Source: Pedobacter sp. SYSU D00535
Lineage (GTDB): Bacteria; Bacteroidota; Bacteroidia; Sphingobacteriales; Sphingobacteriaceae
Reading direction: 5' to 3'
Assembly (NCBI RefSeq): GCF_017355855.1
Contig: NZ_JAFEWD010000001.1
Location: 372,001 to 436,000 of the forward strand
DNA: 64,000 nt
The translations under genes and the position numbers were made by a program. Each line of letters starts with the position of its first letter. The stretch's first letter is position 1. Below, one piece after another: positions 1 to 64,000 of the stretch. The notes under the pieces are model-generated. The model did no database searches. It saw only the letters and a list, made by a program, of their open reading frames with translations, and was not told the origin of the DNA.

Positions 1-647
1 CAGTACATTATTTTGAAGCCCATATTCTTCAATCGCCAGCATAGATCGATCTCTTCCATGTGAGCGAAGAAATCGGCGTCAAATCCGCCTGACCTTCTCC
101 AGTGCTCGCTTTTTATAAAAAAGGCAGCACCACTGGCCCAAAATATCTCAACCACATCGTCGTATTGCCCCTCGTCAGTTTCGAGCGTATCAAAAATTCT
201 TCCCCGGCAAAACGGGTACCCGTATTTATCGATATACCCGCCTGCAGCCCCCGCGTACTCAAACCTGACTCTGCTCGTCCAGTCTTTCAACTTGGGCTGG
301 GCCACAGCTATTGCAGGATCAGACTCCATCAATTCGACTACCGGTTCAATCCAACTTGGCGTAACCTCGACGTCTGAGTTTAACAAAACAAAGTAGTCCG
401 CGTCTACCTTCGCCAGAGCTTGATTATACCCTTCGGCGAAACCTAAATTACTTCCATTTTGAATAATCTTGATTTGTGGGTAAGCTGCCTGAAGAAAAGC
501 AAGGGAATCGTCGTTGGACTGATTATCAGCGACAATGAGCTCGATGTTTGGATAGGTGCTGGCTACAACAAAAGGCAGAAACCGCTCTAAAAACTTCTTC
601 CCGTTCCAGTTTAAAATCACTACGGCTACTTTCGGAAGTTCTATCAT
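1..647 (-). CDS. Family 2 glycosyltransferase (3' end outside the window)
   Basis: Reading leftward from the ATG at 647-645, the frame stays open to the window edge (about 215 codons). The N-terminus (MIELPKVAVVILNWNGKKFL) is the typical GT-A strand, followed by an NQSNDDS segment and a LLNSDVEV stretch carrying the metal-binding Asp. The last visible residues, FFAHMEEIDLCWRL, match the conserved acceptor/catalytic-base region of bacterial GT2 enzymes. It should transfer a sugar from a nucleotide sugar to a surface glycan at the inner face of the membrane; donor and acceptor cannot be told. The start overlaps the stop of the upstream acyltransferase by four bases (ATGA), so the two are probably translationally coupled and may both act in envelope synthesis. 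The C-terminus lies off the left edge. Confidence 0.88.
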   Translation of the reverse strand, partial: MIELPKVAVVILNWNGKKFLERFLPFVVASTYPNIELIVADNQSNDDSLAFLQAAYPQIKIIQNGSNLGFAEGYNQALAKVDADYFVLLNSDVEVTPSWIEPVVELMESDPAIAVAQPKLKDWTSRVRFEYAGAAGGYIDKYGYPFCRGRIFDTLETDEGQYDDVVEIFWASGAAFFIKSEHWRRSGGFDADFFAHMEEIDLCWRLKNMGFKIMY

Positions 648-1522
648 TTTATGTCATCTGGTTTAAATTTCCAACGTTTATGTGACCATAGCCACAGCTC
701 CGGTCTCTCATTGATCGCTTTTTCCAGCTCCCTTGTATGTGCTTCCGTTATTTCATACTCAGCTGTATCTTTGGGATCATGGAACAAGGTTTTGAAAGAC
801 GCCTCGTAATAGCCTCTTTTAATTTTATTCACCCTGCAATAGAGAACCGGATGTCCCGTCAGCTTTGCTATCTTTTCTATCCCGAGAAAAACAGCGGTGG
901 GCTGATTTAAGAAAGTTGTAAAATATTGAGATTCTTCTCTGGGAGGTGTTTGATCGCCCACCAGAGCGACAAAAAACAACTCATTTTTTTGCTCGATGAT
1001 CTTACGTAGGATCTGTCGCATCGGCACCATTATAGCGCCGAATCTGGAACGCATGTTATTCATCATTAACTCAAATGCCTTATCTGTAAGTGGTTTATAA
1101 ACTACCAGTAATTTCTCTTTCATCACCAGTGGAAGAGCAAGGTTTCCCCATTCCCAATTTCCATAGTGCCCCCCGGTTACCAACACCGGCTTACCTCTAT
1201 CGAAATGAGTTTTCAAAACGTCCATATTCACGAACACAAAGCGCTTCGACATGCTTTTTGGGGAAATGGATAACATTTTAATTGATTCAAGGATATTGTC
1301 GGCAAGAAACTTGAAGTATTTTTTCTCGATCAGATCTAATTCTGCTCTTGTTTTTTGAGGAAATGAATTCTCCAAATTGGTTTTCACCACTTTCCGGCGG
1401 TAGCCGATGATGTAATATAAAAGCACGTAGAGAACGTCAGCAAGAAGGTACAGCACAGGGAAAGGGAGTAGCGATATCAGGTACAAAGTTTTTCTTACGA
1501 GCCCTGAAAGAACCTTCTTCAT
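644..1522 (-). CDS. Lysophospholipid/lipid A acyltransferase family protein (LpxL/HtrB-like)
   Basis: This 292-residue protein has a hydrophobic N-terminal anchor (about residues 10-40) followed by the LpxL-type acyltransferase domain. The catalytic HX4E motif is visible as HYGNWE at residues 119-124, inside the family's usual GGHYGNWEW context. A GDQTPP segment and a C-terminal ERPELWLWSHKRWK block are also typical. Members transfer a secondary acyl chain to the lipid A precursor, or acylate related lipids, at the cytoplasmic face of the inner membrane. Its stop overlaps the start of the glycosyltransferase gene by four bases. The upstream neighbour, wbqC-like, is divergent, with only about 50 bp between the likely starts, so a shared promoter region is likely. 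The exact acyl acceptor is not predictable. Confidence 0.9.
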   Translation of the reverse strand: MKKVLSGLVRKTLYLISLLPFPVLYLLADVLYVLLYYIIGYRRKVVKTNLENSFPQKTRAELDLIEKKYFKFLADNILESIKMLSISPKSMSKRFVFVNMDVLKTHFDRGKPVLVTGGHYGNWEWGNLALPLVMKEKLLVVYKPLTDKAFELMMNNMRSRFGAIMVPMRQILRKIIEQKNELFFVALVGDQTPPREESQYFTTFLNQPTAVFLGIEKIAKLTGHPVLYCRVNKIKRGYYEASFKTLFHDPKDTAEYEITEAHTRELEKAINERPELWLWSHKRWKFKPDDIK

Positions 1523-1573
1523 CTATGATTTTTGATTAATTTCGGCGAATTCGACGACAAACTTAGTATATAT

Positions 1574-2182
1574 ATGCAAGAAGGCGCAATCTTTCCATTA
1601 TTTTACCTTCCACCAATTGAATTTTTCGCAAAATTAAAACAGCAGCAAGGCGAGCTGTTTCTCGAACGCTTTGAACATTTCCCCAAACAAACATACCGCA
1701 ATAGAGCCTCTATCTGTTCTCCTCAAGGGAAACTTGATCTAAGAGTTCCGGTAGTAAAAGGCTCTAAAGTGCACACAAAAGTAAAAGACGTCCGCATCAG
1801 TTACGACTTCGGTTGGCAGCGCCTGCATTGGCTTAGCTTACAAACTTCCTATCGCAGTTCTGCTTTTTTTGAATTTTACGAGGACGATTTTGCTCCATTT
1901 TACGACAAGAAATACGAGTTCTTGTTCGACTATAATGAGGCCTTGCTGCAGGTGCTTCTAAAACATCTTAAGCTTGATATCAGTTACTCTTACACGCAGA
2001 GCTACATAAAAGACGCGAACGGGCTGACTGACTACCGCGAAACTATTCATCCTAAAGTAGCGTCTGACTATCACACAAAACCTTACTATCAGGTATTTGA
2101 AGAACGTAATGGGTTTATACCTGATTTAAGTATAGTAGATTTATTATTTAATAAAGGCCCGCAGAGTGGACAGTTTTTTTAA
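1574..2182 (+). CDS. WbqC family protein
   Basis: The 202-residue protein contains the WbqC hallmarks IFPLFYLPPIEFFAKL at the N-terminus, FPKQTYRNR, and a central block with WQRLHWLSLQTSYRSSAFFEFYED. WbqC proteins occur near polysaccharide and O-antigen genes; some relatives take part in making modified amino sugars, but the reaction in this clade is unknown. I chose the ATG at 1574 because family similarity begins immediately after it. An in-frame TTG at 1532 would add 14 residues without family resemblance. The 3' end overlaps the corA start by 17 bases, suggesting co-transcription with corA, while the divergent neighbour is an envelope acyltransferase. Confidence 0.8.
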   Translation: MQEGAIFPLFYLPPIEFFAKLKQQQGELFLERFEHFPKQTYRNRASICSPQGKLDLRVPVVKGSKVHTKVKDVRISYDFGWQRLHWLSLQTSYRSSAFFEFYEDDFAPFYDKKYEFLFDYNEALLQVLLKHLKLDISYSYTQSYIKDANGLTDYRETIHPKVASDYHTKPYYQVFEERNGFIPDLSIVDLLFNKGPQSGQFF

Positions 2183-3308
2183 AGTTGCTAATAAATTTAA
2201 AAGAATCACGGTAAAAAAGACTACCAAACGTCTTCCCCCGCCAGGAACAAGCCCCGGCTCTTTGGTAGTAAGCGAAGACGCGCTGAAGCCGATGATCAAG
2301 GTTTACTCCTTTTCTCAGAAATTTTTTGAGGAAAAGGAGGTAGAGGACTTCACTCAGGTAAGTACAATCCTCCAGGAGCGTCCAATGGAGATTCACTGGG
2401 TGGATGTCCGTGGATTGGGAGATAGTGCTCTTTTGAAGCATATCCAGGAATCTTTAGGAGTAAGTGCACTTGTTCTGGAGGATATCATTCATACTCACCA
2501 GCGGCCAAAGCTGGAAGAATACGATGACTATCTTTTTGCCATCAGCCGAATGATTTGTCTTAATAAAGATTTGCTCCTGGAAAATGAGCAGATCTCCTTC
2601 CTGGTCACTAAAAAGGTACTGTATACCTTTCAGGAAAACTATGAGGATTGTCTGGAACCGGTTAGAAAAAGACTAAGGGAGGGAAAGGGGAATATCCGCG
2701 TAGGAGGGACGTCTTACCTGATGTACGCCGTTATGGATATCATCCTTGACAACTACTTCTTCCTCATCAATCGCTTCGGAGAGGAATTGGACACGTTGGA
2801 AGAAAGACTGTACCGAAGGCCAGAGAAATCAATTACTTACGAAGCGCAACAGATAAAACGAGCCTTTATTACAGTAAGGCGAGCAGTTTGGCCTGAACGG
2901 GATAAAATCAACGACATGTTGAGAAGCACCTCGCCGCTCATCACTAAAAATACCAAGTTTTTTCTCCGCGACCTTTACGATCACTCTATGCAAATTATCG
3001 ATTTGGTGGAAAGCTACAAGGAGATCACCACCAGTTTGATTGATATGTATCTTTCGTTCGTTAGCAATCGTACTAATGAGGTAATGAGGGTATTAACGGT
3101 GATCTCGTCTGTTTTCATCCCCTTAACATTTATTGCCGGGGTATACGGTATGAATTTTGCCTATGAAGACCCGAAAACAGGAAAAGTGCTGCCAGGGAAT
3201 ATGCCGGAGCTATACGCAGAAAACGGATACCTGTACACCATGCTCGTTATGGCCCTTATTGCTCTGCTGCAGTTGATATATTTTTGGAGAAAAGGCTGGC
3301 TCAAATAG
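2166..3308 (+). CDS. corA: Magnesium/cobalt transporter CorA
   Basis: This 380-residue CorA-type divalent cation channel has a long cytoplasmic alpha/beta funnel domain followed by two C-terminal transmembrane helices. The diagnostic GMN motif is in YGMNF (residues 327-331), at the end of the first helix. The second helix (LVMALIALLQLIYFW) ends in a short basic tail. It works as a homopentamer in the inner membrane, importing Mg2+ or Co2+. The start is a GTG at 2166 inside the end of the wbqC-like gene; the proline-rich stretch PPPGTSPGSLVV before the domain is usual for Bacteroidota CorA proteins, supporting an upstream start. It is followed 78 bp later by mgtE, giving two unrelated Mg2+ transporters in tandem. 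Confidence 0.93.
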   Translation: MDSFFKVANKFKRITVKKTTKRLPPPGTSPGSLVVSEDALKPMIKVYSFSQKFFEEKEVEDFTQVSTILQERPMEIHWVDVRGLGDSALLKHIQESLGVSALVLEDIIHTHQRPKLEEYDDYLFAISRMICLNKDLLLENEQISFLVTKKVLYTFQENYEDCLEPVRKRLREGKGNIRVGGTSYLMYAVMDIILDNYFFLINRFGEELDTLEERLYRRPEKSITYEAQQIKRAFITVRRAVWPERDKINDMLRSTSPLITKNTKFFLRDLYDHSMQIIDLVESYKEITTSLIDMYLSFVSNRTNEVMRVLTVISSVFIPLTFIAGVYGMNFAYEDPKTGKVLPGNMPELYAENGYLYTMLVMALIALLQLIYFWRKGWLK

Positions 3309-3386
3309 TCGGTTCATGGTCAACATTTTCTCTTTAGGTCAACGAGATCATGAGAAGAGGCTTCATTTTAGTACTTTAGCGGACGA

Positions 3387-4736
3387 ATGCAATCTTTTGA
3401 ACTTGATAAAAGCGATATTCAGAGAATAAAGCAAGCTTTAGAGGGGGACGATGAAACTCTAAAAACGCTGCTGTCGGAGTACCATGCTTCAGAAATTGCT
3501 ATTCTTTTTGAGGGTTTGCCTCAGGAATCCCGAGAGCATATCATCCATATTCTTCCTGCCGATATAGCGTCTGAGGTTATCTCGGAGATGGACTATGAAA
3601 TCCACCCGGAGAAAATCATTGAAAACCTTGATCCGGAAAAGCGCTCTGAAATTCTCGATAAACTGGATTATGACGATGCTACGGACATCATTAGTCAATT
3701 ACCTGAAGAGCAGCAAAATGAAATCCTGAGGAACATTGATGAAGAGGATGCGAACCAGATTCGTAACCTGCTTACCTATCCGGAAGACACGGCTGGGGGA
3801 TTAATGAACACCCAGGTGCTGAAGGTAAACAGCAATCTCACCAAAAAGGAAGCACTTGATGAGATTATCAGTTTATCGGAAGAGATGGAGGAATTCTATA
3901 CGATAAACGTGGTAGACAGCCAGAACCGACTAGTGGGCATCGTTTCGCTGAAAGATATTATTAAATCGAAATACACTGTCCATATACGCGAGCTTGTTAA
4001 CGCTGATTTTGTTTTCGTCAAAGCTGACACAGACCAGGAAGAAGTAGCTCGTCTGCTTTCCCAGTACAACCTCACCAGCATTCCTGTAGTGGACGACGAA
4101 ATGCACCTCCTTGGACGGATCACGTTTGATGATGTTATCGATGTGTTGCAGGAAGAAAACACCGAAGATATCCTTAAAATTTCGGGTGTATCTGAAGACG
4201 AGGAACTATCCGGAAATTGGAAGGAAGCTGTCAGGAGCAGACTGCCCTGGCTGATATTGAATCTGGGAACAGCCTTTCTCGCTGCATCTGTGATCCGATA
4301 CTTTGAACCGACAATTGCAAGATTGGTAGTGCTTTCGGGATATATGACCATGATTGCCGGGATGGGGGGAAATGCCGCAACGCAGGCACTTGCTGTAACC
4401 GTTCGGCGTATCTCTTTGAGTGATCTTACCGATAAGCAATCGTATATGGCTGTTGTAAAAGAGTTCACAGTTGGTTTAATCAACGGGGCGGCAACCGGAT
4501 TTATCGTATTTGTTTTTGCTTTGCTGTATGACAGTAATCCTTTGCTGGGCTTAGTTATTTTCCTCGCAATGACCGGTAACCTAATTATTGCAGGTATTAC
4601 CGGTGCTTCTATACCTATTTTGCTCAAGCGCGTCGGAATTGACCCCGCTATTGCCTCTTCTATTATTATCACCACCTTCACCGACGTGTTTGGCTTCCTG
4701 CTATTGTTAGGTTTTGCTACCAAGCTACTCTTGTAA
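3387..4736 (+). CDS. mgtE: Magnesium transporter MgtE
   Basis: The 449-residue protein has the canonical MgtE order: an N-terminal superhelical MgtE_N domain rich in acidic residues (about 25-125), two CBS domains (about 135-195 and 199-255), then a membrane domain from about 280 to the end. The membrane part contains MIAGMGGNAATQ (starting at residue 322), part of the conserved ion pathway, and ends in the Asp-containing FTDVFGFLLLLGF. MgtE is a dimeric Mg2+ channel whose cytoplasmic domains close it when internal Mg2+ is high. The gene follows corA and precedes a cation/proton antiporter, forming a small ion-homeostasis group. A GGTCAAC direct repeat lies in the short upstream gap, without evident meaning. 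Confidence 0.94.
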   Translation: MQSFELDKSDIQRIKQALEGDDETLKTLLSEYHASEIAILFEGLPQESREHIIHILPADIASEVISEMDYEIHPEKIIENLDPEKRSEILDKLDYDDATDIISQLPEEQQNEILRNIDEEDANQIRNLLTYPEDTAGGLMNTQVLKVNSNLTKKEALDEIISLSEEMEEFYTINVVDSQNRLVGIVSLKDIIKSKYTVHIRELVNADFVFVKADTDQEEVARLLSQYNLTSIPVVDDEMHLLGRITFDDVIDVLQEENTEDILKISGVSEDEELSGNWKEAVRSRLPWLILNLGTAFLAASVIRYFEPTIARLVVLSGYMTMIAGMGGNAATQALAVTVRRISLSDLTDKQSYMAVVKEFTVGLINGAATGFIVFVFALLYDSNPLLGLVIFLAMTGNLIIAGITGASIPILLKRVGIDPAIASSIIITTFTDVFGFLLLLGFATKLLL

Positions 4737-4778
4737 TCTTTTCTCCAACAATCCTTTTTCCGGTTTGTAAGAAGAATA

Positions 4779-6038
4779 ATGGACATCTACATTATTGGGC
4801 TGACAGTGGTAGGTATTGCCTCACTGGCAATGGCCTGGATGCCGGCTATTACGCAGAAGACCGGCATTTCGTATTCGATATGGTACGTTTTAGCGGGGAT
4901 AATTATTTATACTTTTTTCGATTTTTTTCCCACGCCAGACCCGATCCGGGAAGAAGACTATGCTGTTCACCTCTCAGAGTTGGTGGTCATCATTTCCCTA
5001 ATGGGGACGGGACTAAAAATAGATGAGGCATTTTCTTTAAAGGGGTGGGCAATACCTTTTAAGCTTGTCACACTTACCATGATTCTCTCAATCGCTGGGG
5101 TAGCTCTCCTAAGCTATTACATCCTCGGCTTTGACCTTCCTTCCGCTATACTGCTGGGGGCGGTTCTCGCGCCTACTGATCCTGTCCTGGCATCTGATGT
5201 TCAAGTAGGCCCTCCTTTGGAGAAACAGAAGAACAATGTCCGGTTTGCTCTAACCGCCGAGGCGGGAATGAATGATGGAATGGCCTTTCCCTTTACCTGG
5301 CTTGCAATCGCGCTCGCCTTATCTGGCGGTACAACCAGCGGTGTGATCGGTGATTGGGTGATGAAGGACATATTCTACAGAATCTTGGTGGGAGTAGCAC
5401 TTGGCTATTTCATTGGCCGCTTGATCGCCTGGCTTATTTTTTACCTTCCGCGGAAAAATTCAGCGGTAGAAATGCGTGACGGCTTCGTTGCTGTCTCGGT
5501 TACTCTGGCTTCATATGGGATAACCGAGTTATTCCAGGGATATGGCTTCATTGCAGTTTTCATAACTGCCATTACCATTCGCAATTACGAGCTGGATCAT
5601 CAATACCACACCAAAATGCACTCGTTCACGGACCAGATAGAAAGGATTGCGCTAGCAATAGTTTTAATCTTATTTGGTGGAAGTTTGGCAACGGGGATCC
5701 TGGGTGACCTTTCCTGGTATACCGTCGCTTTTGCACTTGGCTTTATATTTATTTTACGACCGTTCACAGCTTATATTTCGTTAATCGGTTCAGGTTTTTC
5801 AGCCAAAGAAAAATCAGCGATCAGCTTTTTTGGAATCAGAGGTATGGGTTCTTTTTTCTACCTGGCCTTTGCGCTGAAGAAAGCCAACTTCCAGTATGCA
5901 GATGAACTATGGGCAGCAGTGTCCTTCGTTGTCCTTATCTCCATCATCATACATGGATGCACGGCAGCCCTCGGAATGCGCTTGGTAGAGGAAGAAACAG
6001 AGCTGGAAAACGAGAAAAAAGATATTGAAGTGAGCTAA
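4779..6038 (+). CDS. Cation:proton antiporter (CPA1/NhaP type)
   Basis: This 419-residue multi-spanning membrane protein has about twelve hydrophobic segments. Two CPA1 signatures are visible: APTDPVLASDVQVGPP and EAGMNDGMAFPFTWL, the latter with the Asn-Asp pair that binds the transported cation. It should exchange Na+ or K+ for H+ across the inner membrane. A short charged tail (EEETELENEKKDIEVS) replaces the large regulatory tail seen in some relatives. It starts 43 bp after mgtE on the same strand and could be co-transcribed. The bioB promoter lies immediately downstream of its stop. Confidence 0.9.
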   Translation: MDIYIIGLTVVGIASLAMAWMPAITQKTGISYSIWYVLAGIIIYTFFDFFPTPDPIREEDYAVHLSELVVIISLMGTGLKIDEAFSLKGWAIPFKLVTLTMILSIAGVALLSYYILGFDLPSAILLGAVLAPTDPVLASDVQVGPPLEKQKNNVRFALTAEAGMNDGMAFPFTWLAIALALSGGTTSGVIGDWVMKDIFYRILVGVALGYFIGRLIAWLIFYLPRKNSAVEMRDGFVAVSVTLASYGITELFQGYGFIAVFITAITIRNYELDHQYHTKMHSFTDQIERIALAIVLILFGGSLATGILGDLSWYTVAFALGFIFILRPFTAYISLIGSGFSAKEKSAISFFGIRGMGSFFYLAFALKKANFQYADELWAAVSFVVLISIIIHGCTAALGMRLVEEETELENEKKDIEVS

Positions 6039-6054
6039 AACACCATTTTCTTTT

Positions 6055-6085
6055 TTTGGACCACTGGCTATTTATTCTAAATTTG
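6055..6085 (+). promoter_or_regulatory. Bacteroidota housekeeping promoter of bioB
   Basis: A TTTG at 6055-6058 is followed after 19 nt by TAAATTTG at 6078-6085. This fits the Bacteroidota primary-sigma consensus (TTTG, about 19-21 nt, TAnnTTTG) exactly. Transcription would begin near 6092, about 17 nt before the bioB ATG. Confidence 0.65.
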
Positions 6086-6108
6086 TCGCTTCATTAAGGA
6101 TAGATTTT

Positions 6109-7107
6109 ATGACCGAGATTAGGCACAATTGGACCAGTGAAGAAATTTCCGAGATATACCACAGTCCTTTGTTAGATTTGATTTATCGCGCAGCAAGCGT
6201 GCACCGCGAGAATAAAGATTATGCGGAGGTTCAGATTAGCAGCTTATTATCGATAAAAACTGGAGGCTGTTCTGAAGATTGTGCTTATTGTCCTCAGGCG
6301 GCTCGCTACAATACCGGTGTAGATGTGCATGCTATGATGTCCGTTGCCCATGTAACTGATGCAGCAAAACGAGCTAAAGATGGCGGTGCTTCGCGCCTTT
6401 GTATGGGAGCAGCCTGGCGTGAAGTTAGAGACAACCGGGATTTTGACAAGGTAATTGATATGGTTAAAGCAGTAAACGAACTCGACATGGAAGTTTGCTG
6501 TACACTGGGAATGCTTACTGAGTCGCAGGCGCAACGTCTAGCCGATGCCGGCCTCTATGCTTACAATCATAATTTAGACACCTCAGAAGATGACTATAAA
6601 CGCATCATAACTACACGAACGTTTGATGATCGTTTAAAAACTATTGAGAATGTCAGAAAAGCGAAGCTTACTGTTTGTAGCGGTGGAATTATTGGGTTGG
6701 GTGAGACAGTTGCAGATCGGATTTCGATGTTAAGAACCTTATCCAACATGCCCAAGCATCCTGAATCTGTACCTGTAAATGCACTGGTACCGGTCAAAGG
6801 AACACCACTGGAAAATCAACCACGCGTGCCAATCTGGGACATGGTGAGGATGATTGCTACTGCAAGAATCATTATGCCAAGAACCGTTGTTCGCCTTTCT
6901 GCAGGTCGCACTGAAATGAGTCTTACAGATCAGGCGCTCTGTTTTATGGCCGGAGCAAACTCCATTTTTGCCGGTGACAAGCTATTAACAACTCCAAATC
7001 CAGCTTTCAATGAGGATATGCAGATGTTTGAAATTTTGGGCCTGAAACCACGCGAAGCATTTAAAAATGGCCGACCACAAGTTAAGTCGGCAGAAGTACC
7101 AGCTTAG
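6109..7107 (+). CDS. bioB: Biotin synthase BioB
   Basis: The 332-residue radical SAM enzyme converts dethiobiotin to biotin, the last step of biotin synthesis. The SAM-binding [4Fe-4S] cluster motif CX3CX2C is at C54, C58 and C61 (GGCSEDCAYCPQ). Further BioB blocks are YNHNLDTS, CSGGIIGLGE, VPVNALVPVKGTPL and VRLSAGRTEM, which carry ligands and substrate contacts around the auxiliary cluster. The length matches the family. It appears monocistronic: its own promoter lies just upstream, an intrinsic terminator just downstream, and no other bio gene is present in the window. Confidence 0.97.
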   Translation: MTEIRHNWTSEEISEIYHSPLLDLIYRAASVHRENKDYAEVQISSLLSIKTGGCSEDCAYCPQAARYNTGVDVHAMMSVAHVTDAAKRAKDGGASRLCMGAAWREVRDNRDFDKVIDMVKAVNELDMEVCCTLGMLTESQAQRLADAGLYAYNHNLDTSEDDYKRIITTRTFDDRLKTIENVRKAKLTVCSGGIIGLGETVADRISMLRTLSNMPKHPESVPVNALVPVKGTPLENQPRVPIWDMVRMIATARIIMPRTVVRLSAGRTEMSLTDQALCFMAGANSIFAGDKLLTTPNPAFNEDMQMFEILGLKPREAFKNGRPQVKSAEVPA

Positions 7108-7132
7108 CAACCGATACGAAAATACTCACGAG

Positions 7133-7162
7133 AAGGATCAGCACACCACTGATCCTTTTTTT
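7133..7162 (+). terminator. Rho-independent terminator of bioB
   Basis: A perfect 9-bp stem (AAGGATCAG at 7133-7141 pairing with CTGATCCTT at 7149-7157) closes a 7-nt loop and runs into seven T residues ending at 7162. It lies 26 nt after the bioB stop. Confidence 0.85.
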
Positions 7163-7196
7163 GGAATCAAAAAATGCTGCCAGATGTTCTTTGAGT

Positions 7197-7855
7197 ATGC
7201 ATTCAAAGTTAAAGTTGATCTATGTATACGATGCTTTCTGTAGCTGGTGTTATGGATTTAGCCCAGTAATACAAACGATACATGACCAGTATCAGCACCT
7301 TTTTGAATTCGAAGTATTAAGCGGAGGGATGAACCTTGGCACTTTTACAGGCCCTGTCGGCGTGGTTTATCCTCACTTCCGCGAAGACAGCAAAGCAGTA
7401 GAACAGAAGACAGGAATTTCATTTGGTGAGGGATTTTTACGCCAACTGGAAAGGGGAGAGCTTATTGTAGATTCTGAAAGACCCGCAATCGCGCTTTCAG
7501 TGTTCAAGTCTTTCCAGCCAAACAAAGCCATATCCTTCATACATGATTTGAACAATCACTGTTTCACGAAGGTAGAGAGCTACATACCGAGGAGCTTTAT
7601 CGCTATTTAGCGGTCAATTTCGGAATAGATCCCGACGATTTCATTCACCGACTACATATGGATGACTACAAGCAGGCTGCTTACTACGATTTTGCCCTTG
7701 CAAGACAGTTACAGGTGAGCAGTTATCCTGCTTTGTTATTACAAAATGCAGATAATCATTTCTATCTACTTGCGAAAGGCTATGCTGATCTTTCAACCAT
7801 GCAACTTCGAATCGAGAACCTCTTGAAGGAATTGAATAATCTAAAAACCGATTAG
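7197..7855 (+). pseudogene. DsbA-family thioredoxin-fold protein, frameshifted
   Basis: Two adjoining frames together form one DsbA/FrnE-like protein. The first (7197-7610) starts MHSKLKLIYVYDAF and has the redox motif CSWC at residues 15-18, followed by LSGGMNLG. Near 7550 the family sequence leaves this frame and continues one frame over as QSLFHEGRELHTEELYRYL, running through YPALLLQNAD to the stop at 7855. The bases AA after the DL codons suggest a single missing base before them. Without the correction, translation runs into unrelated residues and stops at 7610, losing about a third of the protein. This is either a real inactivating mutation or a sequencing error. A TTG at 7161 is in frame, but the ATG at 7197 fits the family better. 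Confidence 0.75.
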
Positions 7856-7857
7856 CG

Positions 7858-10008
7858 TCAAGCCTGACTCACTGCTTCTTGTGGCGCAGTTTCTCCCTTC
7901 TCGTCAAATCGTTGGGAAACCTTCAAGAGATCTCCGGCTGCCTGATTAATGAAATTCAACTGCTCGGTGATGAACGAATCTTCCGCGACTAAATCCTCTT
8001 CCTGCTCAACTACTTTCAAAGTCAGGTCAGCTGACTCGATCCGTTCTTTTCCAAACTTTGCTGCTGATTCGTTTAAACACGCCAGTGCTTTACGAACTGT
8101 CTTCAATTGGCCTGAAGTCAGGCTCGCTTTCTCACCATTTTTAATACCTGCAATTAATGTGGCGATATAGGAAGACAGGGTATGATTTAGTACGATAAAC
8201 TGGTTAACTTCTTTCACGTATCGCTGCTTGCTCTTCGGCTCCGAAAGCATGCGCTGCAACGCCGAACCCATATCAGCGGAGCTAACATACACCTGCTTCC
8301 TTACCAGCTTATACTCAGTAAGATCAAACTCTTTTCCAGTCAAAGCCTTGGCCACTTCCAGGAGATAGTAGTAGTTAGCCACGACTAATTTCCCCATATA
8401 CTTCTTTAACTGGTAATATTCCCAGGAAGGGAAGATGAAGTAACTTGCCACAAGCGCAATAAAAGAACCAATAAAAGTATCGATTATCCTTTCCCTGACA
8501 ATGCTAAGGTTTCCATAACCAATAAAGCTAAACATGATCAAAATGAAAGGCGTCATGAATAGCACGTTCACGACATAGTTAATCCGCTGGAAACTATAAG
8601 CCCCGAGCATAAAGATCAACATAAACACAAAGCGTGTGGTCTCGTCCTTAACGTATAGAATGATCAGCGCGCCGGCAATCCCGCCTATGAACGTTCCAAC
8701 GAGGCGCTGATAATTTCGTTGTTTTGTAAGACTAAACGCTGGCTTCAAAATCACCAGGATGGTAAGCAATATCCAATAACTATGGGCTCCACTGGTTAGT
8801 TTTGAAACTAAATACCCCAACACACAAACGATTGCCACTCTTAATGAATGGCGGAATATTGAAGATTTAAAGGATAGGTTGTCTACAAACTGTTTCAGAT
8901 CGATCGCTTGATGCGACACGAAGCGCCCCAGATCCTTGTCGCTGCTTAATGATATCGACTCGAGTTTCTTCTGATTAAAATAACCATAAATATTCTGGAT
9001 TCGATTTATAATGTTCCGGAGGTTTACCAAAATTTTTTTTAGGATGTAGTTGTTATCAGTTATGTCAATATTGTACTTCAGCTGCTCCAGTTGATGCTTA
9101 AAATCGTTAAGCATCCGTGGTTTTTCGTTAGAATTGATGCTGTGCCCAAGATGCTCCAGCTCAAGACCTACATTGGTGATGACGTTCTGAAATTCTTTCA
9201 ATACACTGTATCCATATTTTGACCTGATTTCCTGGTAATCGTAATGAGTAGCCATACTTTGCTCAAAAAGATCTACCACGTCGGAAAAGATAATCTTCAA
9301 CAGACGGGCGGTATTTGAACTGTCTTTGCTAATTACCCTATTCTTAAAAAGAATCTCACGGACTTCATCCTGATGCTGATGAATAAGTACCTGCTGATCA
9401 ATCAACTTCCGGTAGTTATCATTCAAATCCGTTTCAGGATTATACTGGCGCGCCTTCAGTCGAAGGTATTTTCCTACTTCGTCGATACTTTCTCCCAAAG
9501 CATGTTGCGCCACGCGATATGGCTGTAATTGCGACACCGCCAAGCTGAGCGTCATATACCAAACACCACCAGAAAGAAGCAAACCGGCGTATTCAAGAAG
9601 GGATGCCATGGTAAATTCCCTGTCAATGGTTAAGATCATGATGATCAAGACGCCTGTTCCTATAGATGAAGCCCTGTTTCCATAGAGGTTGAACATGGAG
9701 AAGAAGAAACAGAGGAAGAAAATTTCCGCTACCAAGAGATAGGGGCTTACATTGATAAGGCCGGTGATAAGCGCTGTAAGCACCATAAAAACAATGCTAA
9801 ATACCATCCCGTTCCGTTTGTGCACGAAAGCACCCGGGCTATCGGGGATACTGGTAGTGATAGCGCCGAGGGAAACGATAATGCCGTTCTCAAGCTCACC
9901 CGAGAAGGAAAAAATCAAAGAAGGCAGAAGAACTCCGAGTGTAATTCTCAGACCGTCGGAAAAATACTGACTGAATAAAAAATTTTTAATCTCCCTGGTT
10001 TGCCTCAT
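7858..10008 (-). CDS. FUSC-family inner-membrane protein (YccS/YhfK-like)
   Basis: This 716-residue protein has the duplicated layout of the FUSC/aromatic-acid-exporter superfamily: an N-terminal membrane block (about residues 10-150), a long soluble helical region (about 165-365), a second membrane block (about 375-520) containing HSYWILLTILVILKPAF and RLVGTFIGGIAGAL, and a C-terminal helical cytoplasmic tail. The second block carries the most conserved FUSC signature. Some relatives export hydroxylated aromatic acids, but the substrate here is unknown. It is convergent with the broken DsbA-family gene, their stops being 2 bp apart, and a PAS histidine kinase lies upstream on the same strand after a 92-bp gap. 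Confidence 0.85.
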   Translation of the reverse strand: MRQTREIKNFLFSQYFSDGLRITLGVLLPSLIFSFSGELENGIIVSLGAITTSIPDSPGAFVHKRNGMVFSIVFMVLTALITGLINVSPYLLVAEIFFLCFFFSMFNLYGNRASSIGTGVLIIMILTIDREFTMASLLEYAGLLLSGGVWYMTLSLAVSQLQPYRVAQHALGESIDEVGKYLRLKARQYNPETDLNDNYRKLIDQQVLIHQHQDEVREILFKNRVISKDSSNTARLLKIIFSDVVDLFEQSMATHYDYQEIRSKYGYSVLKEFQNVITNVGLELEHLGHSINSNEKPRMLNDFKHQLEQLKYNIDITDNNYILKKILVNLRNIINRIQNIYGYFNQKKLESISLSSDKDLGRFVSHQAIDLKQFVDNLSFKSSIFRHSLRVAIVCVLGYLVSKLTSGAHSYWILLTILVILKPAFSLTKQRNYQRLVGTFIGGIAGALIILYVKDETTRFVFMLIFMLGAYSFQRINYVVNVLFMTPFILIMFSFIGYGNLSIVRERIIDTFIGSFIALVASYFIFPSWEYYQLKKYMGKLVVANYYYLLEVAKALTGKEFDLTEYKLVRKQVYVSSADMGSALQRMLSEPKSKQRYVKEVNQFIVLNHTLSSYIATLIAGIKNGEKASLTSGQLKTVRKALACLNESAAKFGKERIESADLTLKVVEQEEDLVAEDSFITEQLNFINQAAGDLLKVSQRFDEKGETAPQEAVSQA

Positions 10009-10100
10009 TTGGTACGTTGCTGGCTAATGTAACAAACAAGATTACTAAGGGCAATTAATTTTTTAGATTGTGAAAGCTCTGTTACAATAACGATGGCAAT

Positions 10101-11618
10101 TTATGAAGAGACCGGGAGGGAAAAATAAAACGTAGAGCCTTTGCCTTCTTCGCTGGTTACACCAATCCGCCCCTGATGGCGGTAAATAATTTCAGCGGAA
10201 AGGTACAGGCCGATTCCAAAGCCTGAAAAACCGCTCTTAAAAGCTTTTTCTGATCGATAGAACTTTTGGAATATTTTCGATCTTTCTTCAGCAGGGATCC
10301 CGATGCCCTGATCTACTACACGCACGGTAACGAATCCTTCTTCTGAAGAAATAAACACTTTAACTTCCTCTTGTCCAGGCGAGTACTTCATTGCATTATT
10401 AAGAAAATTTAACAGCACTTCGTTAATCTTCTGGCGGTCTGCTGTCACAAACACATCCTGTTGCCCTTCGCAGGTTATTCTGTGATAACGAACAATTGGA
10501 GAAATTTCCTCAATAACCTCGCAAACAAGTGAGTTGAGCTCAAAAGTCTCCAGTTGAAGTTCGAACTTCCCCGACTCAATACGAGAGAGATCGAGAAAGT
10601 CGTTAATCATCTTCGTCATCTTGTTCAACTGTTTATCCACCTTCTGTAAAGATTGATTGAAAAAGTTGTCGCCCTTCTTTTTGGCGGTTGCAGCTAGCAT
10701 TTGCACATATGCCTTTGCGGAGGTAAGTGGCGTCTTCAGCTCGTGGCTAGCCATTGCGATAAACTCATTTTTCCTTATTTCTTCCTGCTTTTTGTTGGTA
10801 ACGTCAAGTACTGAACCTATAAAGCGAACCGGTTGGTTTTCTTCGTCAAAAAAAGCTTTGGCTACGGACCGGATCCATCTTTCTTGACCATTCGCCGTTC
10901 TAAACTCAATATCAAAATAACCTCCGCTGGCAGGGTTTAGCGCCCAGCTGATCCTTTTCTCCAGCAGCTCTTTATCTGCTGGATATACATGTTCCAGATA
11001 CTTCTCGAAGGTAATAGAATCCCTTTCGCCCAAGCCAAACAACTCTTTGCAGCGTTTGTCCCAAACCAGTTCTCCGGTTCGGAGATTATGGTCCCAAAAT
11101 CCTAATTCGGCGGCTTCGGCTGCTACCCTTAATCGCTCTTCCCCTTCTTCTATTTTCAAACGGGCAATAAAGTGCTCCTGGCTTTCCTGCTCAGACTTTC
11201 GCAACTTTTTTTCAGCCGTTACATCTATCGCGCAGTGAATGATCAAAGCGACTTCATCATCGTCATTTAAAACCGGGATGTTTACGGGACGCCAGTAACG
11301 CTCGTCCCTAGTACCTGCCTCAGCATCTACCAGGTCGTACTGCTGGGTATCCATCTCGTGCGGAGTTTTATTTTCAACTACCATTCTCAAAGAAGCCTTT
11401 AAGTTTTCGAGCGCAGCAGAGGGAGGAAAAAGGTCGATAAAACTCATCCCGCTGATATTATAGCGCTCCTTACCAACTGCTTTGAAGTAGCTGTCGCTGG
11501 CGGCCAACATTGTATACTGTTCGTCTGGTAATAAAAGAAGATAATTTCCCGGCAGCGAATGTATAAGCTGGACAATAGGGATACCATTAATTAATAATTT
11601 CTGGCTATTCATTTTCAT
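10101..11618 (-). CDS. PAS-domain sensor histidine kinase
   Basis: The 505-residue kinase has no membrane segment, so it is probably cytoplasmic. A PAS fold occupies about residues 18-135 and a second PAS_3-type domain with a PAC tail about 165-275 (ending VRFIGSVLDVTNKKQ). The HisKA domain follows with the phosphoacceptor at H292 in MASHELKTPLTSAKAYVQML. The ATPase domain carries the N box (NEVLLNFLNNAMKYSP), G1 (VVDQGIGIP), F box (FQKFYR) and G2 (SGFGIGLYLS). No partner regulator is adjacent; the nearest receiver protein is at 15523-15882 on the same strand, separated by several genes. The signal is unknown. Confidence 0.92.
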   Translation of the reverse strand: MKMNSQKLLINGIPIVQLIHSLPGNYLLLLPDEQYTMLAASDSYFKAVGKERYNISGMSFIDLFPPSAALENLKASLRMVVENKTPHEMDTQQYDLVDAEAGTRDERYWRPVNIPVLNDDDEVALIIHCAIDVTAEKKLRKSEQESQEHFIARLKIEEGEERLRVAAEAAELGFWDHNLRTGELVWDKRCKELFGLGERDSITFEKYLEHVYPADKELLEKRISWALNPASGGYFDIEFRTANGQERWIRSVAKAFFDEENQPVRFIGSVLDVTNKKQEEIRKNEFIAMASHELKTPLTSAKAYVQMLAATAKKKGDNFFNQSLQKVDKQLNKMTKMINDFLDLSRIESGKFELQLETFELNSLVCEVIEEISPIVRYHRITCEGQQDVFVTADRQKINEVLLNFLNNAMKYSPGQEEVKVFISSEEGFVTVRVVDQGIGIPAEERSKIFQKFYRSEKAFKSGFSGFGIGLYLSAEIIYRHQGRIGVTSEEGKGSTFYFSLPVSS

Positions 11619-12292
11619 AGGAGCGATAATTTTTAGGTGAATGACCGTTTAAAGATAATTCTTTCCGTTAAAAGAAAAAGAACTAAACTTATTATTCATT
11701 TCGTAAGGAAAAAAAATTAGAGTAATAAGGTGAGGTAGTGCTGACTGGTAGAGAAAGCCACAGTTCGTTTTTTAGTAGACATCTGATGTGTAGATTATAA
11801 GACATTTGTTTTCCCATTATAGGATGAGCAGCGAAGTTTAAATAAATAATTCTTTTGGTTACATTCTTTCTACAATCTCCTGCTTTCTCAGAAATACATC
11901 AAAGTGTCCCTCTTTTAGCTCCATTCTCACAACTCAAAGACTGCAGTATTGAGCTAACATTTAGGTTTATCTAGAGAAATTTATATAGCCCGGCAATCCA
12001 AGCTAGGCAAATCAGCAAAAATGGAAGCATCTAATCAATTAAGGAGGAATATCTATACCCATTAAATCCATTTTTTAGCCCGACACCAAAGGGTTTCAGC
12101 AGCTTGGAACGACGAAAACTCCCAAAAAAAACGAATGACGTTCAAAAATAGAAGGTAGTTTTAAGGAGCGAAATAAAAATACCTTTGGGGGAATGTGGGG
12201 CTTAAGGATAGGGGTATCCTGTATTCGAGTCGCGTATTGGCACGCGGTACAAGACTTATAGCTGAACAGAAAAATTGTAAACGTCGCGAGAT
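11619..12292. other. 674-bp AT-rich intergenic region, no gene recognised
   Basis: Between the divergent histidine kinase and the small secreted repeat protein I see no convincing coding sequence on either strand. The leftward open frame at 12096-12368 has no family resemblance and overlaps the signal peptide of the plus-strand gene. The region presumably holds both promoters. The only notable element is a GATAGGGGTA box at 12207-12216, listed separately. Confidence 0.5.
12207..12238 (+). promoter_or_regulatory. Candidate alternative-sigma promoter (GATAGGGGTA box)
   Basis: GATAGGGGTA at 12207-12216 is followed after 16 nt by CGTATT at 12233-12238, about 55 bp before the start of the secreted repeat protein. 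The identical 10-mer occurs at 16138-16147, at a similar place upstream of another surface-protein gene. Spacing of this kind suits an ECF-sigma -35/-10 pair, but the assignment is inference. Confidence 0.3.
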
Positions 12293-12775
12293 ATGAAAAG
12301 AATACCTTTAACCGTAGCGGCTGCAATGTCAGCTCTGATTTTCCAAACAGCTTATGGTCAAACATCAAGTATCACCGAGGGAATAAATAGTTCATCAAAT
12401 CATTTCGAAACTGCACAAGGGACTGGGACCCCGCTAGGTACCAATCTTATACCTTCAATGGCAAGATACGAGAGGGCAGGATTTAGCCTATTAAGGTCAG
12501 CAACAGCCTCTACACTCGGGGGCAGAAATCTTGCCCAGGGAACAGGAACCGAGCTTGGTAATAACCTTATTCCTGCTAGTGGCTGGATCAACACGCGGAC
12601 TTCAACAATTAGATCAGCCACGGGTCCGTTTGGTTTACATGGAAAGAACATGGCCATGGGCACTGGTACGCAGTTAGGGACAACGAAGGTACCGGCGAGG
12701 AATGTAGAGCAAAATGCCTTAGCGGCTACCACACGGTCAGGAACAGGAACAAACCCGGTAAAAAACCTACGGTAG
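12293..12775 (+). CDS. Small secreted protein with three GTGTxLG repeats, function unknown
   Basis: I do not recognise this 160-residue protein. It has a clear signal peptide (MKRIPLTVAAAMSALIFQTAYG, cleavage after about residue 22). The mature part consists of three tandem units of about 35-40 residues, each beginning A(Q/M)GTGTxLG and continuing to a Pro (AQGTGTPLGTNLIP, AQGTGTELGNNLIP, AMGTGTQLGTTKVP) and then a T/S-R-S-(A/G)-T segment. It is rich in Gly, Thr, Asn and Ala and lacks Cys, like a periplasmic or surface structural protein. Upstream is a 674-bp gap with a possible alternative promoter; downstream are two hairpins. It is probably transcribed alone. Confidence 0.65.
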   Translation: MKRIPLTVAAAMSALIFQTAYGQTSSITEGINSSSNHFETAQGTGTPLGTNLIPSMARYERAGFSLLRSATASTLGGRNLAQGTGTELGNNLIPASGWINTRTSTIRSATGPFGLHGKNMAMGTGTQLGTTKVPARNVEQNALAATTRSGTGTNPVKNLR

Positions 12776-12784
12776 TTCGAAACA

Positions 12785-12829
12785 GCTGGGCTGAATCCTA
12801 CTCAGTCCAGCATTCATACCAAAAGGTAT
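12785..12829. terminator. Tandem hairpins between convergent genes
   Basis: A 10-bp stem (12785-12794 with 12802-12811, one G-U pair, 7-nt loop) is followed by a 5-bp perfect hairpin (ATACC 12816-12820, AAAA loop, GGTAT 12825-12829). They sit between the stops of two convergent genes. There is no long T run, so termination is inferred from position and stem strength. Confidence 0.5.
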
Positions 12830-12840
12830 TCCTACCTGAA

Positions 12841-13377
12841 TTAAGGCTGCAAACGCCCTTCTATAGAATCATCCAGTGTTTTACCTGCTATTGCTCCAAC
12901 TACCATTTTGGCAAAAGCTACAACAGTTCCATGTTTGGTATCCCAATAGTAGCCATCCTCTGGTTGCACCTTAATTACCGTAATACGCGGATCGTCTATA
13001 CCTTCAGTAAACCAAGTTTTTACAAGCGGATTCCAAAGTTCCTTGATCTTTTCTTTGTCCTTACTAACGGAGGCCCTCCCATATAGCGACATGAAATCAC
13101 TGTTTTCACTACCCTGAAACAATAGCTGTACATAAGGGTCGTTATGCAACTGCATGTTTTTATGACTGTCCTCAGCACTTAGGAACCATACATTTCCCTC
13201 ATCGTCCACCAGCTGGGCAGACATGGGTCGGGCAGCGAAGGGTTTACCATCCGTGATTTCTGTGCAAAAAAAACATGTTTTGGCTTTCTTAGCTAGCTCC
13301 TTGATTTTTTCTGCAGCTTCACCGCTAAATAAATTAGCTCTATTCTTTTCGGGCTGTTGCTTATTGATACTATCCAT
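12841..13377 (-). CDS. FMN-binding split-barrel protein (general stress protein 26-like)
   Basis: The 178-residue protein belongs to the pyridoxamine 5'-phosphate oxidase-like split-barrel superfamily, in the Pyrid_ox_like/general stress protein subgroup. Typical segments are KTCFFCTEITDGKPFAARPMS (first strands), NVWFLSAEDSHKNMQL (flavin phosphate contact region), PYVQLLFQG and a C-terminal YYWDTKHGTVVAFAKMVVG. Relatives bind FMN or related cofactors; most lack a known substrate and are induced by stress. It is cytosolic and probably monocistronic, convergent with the small secreted repeat protein. Its 5' leader holds a short perfect hairpin (13393-13407). It should not be taken as a true PdxH, which is longer and has different C-terminal residues. 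Confidence 0.85.
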   Translation of the reverse strand: MDSINKQQPEKNRANLFSGEAAEKIKELAKKAKTCFFCTEITDGKPFAARPMSAQLVDDEGNVWFLSAEDSHKNMQLHNDPYVQLLFQGSENSDFMSLYGRASVSKDKEKIKELWNPLVKTWFTEGIDDPRITVIKVQPEDGYYWDTKHGTVVAFAKMVVGAIAGKTLDDSIEGRLQP

Positions 13378-13681
13378 AGCTGATATTTAAATTGCTCTCA
13401 AAGAGCATAAACCATGCCGCCCAGGGGCGCAAGTTGTTAGAATAAACGTCAAAAAGAAAGGGATCACTTTTGACGATCCCTGTACTTTTACAGAACTGTG
13501 TTAGGTTGGCTGCCCACGTGTTGTTACCTTAAGGCTTGTTGTTTTGTGCGGGTTAAATCTTTTTCATAGGTAAAACAAGAAAACCTTTTTTTTAGCTGGG
13601 ACAAAAATAATTTAACTCCGATTTCATCGCAACTGTGTAAATTCGCAGGTTGATAACAGCTTAAATCTAACTAAACCATAG
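13378..13681. other. 304-bp divergent intergenic region with two hairpins
   Basis: No gene is seen. TGCTCT/AGAGCA forms a 6-bp hairpin at 13393-13407 near the start of the flavin-barrel gene. A 7-bp stem (AGGGATC 13459-13465 with GATCCCT 13475-13481) is followed on the minus strand by a T-rich stretch, like a leftward terminator, although no minus-strand gene lies directly upstream of it. TAAATTCG at 13638-13645 resembles a -7 element for the PAS-LuxR gene with one mismatch. Confidence 0.4.
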
Positions 13682-14410
13682 ATGTCTAAACAGGGTGAAT
13701 TTTCAAAGTCCAGGATAACGGCTATCCCAGCAGATCTTAGCAGCGAAAGGGCCAAAACTTTCAAAACGACTATTCAAAGATTTCCAGAGGAAGCTATTTA
13801 TATCTATTCTTTCAAAGAAAACCGGATGATTTATGCCGACGGATGGGAAGAGATTTTAGGTTATAAGGATAACGAAATCAATATGTTAACGATCGTCAGC
13901 ATCACTTCTCCTGAATATGCGCCATTCTCTTATGAGCTGAACGACAAAGCGCTGATGTTCATTCTTAGTAAAACGGTAAACCTCGAGAAGTACAGCTTCA
14001 CCATCGAGCTGAAGAAAATCCATAAAAACGGCACCCATATACCCTTGATAGTTCGTGTCGGCGTTTTCGGTTCAGAAAATGGAAGGGTTACCGAGATTAT
14101 TGGGCGCAATCAGGTAAATCATAGCATTGCTCTAGGTAAAGTAATGCGATATGCCGCTTACGGACCCGATAAAACGGAGTTTGAGGATGAGTTGAATAAA
14201 GAGCTTTTTAAGCACTTCGCAATATCAGACAAAGAGAAGGAAGCGCTAGCTTACGTGGCTAAAGGTTATTCATTTAAAGAGATTGCACATCAATTCGGGG
14301 TATCACAATCAGCAATTGAGAAACGAATACTACCGCTATACAAAAGGTTTGATGTCAAGAGTTTATCCCACCTCGTAACCTTTGCTTATGAAAACCACAT
14401 CTTACCCTAA
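13682..14410 (+). CDS. PAS-like/LuxR-type transcriptional regulator
   Basis: The 242-residue protein has an N-terminal PAS-like domain (about residues 30-148: EEAIYIYSFKENRMIYADGWEEILGY at its start, then a PAC-like strand region ending VTEIIGRNQ). A LuxR-type helix-turn-helix follows (about 178-240), with ISDKEKEALAYVAKGYSFKEIA and VSQSAIEKRILPLYKRF as scaffold and recognition helices. It probably senses a small ligand or redox state in the cytosol and controls transcription. Its last four bases overlap the end of the convergent membrane ATPase gene. No cognate kinase is adjacent and no receiver domain is present, so it is a one-component regulator. Confidence 0.83.
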   Translation: MSKQGEFSKSRITAIPADLSSERAKTFKTTIQRFPEEAIYIYSFKENRMIYADGWEEILGYKDNEINMLTIVSITSPEYAPFSYELNDKALMFILSKTVNLEKYSFTIELKKIHKNGTHIPLIVRVGVFGSENGRVTEIIGRNQVNHSIALGKVMRYAAYGPDKTEFEDELNKELFKHFAISDKEKEALAYVAKGYSFKEIAHQFGVSQSAIEKRILPLYKRFDVKSLSHLVTFAYENHILP

Positions 14411-15438
14411 TCCAAAAGATAAACTGTGCTAATCTTTGTGGCAGGGATTCCAATGCCAAGCAACATCTTCTCCCAAGAAGATGAATGCGACCGATTCCCT
14501 GCCTCTGCACCGATCACCCAAATAACATTTTTCTCTTTCAATACCTGTCTGTTTACTTCAGACAACTCTTCCGACAGATCAATTAACTGACGAAAGCCAT
14601 CGGCAGTGATTAAACTTCTGGGAACGGGCCAACCAGGGTTGATGTCATCGATAATCAGCAAGGAGGCCTCGCGCCAAGTCCAGAGAATATCTTGCCGGCT
14701 TTCTGCAAGACCTGATTCGGCAAACAGACTAAAAAGCTTCATGGCAGTAGTATAGAATACTGTGTGGTGACGGATGGACAGTTCCGTAGCCAGAGCGACG
14801 CTTAAACTTGTCTTTCCACTCTGACGTCCTCCATAGATGAGCAGATGTTTGCCCTCTTCTTGAGAATTGAGGTAGTCAAAAACCAGTTTTTTATTACCAT
14901 TCGACATAGGAAGTCGCACCTGACTAAGACGCAGCTGAAAGGGATATCGGGCACCCTGGAGATAAAGCTTAGTAAGAAACCAATGGTAGGAGGGCCAGGC
15001 CAGGAAGAGTAGCAGGACCAGCAGCACACTTATCTTTCCTACGCTAAAACTTATAAACAATACAGCTACAACGGTTCCCATCCAAAAAAAGCAGAGGTCT
15101 GTAAACGTATCGAAAGCGATGTTAGCCCAGGCGGGAGGAAACGTATGTTCCTTCCTTAATTTTGAGAGGATGAGTGGCACCAGAAAGTTGATAAGCTCAA
15201 ACACAAGCCAAAAAACCGCTATCGAAACAGAGGCGCGGATATCAGGACTAGTAACGGTTGGGCGCTCCAGCAGAAGGTGGTAGACACCAAGCGTAGGAAT
15301 AAAACCAAGGGAAAAATGACCAAACTGATTTGCCAGCCAGGCATAGGTGAGCGTGATTCCCCGGTGCGAATCTTTCCCAATAAGATCGGCTTTCAACTGC
15401 CACAAGATATCCTTAATTGTGATACTCTTATTACTCAT
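14407..15438 (-). CDS. Membrane-anchored P-loop ATPase, function unknown
   Basis: The 343-residue protein has about four predicted transmembrane helices in the first 165 residues (around 35-57, 70-92, 108-131 and 136-158). A cytoplasmic P-loop domain follows. Walker A is GGRQSGKTS (203-211) and Walker B is SLLIIDDI (259-266), in a context (VFYTTAMKLFSLFAESG; WTWREASLLIIDD) like that of the IstB/DnaA-type AAA ATPases. I know no described family with this fusion. The role could be membrane-localised DNA or protein remodelling, or signalling. It is convergent with the PAS-LuxR gene (4-bp overlap) and lies about 84 bp downstream of a lone response regulator on the same strand, which may be its operon partner. 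Confidence 0.72.
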   Translation of the reverse strand: MSNKSITIKDILWQLKADLIGKDSHRGITLTYAWLANQFGHFSLGFIPTLGVYHLLLERPTVTSPDIRASVSIAVFWLVFELINFLVPLILSKLRKEHTFPPAWANIAFDTFTDLCFFWMGTVVAVLFISFSVGKISVLLVLLLFLAWPSYHWFLTKLYLQGARYPFQLRLSQVRLPMSNGNKKLVFDYLNSQEEGKHLLIYGGRQSGKTSLSVALATELSIRHHTVFYTTAMKLFSLFAESGLAESRQDILWTWREASLLIIDDINPGWPVPRSLITADGFRQLIDLSEELSEVNRQVLKEKNVIWVIGAEAGNRSHSSSWEKMLLGIGIPATKISTVYLLD

Positions 15439-15522
15439 CTCCAGTTCAGGTAATTTACTAAACGAGCACCTAAGCTAGGAAATTTTAAAAATACCACAAC
15501 TAACAGGAATAGACCGATCCGG

Positions 15523-15882
15523 TCAGAACCTCAATACAATTTCTTCAATTTCTGCAATATCGAACGGTTTTTCTACGAAACCATCGGCTTGAGAGCGTCT
15601 TGCAATTTCTGCCAGTCCTTCTGTGCCTGAAACAAGTATTACCGGAACTCGTCTCAATTGATTGATCGATTTTAAGATAACACAAAGATCACTGCCTTTC
15701 ACCCCAATCAACCACTCGTCAAGAATGATTACATCCGGCCGGATGTTAATGATCTCCTGAATCGTTTCTGATTTCCAGGTAGGGAATGTATAGGTCTCAA
15801 ATCCCAGACCACTTACTACCAGTTGCATCACGTCCAGGCAAGATAGATCGTCGTCAATAATGAGTACTTTTTTTCTTTTCAT
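15523..15882 (-). CDS. Single-domain response regulator
   Basis: The 119-residue protein is a lone CheY-type receiver. The acidic pocket (IIDDD, residues 8-12), the phosphoacceptor D55 (VIILDEW), the switch Ser (VSGTEG) and the conserved Lys (EKPFD) are all present. There is no output domain, so it acts through protein contacts or as a phosphate relay. A possible donor is the cytoplasmic PAS kinase at 10101-11618, but this is only proximity. The membrane P-loop ATPase gene lies just downstream on the same strand. Confidence 0.9.
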   Translation of the reverse strand: MKRKKVLIIDDDLSCLDVMQLVVSGLGFETYTFPTWKSETIQEIINIRPDVIILDEWLIGVKGSDLCVILKSINQLRRVPVILVSGTEGLAEIARRSQADGFVEKPFDIAEIEEIVLRF

Positions 15883-16186
15883 TAATTTAAAACCTCATTT
15901 GGAGAGAGCGAGCTTTAAATTCATTCTTCAACCAGGTAAACCTTGTTTAAACATATATCGCAGGAAATTGATTTTCTGAAACACTTATTTTTTAAAAAGT
16001 TTCTGGCATCAAACCATAACGCCGATTTATCGCAGCTAGTATTTTCAACCTGCTGCTAGGCACTACAACTAGTAAAATGTTGGCCCGGCTGGCATTCTCT
16101 TCATTCTAAGTCGTCTCAAAAAAAAAGTTTTTTTTCCGATAGGGGTAAAACGAAATCTCACTGTCCCATTACCAAACAACAAAAAA
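15883..16186. other. 304-bp divergent intergenic region
   Basis: This AT-rich gap lies between the response regulator and the LA_2272 repeat protein. I see no gene. It contains long A and T runs at about 16119-16135 and the GATAGGGGTA box listed separately. Confidence 0.45.
16138..16169 (+). promoter_or_regulatory. Candidate alternative-sigma promoter (second GATAGGGGTA box)
   Basis: GATAGGGGTA at 16138-16147 repeats exactly the element at 12207-12216. It lies 39 bp before the ATG of the LA_2272 repeat protein. The putative -10 at the same 16-nt spacing (TCCCAT, 16164-16169) differs from the first copy (CGTATT), which weakens the promoter reading. Confidence 0.3.
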
Positions 16187-17392
16187 ATGAGAATTTCAAC
16201 TTATAGCAACTTGCTAAAAAACTTTGGTTTATCTGGAGTAGTGATTGCAAGCTTTTTCGCTGCTAATACCCTACAGGCACAAAATTATAACCGCCCTAAA
16301 GTCAACATTGGCCTGGTCTATCCCATCAGTACAAACGGAACGCAGGCTGCAGCCGACACTAACGTATTTTCCTTGAATGCTATTGCTGGCCTATCAGCCG
16401 AAGAGCAGGGAGTAGCCATTGCTGGATTTTCAAATGTCGTGAAAAACAACGCGACAGGGGTGGTAGTTTCGGGCTTTTCTAACCACATTGGAAAAAAGAC
16501 GGATGGAGTGCTTGTCGCAGGTTTTGCAAATACATACGGAGCTGGCAAAGGGTTTCAGGTTTCTGGGTTTTCGAACGTAAGTACGGGCAATGTGGAAGGA
16601 GCTCAGTTCGCCGGCTTCTTAAACACTGCTCAGGAATTACGGGGAGCACAATTTGCAGGATTCTCGAATCACGCGACTACCATTGAAGGAACGCAGTTTG
16701 CCGGGTTCGTGAATACGGCAAAAGGCATAGATGGTTCCCAGTTCGCGGGTTTCGGAAATACAAGCCGAAGCTTGGTGAGTGGTTCACAACTAGCGGGCTT
16801 CATCAATACTGCTGGGGATGTTGAGGGATCGCAGGTTGCGGGCTTTATTAACATCGCAAGAAAAGTGAAAGGAGCGCAGATTGCCGGATTCATCAATATT
16901 GCCGACAGCAGCGACTGCCCGATTGGCATTATCAACATCATCAGAAACGGAGAAAAAAGTATTGGTTTCAGCATTGACGAAACGCAAACCGCTATGCTCT
17001 CCTTTCGCTCGGGTGGTAAAATAATGTATGGAATCCTTGGGGTTGGATACAACTTTAAGAACGAAGACGAGGTCTACGCGATGGAGGCCGGCTTGGGCGC
17101 ACACTTACTTCCCCTTGGCGCATTCCGATTTAACACAGAAGCTACCTTTCAAACACTCGAAAGTTTCAACTTCGGCGAATACTTTAAGACATCACTTAAA
17201 CTGATGCCTTCTTTGAGGATAGCAGGTAAAGTGGAGCTCTTTGGCGGGACTTCTTTAAACTTCATCAATACAAATACCACTGAAGGCAAGAATCTTTCAA
17301 ACCATTACATCTGGGAGCGACAGCATCGGTGGAGCGATAACTTCAGCGCCTTATACATCGGCTACACCGCAGGAATAAACCTCATTTTCTAA
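16187..17392 (+). CDS. LA_2272-type surface repeat protein
   Basis: The 401-residue protein has a signal peptide ending TLQAQ at about residue 32. About eleven tandem units of roughly 18-20 residues follow (about residues 65-255), each with a core (A/S)GFxN preceded by Gx(Q/V) (for example GAQFAGFLNTA and GSQVAGFINIA). The C-terminal 150 residues are beta-rich with aromatic strands, suggesting an outer-membrane barrel or a surface anchor. Proteins with these repeats are common in Bacteroidota and Leptospira; their role is unknown. The same repeat recurs in the STN-domain protein at 19726-21510. A GIN-domain lipoprotein gene follows 34 bp downstream and is probably co-transcribed, with a strong terminator behind it. 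Confidence 0.8.
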   Translation: MRISTYSNLLKNFGLSGVVIASFFAANTLQAQNYNRPKVNIGLVYPISTNGTQAAADTNVFSLNAIAGLSAEEQGVAIAGFSNVVKNNATGVVVSGFSNHIGKKTDGVLVAGFANTYGAGKGFQVSGFSNVSTGNVEGAQFAGFLNTAQELRGAQFAGFSNHATTIEGTQFAGFVNTAKGIDGSQFAGFGNTSRSLVSGSQLAGFINTAGDVEGSQVAGFINIARKVKGAQIAGFINIADSSDCPIGIINIIRNGEKSIGFSIDETQTAMLSFRSGGKIMYGILGVGYNFKNEDEVYAMEAGLGAHLLPLGAFRFNTEATFQTLESFNFGEYFKTSLKLMPSLRIAGKVELFGGTSLNFINTNTTEGKNLSNHYIWERQHRWSDNFSALYIGYTAGINLIF

Positions 17393-17426
17393 TTCACACA
17401 TTTTTAACCATCGATAAGACAACAAC

Positions 17427-18077
17427 ATGAAAACTTTATTTTTTCTAACATTTCTAGGATTTTTCTTCATCTCGTGCACGAAAGAACGCATCGAAGCAAA
17501 CGGCAACATTCAGACAGAAGTCCGTACACCGAGAGAGTTCCACCATGTACTAAGCTCAGGTTCGAAACGCATTCACATCAAATACGGAGCCGAGTACAAA
17601 GTCGAACTGAGGGGCTCTTCTAATCTGCTGCCCAGATTTAAAACCGAGGTAATTGGTGGCACTCTTAAACTAGGATATGAGCGTGTAAATGTGACTGATG
17701 ACGACGTGGAAGTAGTGGTTACCATGCCGATAATTAAAGGTGTGAACCTTAGTGGCAGCGGGAAAGTCCATATTACCGGAGATTTTCCTTTTCAGGATGT
17801 CTTCGACGTTCGAATCAGCGGATCTGGTGATGTGGAGGTGCAGGATGGATTTGATGCCGAAGAGGTAGAAGTTACCATTTCGGGCTCAGGAGATGCCAAC
17901 CTTCAAAGCGTATTTAGCAAGAGGGCCGATGTTAATATCTCAGGAAGTGGTGATGCAACGGTATCTGTAGAAGATCATCTAAAGGCAAGAATCAGCGGAA
18001 GCGGGAAAATCTATTACCACGGAAGCCCTCAAATCGATTCAAGGATCAGTGGAAGCGGAGAACTGATCCGGTTTTAG
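17427..18077 (+). CDS. GIN-domain (DUF2807) lipoprotein
   Basis: The 216-residue protein begins with a lipoprotein signal (MKTLFFLTFLGFFFISC, lipid-modified Cys at about residue 17). The rest is a head-GIN/DUF2807 fold: a beta-helix of SGSG-type turns seen at LSGSGKVHI, ISGSGDVEV, ISGSGDANL, ISGSGDATV, ISGSGKIYY and ISGSGELI. These proteins are exported adhesin-like beta-solenoids with no proven function. It shares a transcription unit with the LA_2272 repeat protein, and the terminator at 18083-18129 ends the unit. Confidence 0.88.
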   Translation: MKTLFFLTFLGFFFISCTKERIEANGNIQTEVRTPREFHHVLSSGSKRIHIKYGAEYKVELRGSSNLLPRFKTEVIGGTLKLGYERVNVTDDDVEVVVTMPIIKGVNLSGSGKVHITGDFPFQDVFDVRISGSGDVEVQDGFDAEEVEVTISGSGDANLQSVFSKRADVNISGSGDATVSVEDHLKARISGSGKIYYHGSPQIDSRISGSGELIRF

Positions 18078-18082
18078 TTTAC

Positions 18083-18129
18083 TTTCTTGCTGCAGCGCGA
18101 GCTCAACTGCAGCAAGAAACACTTTTTTT
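18083..18129 (+). terminator. Strong intrinsic terminator after the GIN-domain gene
   Basis: A perfect 13-bp stem (18083-18095 with 18107-18119) with an 11-nt loop is followed by a run of seven T residues (18123-18129). It begins 6 nt after the stop codon. Confidence 0.88.
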
Positions 18130-18191
18130 GCTGTTCCTAACTTCTTTCAGGGGAATCTATTTTTGTCTAAGTTTGAGGCAGAATTAGACAA

Positions 18192-18767
18192 GTGGAATTA
18201 ACTGCTACTGCTCCAGCTTTCAACCAGTCGTACACAGAAGATGCTTTTGAGCGATTGTTCAAGGAGCACTTCAAGGCACTGCACGCCTATGCGAATATGA
18301 TGCTGAAAGATGAGGAGCAGGCGGAGGAGATTGTTCAGCAGGTGTTTTTGAAACTTTGGGAAAGACGAGAGCAGCTCAACATCCAAATATCTATCAAGGC
18401 TTATCTTTATAAGTCGGTGCACAATGACTGTTTGAATTACTTCCAGCAAAATAAGACGAGGGCCAAATACGAGGACTATGCAAGTCGTTCAGGCTCGGCG
18501 GAAGCCGGAAGTGCAGCAAAAAAGCTCGAATTAAAAGAGCTGGAAGGCCGAATAGCAGACGCCCTCGATGAGCTACCGCAACAATGCCGTACCATTTTCC
18601 AGATGAGCCGGTTTGAAGAGTTAAAATACAAGGAAATTGCCGAGCAGTTAGGTATTTCTATCAAAACGGTAGAGAACCAAATGGGCAAAGCCCTGAAAAT
18701 ATTACGTGTTAAACTGGCTGAGTTTCTACCTCTGGTAATGCTTTGGCTTTCAAATCGGTTTTTGTAG
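18192..18767 (+). CDS. ECF RNA polymerase sigma factor (FecI-like)
   Basis: The 191-residue protein has ECF regions 2 (about residues 17-85, with FERLFKEHFKALHAYANMML, EEIVQQVFLKLWERR and IKAYLYKSVHN) and 4 (about 118-175, ALDELPQQCRTIFQMSRFE, YKEIAEQLGISIKTVENQM). It belongs to the Bacteroidota sigma-70 expansion paired with FecR anti-sigma factors, and the fecR gene begins 3 bp after its stop. The start used is a GTG at 18192. A TATTTTTG (18158-18165) upstream could be its -7 element. The third gene of the unit is an STN-domain protein rather than a TonB receptor. Confidence 0.92.
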   Translation: MELTATAPAFNQSYTEDAFERLFKEHFKALHAYANMMLKDEEQAEEIVQQVFLKLWERREQLNIQISIKAYLYKSVHNDCLNYFQQNKTRAKYEDYASRSGSAEAGSAAKKLELKELEGRIADALDELPQQCRTIFQMSRFEELKYKEIAEQLGISIKTVENQMGKALKILRVKLAEFLPLVMLWLSNRFL

Positions 18768-18770
18768 GCT

Positions 18771-19721
18771 ATGGACAACGAACTACTGGTTAAATATCTA
18801 TTGAAAGAGACCACGGCCGAAGAGGAACAGCGTGTTCAGAACTGGCTTGAGTCCGACCTCGAGAACCAGAAGGAATTTGCTCGCATGGAACTGATATGGA
18901 GTCATAGCAAAAACCTGGCATCGAAAAGTACTGTAGATGAAAACGCAGCCTGGGACCGGTTCAAAAAAAGGTTACCACAAGAGCAGCCTCAGATAGTTCC
19001 TATAAAAGCACTCACGGTCAAAAGTATATGGTTGAAAGTTGCAGCCGTGCTGGTGCTCATATCAGGAGCCTGGTTTATGTATCAGTATTTGAATGTGCAG
19101 AGCGACAGCCTCATAGCAGCACAGTCTGTGGTGACAGAAACGCTTCCAGACGGATCGGAGGTAACACTAAACAAACATTCCGAAATTTCTTACGCTTTCT
19201 CCCGGTCGCGGAAACAGCGATTAGTAACGCTCGAAAAAGGAGAGGTGTTCTTTAAGGTGAGCCCTGATAAGGAAAAGCCCTTCATCATCAAAATGGATAA
19301 GCTAAGCGTAAAGGTGGTGGGAACATCGTTCAATATCAAGCATACTAAAAACCAAACCGAGGTAATTGTAGAAACCGGAGTAGTGGAGGTGAGTTCAAGT
19401 CAGCAGCAAGTAAGGCTTCGAAAAGGAGAGAAGGTTGTGTTTCGGGACCAGGAAACGATGGAGGTGGAGAAAAACACCGACCAGCTTTACAACTACTACC
19501 GAACTAAAGAATTTGTAGCAGATAATACTCCTTTGTGGCGTGTTGTAGAGGTTCTTAATGAAGCTTATCAAACAGAAATTGTGATTGAGAATCCAGAGAT
19601 TCGTAACCTTACAATTACCACTACCTTTAAAAATGAACCCATCGAAAATATTCTTCAGGTAATCAAGGACACGTTCGATATCAGCGTTGAAAGGCGTGAT
19701 GAAAGGTTTATTTTGAGATAA
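18771..19721 (+). CDS. FecR-family anti-sigma factor
   Basis: The 316-residue protein has a cytoplasmic N-terminal sigma-binding region (about residues 1-80), one transmembrane helix (about 86-105, WLKVAAVLVLISGAWFMYQYL), the periplasmic FecR domain (about 112-210, with TLPDGSEVTLNKHSEISY and KVVGTSFNI) and a C-terminal STN-interacting DUF4974 domain (about 245-316). In this system class, an outer-membrane protein with an STN domain touches FecR, which then frees or activates the sigma factor. The STN-domain gene directly follows (4-bp gap), so all three genes form one signalling cassette. Confidence 0.92.
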   Translation: MDNELLVKYLLKETTAEEEQRVQNWLESDLENQKEFARMELIWSHSKNLASKSTVDENAAWDRFKKRLPQEQPQIVPIKALTVKSIWLKVAAVLVLISGAWFMYQYLNVQSDSLIAAQSVVTETLPDGSEVTLNKHSEISYAFSRSRKQRLVTLEKGEVFFKVSPDKEKPFIIKMDKLSVKVVGTSFNIKHTKNQTEVIVETGVVEVSSSQQQVRLRKGEKVVFRDQETMEVEKNTDQLYNYYRTKEFVADNTPLWRVVEVLNEAYQTEIVIENPEIRNLTITTTFKNEPIENILQVIKDTFDISVERRDERFILR

Positions 19722-19725
19722 CAAT

Positions 19726-21510
19726 ATGAAACGCTCGGGCTTCTTCCTTATCATTTTTTTATGCGCTTTGCTGCAGACGAAGGCTCAACACAGTTCACCG
19801 AAGTTCTCTAATCTGTCCAGAAACATTTCCATCAGAATTGTCAACCAGCCTTTAGGAGAAGTACTTAACCGGATCAGTCACGCCGGAAGCTTCGTTTTTT
19901 CTTACAGCGGAAATGCCATTAAAAAGGACAGTGTCGTTTCCGTTGCGGTTCAGAACAAGACGGTGAGGCATGTGTTGGATGAACTTTTTAAAGGCAATGT
20001 TGAATACAAGGAGAGCTCGAACTACATTATTCTAAAAAGCATTTCGGGGCGATTGGACCTCAAGACGGAGAATATCGCGAGCCAGAAAAACTTCTATGAG
20101 ATAGAGGGTTATGTATTGGACCAAAAAACGGGTCAGGGAGTAAAGGACGCGAGTGTGTACGAAAAGCAACTCCTCAAATCGACGCTCACGGACAATAACG
20201 GTTATTTCAAACTTCGATTCAAGGGCAACCATGAAAGTGTGGTGCTCACCGTCAGTAAAGACAATTTCAGGGACACTACCATTCGCTTTCTTTCTTCCAT
20301 TACCATTCGTCCGGAAGGTTTTGAGTCTAAAGCAGGGGAGAACGGGGTTCTCAGTATTGTAGAACGTTATGGTATTAGTCGCTTTCTGCTCAGCTCCCGG
20401 CAGCGGATCCAAAGTTTAAACATCCCTGGCTTCCTGGCTAACAGCCCCTTTCAGGCTTCTTTTCTACCAGGTCTAAGTTCCCACGGGATGCTTAGCTCGC
20501 AGGTAGTAAATAAAGGTTCGCTGAATGTCCTGGGCGGATATACAGCTGGAGTGGATGGAGTTGAACTAGCAGGACTGTTTAACATCAACAAGCAGGACGT
20601 GAAGAAAGTGCAGGCGGCGGGATTATTTAACCTGGTGGGTGGATCTGTGGAAGGCGTTCAAAGTGCTGGTTTGGTAAATATGGTTTTAGATAGCCTAGAC
20701 GGGGTGCAACTTGCGGGTCTGATCAATAGTGTGAACCGGAAGTCGGAAGGAGTACAGGCAGCGGGACTAATTAATCGTGTTGGCAAGGACTTTAAGGGCG
20801 GTCAATTTGCAGGCCTAATCAACATCGGTCAACAGAAACTTGACGGCGTTCAGGCGGCTGGACTATTAAACTTTAGCGGCAAATCACTGAAAGGCGTACA
20901 AGCGGCGGGACTGGGGAACGTCACCGGAAAAACCATGGATGGCGTCCAGGTAGCAGGGCTATTCAATGTTGCGAAGAAGATGCATGGGACCCAAGTTGGG
21001 CTCATCAATATTGCAGACACTTCGTCTGGCTATAGTATCGGACTTCTTAACCTCGTACGGAAGGGCTATCATAAGATATCTATCTCTGCCAACGAAGCTA
21101 TCAATACCAATCTTTCCATCAAAACAGGTAACGCGAAGTTGTATACGATTCTCTCAGCAGGCGCGAACATTGCAGACTCGGCGAAAGCCTATACCGCCGG
21201 TCTGGGTTTGGGGCACGACTTTCTATTTAATAACCGACTTTCGCTGGCTTCAGAACTGGCATCGCAGCTGGTTTACCTGGGGGACCTTGAAAATGTGGGC
21301 AGCTGGAATAAATTGCAACTTCAGTTGCAGTGGAAAGTGATAAAAGGATTAACAATTTTTGCAGGTCCTTCCTACAGTATTTACCATCAACAAAAACAAT
21401 CCCCCACGGAATCAGGATTCAAACGCACCATTACACCAACTAACGCCCGTCAACTTTTTGAAAACACCTATGGTTGGCTGGGCTATAATTTAGGAATTAC
21501 TTTCATGTAG
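19726..21510 (+). CDS. STN + carboxypeptidase-like domain + LA_2272 repeat protein
   Basis: The 594-residue protein has a signal peptide (residues 1-20, ending TKA), an STN domain (about 33-104, with NQPLGEVLNRISHAGSF and VRHVLDELFKG), a carboxypeptidase-regulatory-like beta-sandwich (about 125-190, IEGYVLDQKTGQGVKDASV) and then about nine LA_2272 repeats (about 270-435) of the type GVQ(A/V)AGL(F/I/L)N. The end is beta-rich and probably sits in the outer membrane. STN plus this sandwich is the normal front of FecR-signalling TonB receptors, but here the receptor barrel and plug are absent. As the third gene of an ECF/FecR cassette it is the likely signal-input protein. The related repeat protein at 16187-17392 may be its target or partner. 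Confidence 0.82.
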   Translation: MKRSGFFLIIFLCALLQTKAQHSSPKFSNLSRNISIRIVNQPLGEVLNRISHAGSFVFSYSGNAIKKDSVVSVAVQNKTVRHVLDELFKGNVEYKESSNYIILKSISGRLDLKTENIASQKNFYEIEGYVLDQKTGQGVKDASVYEKQLLKSTLTDNNGYFKLRFKGNHESVVLTVSKDNFRDTTIRFLSSITIRPEGFESKAGENGVLSIVERYGISRFLLSSRQRIQSLNIPGFLANSPFQASFLPGLSSHGMLSSQVVNKGSLNVLGGYTAGVDGVELAGLFNINKQDVKKVQAAGLFNLVGGSVEGVQSAGLVNMVLDSLDGVQLAGLINSVNRKSEGVQAAGLINRVGKDFKGGQFAGLINIGQQKLDGVQAAGLLNFSGKSLKGVQAAGLGNVTGKTMDGVQVAGLFNVAKKMHGTQVGLINIADTSSGYSIGLLNLVRKGYHKISISANEAINTNLSIKTGNAKLYTILSAGANIADSAKAYTAGLGLGHDFLFNNRLSLASELASQLVYLGDLENVGSWNKLQLQLQWKVIKGLTIFAGPSYSIYHQQKQSPTESGFKRTITPTNARQLFENTYGWLGYNLGITFM

Positions 21511-21562
21511 CGCCTGAAGAACAGCTCAGAGAAGCTGCATGACTAGCTAAGCGAGCACTTAT

Positions 21563-22141
21563 TCAGCCGATTTTGGTAACGATAATAATTCCCGTAGACC
21601 AGTTCATCTTTGTAAGTTGAACATCCGTCCTGGCCTCTAAAAGCGCTATCAAGGAATCTACATTGCCCTGATGATTTTCCGGCCAATTAGGTTGTGGCAA
21701 CATGTCGTCAATGATGTAAAGCCCGCCCGGTACTAACAATTCCAGCGCTAGATCCAGATTACTATACTTGCCAGGCCAGGCATCCGCAAAAATCAGATCA
21801 AACTTATCCCCCTGATATTGCTGAAGCCACTGGTTGCCATCGGTACAGAGAATAGTGACCCGGCTATTATCTTTAAAGAAACTTCTGGCTATCGCTAGAT
21901 ATTCTTCGCTATTGTCGATAGAGATGATCGAAGATTTAGCGTCCATGGCCCCAACGATCCAGGAGAGGGACAAACCAGTGCCGGTGCCCAATTCAAGGAA
22001 GCGACCAGCCGGTTTTGAAGCTACGAGTGTCCGAAGAAGACTGCCTGTCTGCAAATCAGAAGGCATGGAGAAGTTGATTTTCTGCGATTCTCGCTGAATA
22101 CTGGCATAATCAGCAGGAGTACAAATGATTGAATCTGTCAT
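21563..22141 (-). CDS. Class I SAM-dependent O-methyltransferase-like protein
   Basis: The 192-residue protein shows the Rossmann methyltransferase motifs: motif I FLELGTGTGLSLSWI, motif II IISIDNSEEYL, and DLIFADAWPGK followed by LVPGGLYIIDDML, the pattern of the O-methyltransferase 3 family, in which Asp residues hold a divalent cation. Substrate unknown. It is convergent with the STN-repeat gene and lies 18 bp downstream of another methyltransferase gene on the same strand, so the two are probably one transcript. Confidence 0.85.
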   Translation of the reverse strand: MTDSIICTPADYASIQRESQKINFSMPSDLQTGSLLRTLVASKPAGRFLELGTGTGLSLSWIVGAMDAKSSIISIDNSEEYLAIARSFFKDNSRVTILCTDGNQWLQQYQGDKFDLIFADAWPGKYSNLDLALELLVPGGLYIIDDMLPQPNWPENHQGNVDSLIALLEARTDVQLTKMNWSTGIIIVTKIG

Positions 22142-22159
22142 AAGGTTTAACGGGTGTTT

Positions 22160-22828
22160 TTACTTTTCTATCACCCATGCATCAAATATAAGCCATTGAA
22201 AGAATTTATTAACCTTCTTAAAACCAACCGACTTAAGCAAGCCCGTCAACTCTTCTTCACTGATGTAAAACAGCTCGTTTTCAATATGATGCAGGCCCTT
22301 CTCCAAAGTATCATCTTCGATATTCAGCAGTTGATATCCTTTATAAAGCTCAAAGTTTTCATTGAATGCCTTTTTACTTCCTGTGATATCTGCCAGGATA
22401 AACGTGCCTCCCGGCTCCAGCAGATCAAACACCTTCTGAAAAATGGCCTTCTTTACATTGGTATCAAAAAAGTGGGTTACGAGAATACAGGTTGCAGCGT
22501 CAAAGTTCCCATCAACTTCATGCACTGTTCCCTCCACGATCTTAACATTGCTTAATTCTTTAGTCTTTTCCCTAGCGAGCTGATTCATAATGGCTGAAGG
22601 ATCAACACCGACCAACTCCCATGTGGGCTTAATGCTTGCCAATGAGTATAATTCGTTTCCTGTACCTGATCCAACCACCAATACGCGGTGTGATTGATCC
22701 TTACTAAGCCGTGATTTCAATATTGGAAAAAGCAGCTCGGCAAGATTGTCGTAATTGGGGAACCATTTTCGGATGGAAGTATCATAGTGAGTAGCTCGCT
22801 CTCCGTCAAACATTTCTATCGTTTTCAT
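22160..22828 (-). CDS. Class I SAM-dependent methyltransferase
   Basis: The 222-residue protein has a Methyltransf_25/12-type fold: motif I VLVVGSGTGNELYSLA, an acidic end of strand 2 at VGVDPSAIM, DAATCILVTHF, and LLEPGGTFILADITG. The C-terminal part lacks landmarks that would reveal the substrate. It is the first gene of a two-gene minus-strand unit with the O-methyltransferase-like gene. The 328-bp gap upstream separates it from the divergently transcribed GH78 locus. Confidence 0.85.
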   Translation of the reverse strand: MKTIEMFDGERATHYDTSIRKWFPNYDNLAELLFPILKSRLSKDQSHRVLVVGSGTGNELYSLASIKPTWELVGVDPSAIMNQLAREKTKELSNVKIVEGTVHEVDGNFDAATCILVTHFFDTNVKKAIFQKVFDLLEPGGTFILADITGSKKAFNENFELYKGYQLLNIEDDTLEKGLHHIENELFYISEEELTGLLKSVGFKKVNKFFQWLIFDAWVIEK

Positions 22829-23156
22829 AAACTAGTTGGTTGTTCCATACCGGGACCTATGTTTCTCGTAACCACTCTCCCAAACTCTGCTCTTCGTCCG
22901 GTTATTAGTGGTAACTGTTCGGCCAACATCTTGTTTTGCCAGCCTGCTATGCTTATCGGATATTACATTACTTTGTAACTTATAAAATACTGGCGAGGAT
23001 AAAATCCTACAATACCTGGAGAACTTGGTATAAAAAACCTTCTCATCACCGTTCTATTTTTGTAATAAGCTAACCAACCTGCAGCTAGACTAAAAAAACT
23101 ATTTTACTTTTTCTCAGCATTTGCGAGCAGGGAATTGGCCAATTTATTAGTTAAAC
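22829..23156. other. 328-bp divergent region before the rhamnosidase block
   Basis: No gene is seen. TATTTTTG at 23055-23062 matches the Bacteroidota -7 consensus on the plus strand, but the nearest TTG-like -33 element (23025-23027) is spaced too far for a standard promoter. The GH78 start follows about 95 bp later, leaving room for an untranslated leader. This is the probable promoter area of block A. Confidence 0.4.
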
Positions 23157-25931
23157 ATGCATAAGATAAGCACATTACTTCTTGCAATGCTCATCTCGAT
23201 CCAGGTCTTTTCTCAGGATTTGAGTTTATATGATATTAAATGTGAGAATAAGGTAAATCCGCTGGGGGTGGAGATGCTCAGCCCGAGACTAAGCTGGAAG
23301 ATAAAATCCGCGAACAGAGGAGTAAAACAAGTTGCTTACAGAGTATTAGTGTCGGACGACCTGTCAAACCTAAAGCAGAATAAGGGAAATGTGTGGGATT
23401 CTAAAAAAGTAACATCCTCGGCTTCTATACAAGTACCCTACAGTGGCAATCGCCTCCAACCTGCAAAAAAGTATTTCTGGAAGGTGATGATCTGGGATAA
23501 CAACAACAAGAGTTCCGCATGGAGTGATCCTGCATCCTTCAGCATGGGGCTGCTCTCGCCAGCTGACTGGAAGGGAGCCAAATGGATCGCTTATGAAAAA
23601 CTTCCTGATTCTCTTATCACCCCGCTTCCTACAGATAAAAAAGTCGATAAAATAACTACCAACAATGTTTTACCGCTGTTGCGGAAGGACTTTTCGGTTA
23701 AAAAGAAGCTAAAACGAGCAACTGCCTTTGTTGCCGGACCAGGACATTTTGAACTTAGCATCAATGGAAAAAAAGTGGGTGACCACTTTTTGGATGCGGG
23801 ATGGACGAAGTACGATAAGGAAGCACTTTATGTAAGCTTCGACCTGACAGATAAAATAAAACAGGGTCAAAACACAGTAGGGGTTATGCTCGGCAATGGC
23901 TTCTACTACGTTCCGCCGGTGAAAGGGCGCTTCCGGAAATTGAAGGCCGCCTTCGGTTATCCAAAGATGATTACGAGAATTGTATTGGAGTACTCCGATG
24001 GTTCTTCAGAAAATGTGATCAGTGATCAGAGCTGGAAGACAGCTCCAGGTCCCATCGTTTTTTCGAGCATCTACGGTGGTGAAGACTATAATGCAAATTT
24101 GGAGCAAAACGGTTGGAACAAGCCGGGATTCAAAGCGACCAATTGGAGAAATGTATTGCTGGTGGATGGCCCACCGAAGCTGCTTTCTCAGATGGCAGAA
24201 CCTCTTAAGGTTTTCGAACAATTTACTCCCGTTAGCACTAATACATTGCCCAACGGTGATTTAGTGTTTGACCTTGGACAAAATGCTTCTGGAATTATCG
24301 AGTTGCAAGTAAAGGGAAATAAAGGAGATACCGTGCGAATCGCTCCAGCCGAATTGCTGAAAGCGGACGGATCGGTGAACCAGCGACCAACCGGAAGTCC
24401 TTTCTATTTCACCTATATTCTTAAGGGAGAGGGGCTCGAAACCTGGCGGCCACGTTTCACTTACTATGGCTTCCGCTACCTACAAGTTGCCCGGTCTTCT
24501 GCGTCTAAAACAAAAAATAACGGTCTCCCGCAACTCGTAGGCATCAAAGGACTGCATACACGAAATGCAGCGCCACGGGTAGGTGAGTTTGTATCATCTA
24601 ACGAGCTGTTTAATAAAACTGATAAATTAATTGATTGGGCCATCAAGAGCAATATGGCCAGTGTATTTACAGATTGTCCGCACCGAGAGAAACTCGGCTG
24701 GTTAGAAGAAGTTCACCTCATGGGCTCTTCGATGCGCTACAACTACGACATTTCCAACCTTGGAAGAAAGAACATTCAGGACATGAAGACAACGCAACTT
24801 GAGAACGGTCTTGTGCCTGAAACTGCTCCCGAGTATGTGAAGTTTGAGTGGGGAGGGGACATGTTCCGCGATTCACCTGAATGGGGAAGCAATAGCGTTA
24901 TTATGCCCTGGTATATGTATCAGTGGTACGGAGATCGTCAGATTCTGGAGTCAAGTTACCCAATGATGCAGAAGTATCTTTCCTATCTGCAAACTAAAGC
25001 GAACAAGCACATCCTATCGCAAGGTTTGGGCGACTGGTACGATCTGGGACCGAAACCGCCGGGTGTATCGCAGCTTACGCCGATGGGCGTTACTGGCACT
25101 GCCATTTATTACTATGATTTAAATATCATGGATAGCATTGCGCAGATGCTTGGAAAACCTGCGGATGCAGAACGCTACCGAAAACTGGCAACTGAAGTAA
25201 AGGCATCCTTTAATCAACATTTCTTCAATAAGGAAACAAAGCAGTATGCCACGGGCAGTCAAACCGCCAATGCAATGGCCTTGTATATGGATTTGGTTGA
25301 GCCACAGTACCGCGATGCAGTACTTGCTAACCTGATAAAAGATATTCGGGACAGAGGCAATGCACTTACTGCTGGCGATATTGGATTTCGCTACCTGTTG
25401 AGAGTGCTTGAAAATGCCGGTCGTTCTGATGTTATTTTCGACATGAACAGTCGTACCGATGTTCCTGGCTACGGATACCAGTTAGCGAAAGGAGCAACTT
25501 CACTTACAGAATCCTGGGCTGCACTTCCTACAGTCTCAAATAATCACTTGATGCTGGGGCATCTGATGGAATGGTTTTACAGTGGTTTAGGTGGAATCCG
25601 GGCTACAGATGGCGCTATTGCGTTCAATAAGATAGACATAAAGCCGGAACCAGTAGGTGACGTAAATTTTGCGAAAGCGAGCTACGATTCTCCTTACGGC
25701 ACAATCCGGAGCGATTGGAAAAAAACTGCTACCGATTTTCAGATAACCGTAGAGGTTCCTGCTAATACTACCGCTACTATCCATATTCCGGCTAACGCGA
25801 CAGACCTGATCAAAGTGGATGACCAGCCGCTTTCAAATCAGAAAAACGTGCAATTTGCTGGATTTAAAGATGGTCGGGCAATCGTGAAGGTAGGTTCCGG
25901 GACTTACCAGTTCAACGCATCAAAAAAATAA
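23157..25931 (+). CDS. Alpha-L-rhamnosidase, GH78
   Basis: The 924-residue secreted enzyme has a signal peptide (residues 1-19, ending VFSQ). The GH78 order follows: an N-terminal fibronectin-like domain (YDIKCENKVNPLGVEMLSPR), a lectin-like Bac_rhamnosid_N domain (FVAGPGHFELSINGKKVGD), a beta-sandwich, the (alpha/alpha)6 catalytic barrel from about residue 480, and a C-terminal beta domain. The catalytic signature DCPHREKLGW begins at D506, the family's DCPxRE(r)LGW motif, with further acidic residues in WGGDMFRDSPEWG. It releases terminal alpha-L-rhamnose from pectic or glycoside substrates in the periplasm. The next gene starts 7 bp after the stop. It is the first gene of block A. Confidence 0.93.
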   Translation: MHKISTLLLAMLISIQVFSQDLSLYDIKCENKVNPLGVEMLSPRLSWKIKSANRGVKQVAYRVLVSDDLSNLKQNKGNVWDSKKVTSSASIQVPYSGNRLQPAKKYFWKVMIWDNNNKSSAWSDPASFSMGLLSPADWKGAKWIAYEKLPDSLITPLPTDKKVDKITTNNVLPLLRKDFSVKKKLKRATAFVAGPGHFELSINGKKVGDHFLDAGWTKYDKEALYVSFDLTDKIKQGQNTVGVMLGNGFYYVPPVKGRFRKLKAAFGYPKMITRIVLEYSDGSSENVISDQSWKTAPGPIVFSSIYGGEDYNANLEQNGWNKPGFKATNWRNVLLVDGPPKLLSQMAEPLKVFEQFTPVSTNTLPNGDLVFDLGQNASGIIELQVKGNKGDTVRIAPAELLKADGSVNQRPTGSPFYFTYILKGEGLETWRPRFTYYGFRYLQVARSSASKTKNNGLPQLVGIKGLHTRNAAPRVGEFVSSNELFNKTDKLIDWAIKSNMASVFTDCPHREKLGWLEEVHLMGSSMRYNYDISNLGRKNIQDMKTTQLENGLVPETAPEYVKFEWGGDMFRDSPEWGSNSVIMPWYMYQWYGDRQILESSYPMMQKYLSYLQTKANKHILSQGLGDWYDLGPKPPGVSQLTPMGVTGTAIYYYDLNIMDSIAQMLGKPADAERYRKLATEVKASFNQHFFNKETKQYATGSQTANAMALYMDLVEPQYRDAVLANLIKDIRDRGNALTAGDIGFRYLLRVLENAGRSDVIFDMNSRTDVPGYGYQLAKGATSLTESWAALPTVSNNHLMLGHLMEWFYSGLGGIRATDGAIAFNKIDIKPEPVGDVNFAKASYDSPYGTIRSDWKKTATDFQITVEVPANTTATIHIPANATDLIKVDDQPLSNQKNVQFAGFKDGRAIVKVGSGTYQFNASKK

Positions 25932-25938
25932 CAAACAC

Positions 25939-27057
25939 ATGAAACTTAGATATTTAACACTCTTCTTTCTTCTGGCTTCAGCTTCGCCAAGTCTTGCCCA
26001 GAACAGTAATGCTACAGTCCCACAAGAAAAAATGCAGGAACTGTATAATGAGATAAAAACTCCTTACAAATACGGGCTGGTAAAAGTTCCGGAGGATAAT
26101 TCAAAAAAACTTGATTGTCCCAGCGTTTTCAGAAAGGGAAATAAATGGTACATGACCTACGTAGTGTTCGACGGTCGGGGGTATGAAACCTGGCTTGCAA
26201 AAAGTAAAGACCTGCTGAACTGGGAAACCTTGGGCAAGGTGATGAGCTTTGGAGCAGATACGAGCAAGTGGGACGCCCATCAGCGTGCAGGTTATATTGC
26301 CCTGCAAGATCATAAGTGGGGTGGAAGCTACAAGCTAAAAAAACATAAGGGAAAGTACTGGATGTCCTATTTCGGTGGAGACACCAAAGGCTACGAACAG
26401 GGCGATCTGAAGATCGGAATGGCTTTTACTGAAAAAGACCCATCGAAGCCGCATGAATGGCAGCGCATGCCTAATCCCATTTTCACGTCAAAAGATGCTG
26501 ACGTCAGATGGTGGGAAAACCGAAAGCTATTTAAGAGTAGTGTTGTTTGGGATAAAGAAAAAACGACAGGGCATCCTTTTGTGATGTATTATAACGCCAA
26601 CGGAGATTCGGCAAAGAACAACATCAAAACACGTTGGTTCGAGCGGATCGGTATGGCTGTTTCTGATGACATGGTGAACTGGAAGCGATTCAACACGGAG
26701 CCAGTAGTACATCATCCGGTTGGAATTACTGGTGACGCAGTTCTGCAGAAAATTAATGATACTTGGGTGATGTTTTACTTCGGTGCTTTCTGGCAAGATC
26801 GTAAAGGTGCTTTCAATCGCTTTGCAGCATCGAAGGATATGGTCAACTGGACCGACTGGAACGGTGATAATCTCATTGAATCTTCTGAGAATTACGACGA
26901 ATTGTATGCGCATAAGTCGTTTGTAGTAAAGCATAAAGGAGTAGTGTATCATTACTATTGCGGGGTGAATAAGGCTGAACAGCGAGGTATTGCTGTAGCT
27001 ACCTCCAAAGACCTTGGCAAAAGCAAACTAAACTTTGTAGCGGCTCCAAAAAAGTAG
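25939..27057 (+). CDS. Five-bladed beta-propeller glycoside hydrolase (GH43/GH117-like)
   Basis: The 372-residue exported protein (signal peptide ending SLAQ at about residue 21) has propeller blades marked by CPSVFRKGNKWYMTYVVFDG, KGKYWMSYFGGDTKGY, HPFVMYYNANG, NDTWVMFYFGAFW and KGVVYHYYCGV. Acidic residues at blade starts (such as LDCPSV and GDAVLQ) fit the catalytic arrangement of GH43/GH62/GH117 clans. The exact family cannot be set by eye; an arabinofuranosidase, galactosidase or related activity on pectic side chains is likely. It follows GH78 by 7 bp and is followed by a long hairpin. Confidence 0.75.
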   Translation: MKLRYLTLFFLLASASPSLAQNSNATVPQEKMQELYNEIKTPYKYGLVKVPEDNSKKLDCPSVFRKGNKWYMTYVVFDGRGYETWLAKSKDLLNWETLGKVMSFGADTSKWDAHQRAGYIALQDHKWGGSYKLKKHKGKYWMSYFGGDTKGYEQGDLKIGMAFTEKDPSKPHEWQRMPNPIFTSKDADVRWWENRKLFKSSVVWDKEKTTGHPFVMYYNANGDSAKNNIKTRWFERIGMAVSDDMVNWKRFNTEPVVHHPVGITGDAVLQKINDTWVMFYFGAFWQDRKGAFNRFAASKDMVNWTDWNGDNLIESSENYDELYAHKSFVVKHKGVVYHYYCGVNKAEQRGIAVATSKDLGKSKLNFVAAPKK

Positions 27058-27120
27058 GCCTAACAAATACATATAAGATTTTAAAATTGGTTCTAGTAAA
27101 TTGTTTAATGATTGGTAAGT

Positions 27121-27162
27121 CAGGTTCTGCGTCTTACGGTGCGGTAAGCGCAGAGCAACCTG
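27121..27162 (+). other. Long imperfect hairpin between the propeller glycosidase and the GH2 fragment
   Basis: Nested complementary arms pair 27121-27126 with 27157-27162, 27127-27131 with 27149-27153 and 27133-27137 with 27144-27148, around a 6-nt loop. Only a 1-nt and a 3-nt bulge interrupt it. There is no T tract, so an mRNA-stabilising or processing structure is as likely as a terminator. Confidence 0.5.
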
Positions 27163-27210
27163 GCTTCTCGACAGAAAATCACTACCTAAATCAGCCTTAG
27201 TGTACTAACT

Positions 27211-27522
27211 ATGCTATCGAAAATCAAAGTATCTGTTGGAAAGGACCTATCCTTTATATCGGTGATAGTGCTGGATGCAAAAGGTAACTTGGTGCCAAAT
27301 GCAAACCATCTGGTGAGCTTTGAGATAGCGGGTGAAGGAGCTATTGTGGGAGTAGATAATCGCTATCAGTCGAGCCACGAACCGTTTAAGGCTAACTACC
27401 GGAAAGCATTTAACGGCAAATGTCTGGCAATTGTTCAGTCGACTAAGAAATCTGGAAAAATAAAACTGGAAGCGACTTCGCAGGGATTAAGGCCTGCTAG
27501 TATCACTATAAAAAGTAAGTAA
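27211..27522 (+). pseudogene. Orphan GH2 beta-galactosidase C-terminal domain
   Basis: The 103-residue open frame matches only the C-terminal immunoglobulin-like domain found at the end of large GH2 beta-galactosidases (VIVLDAKGNLVPNANHLV, IVGVDNRYQSSHEPFKANYR, AFNGKCLAIVQSTKKSGKI). It has no signal peptide, sugar-binding domain or catalytic barrel. Similarity begins almost at the ATG, so the fragment keeps one whole domain. The upstream 150 bp shows no trace of the rest of GH2. It ends 1 bp before the GntR-type gene. It is probably a remnant of a deleted GH2 gene, although the intact frame allows a retained small protein. Confidence 0.72.
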
Positions 27523-27523
27523 T

Positions 27524-28567
27524 ATGAAAATGTCTTCTGCTTTTGCTAACAACTTTTTTGAGAATATTCAGGTAGATATGTATTCTGCTACTCCCAAGTA
27601 TCTACAACTTGCGTATTCAATTCTAAGTGCTATCGAAGCAGGGAAGATCCAAAAGAACATCCTCCTACCTTCGTTAAACGAATTGTCATGCAATCTCGAA
27701 ATATCCAGAGAGACAGCAGATAAGGGCTACAAATACTTGCAGCACATGGGCATTTTGCAAGCTATTCCCGGCAAGGGTCATTATGTGGCGACTACAGAAA
27801 TTAAGCAGGAAGTAAAAATTTGTCTTCTAATCAATAAGATCAGTGACGAAAAGAAGGTATTTTACGACGCCTTTGTTTCCAGTCTGGGGATGCAAGTGCC
27901 CATCGACTTCTATGTGTACAATAACGACTATGTGCTGTTTAAAAAACTATTGAGCGGTAAAGCCGACTATTCGCACTATGTCATTATCCCTCATTTCTAT
28001 GATCATGTGGCCGAGGCAGAGTCGCTGATTAACACTATCCCAAAAGAAAAACTGATTTTGCTCGACAAGAATATCTCTTCCATAAAAGGAAAACATGGCT
28101 GCATTTACGAGAACTTCAGAAAGGACATTTACGGTGCTTTAGAAAAAGCTTTGGTTCCACTCGGGAAATACGAGACGCTGAAACTGGTTTTTCCTGAGAA
28201 AAGTTATTTCCCGGAGGAGATCATTCACGGCTTCAATTCCTTTTGTCAGCAATATGCTTTCGAGCGAAAAGTAATATGTGATGTAGAAAATGAAGAAATA
28301 AACAGGAGAGAAGCTTATATTACCTTAACGGAGCCAGATATGATCACATTGATTGAGAAGGTAGGCGAACAGGGTTTTAAACTAGGGGAGGAGGTAGGAC
28401 TGATCTCCTACAATGAAACTCCTTTGAAAAAATTCATTCTCGACGGAATCACAACCATTTCTACAGACTATAGACAAATGGGAGTTCTGGCAGCCAAAAT
28501 GATTTCAGAAGATTACCGGGAGAAGGTAGAACTTAACTTTTCAATTAACCTTCGACCTTCACTTTAA
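27524..28567 (+). CDS. GntR-type regulator with LacI-like sugar-binding domain
   Basis: The 347-residue protein has an N-terminal GntR winged helix (about residues 18-90: PKYLQLAYSILSAIEAGKI, LPSLNELSCNLEISRETADKGYKYL, GKGHYVA) and a C-terminal periplasmic-binding-protein-like sensor (about 95-340, starting VKICLLINKISDEK and ending GITTISTDYRQMGVLAAKMI). This architecture (as in AraR-type regulators) binds a sugar and releases DNA. Lying among rhamnosidase genes, it probably controls block A in response to rhamnose or another released sugar. It begins 1 bp after the GH2 fragment and 9 bp before the beta-helix gene. Confidence 0.87.
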   Translation: MKMSSAFANNFFENIQVDMYSATPKYLQLAYSILSAIEAGKIQKNILLPSLNELSCNLEISRETADKGYKYLQHMGILQAIPGKGHYVATTEIKQEVKICLLINKISDEKKVFYDAFVSSLGMQVPIDFYVYNNDYVLFKKLLSGKADYSHYVIIPHFYDHVAEAESLINTIPKEKLILLDKNISSIKGKHGCIYENFRKDIYGALEKALVPLGKYETLKLVFPEKSYFPEEIIHGFNSFCQQYAFERKVICDVENEEINRREAYITLTEPDMITLIEKVGEQGFKLGEEVGLISYNETPLKKFILDGITTISTDYRQMGVLAAKMISEDYREKVELNFSINLRPSL

Positions 28568-28575
28568 ACAAAGCA

Positions 28576-30516
28576 ATGAGCACGATTTATAATAAACTGT
28601 TACCGATATTTTTCCTGGCCCTCTTTTTTTCTGAGACACAAGCAGTTGAAATTTGGGTGTCTCCGAAAGGATCTAATCAAAATCCAGGAACAAAGGATAA
28701 GCCGCTGGCGGATGTTGGAATGGCGATCCGTAAGGCTCGTGATCTGCGCCGTCTTGCTGATCCCTCTGTCGCAAATGGTGTATTCATCATCCTTCGCGGC
28801 GGAACTTACACCCTTGAAGAACCTATTTTCATTCGTCCCGAAGATTCTGGTACAGCAGCCAGTCCTACTGTAATACAATCGGCACCAGGCGAAATACCGG
28901 TGTTAAGTGGAGGAACGTCAGTAAAAGGCTGGAAGAAGGCAGCAGCGGCTGTTCCAGGCTTACCGGCCAAAGCGCAGGGACAGGTATGGGTGGCCGATGC
29001 ACCAATGGTGGGAGGAGATATTCTTGATTTCCGTCAACTTTGGGTGAACGATGAAAAAGCCACTCGGGCTCGTCATATAAACGCGGATAGCATGAGCCGC
29101 ATCCTCTCCTGGAATCACAAGGAAGAAACGACGTGGATCCCTAAACCAGCCGTCGATATATCTAAAGTGCAGGGAATGGAAATGTTCATCCACCAGTGGT
29201 GGGCAATTGCAAATCTGAGGGTAAAGTCGGCAGAAGTACGAGGAGATAGTGTAAAACTTTCTTTCTACCAACCTGAAAGCCGCGTGCAGTCCGAGCATCC
29301 CTGGCCAGCTCCCTGGATCTCCAAAAAAACTGGTAATTCAGCTTATATTTTGTCAAACGCCATTCAGTTCCTGGACGAACCCGGAGAGTGGTACCTGGAC
29401 AAAAGAAACTACAAGCTATATTACTGGCCAAGGAAAAATGAGAACCTGGCAAAAGCAGACGTAGTAGTGCCTGTACTGGAAACCTTGGTAGAGATGGAAG
29501 GAACGATTGACTACCCTGTTTCTTTTGTTAGCTTTAAAGGAATCCGCTTTGAACACAGCAGCTGGTTGCGCCCTTCGAAATTTGGTCACGTTCCGCTTCA
29601 AGCGGGGATGTATCTGCTGGATGCCTACAAGCTCAAAGTCCCCGGAACACCGGACAAGAAAGGCCTGGAGAATCAGGGCTGGATAGGCCGTCCTGCTGCT
29701 GCCGTGGAAGCTACTTTTACGAACAATACGTCATTCGAAAATTGCCGCTTCGAGCACCTCGCCTCTACTGGTCTGGACTATAAGCGTGGCAACCATCATG
29801 ATAAAATTGTAGGAAATTTATTTAAAGACATCGGGGGTACTGGAATTCATGTAGGCGTCTATTCTGACGAAGCTTTCGAGACTCATCGTCCATACAATCC
29901 GAGTAACGAGCGCGAAATCAGTTCAAACACCCTGATCGCTAATAATTTGGTGACGGATGTAACTAATGAAGATTGGGGATGCATTGGCATTAGCGCCGGT
30001 TTCGTCAAGGGGATTAACATCGAGCATAATGAAGTGAACGAGGTGGCATATACAGGGATTTCTGTAGGTTGGGGATGGACAAAAACCATCAATGGGATGA
30101 GTAACAACCGGATCGTTGCCAATAAAATCCACCATTACGGCAAGCACATGTACGACGTTGCAGCCATCTACACGCTATCGGCTCAGCCGGGATCTGTGAT
30201 CACCGAGAACTATGTCGACAGCATTTACAAAGCTCCTTACGTTCATGATCCAAACCATTGGTTTTATTTGTACACTGACGAAGGATCGTCATACTTCACC
30301 GTGAAAGATAACTGGACCCCCGCCGAGAAGTTCTTGCAGAATGCAAACGGACCCGGAAATACCTGGACCAACAACGGGCCAATGGTAGCGGATTCGATTA
30401 AGAATGCTGCCGGATTACAAAAAGAATATCAGTATCTTTTGAAGGAAAAAGTAGGGAATAAATCGAACAGAGCGATCAATAAATATACTCCGGATAATGC
30501 ATCGAATAGCAAATAG
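28576..30516 (+). CDS. Secreted right-handed beta-helix hydrolase, GH141-like
   Basis: The 646-residue protein has a signal peptide (about residues 1-23, ending TQA). An N-terminal segment typical of DUF1565/pectate-lyase-like helices follows (IWVSPKGSNQNPGTKDKPLA, ILRGGTYTLEEPIFIRPEDSG), with an inserted beta domain (about 110-310) and a parallel beta-helix core (about 370-570: NNTSFENCRFEHL, KIVGNLFKDIGGTGIHVG, IEHNEVNEVAYTGISVGWGW). This pattern resembles GH141, whose members include an alpha-L-fucosidase acting on rhamnogalacturonan-II; a polysaccharide lyase or other helix hydrolase is possible. Its 3' end overlaps the mutarotase-like gene by 20 bp, indicating one transcript. Confidence 0.72.
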   Translation: MSTIYNKLLPIFFLALFFSETQAVEIWVSPKGSNQNPGTKDKPLADVGMAIRKARDLRRLADPSVANGVFIILRGGTYTLEEPIFIRPEDSGTAASPTVIQSAPGEIPVLSGGTSVKGWKKAAAAVPGLPAKAQGQVWVADAPMVGGDILDFRQLWVNDEKATRARHINADSMSRILSWNHKEETTWIPKPAVDISKVQGMEMFIHQWWAIANLRVKSAEVRGDSVKLSFYQPESRVQSEHPWPAPWISKKTGNSAYILSNAIQFLDEPGEWYLDKRNYKLYYWPRKNENLAKADVVVPVLETLVEMEGTIDYPVSFVSFKGIRFEHSSWLRPSKFGHVPLQAGMYLLDAYKLKVPGTPDKKGLENQGWIGRPAAAVEATFTNNTSFENCRFEHLASTGLDYKRGNHHDKIVGNLFKDIGGTGIHVGVYSDEAFETHRPYNPSNEREISSNTLIANNLVTDVTNEDWGCIGISAGFVKGINIEHNEVNEVAYTGISVGWGWTKTINGMSNNRIVANKIHHYGKHMYDVAAIYTLSAQPGSVITENYVDSIYKAPYVHDPNHWFYLYTDEGSSYFTVKDNWTPAEKFLQNANGPGNTWTNNGPMVADSIKNAAGLQKEYQYLLKEKVGNKSNRAINKYTPDNASNSK

Positions 30517-31261
30517 TCTCTCTTATAAAACGTTTTTATCAACTATCGGGAAACTGATAGTTTTTTCTGTTTTAACAATCAACCTCGCTGCCTGCAAAGG
30601 CCTGGTGAACAGCGATACTAAATCTGCAGAGCAACGGGCAGATTCAGCAGCCGCCCAAAAGCCCTTGGTCATGGAGGTTATCGCGAAAAGCGGAAGTCTT
30701 GATACCGCGTTGCTTTTCAAGGCCATCCGCGAAAGTTCGATTCCGGAAACTGCTGTGTACAATTGGAATAATCGCTACGTAATCTTCGGGAAGATCGCTG
30801 ATACGGAATTCACTAAAAGTCTGATTCTGGCTAAACAGCCCGATCTGGACGTGAAGGTGTACCGGGATAAGTTCTATGAATTCAGCAGGGAGAAACATTG
30901 CCAGCCTAATGGTTTGGCTAGCGAATGGGATCACACCATTTTGACAGCTAATTTGGTGCAGGATTCCGTTTTACAGCAGGAGTACCTCGACTACCACGCT
31001 ACGCAGTTTGAGAAATGGCCTGAATTATCGAAAGGATTCTGCAATGCCAATTTCCAACAGCTCCTGATATTTAGAAACGGCAGGCAGCTGATGCTGGTAA
31101 TCAGTATCCCGAAAGGAGAAAGCCTGGATAAGCTGAATCCGAAAACAACGGAAAATAACCCTCGCGTGGATGAATGGAATAAGCTGATGGCAAAATATCA
31201 GGAGGGGATAGAGGGAACGAAGCCCGGCGAAACCTGGGTATTTTTAAAACCGGTAAAATAG
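30497..31261 (+). CDS. Exported L-rhamnose mutarotase-like lipoprotein
   Basis: The 254-residue protein has a lipoprotein signal ending LAACKG (Cys at about residue 33). Its C-terminal half (about 145-254) fits the L-rhamnose mutarotase family, a ferredoxin-like alpha/beta barrel (LVQDSVLQQEYLDYHATQFEKWPEL, QQLLIFRNGRQLMLVI, RVDEWNKLMAKYQ, TWVFLKPV). The preceding about 90 residues (GSLDTALLFKAIRESSIPETAVYNWNNRYVIFGKI) look like a second, diverged copy. Typical RhaM/RhaU is cytosolic and about 105 residues, so both the export and the doubling are unusual. Interconverting rhamnose anomers in the periplasm before uptake would suit the flanking rhamnosidases and symporter. Confidence 0.78.
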   Translation: MHRIANSLSYKTFLSTIGKLIVFSVLTINLAACKGLVNSDTKSAEQRADSAAAQKPLVMEVIAKSGSLDTALLFKAIRESSIPETAVYNWNNRYVIFGKIADTEFTKSLILAKQPDLDVKVYRDKFYEFSREKHCQPNGLASEWDHTILTANLVQDSVLQQEYLDYHATQFEKWPELSKGFCNANFQQLLIFRNGRQLMLVISIPKGESLDKLNPKTTENNPRVDEWNKLMAKYQEGIEGTKPGETWVFLKPVK

Positions 31262-31338
31262 ACCAACAAACATCATAACTACATCTTTTGTGCAGCCTTC
31301 GACTTGAGGGACCAGCAAAAGGTGATACAACAACCAAC

Positions 31339-32424
31339 ATGCTACGACTAGGAATATTAGGACTTGGAGAGGGCAGAAGCACCATCTCCGCTGCTTTAAA
31401 AAGTGAAAAATGGGTATTGAAGACTATCTGCGACATGAACGAGGAGATGTGCAGACAGCGCGCAAAAGAATTCGATTTCCACAATTATACCACCAATTAT
31501 CAGGACATGCTGGATGATAAGGAGATCGACGTAATTGCAATCTATACCCCTGATCATCTTCATGCTGACCATGTTAAACAGGCGTTACTACACGACAAAC
31601 ACGTGGTATGTACAAAGCCTTTCATTGATGACCTATCCAGAGCAAATGAACTCTTGGAAATCAGTGCTAAGACTGGTAAAAAGGTTTTTGTGGGACAAAG
31701 TTCTCGTTTTTTTGAGCCAATGAAACGTCAGCGAAAGGATTTTGAGCAGGGCTTGATAGGTGAGCTGATTACGATTGAGGGCCACTACCATGCAGATCAT
31801 CGCTGGTTCCTGGAAAAGGGCTGGTCTTTGAAGCAAGCTTTCAAGTGGTTATTTGGTGGCTTGAGTCATCCAACCGACTTCATCCGTTGGTACCTGCCTG
31901 AAGTTGAAGAAGTGATGGGTTATGGCATGCTGAGTGCCAATGGTGCAAAGGCAGGGCTAAAAAACCACGATACTATGCACTTTATCTTCAAGGCGAAAGA
32001 TGGAAGAATTGCCCGTGTGAGCGGTGCCTACACCGGCCCAACCCAGCCTACAAAACGCGACAGTGGCATGAGTTGCATCTTAAGGGGAACAGAGGGTGCT
32101 AGTCAGGCCGATTACCACGAATTGCGTTACGCTATTACCGACAACACCGGGGAGGAGCGCATTATTCATTGGGGCGACGCTACCCTGAAACACTATTTCC
32201 GCTTCGAGGGACAAAGTCACCATGCCGGCGAATACCAGAACTACCTGGAATACTTTGCAGATAGCATCAACGAGAACTTCACTGCCTGTCCAGATATCAA
32301 AGAAGGAATTGGCACTATTGCTTTGCTTCAGGCCATGGATAAGTCGCTGGAAACGGGCTTGCCGGTAAAAGTTGCGGATATATTGAAAGCATTCAACATC
32401 TCACCTGAATCTATAAGCCAGTAA
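31339..32424 (+). CDS. Gfo/Idh/MocA family oxidoreductase
   Basis: The 361-residue protein has the N-terminal Rossmann motif LGILGLGEGRST and the family signature in the form CTKPFIDDLSRANELLE, where the usual EKP is TKP. The C-terminal catalytic beta-sheet domain follows, with GGLSHPTDFIRWY placing a candidate catalytic His. Members oxidise or reduce sugars and cyclitols with NAD(P). There is no signal peptide, so it acts in the cytosol on an imported sugar. The ATG at 31339 is chosen because the Rossmann fold begins there; an earlier non-ATG start would add 17 unrelated residues. The symporter gene begins 1 bp after its stop. Confidence 0.87.
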   Translation: MLRLGILGLGEGRSTISAALKSEKWVLKTICDMNEEMCRQRAKEFDFHNYTTNYQDMLDDKEIDVIAIYTPDHLHADHVKQALLHDKHVVCTKPFIDDLSRANELLEISAKTGKKVFVGQSSRFFEPMKRQRKDFEQGLIGELITIEGHYHADHRWFLEKGWSLKQAFKWLFGGLSHPTDFIRWYLPEVEEVMGYGMLSANGAKAGLKNHDTMHFIFKAKDGRIARVSGAYTGPTQPTKRDSGMSCILRGTEGASQADYHELRYAITDNTGEERIIHWGDATLKHYFRFEGQSHHAGEYQNYLEYFADSINENFTACPDIKEGIGTIALLQAMDKSLETGLPVKVADILKAFNISPESISQ

Positions 32425-32425
32425 T

Positions 32426-34009
32426 ATGGGAAACATAGTCGACCGTTTGACGGTATTGGATTACGCCATCGTGGCAACTTACCTGATCATACTTTTTGTG
32501 ATCGGGTACCGGGCTAGTTTCTCTCAAAAGAAAGACGATGACGAGTCCCTGTTTCTTGCAAATAAGTCTTTAGGATGGGCAAGTATTGGCTTTAACATGT
32601 GGGGAACCAACGTCGGGCCTTCCATGTTGCTGGCATTTGCCAGCATTGGGTATAGCACAGGAATCGTTGCCCTTAACTTCGACTGGTACGCATTTGTATT
32701 TCTGCTGCTGCTAGCCATTGTATTCGCTCCTAAATATCTGGCAGCCAATGTTTCTACCATGCCCGAGTTTATGGGCAAGAGATATGGAGACTCGACACAG
32801 AACATTCTGGCGTGGTACGCTCTTATTAAAATCCTTATTTCCTGGCTGACGCTGGGTCTTTTTGCCGGAGGATTTTTAGTACGTCAGATCTTAGGAATTC
32901 CGATGTGGCAATCGGTTATTGTTCTGGTGCTCTTTGCCGGATTATTTGCTTATGCTGGTGGACTAAAAGCAATTGCACGGGTAAATGTTTTTCAAATGAT
33001 CCTTCTGATTTGCGTATCTCTGACACTATCCGTACTTGGCATCATGAAAGTAGGAGGTATTTCAAAAATGTACGAAAGTGTACCGGCTGAGTACTGGAGT
33101 CTGATACGCCCTGCTGATGACAAGCAATATCCGTGGCCGGCAATCCTACTGGGTTATCCGGTGGCCGCCATTGCCTTCTTCTGTACTGATCAGGCTATGG
33201 TTCAATCCGTGCTCGGAGCTCGCAACCTTGAACAGGGACAATTAGGGGTGAACTTTATCGGTTGGTTGAAGATCCTTTCCCTTCCTTTATTTATTCTGAC
33301 AGGTGTCCTGTGCTATATTCTGTTTCCCGGCTTGAACGATCCCGCAGAGGCCTATATGACTATGGTAACCAATCTTTTTCCTCCGGGAATGAACGGTTTA
33401 GTGATCGTGGTTTTAATTGCGGTTTTGGTAGGAACAATCGGATCTTCTTTGAATTCGCTCAGTACGGTATTCACAATGGATGTCTATGCGAAGAAGATTA
33501 ATCCGAATGCGACTAATAAAGACATTGTTAGAGTAGGAAGACTGACAGTGATTGCGGGTTGTGTGTTTGCGGTGATGACTGCCCTGGCAATTGATAACAT
33601 TAAAGGACTGAATCTTTTCGACGTATTCCAATCTGTTCTCGGATTTATCGCCCCTCCACTCTCCGTGGTGTTCCTGCTAACGGTATTCTGGAAACGAACA
33701 ACCAGAAAGGCGGTGAATTTTACGCTATCGGTTGGCTCGGCGTTCAGTTTGCTAGTGGGTATCGTGTACCTGTGGATATTAACGCCTGATAAGTTCCCGT
33801 TCTGGCCGCATTACCTTTTATTATCGTTTTACATCTTCGCTTTCCTGTTAATCGTAGCGATAATCATTTCATTGTTGGACAAATCGCCAGAAGTATATAA
33901 ACCAGATCTGGAAGTAACCAAGAATATCGCCAAGCCGACCAAACGGGTAAAAGTAGCATGGACAATGCTGGTAATAACAATGGTTATACTTTACATCATT
34001 TTCAGGTAA
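32426..34009 (+). CDS. Sodium:solute symporter (SSS family)
   Basis: The 527-residue protein has about 13-14 transmembrane helices in the SSS order. LGWASIGFNMWGTNVGPSML is the first inverted-repeat helix with its unwound centre, and WLTLGLFAGGF, GTIGSSLNSLSTVFTMDVY (Na+ site region) and PPLSVVFLLTVFWKR are further family marks. It should import a monosaccharide or sugar acid with Na+ across the inner membrane. Sitting between an oxidoreductase and a GH78 gene, it is the probable inner-membrane route for block A products, with rhamnose the leading guess. Confidence 0.91.
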   Translation: MGNIVDRLTVLDYAIVATYLIILFVIGYRASFSQKKDDDESLFLANKSLGWASIGFNMWGTNVGPSMLLAFASIGYSTGIVALNFDWYAFVFLLLLAIVFAPKYLAANVSTMPEFMGKRYGDSTQNILAWYALIKILISWLTLGLFAGGFLVRQILGIPMWQSVIVLVLFAGLFAYAGGLKAIARVNVFQMILLICVSLTLSVLGIMKVGGISKMYESVPAEYWSLIRPADDKQYPWPAILLGYPVAAIAFFCTDQAMVQSVLGARNLEQGQLGVNFIGWLKILSLPLFILTGVLCYILFPGLNDPAEAYMTMVTNLFPPGMNGLVIVVLIAVLVGTIGSSLNSLSTVFTMDVYAKKINPNATNKDIVRVGRLTVIAGCVFAVMTALAIDNIKGLNLFDVFQSVLGFIAPPLSVVFLLTVFWKRTTRKAVNFTLSVGSAFSLLVGIVYLWILTPDKFPFWPHYLLLSFYIFAFLLIVAIIISLLDKSPEVYKPDLEVTKNIAKPTKRVKVAWTMLVITMVILYIIFR

Positions 34010-34077
34010 GGTATAGCAATTATTTAAAGAGAACCCGGAATCGGGGAAAAATAGAAAACAAAGACCAATAGTATATT

Positions 34078-36252
34078 ATGAACCTCAAGAGAATTTTTAT
34101 TCTGACGTTGTTTCTCGGTTTACTGACGCCTGAAATATCGCTTGCTCAATCAAAAGCGACCTGGATTTGGTATCCGGGCGATTTTGAGATCTATTTAAGT
34201 AATAAGATGCAAAACCGCCGCACAGAGCGCGGATCATTCTTTCCTCCATTTTGGAAGCTGGACAGTCATTATCCACTGATCGATTTCCATAAAAACTTCG
34301 ATTTGAAGCAGGCCGAAGATGTAGACCTTTTCGTAGAGGGCCAATACAATGTGAAGATCGATGGAAAAGCAATTTCAGGATATCCTAAACGGATTCGCAT
34401 CCCAGCCGGGAAGCACAAGTTAAGCTTGAAAGTGTTTAACAATGCCAGTCCTCCATCAATCTTCGTTCAGGGGAAAACAGTAGTTTCAGACGATACTTGG
34501 TTGGTTACATTTGAAGACAAGGAATGGATTGATGAATCAGGAAAGGCTTCTGATCAGTCTGGGACTACCTGGTTAAACGCAGGTTCCTGGAACTTTAACG
34601 CCGCAGCAACTCCTCCTTCCAAATTCTCATTAGCCACTACTCCTCAATCGGCAGTAAATGTGGTGAAGAATGGCAAATCGATGTTGATTGACTTTGGAAA
34701 AGAAACGTTCGGATTTATCAAACTTCACGGCTTAAATGGTAAAGGAAACGTGAATATCTACTATGGTGAATCCAAGGAAGAAGCCTTAGCTACGGAGACC
34801 TGCGAAACGCTTGACTATCTTGAGGTGAACAATTCGCAAAAACGCGACTCTACTTTAGATCTGACTAAAGCCTTCCGCTACGTAAATGTGCAGTACGACG
34901 GGAACATCTCTGTCGATTCCGTGTCCATGTTGTATGAATATCTTCCGGTAGTTGAAAAAGGTGGGTTCCGCTGCTCTGACGAGGAGATCAACAAGATCTA
35001 TGATGTGGCCAAGTATACGTTCCACCTGAACACGCGTGAATTCCTGATCGATGGAATCAAGCGTGACCGCTGGATCTGGTCAGGTGATGCGAATCAAAGT
35101 TACCTGATGAATTATTATCTGTACTTTGATTCGCCGTCCGTAACGCGTACGCTTGCTGCGCTTCGGGGGAAAGATCCGGTAACGAGCCATATCAATACCA
35201 TTATGGACTATACGTTCTACTGGTTTATCGGCATCTATGATTATTATTTGTATACCGGCGATAAGAGCTTCATCCAGACCTATTACCCGCGGATGCAGAG
35301 TCTGATGGAATATTGCTTATCCCGCAGAAATAAAAATGGCCTCATGGAAGGTTTAGCCGGCGACTGGGTGTTCATCGACTGGGCTGAAGGACTGAGCAAA
35401 AAAGGAGAGGTGAGTGTGGAGCAGGTGCTATTTGCACGAAGCTTAGAGGCGATGGCGCTAAGTGCTGAAATTGCAAAGGACAATGCCGGAGCAGCCCGCT
35501 ACAAAGCACTTGCTGCCGATCTGAAAACCAAAATCTTTGCAAACTACTGGAACGAGCAGAAGCAAGCGCTTGTGCACAGCAGGGTAGATGGCAAGCAAAC
35601 CGAAAACGTGACCCGTTACGCTAATATGTTTGGTATCTTTTTCGACTACTTTACAGATCAACAGAAACTTGGTGTAAAACAAAACGTTCTGCTAAACGAT
35701 AAAATCCAAAAAATTACTACGCCGTACATGCGTTTTTATGAGCTGGAAGCTCTTTGTGCAATGGGCGAGCAGCCGTACGTATTGAAAGAAATGAAAGATT
35801 ACTGGGGTGGTATGTTGAAATTGGGTGCCACCTCTTTCTGGGAAGAATACAACCCATCGAAAAAAGGAGTGGAGCATTACGCCATGTACGGTCGTCCTTT
35901 CGGAAAGAGCTTATGCCACGCATGGGGAGCCAGCCCGCTTTATCTTTTAGGTAAATACTATTTGGGAGTGAAGCCTACCTCCGCGGGATACAACACTTAC
36001 TCAATAGAGCCCGTGTTGGGAGGACTGAAGTGGATGGAAGGTTCGGTGCCGACGCCGAATGGAAAGATCAGCCTTTACTGCAGCACCAATCAGATCAAGG
36101 TGAAAGCAGACGAGGGAACCGGTGCTTTGAAAATAAAAAGCAAGACTAAGCCGACAGTTAAGGGAGCGGCAGTTCGCTCTATCGGCAATAACCTGTATGA
36201 GATACAAATCAACAAAGGCAAAGAGTACCAGATCAAATATCAGGCTCTTTAA
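34078..36252 (+). CDS. Alpha-L-rhamnosidase-like protein, GH78
   Basis: The 724-residue exported protein (signal peptide ending SLAQ at about residue 24) is a shorter GH78-type enzyme. An N-terminal sandwich (WIWYPGDFEIYL, VDLFVEGQYNVKIDG) precedes the (alpha/alpha)6 barrel, which begins near GGFRCSDEEINKIYDVAKYT. The catalytic signature appears as DGIKRDRWIWSGD beginning at D325, a variant of DCPxRE-LGW that keeps the first Asp, the Arg and the distal GD. A final beta domain contains HAWGASPLYLLGKYYLGV and a small C-terminal sandwich. Substrate preference probably differs from the first GH78. It is the last gene of block A, ending at a bidirectional hairpin. Confidence 0.85.
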   Translation: MNLKRIFILTLFLGLLTPEISLAQSKATWIWYPGDFEIYLSNKMQNRRTERGSFFPPFWKLDSHYPLIDFHKNFDLKQAEDVDLFVEGQYNVKIDGKAISGYPKRIRIPAGKHKLSLKVFNNASPPSIFVQGKTVVSDDTWLVTFEDKEWIDESGKASDQSGTTWLNAGSWNFNAAATPPSKFSLATTPQSAVNVVKNGKSMLIDFGKETFGFIKLHGLNGKGNVNIYYGESKEEALATETCETLDYLEVNNSQKRDSTLDLTKAFRYVNVQYDGNISVDSVSMLYEYLPVVEKGGFRCSDEEINKIYDVAKYTFHLNTREFLIDGIKRDRWIWSGDANQSYLMNYYLYFDSPSVTRTLAALRGKDPVTSHINTIMDYTFYWFIGIYDYYLYTGDKSFIQTYYPRMQSLMEYCLSRRNKNGLMEGLAGDWVFIDWAEGLSKKGEVSVEQVLFARSLEAMALSAEIAKDNAGAARYKALAADLKTKIFANYWNEQKQALVHSRVDGKQTENVTRYANMFGIFFDYFTDQQKLGVKQNVLLNDKIQKITTPYMRFYELEALCAMGEQPYVLKEMKDYWGGMLKLGATSFWEEYNPSKKGVEHYAMYGRPFGKSLCHAWGASPLYLLGKYYLGVKPTSAGYNTYSIEPVLGGLKWMEGSVPTPNGKISLYCSTNQIKVKADEGTGALKIKSKTKPTVKGAAVRSIGNNLYEIQINKGKEYQIKYQAL

Positions 36253-36269
36253 AGATTGTTAGCTGATAA

Positions 36270-36294
36270 GAAAGGCGCCTCGAAGGCGCCTTTC
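36270..36294. terminator. GC-rich bidirectional terminator
   Basis: An 11-bp perfect stem (36270-36280 with 36284-36294) with a 3-nt loop lies between the stops of the convergent GH78 and FrnE-like genes. Flanking T/A tracts are short, but the stem is very stable. Confidence 0.75.
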
Positions 36295-36300
36295 TCAATA

Positions 36301-36987
36301 TTAGCAGTTCCCATCTACCGAGCAGGAGTCCCCCTCAATGATGTTCAGCTTATTTTCCTCGGCAAAAGCTTTGCTTAAAGCACCAGCAAAAACTTCTGGC
36401 GATTGAGCGCCAGAAACAGCGAACTTCCTATTGAATACAAAGAACGGAACTCCTCGCACTCCTAATTGCTGTGCTTCCTGAATATCCTTCTTCACCTCAT
36501 CAGAATACGTTTTCTGCGCTAGTGCTGCCCTGGCTTCACTTTCATCCAATCCCAGTTCTTTAGCAAGCCCTACAAGCGTATCCAAATCTGCAATGTTTTT
36601 ACCTTCAATGAAGTAGGCAGCCAGTAATCGCTCTTTGGCTTCCCCTTGTTTATCGAACTTAGCAGCGAAGTGGATGAGACGGTGGGCATCGAAGGTATTT
36701 GCAACAACAGCCTTGTCGAACTGGTAGTCTAAACCAACTTCGTTCGCCATTTGGGTCACCTGCTGATGCATTTCTTTCGAATTTTCTAGGCTCATTCCCT
36801 TTCGCTCTGCGAGATATTCGTAAACGGATTTACCCGGTTCACTTTGGGTAGAAGGATCTAGCTGAAAGCTCTTCCATTCAATCTCAACTTTATCTTTTCC
36901 CGCAAAATCTTCCAATGCCTTCTCAAATTTTCTTTTTCCTATGTAGCAAAACGGACAAACAATGTCCGACCAAACTTCAACCTTCAT
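36301..36987 (-). CDS. DsbA-family oxidoreductase (FrnE-like)
   Basis: The 228-residue protein begins MKVEVWSDIVCPFCYIGKR, with the redox pair C11-P-F-C14. The helical insertion and the cis-Pro region (LGVRGVPFFVFNRKFAVSGAQ) define the FrnE branch of the DsbA family. There is no signal peptide, so it is a cytosolic thiol oxidoreductase or isomerase. It is the last gene of a three-gene minus-strand unit (Rrf2 regulator, NAD(P)-binding protein, FrnE-like), each separated by under 30 bp, which suggests a redox or electrophile response. A Cys pair near the end (SCSVDGNC) may bind metal or join in redox exchange. Confidence 0.9.
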   Translation of the reverse strand: MKVEVWSDIVCPFCYIGKRKFEKALEDFAGKDKVEIEWKSFQLDPSTQSEPGKSVYEYLAERKGMSLENSKEMHQQVTQMANEVGLDYQFDKAVVANTFDAHRLIHFAAKFDKQGEAKERLLAAYFIEGKNIADLDTLVGLAKELGLDESEARAALAQKTYSDEVKKDIQEAQQLGVRGVPFFVFNRKFAVSGAQSPEVFAGALSKAFAEENKLNIIEGDSCSVDGNC

Positions 36988-36995
36988 ATTTTTAA

Positions 36996-37649
36996 TTAAT
37001 AAGCAGCGGTAAAGCGCTGACGGATGTGATTTCCCTGTTCTAATTCATCTATAATGGCAAGCGCCAGATCTTCAACCGACAAGACACTCCGGCCTTCTTC
37101 ATCAAATACCGGATTGTCCAATCCTTTTCTATAGGTGCCTCTACGAACGCCGGAAGTTCCCTGATGCATTTCAAAGGCGGGGCTGAAAAACGTCCACTCG
37201 AGTTCTTTCTCCTCCTTCAGGATATTGAGATAATCACGAGCAGCAGTAGCTCCTGGCTTTATTGCCGCAGGAAAATCTGGCTGATCTACAGCTTGAACGC
37301 CTGGAGCAATCTCCAAACTTCCAGCCCCACCAATAACAATGAACCGCTTTACACCCGATTGTTTCACCGCATCCTGTATAGAAGCATATCCCTGAAGAAA
37401 CTCCTTGTAAATATTAGGATTGGACCAACCCGGATTGTAGGCGCTTATTACAGCATCATGGCCTCGCAGCACCTCCACCAATTCTTCCGCTTTAAATATA
37501 TCCGCCTGGACGGCTGTTACATTGGACAGTGTGGCATTAATCTCTTTGGGATTTCTTGAAATCGCCGTTACCTGGTGTCCTCTTTCTGATGCTTCCTTTA
37601 GAATTGCTGAACCCACAAATCCTGAAGCTCCTATTAGTGCTATCTTCAT
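36996..37649 (-). CDS. NAD(P)-dependent oxidoreductase (YwnB-like)
   Basis: The 217-residue protein is an atypical short-chain dehydrogenase with the NAD(P) motif IGASGFVGSAIL at its N-terminus and the family blocks VTAVQADIF, DAVISAYNPGW and RFIVIGGAGSLEI. It lacks the YxxxK catalytic pair in the usual place, as in the NAD(P)H-binding NmrA/YwnB group, so it may act as a sensor or on quinone-like substrates. The Rrf2-type regulator gene lies 25 bp upstream. The same pairing of an Rrf2 regulator with a YwnB-like protein is known from Bacillus (ywnA-ywnB), which supports joint function. Confidence 0.87.
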   Translation of the reverse strand: MKIALIGASGFVGSAILKEASERGHQVTAISRNPKEINATLSNVTAVQADIFKAEELVEVLRGHDAVISAYNPGWSNPNIYKEFLQGYASIQDAVKQSGVKRFIVIGGAGSLEIAPGVQAVDQPDFPAAIKPGATAARDYLNILKEEKELEWTFFSPAFEMHQGTSGVRRGTYRKGLDNPVFDEEGRSVLSVEDLALAIIDELEQGNHIRQRFTAAY

Positions 37650-37674
37650 TTTAATTAATATGTTATCCTTAAAT

Positions 37675-38082
37675 TCAGTTGAATTGCTTCACAAAATCTG
37701 CCAGACTTATCCCTCGCAGCCTTTCAAGTAGTGCTTGTTCCGCCCGTTGATTTATCTCTTTAATGTTATGATTGATTTGTCTGCCTATGGGGCAGTTGAC
37801 GTTAGGATCATTGAATCGTCCTAGCAGAGGCGACTGTTTTACCGCCCGATAAACGTCAGATAAATATATGTGTTCAGCGCCTCTCGCTAAGCGGGTACCA
37901 CCACCTTTACCTTCCTTACTCTGAATCAATCCATAGTCCCGCAGGCTACTCAATTCCTTCCTTACAATAGCAGAATTAATATTGATGCTACCTGCAATAA
38001 AATCAGAAGACAATAGCTCATCCCTTTTCATTGCCAGAAGCACTAGTATGTGTATTGCTGTTGCAAATCGAGCATTATTCAT
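37675..38082 (-). CDS. Rrf2-family transcriptional regulator
   Basis: The 135-residue protein has an Rrf2 winged helix (ATAIHILVLLAMKRDELLSSDFIAGSININSAIVR in segments, then RDYGLIQSKEGKGGGTRLAR) and a C-terminal dimerisation helix. Only one Cys is in the sensor region (NVNCPIG), so it is not a three-Cys FeS type and may sense by thiol modification. I chose the ATG at 38082 because the domain begins at once after it; an upstream in-frame ATG at 38199 would add 39 unrelated residues. It heads the unit with the YwnB-like and FrnE-like genes and probably represses it. Confidence 0.88.
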   Translation of the reverse strand: MNNARFATAIHILVLLAMKRDELLSSDFIAGSININSAIVRKELSSLRDYGLIQSKEGKGGGTRLARGAEHIYLSDVYRAVKQSPLLGRFNDPNVNCPIGRQINHNIKEINQRAEQALLERLRGISLADFVKQFN

Positions 38083-38197
38083 TCTGTTATAACTTTTATT
38101 ACAGTACAAAAGTACTGGCCTTACCGCAGAGCCGCAACGAACAGCAGACAACATTACAAACAAATGATGATGGGGGAGGAGCGAGGTCTTGATAAAC

Positions 38198-38225
38198 AAA
38201 AAAGCCGGGCTTCTCCCGGCTTTTT
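38198..38225. terminator. Intrinsic terminator of the FG-GAP/T9SS gene
   Basis: A 6-bp GC stem (GCCGGG 38204-38209 with CCCGGC 38215-38220) is flanked by six A on the left and five T on the right, so it works in both directions. It lies 7 nt beyond the stop of the minus-strand gene at 38232. Confidence 0.85.
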
Positions 38226-38231
38226 GCTAGC

Positions 38232-40856
38232 TTATTTTTTCAGCACCTTTACCGTGCTTTCTGATCGATCGGATTTTATCTTGAGCACATACATCCCGGG
38301 AGGGATATTGCCGGGATCAACCGTGACAGTGCCTTCCGGTGCTAACGTCACCAGACGGTGAACGACTCTTCCGTCTAGTCCCAGTAATTGCGTTTCAACT
38401 TGTGCTAAATCAGTTTCACTTAGTCTCACCTTAAATTCAGTAACAAACGGACTCGGATACACCTGAGGCTCGGGATTAAGCATGAAACTTCTCTCAAAAA
38501 CACCCTGGCAATCTTTGTCTGTCACCACAGCTATTGTATTCTCGCCACCTTCGAGGTTCAAACTGACGCTATTACTACTGGTAGTAAACACCCTGTCATT
38601 ATGCCGGATCTGGTAAGTTCTGCCTCCAGCCAGTTGAAGGACCAACTTTTCTTTTTCCTGATACGAAATAACCTCCAGGTCCTTCGGTTCGTTAATGATA
38701 ACATCAAACTGCAATTCGAACTCTGGTTCATTCTCTACGGTTAAAAAAAGCTTATAACTTCCAGCAGGGAGGTTATCAATGGTTTGGTTTACGGAAAAAG
38801 TGTACTCCTTTTCCAGTCCCTCTCCCGTGATCTTTACTCTATAATTCAGATAGTTCTCAGCCGAAATGATAACGGCTCCGTTATTAGAGGCTTTGCAGCT
38901 CTCGTCTTTGGTTTGGATACGAAAATTACTTGCAGGCAAAACAAATATGGACTTAACATCTACAGGAGCAGAAGTCATTCGGTTGTCGCCATTAAATACA
39001 CTAACAGTATAAGAACCGCCTGCAACAGCCGTGAAACTTGGTCCTCTTGCGCCTAAAATATCAACCCCGTTTCTTGACCACTGATAGGTAAAAAGGCTAC
39101 CGGTATTTACTGTAAGGACTACACTGTTTCCTGAGGTAAAGGTGGTAGGACCCTGAGCGGTGATAGAAAGACCGTCGACATAATTGAATCCCCCTTTTGA
39201 AGAGGCTCCGCCCGGTGTAGTTACACTAACCTCGCCGGAAGCACCACTCCCAACAACAGCTGTGATACTGCTAGAAGAATTTATAACAAAAGAAGCGGCT
39301 GGAGTGCCCCCGAAAGAAACAGCACTCGCTCCATCCAAATTGCTACCAGTGATAGTAACCGTGTGACCTGGTAAGGCCATGGCAGGAGAAAAGCTACTGA
39401 TTATTGGTGGTTGTACTGCGCCAAGGTTTCGGAATATTGATATTGTACTTCCTTCAAAATAGCCCGCCAGGAGATCAGGTTTGCTATCCCCGTCAAGGTC
39501 GCTGATAGCGAGGTCTGTTGGTGTTTTTAAAGTTGGAAAATCAAGCTTCGAAGAGAAAGAGATTTGTCCGTTTGCACTTGAATTGCGAAGAACACTGAGA
39601 GAGCCTGCGGCCTCGTTAACTAATACCAGATCAACTTTACCATCGCCTTCCAAATCTGCAGCCTTCGCCAGGCTAACGGTAGGCTGCGTTACGTACTCGC
39701 TGATGTCAGATAGAGCAATGGATCCGCTCGTTGAAGTATTCTTGTAGATAGCCATCTTATCCGATAGAGGAAACAGAAGCACCACGTCTAAAAGATTATC
39801 GCCATTCAATTCTGCTGTACTAACTGTTGCTATACCATCAGCCAGCCGAAAATCTGTACCACCCGGAAAAGCTACCACAGAATTGCTGCTAGCATTTTTC
39901 AGTACGCTCAAACGAAGGCCGGGAGCTTTAACCGTGCCGTCGTTCACTACCAGTATTTCAGGTTTATTGTCGCCATCTAAATCAGCTACAGCAATGTCGA
40001 CGATGTTATAGGCCGGCATAATGTTGATCCTGGAACTAAAGGCTATTGTGTTTCCAGTACTAACATTCCTCATGATAAAAAAACCGGTTTCATTTAGCAG
40101 AATAATTTCAGCCCTGCCGTCCAGGTTCAAGTCAGATAGGAAAAACTTTGAAGGATAACTTCCGCATTCCACTTCCTGCATTGGTGCAAAAGCAATGTCC
40201 GTTTCGGTCGAAATATTTCTATGAATGGATATAGTGCTTCCGCCTTCGTTCTCATCCCCGTAATTCGCCATTACCAAATCTTGTTTTCCGTCGCCATCCA
40301 AATCTGCATGAGCTAAAAATGCTGGTCCTCGGGGATTCTCAAGCGTCAATTTGGGAGCGAAACTTACGCTACCGACGCTGCTGATATTTTTTGCAACGGA
40401 AATTGCAGAGCTGGTAAAATGAGCTGTGGCCACGTCATTCTTTCCATCACCGTTAAAATCACAAACAATGACCGATACGGGTTGGTCGCCCATGTTTTGA
40501 TCCTGCCGTACAGAAAAGGAATAGGAGGTAAGTGGCTGAGCGTTTTCCTGTGTTACTACGAACGGTTTGCTTGAATAGGCGGTAAGGCCACGGGTGGTTA
40601 CGGACAGCGGCAGGTAAGATGCTCCCTGCGGAACGGTGGCTACAATTTCAGTGGTGGAAGCATAAATAACCGCCGCTTTCGCCCCACCGAAATACACCAC
40701 GTTCTCTTCTGGCCCTGTGCCAAAGTTGGCGCCCGTGATTGTTATGGTAGTTCCCGGAGTTCCCTTGTCTGGACTTATTCCTACAATGGATGGGCTCTGA
40801 GAAAAAGCTCGAAAGGAAATAAAAACTGTAAATAGAAAAAGGTATAATCTACTCAT
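38232..40856 (-). CDS. Secreted FG-GAP/IPT-domain protein with T9SS sorting signal
   Basis: The 874-residue protein has a signal peptide (ending AFSQ at residue 20). An IPT/TIG domain follows (about 22-100, ISPDKGTPGTTITITGANFG), then about six FG-GAP/VCBS repeats (about 125-470) with DxDGDxKxD calcium-binding loops such as DFNGDGKND, DLDGDGKQD and DLDGDNKPE, a second IPT domain (about 480-555), Ig-like sections, and a C-terminal type A T9SS sorting domain (about 800-874, VYPSPFVTEFKV ending in KVLKK). It should be secreted by the gliding-type IX system and anchored on the surface, perhaps as an adhesin or carbohydrate-binding propeller. It is transcribed alone. Confidence 0.9.
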   Translation of the reverse strand: MSRLYLFLFTVFISFRAFSQSPSIVGISPDKGTPGTTITITGANFGTGPEENVVYFGGAKAAVIYASTTEIVATVPQGASYLPLSVTTRGLTAYSSKPFVVTQENAQPLTSYSFSVRQDQNMGDQPVSVIVCDFNGDGKNDVATAHFTSSAISVAKNISSVGSVSFAPKLTLENPRGPAFLAHADLDGDGKQDLVMANYGDENEGGSTISIHRNISTETDIAFAPMQEVECGSYPSKFFLSDLNLDGRAEIILLNETGFFIMRNVSTGNTIAFSSRINIMPAYNIVDIAVADLDGDNKPEILVVNDGTVKAPGLRLSVLKNASSNSVVAFPGGTDFRLADGIATVSTAELNGDNLLDVVLLFPLSDKMAIYKNTSTSGSIALSDISEYVTQPTVSLAKAADLEGDGKVDLVLVNEAAGSLSVLRNSSANGQISFSSKLDFPTLKTPTDLAISDLDGDSKPDLLAGYFEGSTISIFRNLGAVQPPIISSFSPAMALPGHTVTITGSNLDGASAVSFGGTPAASFVINSSSSITAVVGSGASGEVSVTTPGGASSKGGFNYVDGLSITAQGPTTFTSGNSVVLTVNTGSLFTYQWSRNGVDILGARGPSFTAVAGGSYTVSVFNGDNRMTSAPVDVKSIFVLPASNFRIQTKDESCKASNNGAVIISAENYLNYRVKITGEGLEKEYTFSVNQTIDNLPAGSYKLFLTVENEPEFELQFDVIINEPKDLEVISYQEKEKLVLQLAGGRTYQIRHNDRVFTTSSNSVSLNLEGGENTIAVVTDKDCQGVFERSFMLNPEPQVYPSPFVTEFKVRLSETDLAQVETQLLGLDGRVVHRLVTLAPEGTVTVDPGNIPPGMYVLKIKSDRSESTVKVLKK

Positions 40857-41121
40857 TATCTTGTGAAGAAGGATCTATATTCTACCAAAGAGAGCGTTGG
40901 CTATTAATTATAACGACAAAAACTAAACCAGATCTCAAAAGATAAAAAAATGAAAGTACAGCGTTGTTTAGCAAGGCCTTATACACCTGACTGTTTGTGT
41001 TGCCTATAAAAACGAGGTCAGCATTACCCTGAGTGGGTCCACAATTCCCCGTAACGATGAAGGGGCACTTCTGAAAGTACTCGTGGAGTGAATTGACGTG
41101 GCAGCCTCCGAGGCTCCGGTT

Positions 41122-41889
41122 CTAAATGCCAACCTTTCGCTGTATTTTTTCCGCGCACTGCAAGGTTTGAGTAAGAATTTCATCATTGCTAATCCCTTTG
41201 TTAATGTTTAGGGTAGTAAGGCGTGACACCGTAATACAAGCTGTAATACCACTCCCATTAGTTCCGATCGGGACGGAAATGTCTGTCACTCCTTCGGCGA
41301 GGTCGCTGTTACGGATATAAAAACCCTGCTTTGAAATGCGGTCCAGAGAGAATAAAAATTCATCTTGTTGCTCTTTGCTAAATCCCTTAAAAATTTCATT
41401 ATTTTCTAATGAGGCTATTCTTTCAACCTCAGAAAGATAGCTTAGCAATACCTTTCCTGAAGCTGTGAGAGGCAGGGGAAAAAGGTTTCCCTCTTCAATT
41501 GATAAGGCTATTGGCTCCGGGCTTTTGGCATGTAAAACTACCATTACCTGGTTCATGTAAAGTATGCTTAGGTGACATGATTGCCTAATGCTTTGCGCAA
41601 GATCTTCCAGCAGGAACTGGGCCGCCCGGCGCAGTTCATCAACAGGGGAGTGTCGATGCGAAAGATGATATAGCTTTAATGAGAGACGATATTTACCCGA
41701 TATCTCATCCCTTACAATATACCCACGACTCTCCAGGCTCATTAGCATCCTATAAATTTCATTTGGAGTTTTCTCAATACCAGAAGCAATTTCAGTCTGC
41801 GATTGAGGAATTGACACAGATGAAAGATATTCGAGAATGTCTAGTCCCTTATCAAGTGCGGGAGCCTGGTATTTCGTTTCTTTTTTCAT
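41122..41889 (-). CDS. IclR-family transcriptional regulator
   Basis: The 255-residue protein has an IclR winged helix (about residues 8-65: ALDKGLDILEYLSS, IASGIEKTPNEIYRMLMSLESRGYI) and the C-terminal effector domain (about 75-250), with SCHLSILYMNQVMVVLHAKS and LTASGKVLLSYLS. Family members bind small carboxylates or sugar acids (for example KdgR and pectin-derived acids). It is divergent from the SusC/SusD genes, and the 400-bp gap between them contains overlapping palindromes in the susC promoter, so it is the probable local regulator. TATGTTTG on the minus strand (41914-41907) could be its own -7 element. Confidence 0.9.
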   Translation of the reverse strand: MKKETKYQAPALDKGLDILEYLSSVSIPQSQTEIASGIEKTPNEIYRMLMSLESRGYIVRDEISGKYRLSLKLYHLSHRHSPVDELRRAAQFLLEDLAQSIRQSCHLSILYMNQVMVVLHAKSPEPIALSIEEGNLFPLPLTASGKVLLSYLSEVERIASLENNEIFKGFSKEQQDEFLFSLDRISKQGFYIRNSDLAEGVTDISVPIGTNGSGITACITVSRLTTLNINKGISNDEILTQTLQCAEKIQRKVGI

Positions 41890-41967
41890 CTCGATTTAAG
41901 TTTCATCAAACATAGTAATTGCTTCAAATAAACCGCCTAACAGCAGGCGAAGAAAAACGACAAATGC

Positions 41968-41998
41968 TTTTCATATTTGAAACAAATATTTATATTTG
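41968..41998 (+). promoter_or_regulatory. susC promoter with overlapping palindromic operator
   Basis: TTTT at 41968-41971 and TATATTTG at 41991-41998 are spaced by 19 nt, close to the Bacteroidota promoter consensus. Three 7-nt half-sites fill this interval in alternating orientation: ATATTTG (41973-41979), CAAATAT (41983-41989) and ATATTTG (41992-41998), forming two overlapping perfect inverted repeats with 3-nt and 2-nt centres. A regulator bound here would block polymerase. The divergent IclR protein is the natural candidate. Confidence 0.6.
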
Positions 41999-42108
41999 AA
42001 CAACAACGCCTATAGAAATCTAAAACGTTTTCCTAGAAAACTGCAGAAGCTCTGATACTTCTTGCATAGCCACTAACAACCAAATTATAAACAATTAACT
42101 ATTAGGTT

Positions 42109-42201
42109 ATGAAAAACAGCACGTAAAAGAAACCCCGGTCTTTTTTGTCACTGGTTTTTCCGGTTACCTTTCTTTTTTATTTGGTTCCCGGAGAAGGCTA
42201 A
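42109..42201 (+). other. Interrupted signal-peptide-like frame in the susC leader
   Basis: An ATG at 42109 begins MKNST and stops at 42124. The same frame then continues KKPRSFLSLVFPVTFLFYLV before a second stop at 42199. The basic stretch plus hydrophobic core looks like a SusC-type signal peptide broken by one stop codon, about 180 bp upstream of the true SusC start, which itself begins MKNSK. It may be a remnant of an earlier 5' end or a short leader ORF. Chance cannot be excluded. Confidence 0.3.
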
Positions 42202-42289
42202 GATGGGCCCAAAATACCTACGCAACTAATGCTTGATTTGAAAATTGTCACTCAAGCTTTTCCATCATCTACTAATCAACTACCGAACC

Positions 42290-45200
42290 ATGAAAAATTC
42301 AAAGCTTAATTTCTTTGGCGAAAGGAAAACACGAATTTGGTATATTTTTCTTTCCTTTCTTTTGTTCGCGAATCTTCCCGTTAAGTTACTTGCACAAAAT
42401 ACCGTTACGGTTACTGGTAAAGTAAGTTCGGCTGAAGGGGAGACCTTACCCGGGGTGACAATTAAGGTAAAAGGAAGCACTACCGGCACCTCTACTGATC
42501 TTAATGGAAATTATCAGCTCAAACTCCAGGAAGGTTCTACACTTGTTTTTTCCTACCTCGGCTACCTGACGCAGGAAGTTCCTCTCAATGGTAGGACCGT
42601 AATTAACGTTCAGCTCGCTTCGGACTCAAAAGCGTTGGAAGAAGTGGTGGTGGTTGGATATGGAACGCAAAAAAGGGCCAACCTTACCGGGTCTGTAGCA
42701 ACTGTTTCAGCTGAAACTTTAACGGAGCGTCCGGCACCCAATGCTGCCAACTTACTGCAGGGAAGAGTTCCGGGATTACAAGTAACTCAGCCCTCTGCCG
42801 AACCCGGTCGCGACAACCCAAATTTACTAATTCGAGGCCGCGGATCCTTTGCCGGGGGTACTAATAACAGTCCGTTAGTACTTATCGATGGTGTTACAGG
42901 GTCTCTCAACAACCTTTCCCCTGATGACATCGAAAATGTTACGGTACTAAAAGACGCGGCTTCCGCTGCTATTTATGGAGCTAGAGCAGCAAATGGAGTA
43001 GTGCTTGTTACCACCAAAAAAGGCCGGAAGGGTAAGGCTTCTATAAGTTATCGGGTAAATGTAGGCAGGCATACACCCACAGCTCTACCTGATCTGATTA
43101 CCAACTCTGCTGAGTATATGGAGCTATATAACCAAGCCGCTCCGAAATCCGGTCTTGTTTTATACGATCCGGTTGAAATTGAAAAGTATCGGAACGCTAC
43201 TGACAGAAATCTCTACCCTAATTTCGACTACGTCGACTACTATATCAACCCTGCTAACGTCAGCAACCACAACATCTCCATATCCGGGGGAGGTGAAAAC
43301 AGCGCCTACAATATTTCTCTGGGCTATCTTGATCAAAAGGCGATGATTAAAGGTTACAACTTTAACAGGTACAACGGCCTTCTCAACTATTCTAATGATG
43401 TAAACAAGTACATAACTGTTGGAACCTCTTTGAATCTAACCTATAAAGATCGCAAAGAGCCTCCCTTTACGGGCGAAAACATAGCGCTTTCAATCTACGC
43501 CGCCGGTCCCTTATACGCACCGTTTTTGCCGGACGGAAGTGGAAGAGTGGCCTCCAAGGCTTATGCTTTCGAAGGCCGAAACAGAAATCCCCAGGAGTAT
43601 TATGAAATGGGCAATCAGAACACACAGGAATATAATTTGAACGGGCAGGCTTTTATTGACGTGAAGCCGCTGAAGGGTTTGGTGTGGACCACAAAGTTCG
43701 CCCTTAACTACGTGGACGAGTACTACAAGATGTATCAGAAAAACTACTCTGCTTATTTGTTTCAGAAAACCCCAGGGGCAGCTGATTATACATTCAACAC
43801 TTTCGGTCCTGATATATTAGGAGTAACTGATCAGTATTCAAAGGTTATAAATCCTACAATTTATTCCATCCTGACTTATGACACGCAATTTGCAACCAAC
43901 CACAGCTTGCGTGCAATGGCTGGCTATGAACAGGTATCTAACAGAAACCAGAACTTAAGAGGAAGAAGAATTAATACAGTAGCGCCGGTGCTTACAGATC
44001 TTACAGGATACCTTCCTACCTCTGAGTCCCTTTACTTTACTCACCCCCGGCTTCCTTCGCTGGCAGCTCCGGCAGAATGGGGTCTGAGGTCTATCTTTGG
44101 GCGGCTGAACTATAGCTATAAAGGTAAATACTTATTAGAAGGTAATTTGAGGTACGACGGCACCTCAAAAGTGTCCCCGGAATATAGGTGGGGTGTTTTC
44201 CCTTCGGTATCCGCAGGTTGGACCGTGTCAGAGGAGAATTTTATAAAAAATAATATTAGCTGGCTCAGTTTCTTCAAGCTTAGGGCTTCCTATGGGGTGT
44301 TGGGGAATCAGGATGTAGGCACCTATTTGTATCAGGACAACTTGGTAATCAGCAACGTCTTTTACCCCTTTGGTAACACAGCACTGCAGCAGGGGGCTGT
44401 TAATAACGTATTTCGCGATCAAAGCCTAAGATGGGAGTCAACCAGTATGCTTGATTTCGGCTTCGATATGGATATTCGTAACGGCTTCCTCGGTGTTAGT
44501 TTTGATTGGTTCAACAAAAAGACCTATGACATTCTGGCTTCGCAACCGGTTCCTATGAGCCTCGGACTAAACGCTCCTACAACAAACGACGGTGAGATGC
44601 GAAATAGAGGGATCGAACTAACGATGTCGCATCAGAACAAAATAGGACAGTTCACCTATGGAGCGAACTTTCTGATATCTACCGCCAGAAATACGCTGAC
44701 ACACATACGGGTTCCAAACGAATCAGGAGCAAATATCAGAAGGGTCGGGCTGCCATACGATGCACACTATTTATATGTATGGGACGGAGTTTTCCAGGAA
44801 GAAGACATCAATAACCCCAATGTCCCTGTCCATGCGCTGAATAATAATCCTGCTCCTGGAGATCTTAAAATGAAGGATCTCACGAACGATGGAATTGTCG
44901 ATGTAAATGACAGGCAGGTGGTCGACGGCTATTATCCGGATTTCACTTATTCCTTCGGTTTAAATTTTGGATTTAAACGCTTTAGCTTGAACGCCTTCTT
45001 CCAGGGAGTGGAAGGAATCACCAGTCGGGTGACAGGTTGGGGTATAGATCCTTTCCATCAGGGAGCACCTCCAACAACAAAATGGAGAAATGCCTGGACT
45101 CCCGAGAACAGAAGTAATACCCTTCCTGCCATCTACGTACAAGGTTATAGGGGGGTAAACGCCTATTCCGGTTCCACATTCTTTCTGCAAGATGCCTCTT

Positions 45201-45418
45201 ATTTAAGGCTCAAAAACATTGTTCTTGGCTACAATCTCCCTACATCAATTGCCAACAAAGTAGGGGCACAAGACATCGGTATTTATGTATCCGGAGACAA
45301 TCTTTTCACCATTACTAAATACGAAGGGGGCGACCCAGAGAGGGCGAGTCCGACTGGAAACTTTGCTCAGTATCCTCAAGCAAAAATTTATAATGTCGGT
45401 CTTAATGTTAAATTTTAA
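42290..45418 (+). CDS. SusC/RagA-family TonB-dependent outer-membrane transporter
   Basis: The 1042-residue protein has a long basic signal peptide ending KLLAQN. A carboxypeptidase-like sandwich follows (VTGKVSSAEGETLPGVTIKV), then the TonB-box-like region (EEVVVVGYGTQKR), the plug (about 105-230: LLQGRVPGLQV, VLIDGV, IENVTVLKDAASAAIYGARAANGVVLVTTKKG) and a 22-strand barrel to the end. There is no STN domain, so it is not a FecR signaller, agreeing with control by the IclR protein. With SusD it imports oligosaccharides in TonB-dependent fashion. I chose the ATG at 42290 over one at 42245 because it directly precedes the signal peptide. SusD follows 12 bp downstream. Confidence 0.95.
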   Translation: MKNSKLNFFGERKTRIWYIFLSFLLFANLPVKLLAQNTVTVTGKVSSAEGETLPGVTIKVKGSTTGTSTDLNGNYQLKLQEGSTLVFSYLGYLTQEVPLNGRTVINVQLASDSKALEEVVVVGYGTQKRANLTGSVATVSAETLTERPAPNAANLLQGRVPGLQVTQPSAEPGRDNPNLLIRGRGSFAGGTNNSPLVLIDGVTGSLNNLSPDDIENVTVLKDAASAAIYGARAANGVVLVTTKKGRKGKASISYRVNVGRHTPTALPDLITNSAEYMELYNQAAPKSGLVLYDPVEIEKYRNATDRNLYPNFDYVDYYINPANVSNHNISISGGGENSAYNISLGYLDQKAMIKGYNFNRYNGLLNYSNDVNKYITVGTSLNLTYKDRKEPPFTGENIALSIYAAGPLYAPFLPDGSGRVASKAYAFEGRNRNPQEYYEMGNQNTQEYNLNGQAFIDVKPLKGLVWTTKFALNYVDEYYKMYQKNYSAYLFQKTPGAADYTFNTFGPDILGVTDQYSKVINPTIYSILTYDTQFATNHSLRAMAGYEQVSNRNQNLRGRRINTVAPVLTDLTGYLPTSESLYFTHPRLPSLAAPAEWGLRSIFGRLNYSYKGKYLLEGNLRYDGTSKVSPEYRWGVFPSVSAGWTVSEENFIKNNISWLSFFKLRASYGVLGNQDVGTYLYQDNLVISNVFYPFGNTALQQGAVNNVFRDQSLRWESTSMLDFGFDMDIRNGFLGVSFDWFNKKTYDILASQPVPMSLGLNAPTTNDGEMRNRGIELTMSHQNKIGQFTYGANFLISTARNTLTHIRVPNESGANIRRVGLPYDAHYLYVWDGVFQEEDINNPNVPVHALNNNPAPGDLKMKDLTNDGIVDVNDRQVVDGYYPDFTYSFGLNFGFKRFSLNAFFQGVEGITSRVTGWGIDPFHQGAPPTTKWRNAWTPENRSNTLPAIYVQGYRGVNAYSGSTFFLQDASYLRLKNIVLGYNLPTSIANKVGAQDIGIYVSGDNLFTITKYEGGDPERASPTGNFAQYPQAKIYNVGLNVKF

Positions 45419-45430
45419 AAGAACAGAGCT

Positions 45431-46990
45431 ATGCATAATCAACATAAATTATCAGTTCTTCTGGCAGCTGGATTGCTGCTTGGAATCGCTTCCTGTAAGA
45501 AAGATTTTTTAGATAAAAATCCTCCAAATAGTGTGTCCAGCGAGATTTTTTGGGCATCTGAGAGTGATGTCCAAACTGGACTTGCAGGTGTATACTCCCG
45601 ACTTCAACAGAATTTCCTGGGCTATGAGCGCGTATATCTGGAAGGGTTGACCGATAATGCTTATCTCGATCCAGGTAACGGAAATCAGTCCAATATGCAG
45701 GTGATGACTACTGGTGGTATTAATGCCGGCCTTACAGGTGCAATGACAAATATGTACAGCACGCCCTATAGGGCTATCTCATCCGTTAACTATTTTCTGG
45801 CCAATGTAGACCGCGCCCCTGTCAGCGAGGCAAACAAAAATGTTTATAAGGCAGAGGTGCGCTTTATCAGGGCTTTGGCTTATTTTGATCTGGTTCAGGC
45901 CTTCGGCCCCGTTCCCATTTACCGTACCTATTTTAAAACATTAGATGAGTATAAAATTCCGAAGAGTACCGCTGCTGAGGTTTATGCCTTCATTGAAGAA
46001 GACCTTGATTTTGCTATTGCAAACCTGCCTGACATCAAATACAACGGTCACGCGGTAAAAGGAAGCGCCCAAGGCCTGAAGGCCAGGGTTTTGGTGACAC
46101 AGAAAAAATGGGACCAGGCTGTGCCACTACTACAGGACATCATAAACAACGCCGCGGGCAAGTTCTCGTTATCGAACAATTATGCTGCACTGTTCCGTAG
46201 CAGCGGACAAACCAATCCTGCAGTAAACAGCGAGATCATGTTTTCTACGCAGTACCTGGCGCCAAGTAATGTACACAGAACAAGCCCTGGAGCCGCAGGA
46301 ATGAATATTGAATTTGTCCGGGATCTTTTGATACAGCCATATAAAGATCTGGTGGATGATTATCAGATGAAAGACGGCTTGCCTGCTAATGAATCTCCGC
46401 TGTTTAATCCGGCAAGTCCTTACGCAAACCGCGATCCTCGTCTGGATCTCACTATTAAATTACCCGGTGAAGTTTGGAGAAATCCGGCAGGGACCGTCAT
46501 TGCCCCACCAGCGGAGCCGGCTACAGGCTTTGTCCTTGAGAAATACATTGACCTATCGATTGCTCCATTTACCGCTGCAACAGCTACAGCCACCGATGTA
46601 GATTTAATTCATCTGAGATATGCTGATATACTTCTGATGTACGCCGAAGCAAAAAACGAACTCTCTGGTCCCGATGGCACTGTCTACGATGCCATAGACC
46701 AGGTTAGGGGAAGACCGGGTATCAACATGCCGCCTGTCGACCGTGCTCGTTATGATACGAAGGAAGAACTGCGGGAGTTTATCAGACATGAACGAAGAGT
46801 GGAGTTTGCATTTGAAGGCCAGCGGTACAATGACCTGAAACGCTGGAATATTGCACACGTAAAGCTTCCGACATTGAAAACGCCGGGCAACACCGTACTT
46901 GTTTTCGAAATCCGAAATTATCTCCTGCCGTTGCCCTCATCCGAGCTATTGAACAACCCTCAATTGGAACAAAACCCGGATTACAGGTAG
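45431..46990 (+). CDS. SusD/RagB-family glycan-binding lipoprotein
   Basis: The 519-residue protein has a lipoprotein signal with Cys at residue 22 (LLLGIASCKKDFLDKNPPN). The SusD tetratricopeptide-like helices follow, with AEVRFIRALAYFDLVQAFGPVPIY typical of the family, and the C-terminal block RYADILLMYAEAKNEL, FIRHERRVEFAFEGQRYNDLKRW and YLLPLPSSELLNNP. It caps the SusC barrel at the cell surface and binds the incoming glycan. It is the second gene of the susCD pair; a 276-bp gap then separates it from the GH2-led operon. Confidence 0.95.
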   Translation: MHNQHKLSVLLAAGLLLGIASCKKDFLDKNPPNSVSSEIFWASESDVQTGLAGVYSRLQQNFLGYERVYLEGLTDNAYLDPGNGNQSNMQVMTTGGINAGLTGAMTNMYSTPYRAISSVNYFLANVDRAPVSEANKNVYKAEVRFIRALAYFDLVQAFGPVPIYRTYFKTLDEYKIPKSTAAEVYAFIEEDLDFAIANLPDIKYNGHAVKGSAQGLKARVLVTQKKWDQAVPLLQDIINNAAGKFSLSNNYAALFRSSGQTNPAVNSEIMFSTQYLAPSNVHRTSPGAAGMNIEFVRDLLIQPYKDLVDDYQMKDGLPANESPLFNPASPYANRDPRLDLTIKLPGEVWRNPAGTVIAPPAEPATGFVLEKYIDLSIAPFTAATATATDVDLIHLRYADILLMYAEAKNELSGPDGTVYDAIDQVRGRPGINMPPVDRARYDTKEELREFIRHERRVEFAFEGQRYNDLKRWNIAHVKLPTLKTPGNTVLVFEIRNYLLPLPSSELLNNPQLEQNPDYR

Positions 46991-47266
46991 AAGCTCGGGG
47001 GCTTGAGGAAATAGAGAAGCTATACCTGAAGGATTTTTACAAGATTAAAAGGCAAATTATAGTCCTGAAAGCTAAAATTGTACAATATATAGAGAACATG
47101 TTATAAAAATCACTTTTAGCGACCCTCTATATTTGCCTTTTAACTAACCGAACTTTTAATACTTAGATGAATCCATAAGCCGTTTTTAATACGTTGGTGC
47201 CAGTTTTTTGCATCAGCCGGCCTTCATTAAGAAGTTCGTTCTGTTGACAATTTTAAAGATTTTTGA
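46991..47266 (+). promoter_or_regulatory. Intergenic region with candidate promoter for the GH2-led operon
   Basis: This 276-bp gap contains no gene. TATATTTG at 47128-47135 fits the Bacteroidota -7 consensus, but no TTTG-type -33 element sits at the expected distance. Transcription of the downstream catabolic operon may start here or read through from susCD. Confidence 0.35.
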
Positions 47267-50551
<3,285 letters not shown>

Positions 50552-50560
50552 ACATTGACC

Positions 50561-51724
50561 ATGAGTTTAAAAAAGATAACACTAAAAGGAATCACCTGGA
50601 ACCATAGCCGGGGTTTTGTGCCAATGGTGGCAACGGCTCAACGTTTTACAGAACTGAATCCATCCGTTGAAATAGTTTGGGAAAAAAGAAGTCTGCAGCA
50701 GTTTGCTGATTTCTCGATCGAGGAGCTTGCCAAACGTTTCGATCTTTTGGTTATCGACCATCCATGGGCTGGTTTTGCCGCAAAAACAAAATCGATTGTA
50801 CCTCTGGATGAATACCTAACCAAAGGCTTTATGCAAGATCAGGAACAGAACACCGTTGGGCGTTCGTTCGAGAGCTACTCATACGATGGCCATCAGTGGG
50901 CCCTGGCTATAGATGCTGCTACTCCGGTAGCTTCCAGTCGCCCGGACCTGTTTGAAAAGTACGGACTTGAGCTTCCTAAATCTTTCGACGACCTGATCGC
51001 TCTAGCAGACAAGGGACTGGTTGCGTTTGCAGGAATTCCGATCGATGTGTTAATGAGCTTCTACATGTTCTGCTGCTCACTGGGTGAAGATCCTTGTCAG
51101 CAGGAAGACCAGGTGATCAGTCAGGAAACCGGGATTAAAGCACTAAAGCTTTTTAGAGAATTAGCGACACGTGTTCATGCTGATAATTTTCATCGCAACC
51201 CCATTCAAGTGTATGAAGCAATGACGAAAACGGACCAGGTTGCTTATTGTCCTTTTGCCTACGGCTACTCGAATTACTCAAGAAGGGGTTACGCAAGAAA
51301 ACTGCTTCATTTCCACGATATGGTTTCCATAGATGGAAAAACGAACCTGAAAAGTACTCTAGGAGGAACTGGTCTCGCTGTTTCTTCAAGTTCGAAAGAC
51401 ATTTCGTTGGCCGTTCAGTATGCTAATTTTGTTGCCTCTGCTGAATCTCAGCAAACCGTATTTTTTGAAAACGGAGGACAACCCGGTCATTTGGCTGCCT
51501 GGTTGGATGAGGAGAACAATCGTCAGACCTGTAACTATTTCAAGAATACACTTCCAGCCTTAGAAAGAGCCTTTTTACGTCCTCGTTACCATGGTCACAT
51601 GTTCTTTCAAGATCATGCAGGCGATCTGGTGCGCGACTACCTGATGAAAGGTGGCAGCGAAGAGGAAGTGCTGGAGAAAATGAATGAACTATATTTAAAA
51701 TCGCGAAATCTACAGCCTGCATGA
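50561..51724 (+). CDS. Solute-binding-protein-fold protein without signal peptide (first copy)
   Basis: The 387-residue protein matches family 1 extracellular solute-binding proteins of ABC importers (VPMVATAQRFTELNPSVEIVWEKR, FDLLVIDHPWAGFAAKTKSIVPLDEY, GHQWALAIDAATPVASSRPDLFEKYGL, LGGTGLAVSSSSKDISLAVQYANFV). It begins directly with MSLKKITLKGITWNHSRGF and has neither a signal peptide nor a lipobox, so it should stay in the cytosol. No ABC permease or ATPase gene is in the window. The ATG at 50561 is preferred to a TTG at 50555. Its TGA overlaps the start of the first CoA-transferase by four bases. It may be a cytosolic sugar carrier or sensor, or an enzyme on this fold. Confidence 0.8.
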   Translation: MSLKKITLKGITWNHSRGFVPMVATAQRFTELNPSVEIVWEKRSLQQFADFSIEELAKRFDLLVIDHPWAGFAAKTKSIVPLDEYLTKGFMQDQEQNTVGRSFESYSYDGHQWALAIDAATPVASSRPDLFEKYGLELPKSFDDLIALADKGLVAFAGIPIDVLMSFYMFCCSLGEDPCQQEDQVISQETGIKALKLFRELATRVHADNFHRNPIQVYEAMTKTDQVAYCPFAYGYSNYSRRGYARKLLHFHDMVSIDGKTNLKSTLGGTGLAVSSSSKDISLAVQYANFVASAESQQTVFFENGGQPGHLAAWLDEENNRQTCNYFKNTLPALERAFLRPRYHGHMFFQDHAGDLVRDYLMKGGSEEEVLEKMNELYLKSRNLQPA

Positions 51725-52878
51725 AACGACCGCTCGACGGATTGCTAGTACTTGAGTTCTGCCAGTTTCTGGCGGGCCCTTCGGCTGGACTAAAATTGGC
51801 CGACCTGGGAGCGCGTGTGATCAAAATTGAGCGGCCGGTAAAAGGTGAGGCTTGTCGTCAGCTTGCTATCAAAAACCTTTTTGTAGGATCAGACAGCTTA
51901 CTTTTTCACACGATCAATAGGAATAAAGAATCCTATGCCGCAGATCTGAAAAACCGGGAAGATCTCGAAAACGTGAAAAAACTGATCGAGAAGGCAGATG
52001 TGGTGACTCATAACTTCCGCCCGGGAGTAATGGAAAAAATCGGGCTGGACTTTGAGTCGGTAAAGCAAATCAACCCTAAGATTATTTACGGAGTGGTTAC
52101 CGGCTACGGGCAGGAAGGGCCATGGGCAAACAAGCCGGGGCAGGATCTCCTGGTTCAATCTCTTTCCGGACTTACCCAACTGACAGGCACCAGCAATGAC
52201 GGTCCCGTTCCATTCGGTTTGTCAGTAGCTGACACTATGTGCGGCAATCATCTTACCCAGGGAATTCTGGCGGCTTTACTCAAAAGAGCTAAAACAGGTA
52301 AGGGGGTTCTGGTAGAGGTTTCCTTATTGGAGTCGACCCTGGACCTACAGTTTGAAGTGTTAACTACCTATCTCAATGATGGAGGAAAACTGCCGCAGAG
52401 AAGTTCGGTAAGAGGTGCCGGACATGCTTATCTAAGTGCACCTTACGGGATTTATCAAACTGCCGATGGTTATATTGCCCTTGCCATGGGGAACCTTCCG
52501 TCTATTGGAAATGTTATTGGTTGCGATATTTCCGCAACTTTTCCTGATCCGGAATCCTGGTTTGATAAGCGAGATGAGATTGGAGCACTTTTTTCGGAAA
52601 TCATTCTGAAAAGAAAAACGCAGGACTGGCTGCTAGACCTGGAACAAGCCGGCATCTGGAGCGCAGCTGTTTTGAACTATCAGGAAGTATTTGCACAACC
52701 GGGGGTAGCTGCCTCAGGAGTAGTGCAAGAACTTAAAACTGCAGAGGGAACCGAAATAAAAACAACTCGCAGTCCTATCCGGATCAATGAGGCAAAGCTT
52801 TATTCACCTAAAGTTGCGCCCCAGGTAGGAGAGAACACGCTACTTATCAACCAGGAGTTTAACTTGCAACCGAGCTAG
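51721..52878 (+). CDS. CaiB/BaiF (class III) CoA-transferase, first copy
   Basis: The 385-residue protein has the class III CoA-transferase landmarks: [30 protein letters not shown] at the N-terminus, [16 protein letters not shown], the [17 protein letters not shown] block, and the catalytic Asp as D171 in [21 protein letters not shown]. The C-terminal part has the small domain with [17 protein letters not shown]. Such enzymes move CoA between carboxylic acids through an aspartyl-CoA intermediate. It overlaps the previous gene by four bases, is followed 1 bp later by a paralogue, and may form an interlocked heterodimer with it. The substrate is unknown; a carboxylate-bearing sugar derivative is the contextual guess. 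Confidence 0.9.
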
Positions 52879-52879
52879 C

Positions 52880-54034
52880 ATGAAGCCACTTGAAGATTAT
52901 TTCGTTATAGATTTCAGTCAATTCCTTTCGGGACCATCAGCCAGCCTTCGTTTGGCCGATCTTGGTGCGAGGGTTATAAAAATAGAACGACCGGACACAG
53001 GCGACATTTGTCGTACACTCTACACTTCTAATTTGGTGATGAATGGGGAATCTTCCGTATTCCACGCCATCAATAGAAACAAGGAAAGCTTTGCCGCTGA
53101 TCTTAAAAATGAGGATGACTGCAAGGCTGTGTGGCAACTGCTCGAACAGGCGGATGTCGTGATGCACAACTTCCGACCGGGTGTTATGGAACGCCTCGGT
53201 TTTGATTACAAAAGCGTAAGCAGGATCAATCCCGGGGTAGTTTATGGGGAGATTTCCGGCTATGGATCGGAGGGAGAGTGGAAGGACAAGCCTGGGCAGG
53301 ATCTCCTGCTACAATCGCTGACGGGACTAACCTGGCTAAGTGGAAACGCAGATCATGGACCTGTTCCGATGGGTTTATCAATTGTGGACATGCTGGCCGG
53401 GGCACACCTTTCCCAGGGAATTCTTGCTTGTCTTTACGGTAAAATCAAAACAGGAGAAGGCGCTCTGGTTCAGGTCAGCATGCTCGATTCGTCGCTAGAC
53501 TTTCAATTTGAAACCGTCACTACCTTTTTGAACGATGGGAATGCCCTTCCTGAAAGAACAAAATCGAATAACGCTAACGCTTACCTCGGTGCTCCTTACG
53601 GGATTTATCAAACTGCGGATGGACATCTCGCTTTAGCGATGGGCTCAATCCCGGTTCTTGCAAAGCTGTTGGAATGCGAGGAGCTTGAGCAATTTGTAGA
53701 TCCGGCGGAAGCCTTTACAAAACGAGACCAAATTAAAGGTGTCCTGGCCAGCCACCTAAAAAAAGGAACTACCGGGAAGTGGTTATCTGTTCTGGAACCT
53801 GCCGATATCTGGTGTGCAGACGTGTTAAACTGGGATCAGTTGATGAACCACGAAGGCTTCAAAGTTTTAGACATGGTACAGGAAGTACAGATGACCGACG
53901 GCTATTCCTATCAAACCACCCGCTGCCCGATAAGGCTCGATGGTGAAATTTTTAGTTCTCCAAAAGGATCTCCTAAGATCGGGGAGGATAACGACCAAAT
54001 AACAAAGGAATTTTTACAGCTAGAGAAAAACTAA
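52880..54034 (+). CDS. CaiB/BaiF (class III) CoA-transferase, second copy
   Basis: The 384-residue paralogue of the preceding gene shares most landmarks ([51 protein letters not shown], and the catalytic Asp D170 in [20 protein letters not shown]). The two sequences are clearly related along their length, which points to tandem duplication and divergence. Keeping both catalytic Asp residues suggests that both are active, perhaps on different acceptors. Its TAA overlaps the ATG of the next solute-binding-like gene by one base, and it begins 1 bp after the previous stop. Confidence 0.9.
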
Positions 54035-55272
54035 TGGCTAACGCAGACGGTAAATTCAGAATTGCGGTTCGCAAATTTCCTCCCTTCGAAGCTGCCATGC
54101 AGAAGTTTTGGGATAAGTTTTGCGAACAGTCCGGTTGTTCATTACAGGCCGAACTGGTACCTCTTGACCTGCACCAGCTACACGAAGCGACGCTGGAGAA
54201 ACAGGGTCTCGCCACCGGTGACTGGGATGTAGCTCACATCAATACCGACTGGATTTTTGAAGCGTACACTTCGTCTGCTGTTGAAAGCTTAAATACTTAC
54301 ATCCAAAATAATCCTCCTGAGGGTTATCCTTCAGCCTGGAGCAAATCCTTGCTCGGTATGCAGCAATTTAACGGGAATATTGTTGGCTTACCCTTTCACG
54401 ACGGCCCTGAATGTCTGATCTACCGAAAAGACCTTTTTGAAGACCCTTCAGAGCAGGAGGCCTATCAGAAGGCCTTCGGAAAAGCGCTAGCTCCACCAGA
54501 AAGCTGGGAGGAGTTCCAGCAGATCGCCCAGTTCTTCAATCGCCCGGAGCAAAACCTTTACGGGACCGTCTTCGCAGGATATCCGGACGGCCATAATACA
54601 GTTTTTGATTTTTGCCTGCAATTGTGGACTCGAAATGGATACTTACTCAACTCAAAAGGAAATGTCCAGATCAACACGCCCGCTGCCATGAAGGGACTGG
54701 AGTTTTACCGTGAGATTTTCAGAGATAAAACCGCTGTTCATCCGGGTTCTTCGGAATTTGAATCAGTAGCGGCAGGTGCTGCCTTTGCCCGTGGAGAAGT
54801 TGCTATGATGGTGAACTGGTTCGGTTTCGCCTCGGTATGCGAAGTATCTGAAGACTCTAAAGTAAAAGGAAAGGTGGATGTGACTACTTTACCAAAGGGT
54901 GCCTACAGCGATTCTGCCTCTCTCAATGTATATTGGCTTTACACTATTGGGTCGGGTAGCCAACATAAGCAAGTTGCTTACGACTTTATCCGCTTTGCTA
55001 CTAACGCCGAGAACGACAAGCTGTTGACCCTTGAAGGAGGCATAGGTTGCCGAATTTCTACCTGGAAAGATCAGGAGATTAACAAGCTAGTCCCTTATTA
55101 CCATAAGCTGGAAATGCTGCACGAATGTGCTAAATCCCTTCCACAGAAATCTAACTGGACTACCATCGCTTCTATTATTGACGAAGCGGTACTTAAAGCA
55201 ATAAATACTGAACTTCCTGCAGAAACAATTTTAAATGAAGCGCAGGAAAAGATCAACCAAACGGACGAATAG
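54034..55272 (+). CDS. Solute-binding-protein-fold protein without signal peptide (second copy)
   Basis: The 412-residue protein has the fold of family 1 extracellular solute-binding proteins (DWDVAHINTDWIFEAYTSSAVESLNTYI, IVGLPFHDGPECLIYRKDLFED, PESWEEFQQIAQFFNRPEQNLYGTVFAG, GAAFARGEVAMMVNWFGFASV, SGSQHKQVAYDFIRFATNAEND). It starts [18 protein letters not shown] without signal peptide or lipobox, like the first copy, from which it is well diverged. Together the two bracket the CoA-transferase pair. With no permease or ATPase nearby, a cytosolic binding or delivery role is more likely than ABC import. The next gene begins immediately after its stop. Confidence 0.8.
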   Translation: MANADGKFRIAVRKFPPFEAAMQKFWDKFCEQSGCSLQAELVPLDLHQLHEATLEKQGLATGDWDVAHINTDWIFEAYTSSAVESLNTYIQNNPPEGYPSAWSKSLLGMQQFNGNIVGLPFHDGPECLIYRKDLFEDPSEQEAYQKAFGKALAPPESWEEFQQIAQFFNRPEQNLYGTVFAGYPDGHNTVFDFCLQLWTRNGYLLNSKGNVQINTPAAMKGLEFYREIFRDKTAVHPGSSEFESVAAGAAFARGEVAMMVNWFGFASVCEVSEDSKVKGKVDVTTLPKGAYSDSASLNVYWLYTIGSGSQHKQVAYDFIRFATNAENDKLLTLEGGIGCRISTWKDQEINKLVPYYHKLEMLHECAKSLPQKSNWTTIASIIDEAVLKAINTELPAETILNEAQEKINQTDE

Positions 55273-56379
55273 ATGCAAATATCATATAAGCCAGAATTAC
55301 CAGAAACGCGGCAGCCGATCGTCATCATCGGTGCCGGCGGAATTGTAAAGGATGCGCACCTGCCTGCCTATAAGCAAGCGGGTTTTGAAGTGTACGGGAT
55401 TACAAATAGGACAAGAGCCAGGGCCGAGAAACTAGCTGCTGATTTCGGCATTCCAAACGTATACGACACCGTGGAGCAGGCCGTGGCGAACGCACCGGCC
55501 AACGCTGTTTACGATATCACCATCATGCCCGAGAAGTACGTGGAAACATTAGAGCAGCTTCCTGATGGAGCAGCGGTTTTAATTCAAAAGCCTATGGGCG
55601 ACTACTTCTGGCAGGCAAAAGAAATTCTTGAGGTTTGCCGGAGGAAAAATCTGGTAGCCGCGATAAACTTTCAACTCCGCTTTGCGCCCTTTGTAAGTGC
55701 GGCCAGGTATATGATTGAAAAGGGCATGATAGGAGAGCTGTATGATATGGAGGTACGGGTGACGTTGGTAACTCCGTGGGAATTGTTTCCGCATGTGATG
55801 GTACACCCAAGACTCGAAATTCAATATCACAGCATTCACTACGTGGATATGATCCGCTCTTTTCTTGGCGATCCTTACAGTGTTTATGCCAAAACGCTTA
55901 AACACCCTGCTAAGGCTCTTTCCTCGTCGAGATCGACTATTATCCTTGATTATGGCGATACGATGCATGCGGTGATCAACACAAACCATGATCACGAATT
56001 CGGTCCGCACAATCAAGAGAGCTTTATCAAATGGGAAGGAACCAAGGGAGCTATTAAGGCGAAAATGGGCCTGTTGATGGATTATCCGCACGGTGTACCT
56101 GACAAGTTTGAATACTGCATCCGGGAGGAAGGAAAAGCGCCGGAATGGAAAACGGTGGAGCTGGAAGGTTCCTGGTTTCCTGAAGCATTTGTTGGAACGA
56201 TGTCGAACCTGATGAGATTTAAAGAAGGTTCAGACGCGGTACTACACACAGGTGTAGAAGATGTAATAAAAACAATGGCGGTTGTTGAAAGTGCCTACAT
56301 CTCCAGTGATAAAGGTGGGGTTGTTGTAGCTGAGCAGCTTCAGGGACTTTCGCCACAAACTCTAACTACTGATCTCTAG
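55273..56379 (+). CDS. Gfo/Idh/MocA family oxidoreductase
   Basis: The 368-residue protein has the Rossmann motif [23 protein letters not shown], the family signature as [17 protein letters not shown] (QKP in place of the common EKP), and the C-terminal catalytic domain with [18 protein letters not shown] carrying candidate catalytic His residues. It should oxidise or reduce a sugar or sugar lactone in the cytosol with NAD(P). D-apiose dehydrogenase of the apiose pathway belongs to this superfamily, which is of interest given the RuBisCO-like gene downstream, but nothing in the sequence fixes the substrate. It starts on the base after the preceding stop. Confidence 0.88.
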
Positions 56380-56395
56380 TCAAACCGATTATAAC

Positions 56396-56839
56396 ATGTA
56401 TTTCAAATCCACATTTTTCGAAGATTATATTTTAGGAGATAAACGCGTAACACTTGGGCGCACCATTACAGAGACTGATTTCGTGGTTCATGCCGGTCAT
56501 ACAGGTGATTTTTTCCCTCACCACATGGATGCAGAATGGTGCAAAACACAGCCATTTAAACAAAGAATAGCTCACGGAACCATGATCTTTAGTATAGGAA
56601 TTGGGTTGACAGCTTCTGAAATTAACCCGGAAGCGATGTCAAAGGGATACGACCGCCTGCGCTTTATTAAGCCGGTTTTCATCGGCGATACGATTCATTC
56701 TGAAGTCACCATTTCAGAGAAAACCGACGCAAAAAAGCCTGAATACGGAACTGTTACTGAACACGTGGAGATCATCAACCAGCACGGTGAAGTGGTTCTC
56801 GTATGCGACCATCTGCTGATGGTAAAAAGGAAACAATAA
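56396..56839 (+). CDS. MaoC-family (R)-hydratase/dehydratase
   Basis: The 147-residue hot-dog protein keeps the hydratase-2 motif with catalytic Asp and His in [17 protein letters not shown], followed by [15 protein letters not shown] and [22 protein letters not shown], all typical of MaoC (R)-specific enoyl-CoA hydratases. It adds or removes water on an acyl-CoA or related thioester. Together with the two CoA-transferases it implies that a metabolite in this locus is activated as a CoA ester and dehydrated, as in the mesaconyl-CoA reactions where CaiB-type and MaoC-type enzymes act in sequence. It is 16 bp after the oxidoreductase gene and 24 bp before the symporter gene. Confidence 0.88.
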
Positions 56840-56863
56840 ACTAACATAAAACCAATTAAACCG

Positions 56864-58171
56864 ATGGCGTTTGCAACCCAGGAACCAGTAACTACAGCGA
56901 CGGGAAATCACGTCCCGCCCCAAAATCAAGGCAACAGCTACCTGATGCCCTTCATTCTTGTTACCTGCCTTTTCTTTTTATGGGGAATGGCTCATAATCT
57001 TGACTCAATTCTTATCCCGCACCTGAAAAAGGCTTGTCAACTGAATAACAGGCAGTCGACGCTGGTTGATACATCGATCTTTTTTGCCTATTTCCTGATG
57101 GCGCTTCCGGCGGGTGCTATCCTGAAGAAATGGGGATACAAGAACTCTATCATCTTGGGCTTGCTGGTGTTTGCGGCTGGTGCATTCCTGTTTGTTCCGG
57201 CGGCTAACAGCAGAGCTTACGAGATTTTCCTGATAGCTTTATTTATTATCGGTTGTGGTCTGACCGTTCTTGAAACTGCAGCCAATCCGTATGCGGCTGT
57301 CTTGGGCAGTCCGGCTACCGCCTCTAATCGTCTTAATCTTGCGGCTTCTTTCAACGGGCTTGCCGCAATGGTAGCGCCGATCGTAGGTAAATTGTTCATA
57401 CTTTCCGGAAAAGAATACACACCTGAACAATTAGAGGCCATGTCCGAGTCGGCGCGTTTATCTTACCTGGCGGGAGAAGCCGCTTCGGTAAAAATGCCAT
57501 ACATCGTTCTTGGGAGCGTATTGCTTCTGATCGCTATACTTTTCAAGTTTATGCACGTTCCTGAAGTAAAACCACAGTCAGATGACGTTAGCATTAAAGG
57601 CGGCTTTTTTGAAGTGTTAAAGCGGAGGCATTTATCCTGGGCGGTGGTAGCGCAATTCTTTTATGTAGGAGCCCAGGTCTGCGTTACCAGTTTCTTTATC
57701 CGCATGGCGCAGCAAGGTGCAGGTGTTAACGAACTAACCGCAGCAGAATATCTGGCGGTTTACGGATTCCTGTTTATGGCCGGACGTTTTGTGGGAACAG
57801 GTCTGTTAAAGTTTATCAGTTCTCAGAATCTGCTTTCTATCTACTCTGTACTTTCCGTCTTGCTTTGCCTGGTATCTATTTATGGAGAAGGTATCTATGT
57901 GATTTACGCACTTCTCGGACTCGGTTTTTTCATGTCAATTATGTTTCCTACCATCTTTGCCCTGGGAATTACCAATCTTGGGGAGGGGACAAAAGCCGGC
58001 TCCAGTTGGATCATCATGGCCATAGTTGGGGGAGCAATCCTGCCATACCTGATGGGGACGATCATCGATTTCAATGGCGATAATATCCAGTTGGGATATA
58101 TTATTCCGTTAATATGTTTTGTGGTGATTTTATTCTTTGGCATTAGAGGGTATAAGCCTGCCAATAATTAG
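56864..58171 (+). CDS. Sugar:H+ symporter, MFS FucP family
   Basis: The 435-residue protein has twelve transmembrane helices and the FucP family's first-helix motif LFFLWGMAHNLDSILIPHLKKACQL, then STLVDTSIFFAYFLMALPAGAILKKWGYK, LTVLETAANPYAAVLG and a second half with FLFMAGRFVGTGLL and IMFPTIFALGITNLG. FucP-type permeases take up L-fucose, L-galactose and other hexoses with H+. In a pectin locus it could carry L-fucose, galactose or a rare sugar released by the exported hydrolases. It lies in the same operon, with GH106 beginning 6 bp after its stop. Confidence 0.92.
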   Translation: MAFATQEPVTTATGNHVPPQNQGNSYLMPFILVTCLFFLWGMAHNLDSILIPHLKKACQLNNRQSTLVDTSIFFAYFLMALPAGAILKKWGYKNSIILGLLVFAAGAFLFVPAANSRAYEIFLIALFIIGCGLTVLETAANPYAAVLGSPATASNRLNLAASFNGLAAMVAPIVGKLFILSGKEYTPEQLEAMSESARLSYLAGEAASVKMPYIVLGSVLLLIAILFKFMHVPEVKPQSDDVSIKGGFFEVLKRRHLSWAVVAQFFYVGAQVCVTSFFIRMAQQGAGVNELTAAEYLAVYGFLFMAGRFVGTGLLKFISSQNLLSIYSVLSVLLCLVSIYGEGIYVIYALLGLGFFMSIMFPTIFALGITNLGEGTKAGSSWIIMAIVGGAILPYLMGTIIDFNGDNIQLGYIIPLICFVVILFFGIRGYKPANN

Positions 58172-58177
58172 TTAAAA

Positions 58178-61100
58178 ATGAGTTTTAAAGGATTTCGATT
58201 TTTTGCAGTACTATTTTCACTTGTTTTAAACGGGTTGCTTGCTCAAGCTCAAACTTCAGCAACTGCCAAACCCTGGGTGTTATGGTATTGGATGCATGGC
58301 GCAGCTTCCAAAGAAGGAATTACCGCTGATCTGGAGGCGATGAAAGAAGTGGGTATTGGTGGAGCTTATTTGATGCCCATAAAAGGCCCTACCAACCCGC
58401 CGCTGTTTACACCTGTCGCTGCACAGCTAAGCCCACTATGGTGGGAAATGGTTAAACATGCAGTACGTGAAGCCGACCGTCTCGGCTTAAAGATCGGCAT
58501 GAACGTTAGCGACGGCTTTGCAACCGCTGGAGGTCCATGGATAACTCCTGAGCTATCTATGCAAAAGGTCGTTTCTTCTCAAACGTATATTACTGGAGGA
58601 ACGAAGAATAAGATTAAACTACCGCAGCCGGAAACAAAAGAGAACTACTACCGCGATATCGCTGTATATGCCTTTCCTTCCGTTGAAGGCGCCGGTGTTT
58701 CTAGCCGCACCGTGGTTCCGAAAGTAACTACCAGCACCGGCATAGATGCATCGTTCCTGGTGAAGGCAGGCAATAAAGAAGCGATCCGTTCTAACAATCC
58801 TCTTTGGATTCAGTACGAATTTGCAAAGCCTTTTACAGCCCGTACTGTTTTTATCCATACCAACGGAAACAACGTTCAGGCTCACCGCTTGAAAATTGAG
58901 GTTAGCGATGACGGTAAGGCGTTCCGAAGTATTGGACGATTGCAGCCACCTCGGCACGGCTGGCAGGATACAGATGCAGATATCACCCACAGCATTGTTC
59001 CTACTACTGCCAGATACTTTAGATTTTCTTATGATAAAGCAGGTTCAGAGCCAGGGGCAGAAGATCTGGATGCAGCCAAATGGAAACCATCTTTAAAACT
59101 GGTACGCCTCGAACTTTCCTCAGAACCCAGAATCCATCAATTTGAAGGAAAATCAGGAGCCGTTTGGCGAATTAGTGAACGAACTGACGCAAACCAAATA
59201 CCCAACGACCTTTGCGTACCTCTGTCAAGTATCGTTAATCTCACCGATCGTCTTAATCCTGACGGAAGTTTAAACTGGACTGCTCCAAAAGGAGACTGGA
59301 CCATTATTCGGGTTGGACATACTTCTACCGGCCATACCAACGCTACAGGTGGCGCTGCGAAAGGCCTGGAGTTGGATAAATTTAACGCAGCAGCGGTAAA
59401 GCTGCATTTCAGTAATTGGTTTGGTGAGGCACTAAAACAGGTCGGTCCGGACCTGACACCTCGCGTTTTGAATACCTTATTCATGGATAGCTGGGAGGCT
59501 GGAAGCCAGAACTGGTCGCCGGTGTTCAGAGATGAGTTCAAAAAAAGGAGAGGGTATGACCTGCTTCCTTATCTTCCGGTGATGGCAGGTATTCCTATAG
59601 AGAGCGCCGAAGTTTCTGAAAAGTTTTTGTACGATGTCCGCAAAACAATCGCCGAGTTGATACCCGATGTCTACTTTAAAACGGTAGCACAATCTGTGAA
59701 GGAGCGGGGTATACTTTTTTCAGCAGAAAACGTATCACCCACCATGGTGAGCGACGGAATTCTGCACTTCAAAACCGCAGACATGCCGACAGGTGAATTT
59801 TGGCTAAACAGTCCTACGCACGATAAGCCCAATGATATGCTGGACGCTATTTCAGGCGCGCATGTTTATGGGAAGAACATTGTGCAATCAGAGGCATTTA
59901 CCACCGTTCGCATGGCCTGGGATGAGTACCCGGGCATGATGAAAACCCTGCAGGACAGAAATTACGCATTAGGCATTAACCGCTTGGTTTATCACGTATT
60001 TACGCACAACCCCTGGATGAACAGAAAACCGGGGATGACGCTCGATGGTGTCGGTTTGTATTTCCAGCGGGATCAAACCTGGTGGAAACAGGGCAAAGCC
60101 TGGGTACAGTATGCAGAAAGAGCGCAGGAACTCTTGCAACAGGGCAAGCCTGTTAGAGATATCGCTGTTTTCATGGGCGAAGAACTACCTCGTCGCTCAG
60201 TGCTGCCAGATCGTTTGGTGCCGTTTTTACCCGGTATTTTCGGGGAAGATGTGATGAAAGCAGAGGAAAAGCGACTGGCAAATATTGGAGAACCGCTGCG
60301 TCAGATTCCTGCTGGCGTAAATCACTCAGCTAACATGGCTGATCCTGAAAATTGGGTGAATCCGTTAAGAGGTTATGCCTACGACTCCTTCAACCCTGAT
60401 GCATTGTCGACTTCAAAGGTCGAGAATGGAGAAGTGGTATTCGAAAGCGGAGCGAGATATAAGCTGCTGATCCTTCCGGGGAAACGGAAAATGAATCCGG
60501 AGGCACAGCTCATGAGCCTCGAAGTTGCAACGAAGCTTCGGGATCTTGCCAACGAGGGAGCGACCATTATGATCGCTGAAAAGCCAACGGCAATGCCGGG
60601 ACTTCAGGCAGGGGATGCTTTTGCTTTCGACAGGGTAGTGAATGAACTTTGGAACGGCGACTTCTATGCTATCCGGAACGATGTAGATACTGTACTCATC
60701 AAGAAAGCAGGCAAAGGAAGGATCATCAAAGGCAAGTACATCTGGCCGTCTTTCTACAACATCGGATTGAACCGTGATCTGGATATTCTTGATTCTACCG
60801 AGGCTTACCCAAAAGGTATAGCATGGAATCACCGCCGTGCTGAGGGCAAAGACATTTATTTCATTTCCAACCAGCTGAATGAACAGCGTACCTTGAACTT
60901 CTCTTTCCGCGTGAAAAATGCTGCTCCTGAATTGTATGATGCTGTTACTGGTAAAACAAGTCCCGCTAATCAATGGAAGCCTTCCGGCGATCGGACAGAA
61001 CTGAAGCTCCAGTTGGAGCCAAACGCTTCTTTATTTGTCATTTTCAATGATTCAGATAAAGCAGTAAAGCAAAAAACCGGCAAGAACTGGACTGAACTAG

Positions 61101-61582
61101 AACCGATCCAAACGATTGCCGGCGATTGGAAAGTTAGCTTCGACACTTCGCTTGGAGGACCACCTCAGCCGGTGACTTTTAAAACCTTGGATAGTTGGTC
61201 GACCAACCAGGACAGCCTAATCAAATACTACTCAGGCACTGCGGCTTATACAACCAGCTTTAATACTAAAAAGCGGCACAAAGGACCGGTTTACCTGGAT
61301 CTGGGAGAAGTTGCTAATATAGCTGAAGTCAAAGTAAACGGTGTCTCCTGCGGGATAGTTTGGACAGCGCCTTATAGGGTAGACATCAGCAAAGCTTTGA
61401 AAAAGGGAAACAACCAGCTCACTGTAGAGGTGACAAATACCTGGGCGAATCGCTTGATGGGCGACCAGCGCTTGCCCGAAGATAAACGGATCACTAAAAC
61501 AACTGCACCTTATCGTCTGGAAGGAAAACCCTTGCTGAAAGCAGGTTTGTTTGGTCCCGTGACCTTGTTGAAGGAAGATTAG
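58178..61582 (+). CDS. Alpha-L-rhamnosidase, GH106
   Basis: The 1134-residue exported enzyme (signal peptide ending LLAQAQ at about residue 25) begins with WVLWYWMHGAASKEGITADLEAMKEVGIGGAYLMP, the start of the GH106 TIM barrel, and has GLKIGMNVSDGFATAGGPWI, LFMDSWEAGSQNWSP, FSAENVSPTMVSDG, GEFWLNSPTHDKPND and YHVFTHNPWMNRKPGMTLDG, all family blocks with several Glu/Asp residues at barrel ends. Carbohydrate-binding sandwiches lie within and after the barrel, and a GH2-like sandwich ends the protein (YLDLGEVANIAEVKVNG, VTNTWANRLMGDQRLP). Characterised GH106 enzymes remove alpha-L-rhamnose from rhamnogalacturonan side chains. It is part of the block B operon. Confidence 0.92.
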   Translation: MSFKGFRFFAVLFSLVLNGLLAQAQTSATAKPWVLWYWMHGAASKEGITADLEAMKEVGIGGAYLMPIKGPTNPPLFTPVAAQLSPLWWEMVKHAVREADRLGLKIGMNVSDGFATAGGPWITPELSMQKVVSSQTYITGGTKNKIKLPQPETKENYYRDIAVYAFPSVEGAGVSSRTVVPKVTTSTGIDASFLVKAGNKEAIRSNNPLWIQYEFAKPFTARTVFIHTNGNNVQAHRLKIEVSDDGKAFRSIGRLQPPRHGWQDTDADITHSIVPTTARYFRFSYDKAGSEPGAEDLDAAKWKPSLKLVRLELSSEPRIHQFEGKSGAVWRISERTDANQIPNDLCVPLSSIVNLTDRLNPDGSLNWTAPKGDWTIIRVGHTSTGHTNATGGAAKGLELDKFNAAAVKLHFSNWFGEALKQVGPDLTPRVLNTLFMDSWEAGSQNWSPVFRDEFKKRRGYDLLPYLPVMAGIPIESAEVSEKFLYDVRKTIAELIPDVYFKTVAQSVKERGILFSAENVSPTMVSDGILHFKTADMPTGEFWLNSPTHDKPNDMLDAISGAHVYGKNIVQSEAFTTVRMAWDEYPGMMKTLQDRNYALGINRLVYHVFTHNPWMNRKPGMTLDGVGLYFQRDQTWWKQGKAWVQYAERAQELLQQGKPVRDIAVFMGEELPRRSVLPDRLVPFLPGIFGEDVMKAEEKRLANIGEPLRQIPAGVNHSANMADPENWVNPLRGYAYDSFNPDALSTSKVENGEVVFESGARYKLLILPGKRKMNPEAQLMSLEVATKLRDLANEGATIMIAEKPTAMPGLQAGDAFAFDRVVNELWNGDFYAIRNDVDTVLIKKAGKGRIIKGKYIWPSFYNIGLNRDLDILDSTEAYPKGIAWNHRRAEGKDIYFISNQLNEQRTLNFSFRVKNAAPELYDAVTGKTSPANQWKPSGDRTELKLQLEPNASLFVIFNDSDKAVKQKTGKNWTELEPIQTIAGDWKVSFDTSLGGPPQPVTFKTLDSWSTNQDSLIKYYSGTAAYTTSFNTKKRHKGPVYLDLGEVANIAEVKVNGVSCGIVWTAPYRVDISKALKKGNNQLTVEVTNTWANRLMGDQRLPEDKRITKTTAPYRLEGKPLLKAGLFGPVTLLKED

Positions 61583-61670
61583 TGGTTAAAAAAGGTGATT
61601 GAAAAACCAGCGCTCTAAGATAAACCTGATGGCAACGGAAAGCCCGGAGCCGGAAAGGGGTTGAGCCTGG

Positions 61671-61769
61671 CCTCGGCGAGGACTTGCAGTGAACAGCAGG
61701 ACTGCAGGTGAGCAGAGGTAGACAGCTGGTTTCCAGAATAGAAAATTAAACAGGCTGATTTGGTCAGCC
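61671..61769. other. Cluster of three hairpins before the GH127 gene
   Basis: The 202-bp gap between GH106 and GH127 contains CCTC/GAGG (61671-61681), a 9-bp stem with one wobble pair (61682-61690 with 61701-61709, 10-nt loop) and a perfect 6-bp stem (GGCTGA 61753-61758, TCAGCC 61764-61769). No T tract follows any of them. They may act as processing or stability elements dividing the transcript, or as a leader structure for GH127. No coding sequence is seen. Confidence 0.4.
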
Positions 61770-61784
61770 GGGAGGACATAAAGA

Positions 61785-63827
61785 ATGACGATGATTATGA
61801 ACCGGATTTTTGCAAAAGGAAGCATTGCTTTATTTGCTGCATCAGTGGCTTTGGGAGCGCAGGCACAGGAGAAAAGCCTTGTGAATACTTCGAAAAGCCC
61901 TTACGCGAAGTTACAAAGTGTTAACATGGATGAGGTGACCTGGACGGACGGCTTTTGGGCTGATCGTTTCAAAGTGGCCCGCGAGAGCATGGTGCCTAAT
62001 ATGTGGCGGATTTATAATGACGCCGAAATTAGTCACGCTTTCAAAAATTTCCAGATCGCGGCGGGTTTAGATACCGGCTCGCATAAGGGGCCATCTTTCC
62101 ACGACGGCGACTACTACAAAACATTGGAAGCGGTAGCAAGTATGTATGCTGCCACCAGGGACAAACGCCTGGATGAAATGATGGACAAGGCCATTGCCGT
62201 GATTGCAAAGTCGCAACGCGAGGATGGTTACATCTACACCAAGGCGATGATCGACCAGCGCAAGACCGGAGAAAAGAACCAGTTTCAGGATCGGTTGAGC
62301 TTTGAGGCTTATAACATCGGGCACTTGATGACGGCAGCTTGCGTTCACTACAGGGCAACCGGCAAAACCAACCTGATGAACGTGGCGAAGAAAGCTACAG
62401 ACTATTTGTACCGGTTCTATAAGCAAGCCTCGCCTACATTGGCAAGGAATGCGATTTGTCCTTCTCACTACATGGGAACTGTGGAGATGTATCGCACCAC
62501 TCGCGATCCCCGCTACCTTGAATTGGCGAAGAATCTGATCGATATTAAAGGAAAAATCAACGATGGAACTGACGATAATCAGGACCGTATTCCTTTCCGC
62601 GAGCAGAAAAAAGCGATGGGCCACGCGGTAAGAGCGAACTATCTGTATGCAGGTGTGGCGGATGTCTATGCTGAAACAGGCGATGAAACGCTGATCAATA
62701 CGCTGAATCTGATGTGGGACGACGTAACTTCGCACAAGATGTACATTACTGGTGGCTGTGGTTCTTTGTATGACGGTGTTTCCCCTGATGGAACTTCCTA
62801 CAACCCGACAGAGGTTCAAAAGATTCACCAGGCCTTTGGACGCGACTACCAATTGCCCAATCACACTGCCCATAACGAAACTTGCGCTAACATCGGAAAT
62901 GTGTTATGGAACTGGCGGATGCTACAGCTAAGTGGTGAGGCGAAGTATGCCGACGTGATGGAACTTGCATTGTACAATAGTGTCTTATCCGGCATTAGTT
63001 TGGATGGAAAAAACTTCTTGTACACCAACCCTCTGGCTTTTTCAGACGAGCTACCATTTAAACAGCGCTGGTCAAAAGACCGCGTCCCATATATCGGATT
63101 GTCGAACTGCTGTCCTCCTAACGTAGTGCGTACCATTGCGCAGATTGCCAGCTACGCTTATAGTGTTTCTGACAAAGGATTGTGGCTGCACCTATATGGC
63201 GGCAACAAACTGAGCACCAAGTTGAAGGACGGCTCTAAGTTGAGCCTGACCCAAGAAACAGGTTACCCCTGGAACGGGAATATTAATCTTACTATAAAAG
63301 AAACATCAGCGAAACCATACTCGCTGTTTTTGAGAATTCCCGGATGGGCATCCAGTGCGAAGGTTTTGGTGAACGGAAAGGCAGTTGATGCTGCTGTAAA
63401 GCCCGGTTCTTATGCCGAGCTAAATCGCAAATGGAAAAAAGGAGATAAGGTGGAACTGGTTCTTCCGATGGAAGCGAAACTGGTGGAAGCAAATCCCCTT
63501 GTAGAAGAAACAAGAAATCAGGTGGCCGTAAAAAGAGGTCCGGTGGTTTATTGTTTAGAGTCACAGGATCTACCAAATTTGGATATTACCAATGTGGTGG
63601 TTCCCGCAACGATCAGTCTGCAGCCGAAGCCAATCACGATTGATGGCGCACAGGTGATGAGCCTGGAAGGTGTAGCTAAAAGCGTAGAACCAAAAGATTG
63701 GAAGAATACACTTTATAGAGAAGTATCCACTGCTGATAAAACCACTTCCATTCGCCTGATCCCTTATTTCGCCTGGGGCAACAGAGGTCACGCGGAAATG
63801 TCAGTTTGGTTGCCAGTCAGCAGATAA
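61785..63827 (+). CDS. Beta-L-arabinofuranosidase-type hydrolase, GH127
   Basis: The 680-residue exported protein (signal peptide ending ALGAQAQ at residue 28) has the GH127 (alpha/alpha)6 barrel (about 45-440) and beta-sandwich tail (about 450-680). The zinc/cysteine catalytic site is visible: E365 and C367 in HNETCANIG, and C442-C443 in GLSNCCPPN, matching the Zn-bound Cys nucleophile arrangement of the family. Characterised members release beta-L-arabinofuranose; one in the Bacteroides rhamnogalacturonan-II system acts on aceric acid, so the substrate here is open. The start at 61785 is used; ATG codons at 61791 and 61797 are possible alternatives. The RuBisCO-like gene follows after 46 bp. 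Confidence 0.92.
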   Translation: MTMIMNRIFAKGSIALFAASVALGAQAQEKSLVNTSKSPYAKLQSVNMDEVTWTDGFWADRFKVARESMVPNMWRIYNDAEISHAFKNFQIAAGLDTGSHKGPSFHDGDYYKTLEAVASMYAATRDKRLDEMMDKAIAVIAKSQREDGYIYTKAMIDQRKTGEKNQFQDRLSFEAYNIGHLMTAACVHYRATGKTNLMNVAKKATDYLYRFYKQASPTLARNAICPSHYMGTVEMYRTTRDPRYLELAKNLIDIKGKINDGTDDNQDRIPFREQKKAMGHAVRANYLYAGVADVYAETGDETLINTLNLMWDDVTSHKMYITGGCGSLYDGVSPDGTSYNPTEVQKIHQAFGRDYQLPNHTAHNETCANIGNVLWNWRMLQLSGEAKYADVMELALYNSVLSGISLDGKNFLYTNPLAFSDELPFKQRWSKDRVPYIGLSNCCPPNVVRTIAQIASYAYSVSDKGLWLHLYGGNKLSTKLKDGSKLSLTQETGYPWNGNINLTIKETSAKPYSLFLRIPGWASSAKVLVNGKAVDAAVKPGSYAELNRKWKKGDKVELVLPMEAKLVEANPLVEETRNQVAVKRGPVVYCLESQDLPNLDITNVVVPATISLQPKPITIDGAQVMSLEGVAKSVEPKDWKNTLYREVSTADKTTSIRLIPYFAWGNRGHAEMSVWLPVSR

Positions 63828-63873
63828 TATTTTTATTGACCCTTAAAGATTAAGATCTGTATCTAGCTTTAAC

Positions 63874-64000
63874 ATGGAAAGAATCAAAGCGACCTATTAC
63901 ATAGAAACACCGTACGAGCTGGAGAAAGCTGCCCAAGTGCTGGCGGGAGAACAGTCATCCGGCACCTTTGTGGAAATTCCCGGTGAAACGGAGGAACTAA
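63874..64000 (+). CDS. RuBisCO-like protein, N-terminal fragment (cut by window edge)
   Basis: From the ATG at 63874, 42 codons reach the window end without a stop. The visible sequence (MERIKATYYIETPYELEKAA, then VLAGEQSSGTFVEIPGETEEL) fits the start of the RuBisCO large-subunit N-terminal domain in form IV RuBisCO-like proteins, where A-GEQS-GTF is a recognisable block. These proteins do not fix CO2. Described members act as enolases or isomerases in methionine salvage, or as the 3-oxo-isoapionate-4-phosphate decarboxylase (OiaX) of D-apiose catabolism. Being in a pectin locus, an apiose-type sugar-acid decarboxylase is the best guess. Active-site residues lie off the edge. Confidence 0.75.
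   Translation, partial: MERIKATYYIETPYELEKAAQVLAGEQSSGTFVEIPGETEEL

What the first reader, a model, noticed from the sequence alone, without database searches (positions are those of the whole stretch)
50561..56839. CoA-transferase pair, MaoC hydratase and two signal-less solute-binding folds embedded in a rhamnosidase/SusCD locus
Seen: six consecutive genes, the first four joined by stop/start overlaps or 1-bp gaps, in the order SBP-fold, CaiB/BaiF, CaiB/BaiF, SBP-fold, Gfo/Idh/MocA, MaoC, flanked by GH2 and FucP/GH106/GH127. Known: class III CoA-transferases and MaoC hydratases act one after another on carboxylic acids (for example mesaconyl-CoA chemistry); glycan loci normally feed kinases and aldolases, not CoA thioesters. 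Inference: a carboxylated sugar or sugar acid from pectin (rhamnogalacturonan-II contains aceric acid and other branched acids) is oxidised, activated as a CoA ester and dehydrated. I know of no described pathway with this gene set.
Basis: partly seen in the sequence, partly recalled or inferred. Interest (0 to 1): 0.87.

Follow-up and report, generated by a model that had tools for sequence, protein, structure and literature searches.

The report
CoA-dependent fucose-type sugar catabolism cassette
A conserved but unstudied gene set in plant-pectin-degrading bacteria probably attaches coenzyme A to an acid made from an L-fucose-type sugar before breaking it down, using two sugar-binding proteins that stay inside the cell, which is not how bacteria are known to handle sugars.

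Summary
In detail: SBP1, CaiB1, CaiB2, SBP2, Gfo/Idh and MaoC form one tight run at 50561-56839, followed by FucP. The setting is a rhamnogalacturonan-II (RG-II) locus: the GH127 at 61785 passes the curated cut-off for aceric acid hydrolase. The same seven genes in the same order occur in 74 of 80 related loci. Where the set leaves RG-II loci it sits with L-fucose genes: beside annotated L-fuconate dehydratase, SDR and FAH in alphaproteobacteria, divergent from an L-fucose dehydrogenase operon in Flavobacteriaceae, beside GH29 fucosidases in other Bacteroidota. One genome (G206, probably Flavobacterium) keeps the fucose operon, Gfo/Idh and FucP, but SBP1, CaiB1, CaiB2, SBP2 and MaoC are missing there: these five behave as a detachable CoA module. 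Catalytic residues are conserved; the SBPs lack signal peptides and fold like maltose-binding proteins. Best reading: CaiB converts a fucose-type aldonate (2-O-methyl-L-fuconate or L-fuconate) to a CoA thioester, cytosolic SBPs present it, and MaoC dehydrates it, feeding the oxidative fucose pathway. Substrate and chemistry are inferred. Ten searches of an open-access library found no description.

The parts
50561..51724 (+). SBP1: signal-less SBP_bac_1-fold protein, beside CaiB in nearly every locus seen
   Evidence: Pfam PF01547; AF2 pLDDT 92.2; VIA Z 37.4 to 1eu8_A, rmsd 2.7, 372 aligned
51721..52878 (+). CaiB1: class III CoA-transferase, Asp171 >=97% conserved
   Evidence: Pfam PF02515 4.5e-98; conservation; PDB best 10uh_A formyl-CoA transferase
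52880..54034 (+). CaiB2: second class III CoA-transferase, Asp170 >=97% conserved
   Evidence: Pfam PF02515 2.3e-95; conservation; tree
54034..55272 (+). SBP2: second signal-less SBP-fold protein; not found in some distant cassettes
   Evidence: Pfam PF01547 1.8e-26; AF2 pLDDT 93.3; Foldseek best 1eu8_A, 23% id
55273..56379 (+). Gfo/Idh/MocA oxidoreductase; kept with FucP in the genome that lacks the CoA module
   Evidence: Pfam; Lys106 and His189 conserved; G206
56396..56839 (+). MaoC: short hot-dog-fold hydratase, Asp38/His43 conserved
   Evidence: Pfam PF01575 2e-22; conservation; 63-70% identical to four alphaproteobacterial copies; PDB 4ffu 209.7 bits
56864..58171 (+). FucP: L-fucose:H+ symporter family, seventh gene of the cassette
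   Evidence: TIGR00885 372.8 bits > 280.4; also gluP subfamily over cut-off; below the stricter NF007524 (330.8 of 427); in 75 of 80 loci
47267..50551 (+). GH2 LacZ-type beta-galactosidase upstream of SBP1
   Evidence: 951.5 of 999 bits for NF052611
58178..61582 (+). GH106 alpha-L-rhamnosidase
   Evidence: PF17132 7.2e-176
61785..63827 (+). GH127 aceric acid hydrolase: marks RG-II
   Evidence: NF049879 1208.9 bits > 950
42245..46990 (+). SusC/SusD pair of the locus
   Evidence: ORFs 42245-45418 and 45431-46990; named by eye from sequence, not scanned against a family library
41122..41889 (-). IclR regulator, candidate regulator; an IclR also accompanies the alphaproteobacterial module
   Evidence: PF01614; IclR homolog in 29 of 80 loci; alphaproteobacteria
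25939..27057 (+). GH137-like protein (first part of the BT0996-type beta-glucuronidase/beta-L-arabinofuranosidase model)
   Evidence: NF049877 540 bits over positions 10-361, below cut-off 1800
28576..30516 (+). GH141 protein
   Evidence: PF21231 6.5e-72

Best explanation
SBP1, CaiB1, CaiB2, SBP2 and MaoC form a CoA module attached to the oxidative (non-phosphorylating) catabolism of L-fucose-type sugars. In this genome it serves a sugar released from RG-II. Proposed steps: (1) the free sugar enters through FucP; (2) it is oxidised at C1 (by the cassette's Gfo/Idh or a dehydrogenase elsewhere) and the lactone is opened by a COG3618 lactonase; (3) CaiB1/CaiB2 move CoA from a donor thioester to the aldonate, while cytosolic SBP1 and SBP2 bind the sugar acid and hand it to the transferases; (4) MaoC dehydrates the thioester at C2-C3; (5) the product reaches the 2-keto-3-deoxy-L-fuconate branch (SDR, then FAH), giving pyruvate and lactate. 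Gene content, order, conservation, taxonomic spread, fucose linkage and the absence of the module from one otherwise matching locus are shown. CoA transfer, the SBPs' role, the step order and the exact substrate are inferred. I lean to 2-O-methyl-L-fucose as the substrate, with L-fucose itself close behind.
For: Order conserved in 74 of 80 loci. FucP passes the TIGR00885 L-fucose permease cut-off. Of 9 annotated alphaproteobacterial strains opened, 7 show an SBP1-CaiB pair in a region with rhaM, Gfo/Idh and MaoC plus fucose-pathway genes, and 5 of the 9 name an L-fuconate dehydratase. MaoC is 63-70% identical in the four of these compared. Four Flavobacteriaceae loci (L101, L104, L105, L110) have a divergent operon SDR-FAH-ADH-SDR-lactonase; the L104 copy of the second SDR scores 353.8 > 300 for L-fucose dehydrogenase. 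G206 keeps that operon plus Gfo/Idh and FucP but none of the five module genes in 59.8 kb fetched; SBP1 and CaiB were not found in its genome either. The own genome has a separate operon FucP-SDR-FAH-lactonase-ADH-AKR at G000:C1. Catalytic residues are conserved. Distant cassettes carry GH29, RhaT, or ECH plus a lactaldehyde-type ALDH.
Against: No expression or biochemical data. Several alphaproteobacteria carry an annotated L-fuconate dehydratase, so the module's need there is unexplained. Per a review, GH141 BT1002 frees 2-O-methyl-xylosyl-fucose from side chain A, and the 2-O-methyl-fucosidase is GH139, so GH141 beside the cassette favours L-fucose rather than its methyl ether; I identified no GH139. 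SBP2 was not found in the 20-kb stretches L030-L033, nor SBP2, Gfo/Idh and MaoC in L027 and L028. In G286 SBP1 lies about 60 kb from CaiB. 8 of 68 full-flank loci have none of the GH78, GH106, GH137 or GH141 homologs within 10 kb, and GH78 and GH106 are not specific to RG-II. FucP misses the stricter NF007524 cut-off. Co-occurrence statistics ignore phylogeny.
Confidence: 0.5

Rival explanations
1. The module is a CoA-dependent substitute for L-fuconate dehydratase in ordinary L-fucose catabolism: L-fuconyl-CoA is dehydrated by MaoC and the CoA is passed on to the next fuconate.
For: No dehydratase gene was recognised in the fucose operons of this genome (L186) and of Flavobacteriaceae. G170 and G025 have one IlvD each and only low-scoring enolase-superfamily members. 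Some cassettes lie beside GH29 fucosidases and sulfatases. GH141 releases a fucose-containing disaccharide.
Against: Five alphaproteobacterial strains carry both the module and an annotated L-fuconate dehydratase. G206 keeps the fucose operon without the module and shows no extra high-scoring enolase-superfamily member; IlvD was not tested in G206. The own genome carries two FucP genes in different operons.
Confidence: 0.25
2. The module degrades aceric acid: oxidation to a dicarboxylic acid, CoA activation, dehydration, decarboxylation.
For: Acerase gene 4.9 kb downstream of MaoC; acerase over cut-off in 12 of 16 SBP1-positive genomes against 4 of 280 others.
Against: The module also occurs in alphaproteobacterial fucose loci and in Bacteroidota beside GH29 and sulfatases. 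Four SBP1-positive genomes lack a full-scoring acerase, G214 having only generic GH127 scores. FucP scores as an L-fucose permease.
Confidence: 0.1
3. The SBPs are regulatory sensors or remnants of an ABC importer, and CaiB and MaoC act on a downstream common acid such as lactate rather than on a sugar acid.
For: No ABC permease among the scanned genes around the cassette; CaiB scores below every NCBIfam equivalog cut-off, so donor and acceptor are unknown; an IclR regulator accompanies the set.
Against: SBP1 is tightly coupled to CaiB in both phyla (median gap -4 in 69 pairs; annotated overlaps); 83 positions of SBP1 are >=97% identical, unlike a remnant.
Confidence: 0.15

Closest known systems
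Non-phosphorylating L-fucose pathway (L-fucose dehydrogenase, fuconolactonase, L-fuconate dehydratase, KDF dehydrogenase, diketo-deoxyfuconate hydrolase)
   Same: SDR, FAH, lactonase-type and L-fucose dehydrogenase genes adjoin the module in Flavobacteriaceae; annotated counterparts do in alphaproteobacteria
   Different: The known pathway (recalled) has no CoA-transferase, MaoC or SBP; the module is an addition
Class III CoA-transferases (formyl-CoA:oxalate, succinate-glutarate/HMG, succinyl-CoA:mesaconate CoA-transferase)
   Same: Family PF02515, conserved nucleophile Asp
   Different: Below every NCBIfam equivalog cut-off (best 243 of 750 bits); tandem pair; coupled to SBP-fold proteins
Short MaoC / (R)-enoyl-CoA hydratases; S. 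meliloti 4ffu
   Same: Hot-dog family with the Asp/His dyad; 4ffu is a close homolog, deposited as 'oxidase' (its organism is recalled)
   Different: Lies in sugar loci; substrate unknown
MalE-type solute-binding proteins (1eu8, 6dtq, SmoF)
   Same: Predicted fold; SBP1 Z 37.4 to 1eu8_A
   Different: No signal peptide, no ABC permease among the scanned neighbours, 16-23% identity
RG-II utilisation loci of Bacteroides thetaiotaomicron
   Same: GH127 acerase, GH141, GH106, GH137-type enzymes, SusC/D (the B. thetaiotaomicron set is recalled, in part)
   Different: The CoA cassette; whether B. thetaiotaomicron has it was not searched

Membership tests
RG-II utilisation locus | Aceric acid hydrolase (GH127 BT1003 type) | tested here: met
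   NF049879 1208.9 > 950
RG-II utilisation locus | SusC/SusD pair and several RG-II GH families | tested here: met
   GH137-like, GH141, GH106, GH78-type; SusC/D named by eye
Class III CoA-transferase (PF02515) | Pfam membership and catalytic Asp | tested here: met
Formyl-CoA, mesaconate, carnitine or succinate-glutarate CoA-transferase equivalogs | Score over the curated cut-off | tested here: not met
   best 243.2 of 750
Class III CoA-transferase | CoA transfer activity on a sugar acid | not testable with these tools
   needs enzymology
ABC-transporter solute-binding protein | SBP fold | tested here: met
ABC-transporter solute-binding protein | Export signal | tested here: not met
Non-phosphorylating L-fucose pathway | L-fucose dehydrogenase, lactonase, FAH and KDF dehydrogenase genes linked to the cassette | tested here: met
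   Flavobacteriaceae loci (only the L104 L-fucose dehydrogenase was scored, over cut-off) and alphaproteobacterial annotation; in the own genome they are in a separate operon, with lactonase and FAH below cut-off
Non-phosphorylating L-fucose pathway | L-fuconate dehydratase near the cassette in this genome | tested here: not met
   None among the window ORFs scanned (20 between 23157 and 63827, plus two upstream) or by BLAST in L168 and L186; ORFs of 1-7.8 kb and 12-23 kb were not scanned; two enolase-superfamily genes elsewhere, unassigned
Mesaconyl-CoA / methylaspartate-type pathway | Mesaconyl-CoA hydratase | tested here: not met
   PF19315 19.5 bits, below cut-off 26.5

The most novel reading that the evidence does not exclude
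Bacteria of two phyla catabolise 2-O-methyl-L-fucose (an RG-II sugar) through sugar-acid CoA thioesters: a CaiB pair charged by cytosolic, non-exported solute-binding proteins activates the O-methyl aldonate, and MaoC chemistry removes the ether oxygen-independently so that the carbon joins the 2-keto-3-deoxy-fuconate branch. The SBP-CaiB pair would be a portable CoA-charging unit for sugar acids, with paralogous units (SBP-CaiB-enoyl-CoA hydratase, L148) serving other sugars.
Probability: 0.28. Interest if true: 0.88.

Novelty: new variant of a known kind. Interest (0 to 1): 0.74.

Why it matters
RG-II is among the most complex plant glycans and occurs in all terrestrial plants (PMC12168206, passage). 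The enzymes that cut it are known (recalled), but I found no description of how several of its odd monosaccharides are burned afterwards. A CoA-thioester route for a sugar acid, and solute-binding proteins working in the cytosol as partners of CoA-transferases, would both be new chemistry for sugar catabolism. Relatives of the set are also carried by rhizobia (S. meliloti pSymB) and by Roseibium, so the question reaches beyond pectin and can be tested in laboratory strains.

Tried and rejected
Aceric acid as substrate: disfavoured by the fucose-linked loci outside RG-II. Mesaconyl-CoA-type pathway: MC_hydratase below cut-off. Cassette as replacement of FucI: FucI over cut-off occurs in 1 of 16 SBP1-positive and 11 of 280 other genomes, so no association either way; the own genome lacks it. 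My recollection that GH141 is the 2-O-methyl-L-fucosidase (it stands in notebook entry 2) was wrong; a review (passages seen) gives that role to GH139 and gives GH141 an endo role on side chain A, so I withdrew the argument built on it. DUF5703 proteins near the cassette were tested as possible GH139: no NCBIfam match at 1e-8, unresolved. Literature searches: searches gave 0 papers; others gave listings in which I saw no paper on the gene set. Ndeh et al. 2017 (RG-II) is not held and is recalled only. PMC9007349, PMC11378808, PMC10154630, PMC12168206 and PMC11747546 were seen as passages. SBP2 was given no VIA alignment; no complex was modelled.

Tool cautions: the greedy ORF caller misses some overlapping genes, so presence counts are taken from the tblastn. 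One search's Fisher tests use lists copied by hand; the one FucI genome below the cut-off (G116) was left out, and acerase counts only matches over the cut-off (72 genomes have some GH127 match). The 80 loci are the best 80 of 286, found through exact short patterns, so they lean to close relatives. Many neighbour names are by eye or by BLAST against my own panel; those that carry weight were scanned. Three of the 12 genomes with SBP1 and acerase on the same contig consist of a single contig.
Full report
OBSERVATION. The six genes are at the stated place, on the + strand, with the stated couplings, and Pfam gives the stated families. Both CaiBs are the only PF02515 proteins found in the 4.9-Mb genome. 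Neither SBP has room for a signal peptide ahead of it: SBP1's ATG lies 9 bp after the GH2 stop and SBP2 starts on the CaiB2 stop codon. By a simple hydropathy measure 1 of 105 SBP1 and 1 of 89 SBP2 (window included) have a hydrophobic N-terminus. The measure fires in 10 of 10 SusD and 40 of 44 GH106, but also in 68 of 86 CaiB1 and in only 15 of 34 GH2, so only its low values are informative.

THE LOCUS IS FOR RG-II. The GH127 at 61785-63827 scores 1208.9 bits for NF049879 aceric acid hydrolase, cut-off 950. The window also has a GH137-like protein, a GH141, two GH78-type rhamnosidases, GH106 and a LacZ-type GH2. Just beyond the window lie a RuBisCO-like protein and a DUF1537-type kinase, the gene types of the D-apiose pathway (recalled; the enzyme list in PMC11747546, passages seen, includes a 3-oxoisoapionate kinase and a 3-oxoisoapionate-4-phosphate decarboxylase). 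Apiose is another RG-II sugar.

DISTRIBUTION. SBP1 occurs in 16 of 296 Bacteroidota genomes drawn across the phylum. Acerase over cut-off occurs in 16 of 296, GH141 in 14 of 296. SBP1 and acerase overlap in 12 genomes, each time on the same contig (three of these genomes are a single contig), about 10 to 110 kb apart; Fisher p = 4e-15. This ignores phylogeny. Four SBP1-positive genomes lack full-scoring acerase (G107, G154, G182 with intermediate scores, G214 with only generic ones), and four acerase genomes lack SBP1 (G166, G190, G206, G238). In 80 loci from named genomes (the best 80 of 286 found), 74 have the exact order SBP1-CaiB1-CaiB2-SBP2-GfoIdh-MaoC-FucP. Of 68 with full 10-kb flanks, 60 have a homolog of the window's GH78, GH106, GH137 or GH141 and 8 do not; GH137 is in 49 of 80 and GH141 in 5 of 80; GH78 and GH106 by themselves are not specific to RG-II.

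WHERE THE SET LEAVES RG-II, IT FOLLOWS L-FUCOSE. SBP1 matches 147 plasmid records, 90 of them Sinorhizobium. I opened nine alphaproteobacterial strains that carry annotation. In seven (S. meliloti ml47, Thalassospira, Roseibium, Shinella, Ponticoccus, Ensifer, Pararhizobium) the SBP1-CaiB pair lies in a region with an IclR regulator, an L-rhamnose mutarotase, a Gfo/Idh and a MaoC, together with one or more of an annotated amidohydrolase, SDR, FAH and UxaA; L-fuconate dehydratase is named in five (Roseibium, Shinella, S. meliloti ml47, Ensifer, Pararhizobium). In S. meliloti ml47 the pair lies about 21 kb from MaoC, with transposase genes between. The 21-kb stretch opened for the eighth, S. meliloti ml45, shows the pair but does not reach the fucose genes. 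The ninth, Sinorhizobium M103, carries a more distant SBP-CaiB pair followed by an enoyl-CoA hydratase in another sugar locus. Across the phyla MaoC is 63-70% identical (four loci), CaiB 50-55%, Gfo/Idh 41-47%, SBP1 35-39%.

Within Bacteroidota, four Flavobacteriaceae loci (L101, L104, L105, L110) carry, divergent from SBP1, an operon SDR-FAH-ADH-SDR-lactonase, in three of them followed by a RhaD-like gene and GH141; in L113 a shorter version without FAH is seen. The second SDR of L104 passes the L-fucose dehydrogenase cut-off (353.8 > 300). Distant cassettes carry a fuconolactonase-like amidohydrolase in L030-L033 (L030 tested, 159.9 of 400 bits), a RhaT-like transporter in L031-L033, and FAH and rhaM in L032; L031 and L033 also have an alpha-D-galacturonidase over cut-off (an RG-II enzyme by recall). 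L026 and the Persicobacter locus L182 lie beside GH29 fucosidases and sulfatases. L026-L028 add an enoyl-CoA hydratase and an aldehyde dehydrogenase (named by eye; L026's hydratase and L027's dehydrogenase were scanned). The dehydrogenase's best NCBIfam match is PRK10090 (490.9 of 500 bits), which I recall as E. coli lactaldehyde dehydrogenase.

A NATURAL DELETION. It has acerase, GH141 and the same divergent operon. On the other side it has only Gfo/Idh (69%) and FucP (68%): SBP1, CaiB1, CaiB2, SBP2 and MaoC were not seen in the 59.8 kb fetched around it. SBP1 and CaiB2 relatives were not found anywhere in its genome; SBP2 and MaoC were not searched genome-wide. So Gfo/Idh and FucP go with the fucose core, and the other five genes behave as a detachable unit. 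G206 shows no additional high-scoring enolase-superfamily gene to replace them; IlvD/EDD was not checked there.

THE OWN GENOME. It lacks FucI, has a rhamnose-type operon and a separate operon FucP-SDR-FAH-lactonase-ADH-AKR on contig C1. FucP exceeds the TIGR00885 cut-off in both places (cassette; C1 operon) and misses the stricter NF007524 in both; lactonase (291.9 of 400) and FAH (360.6 of 500) are below their curated cut-offs. A second FucP in the RG-II cassette suggests a sugar different from, but resembling, L-fucose.

PROTEINS. CaiB1 Asp171 and CaiB2 Asp170, MaoC Asp38 and His43, and Gfo/Idh Lys106 and His189 are conserved in at least 97% of the aligned relatives; that these are the catalytic residues is from family knowledge. 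Against five alphaproteobacterial CaiBs (one clade, 100/100), the Bacteroidota copies fall into a CaiB1 clade (100/99) and a weaker CaiB2 clade (81/74), as expected from a tandem duplication in Bacteroidota followed by retention of both (46 rows; the root is for drawing only). SBP1 and SBP2 are predicted with high confidence (pLDDT 92.2 and 93.3) as MalE-type binding proteins. SBP1 has 83 positions at 97% identity or more, which argues for a specific ligand or partner.

MECHANISM. Shown: content, order, coupling, conservation, fucose and RG-II linkage, detachable module. Inferred: CoA transfer to a fucose-type aldonate, SBP-assisted substrate presentation, MaoC dehydration, exit through KDF. 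The L-fucose dehydrogenase operon beside the cassette has no recognised dehydratase gene, so a CoA-dependent dehydration would complete it; but five alphaproteobacterial loci have an annotated dehydratase as well, and G206 lacks the module. A modified fucose explains both points: a 2-O-methyl group would stop the ordinary dehydratase product from forming the keto acid (chemical reasoning, not tested). RG-II contains 2-O-methyl-fucose (PMC12168206, passages seen). Against this, GH141 acts on side chain A (PMC10154630, passages seen), and the fucose beside GH29 and sulfatases need not be methylated. I therefore hold the fucose-type aldonate reading at 0.5 and the methyl-fucose reading at about 0.28.

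NOVELTY. Ten searches of an open-access library showed no description of this gene set. All enzyme families are known; I saw no description of their use together. I rate it a new variant of a known kind, with a possible categorically new element in the cytosolic SBP-CoA-transferase pairing.

I recounted the alphaproteobacterial strains (9, not 8), the g9 carriers (six, not five), the SBP1-acerase distances and the conserved positions, and added the mixed hydropathy controls and the FucP result below a stricter cut-off. None of these changed an odds figure.

Noticed in passing
window end and G000:C11:436001-439300 (L168:1-3298): RuBisCO-like protein, DUF1537-type kinase and Asp/Glu racemase family gene directly downstream: looks like a D-apiose pathway, another RG-II sugar.
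   Followed up: partly
L148:8796-11915 and L150:8778-11119: A more distant SBP1-CaiB pair (about 32-36% identity), in Sinorhizobium M103 followed by an enoyl-CoA hydratase in a sugar ABC locus, suggesting that SBP-CaiB pairs serve several sugars.
   Followed up: partly
window 30497-31258: Lipoprotein-like (by eye) 254-aa protein whose C-terminal part matches L-rhamnose mutarotase (PF05336), overlapping the GH141 gene by 20 bp.
   Followed up: no
G206:C1:4794785-4802415 (L230, L171): Fucose operon, Gfo/Idh and FucP without the CoA module: a natural comparison strain.
   Followed up: yes
L092: A SusC-like stretch lies between SBP1 and CaiB1 in a Hymenobacteraceae metagenome contig; real insertion or misassembly not checked.
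   Followed up: no
PDB 4ffu: A solved protein labelled 'oxidase' (from S. meliloti by recall) is a close homolog of the cassette MaoC (209.7 bits); the label is doubtful.
   Followed up: no
L168:6153-8459, L181:6507-8699, L172:10366-12696: DUF5703 proteins recur in these RG-II or cassette loci, in Rufibacter two genes upstream of SBP1; no NCBIfam function.
   Followed up: partly
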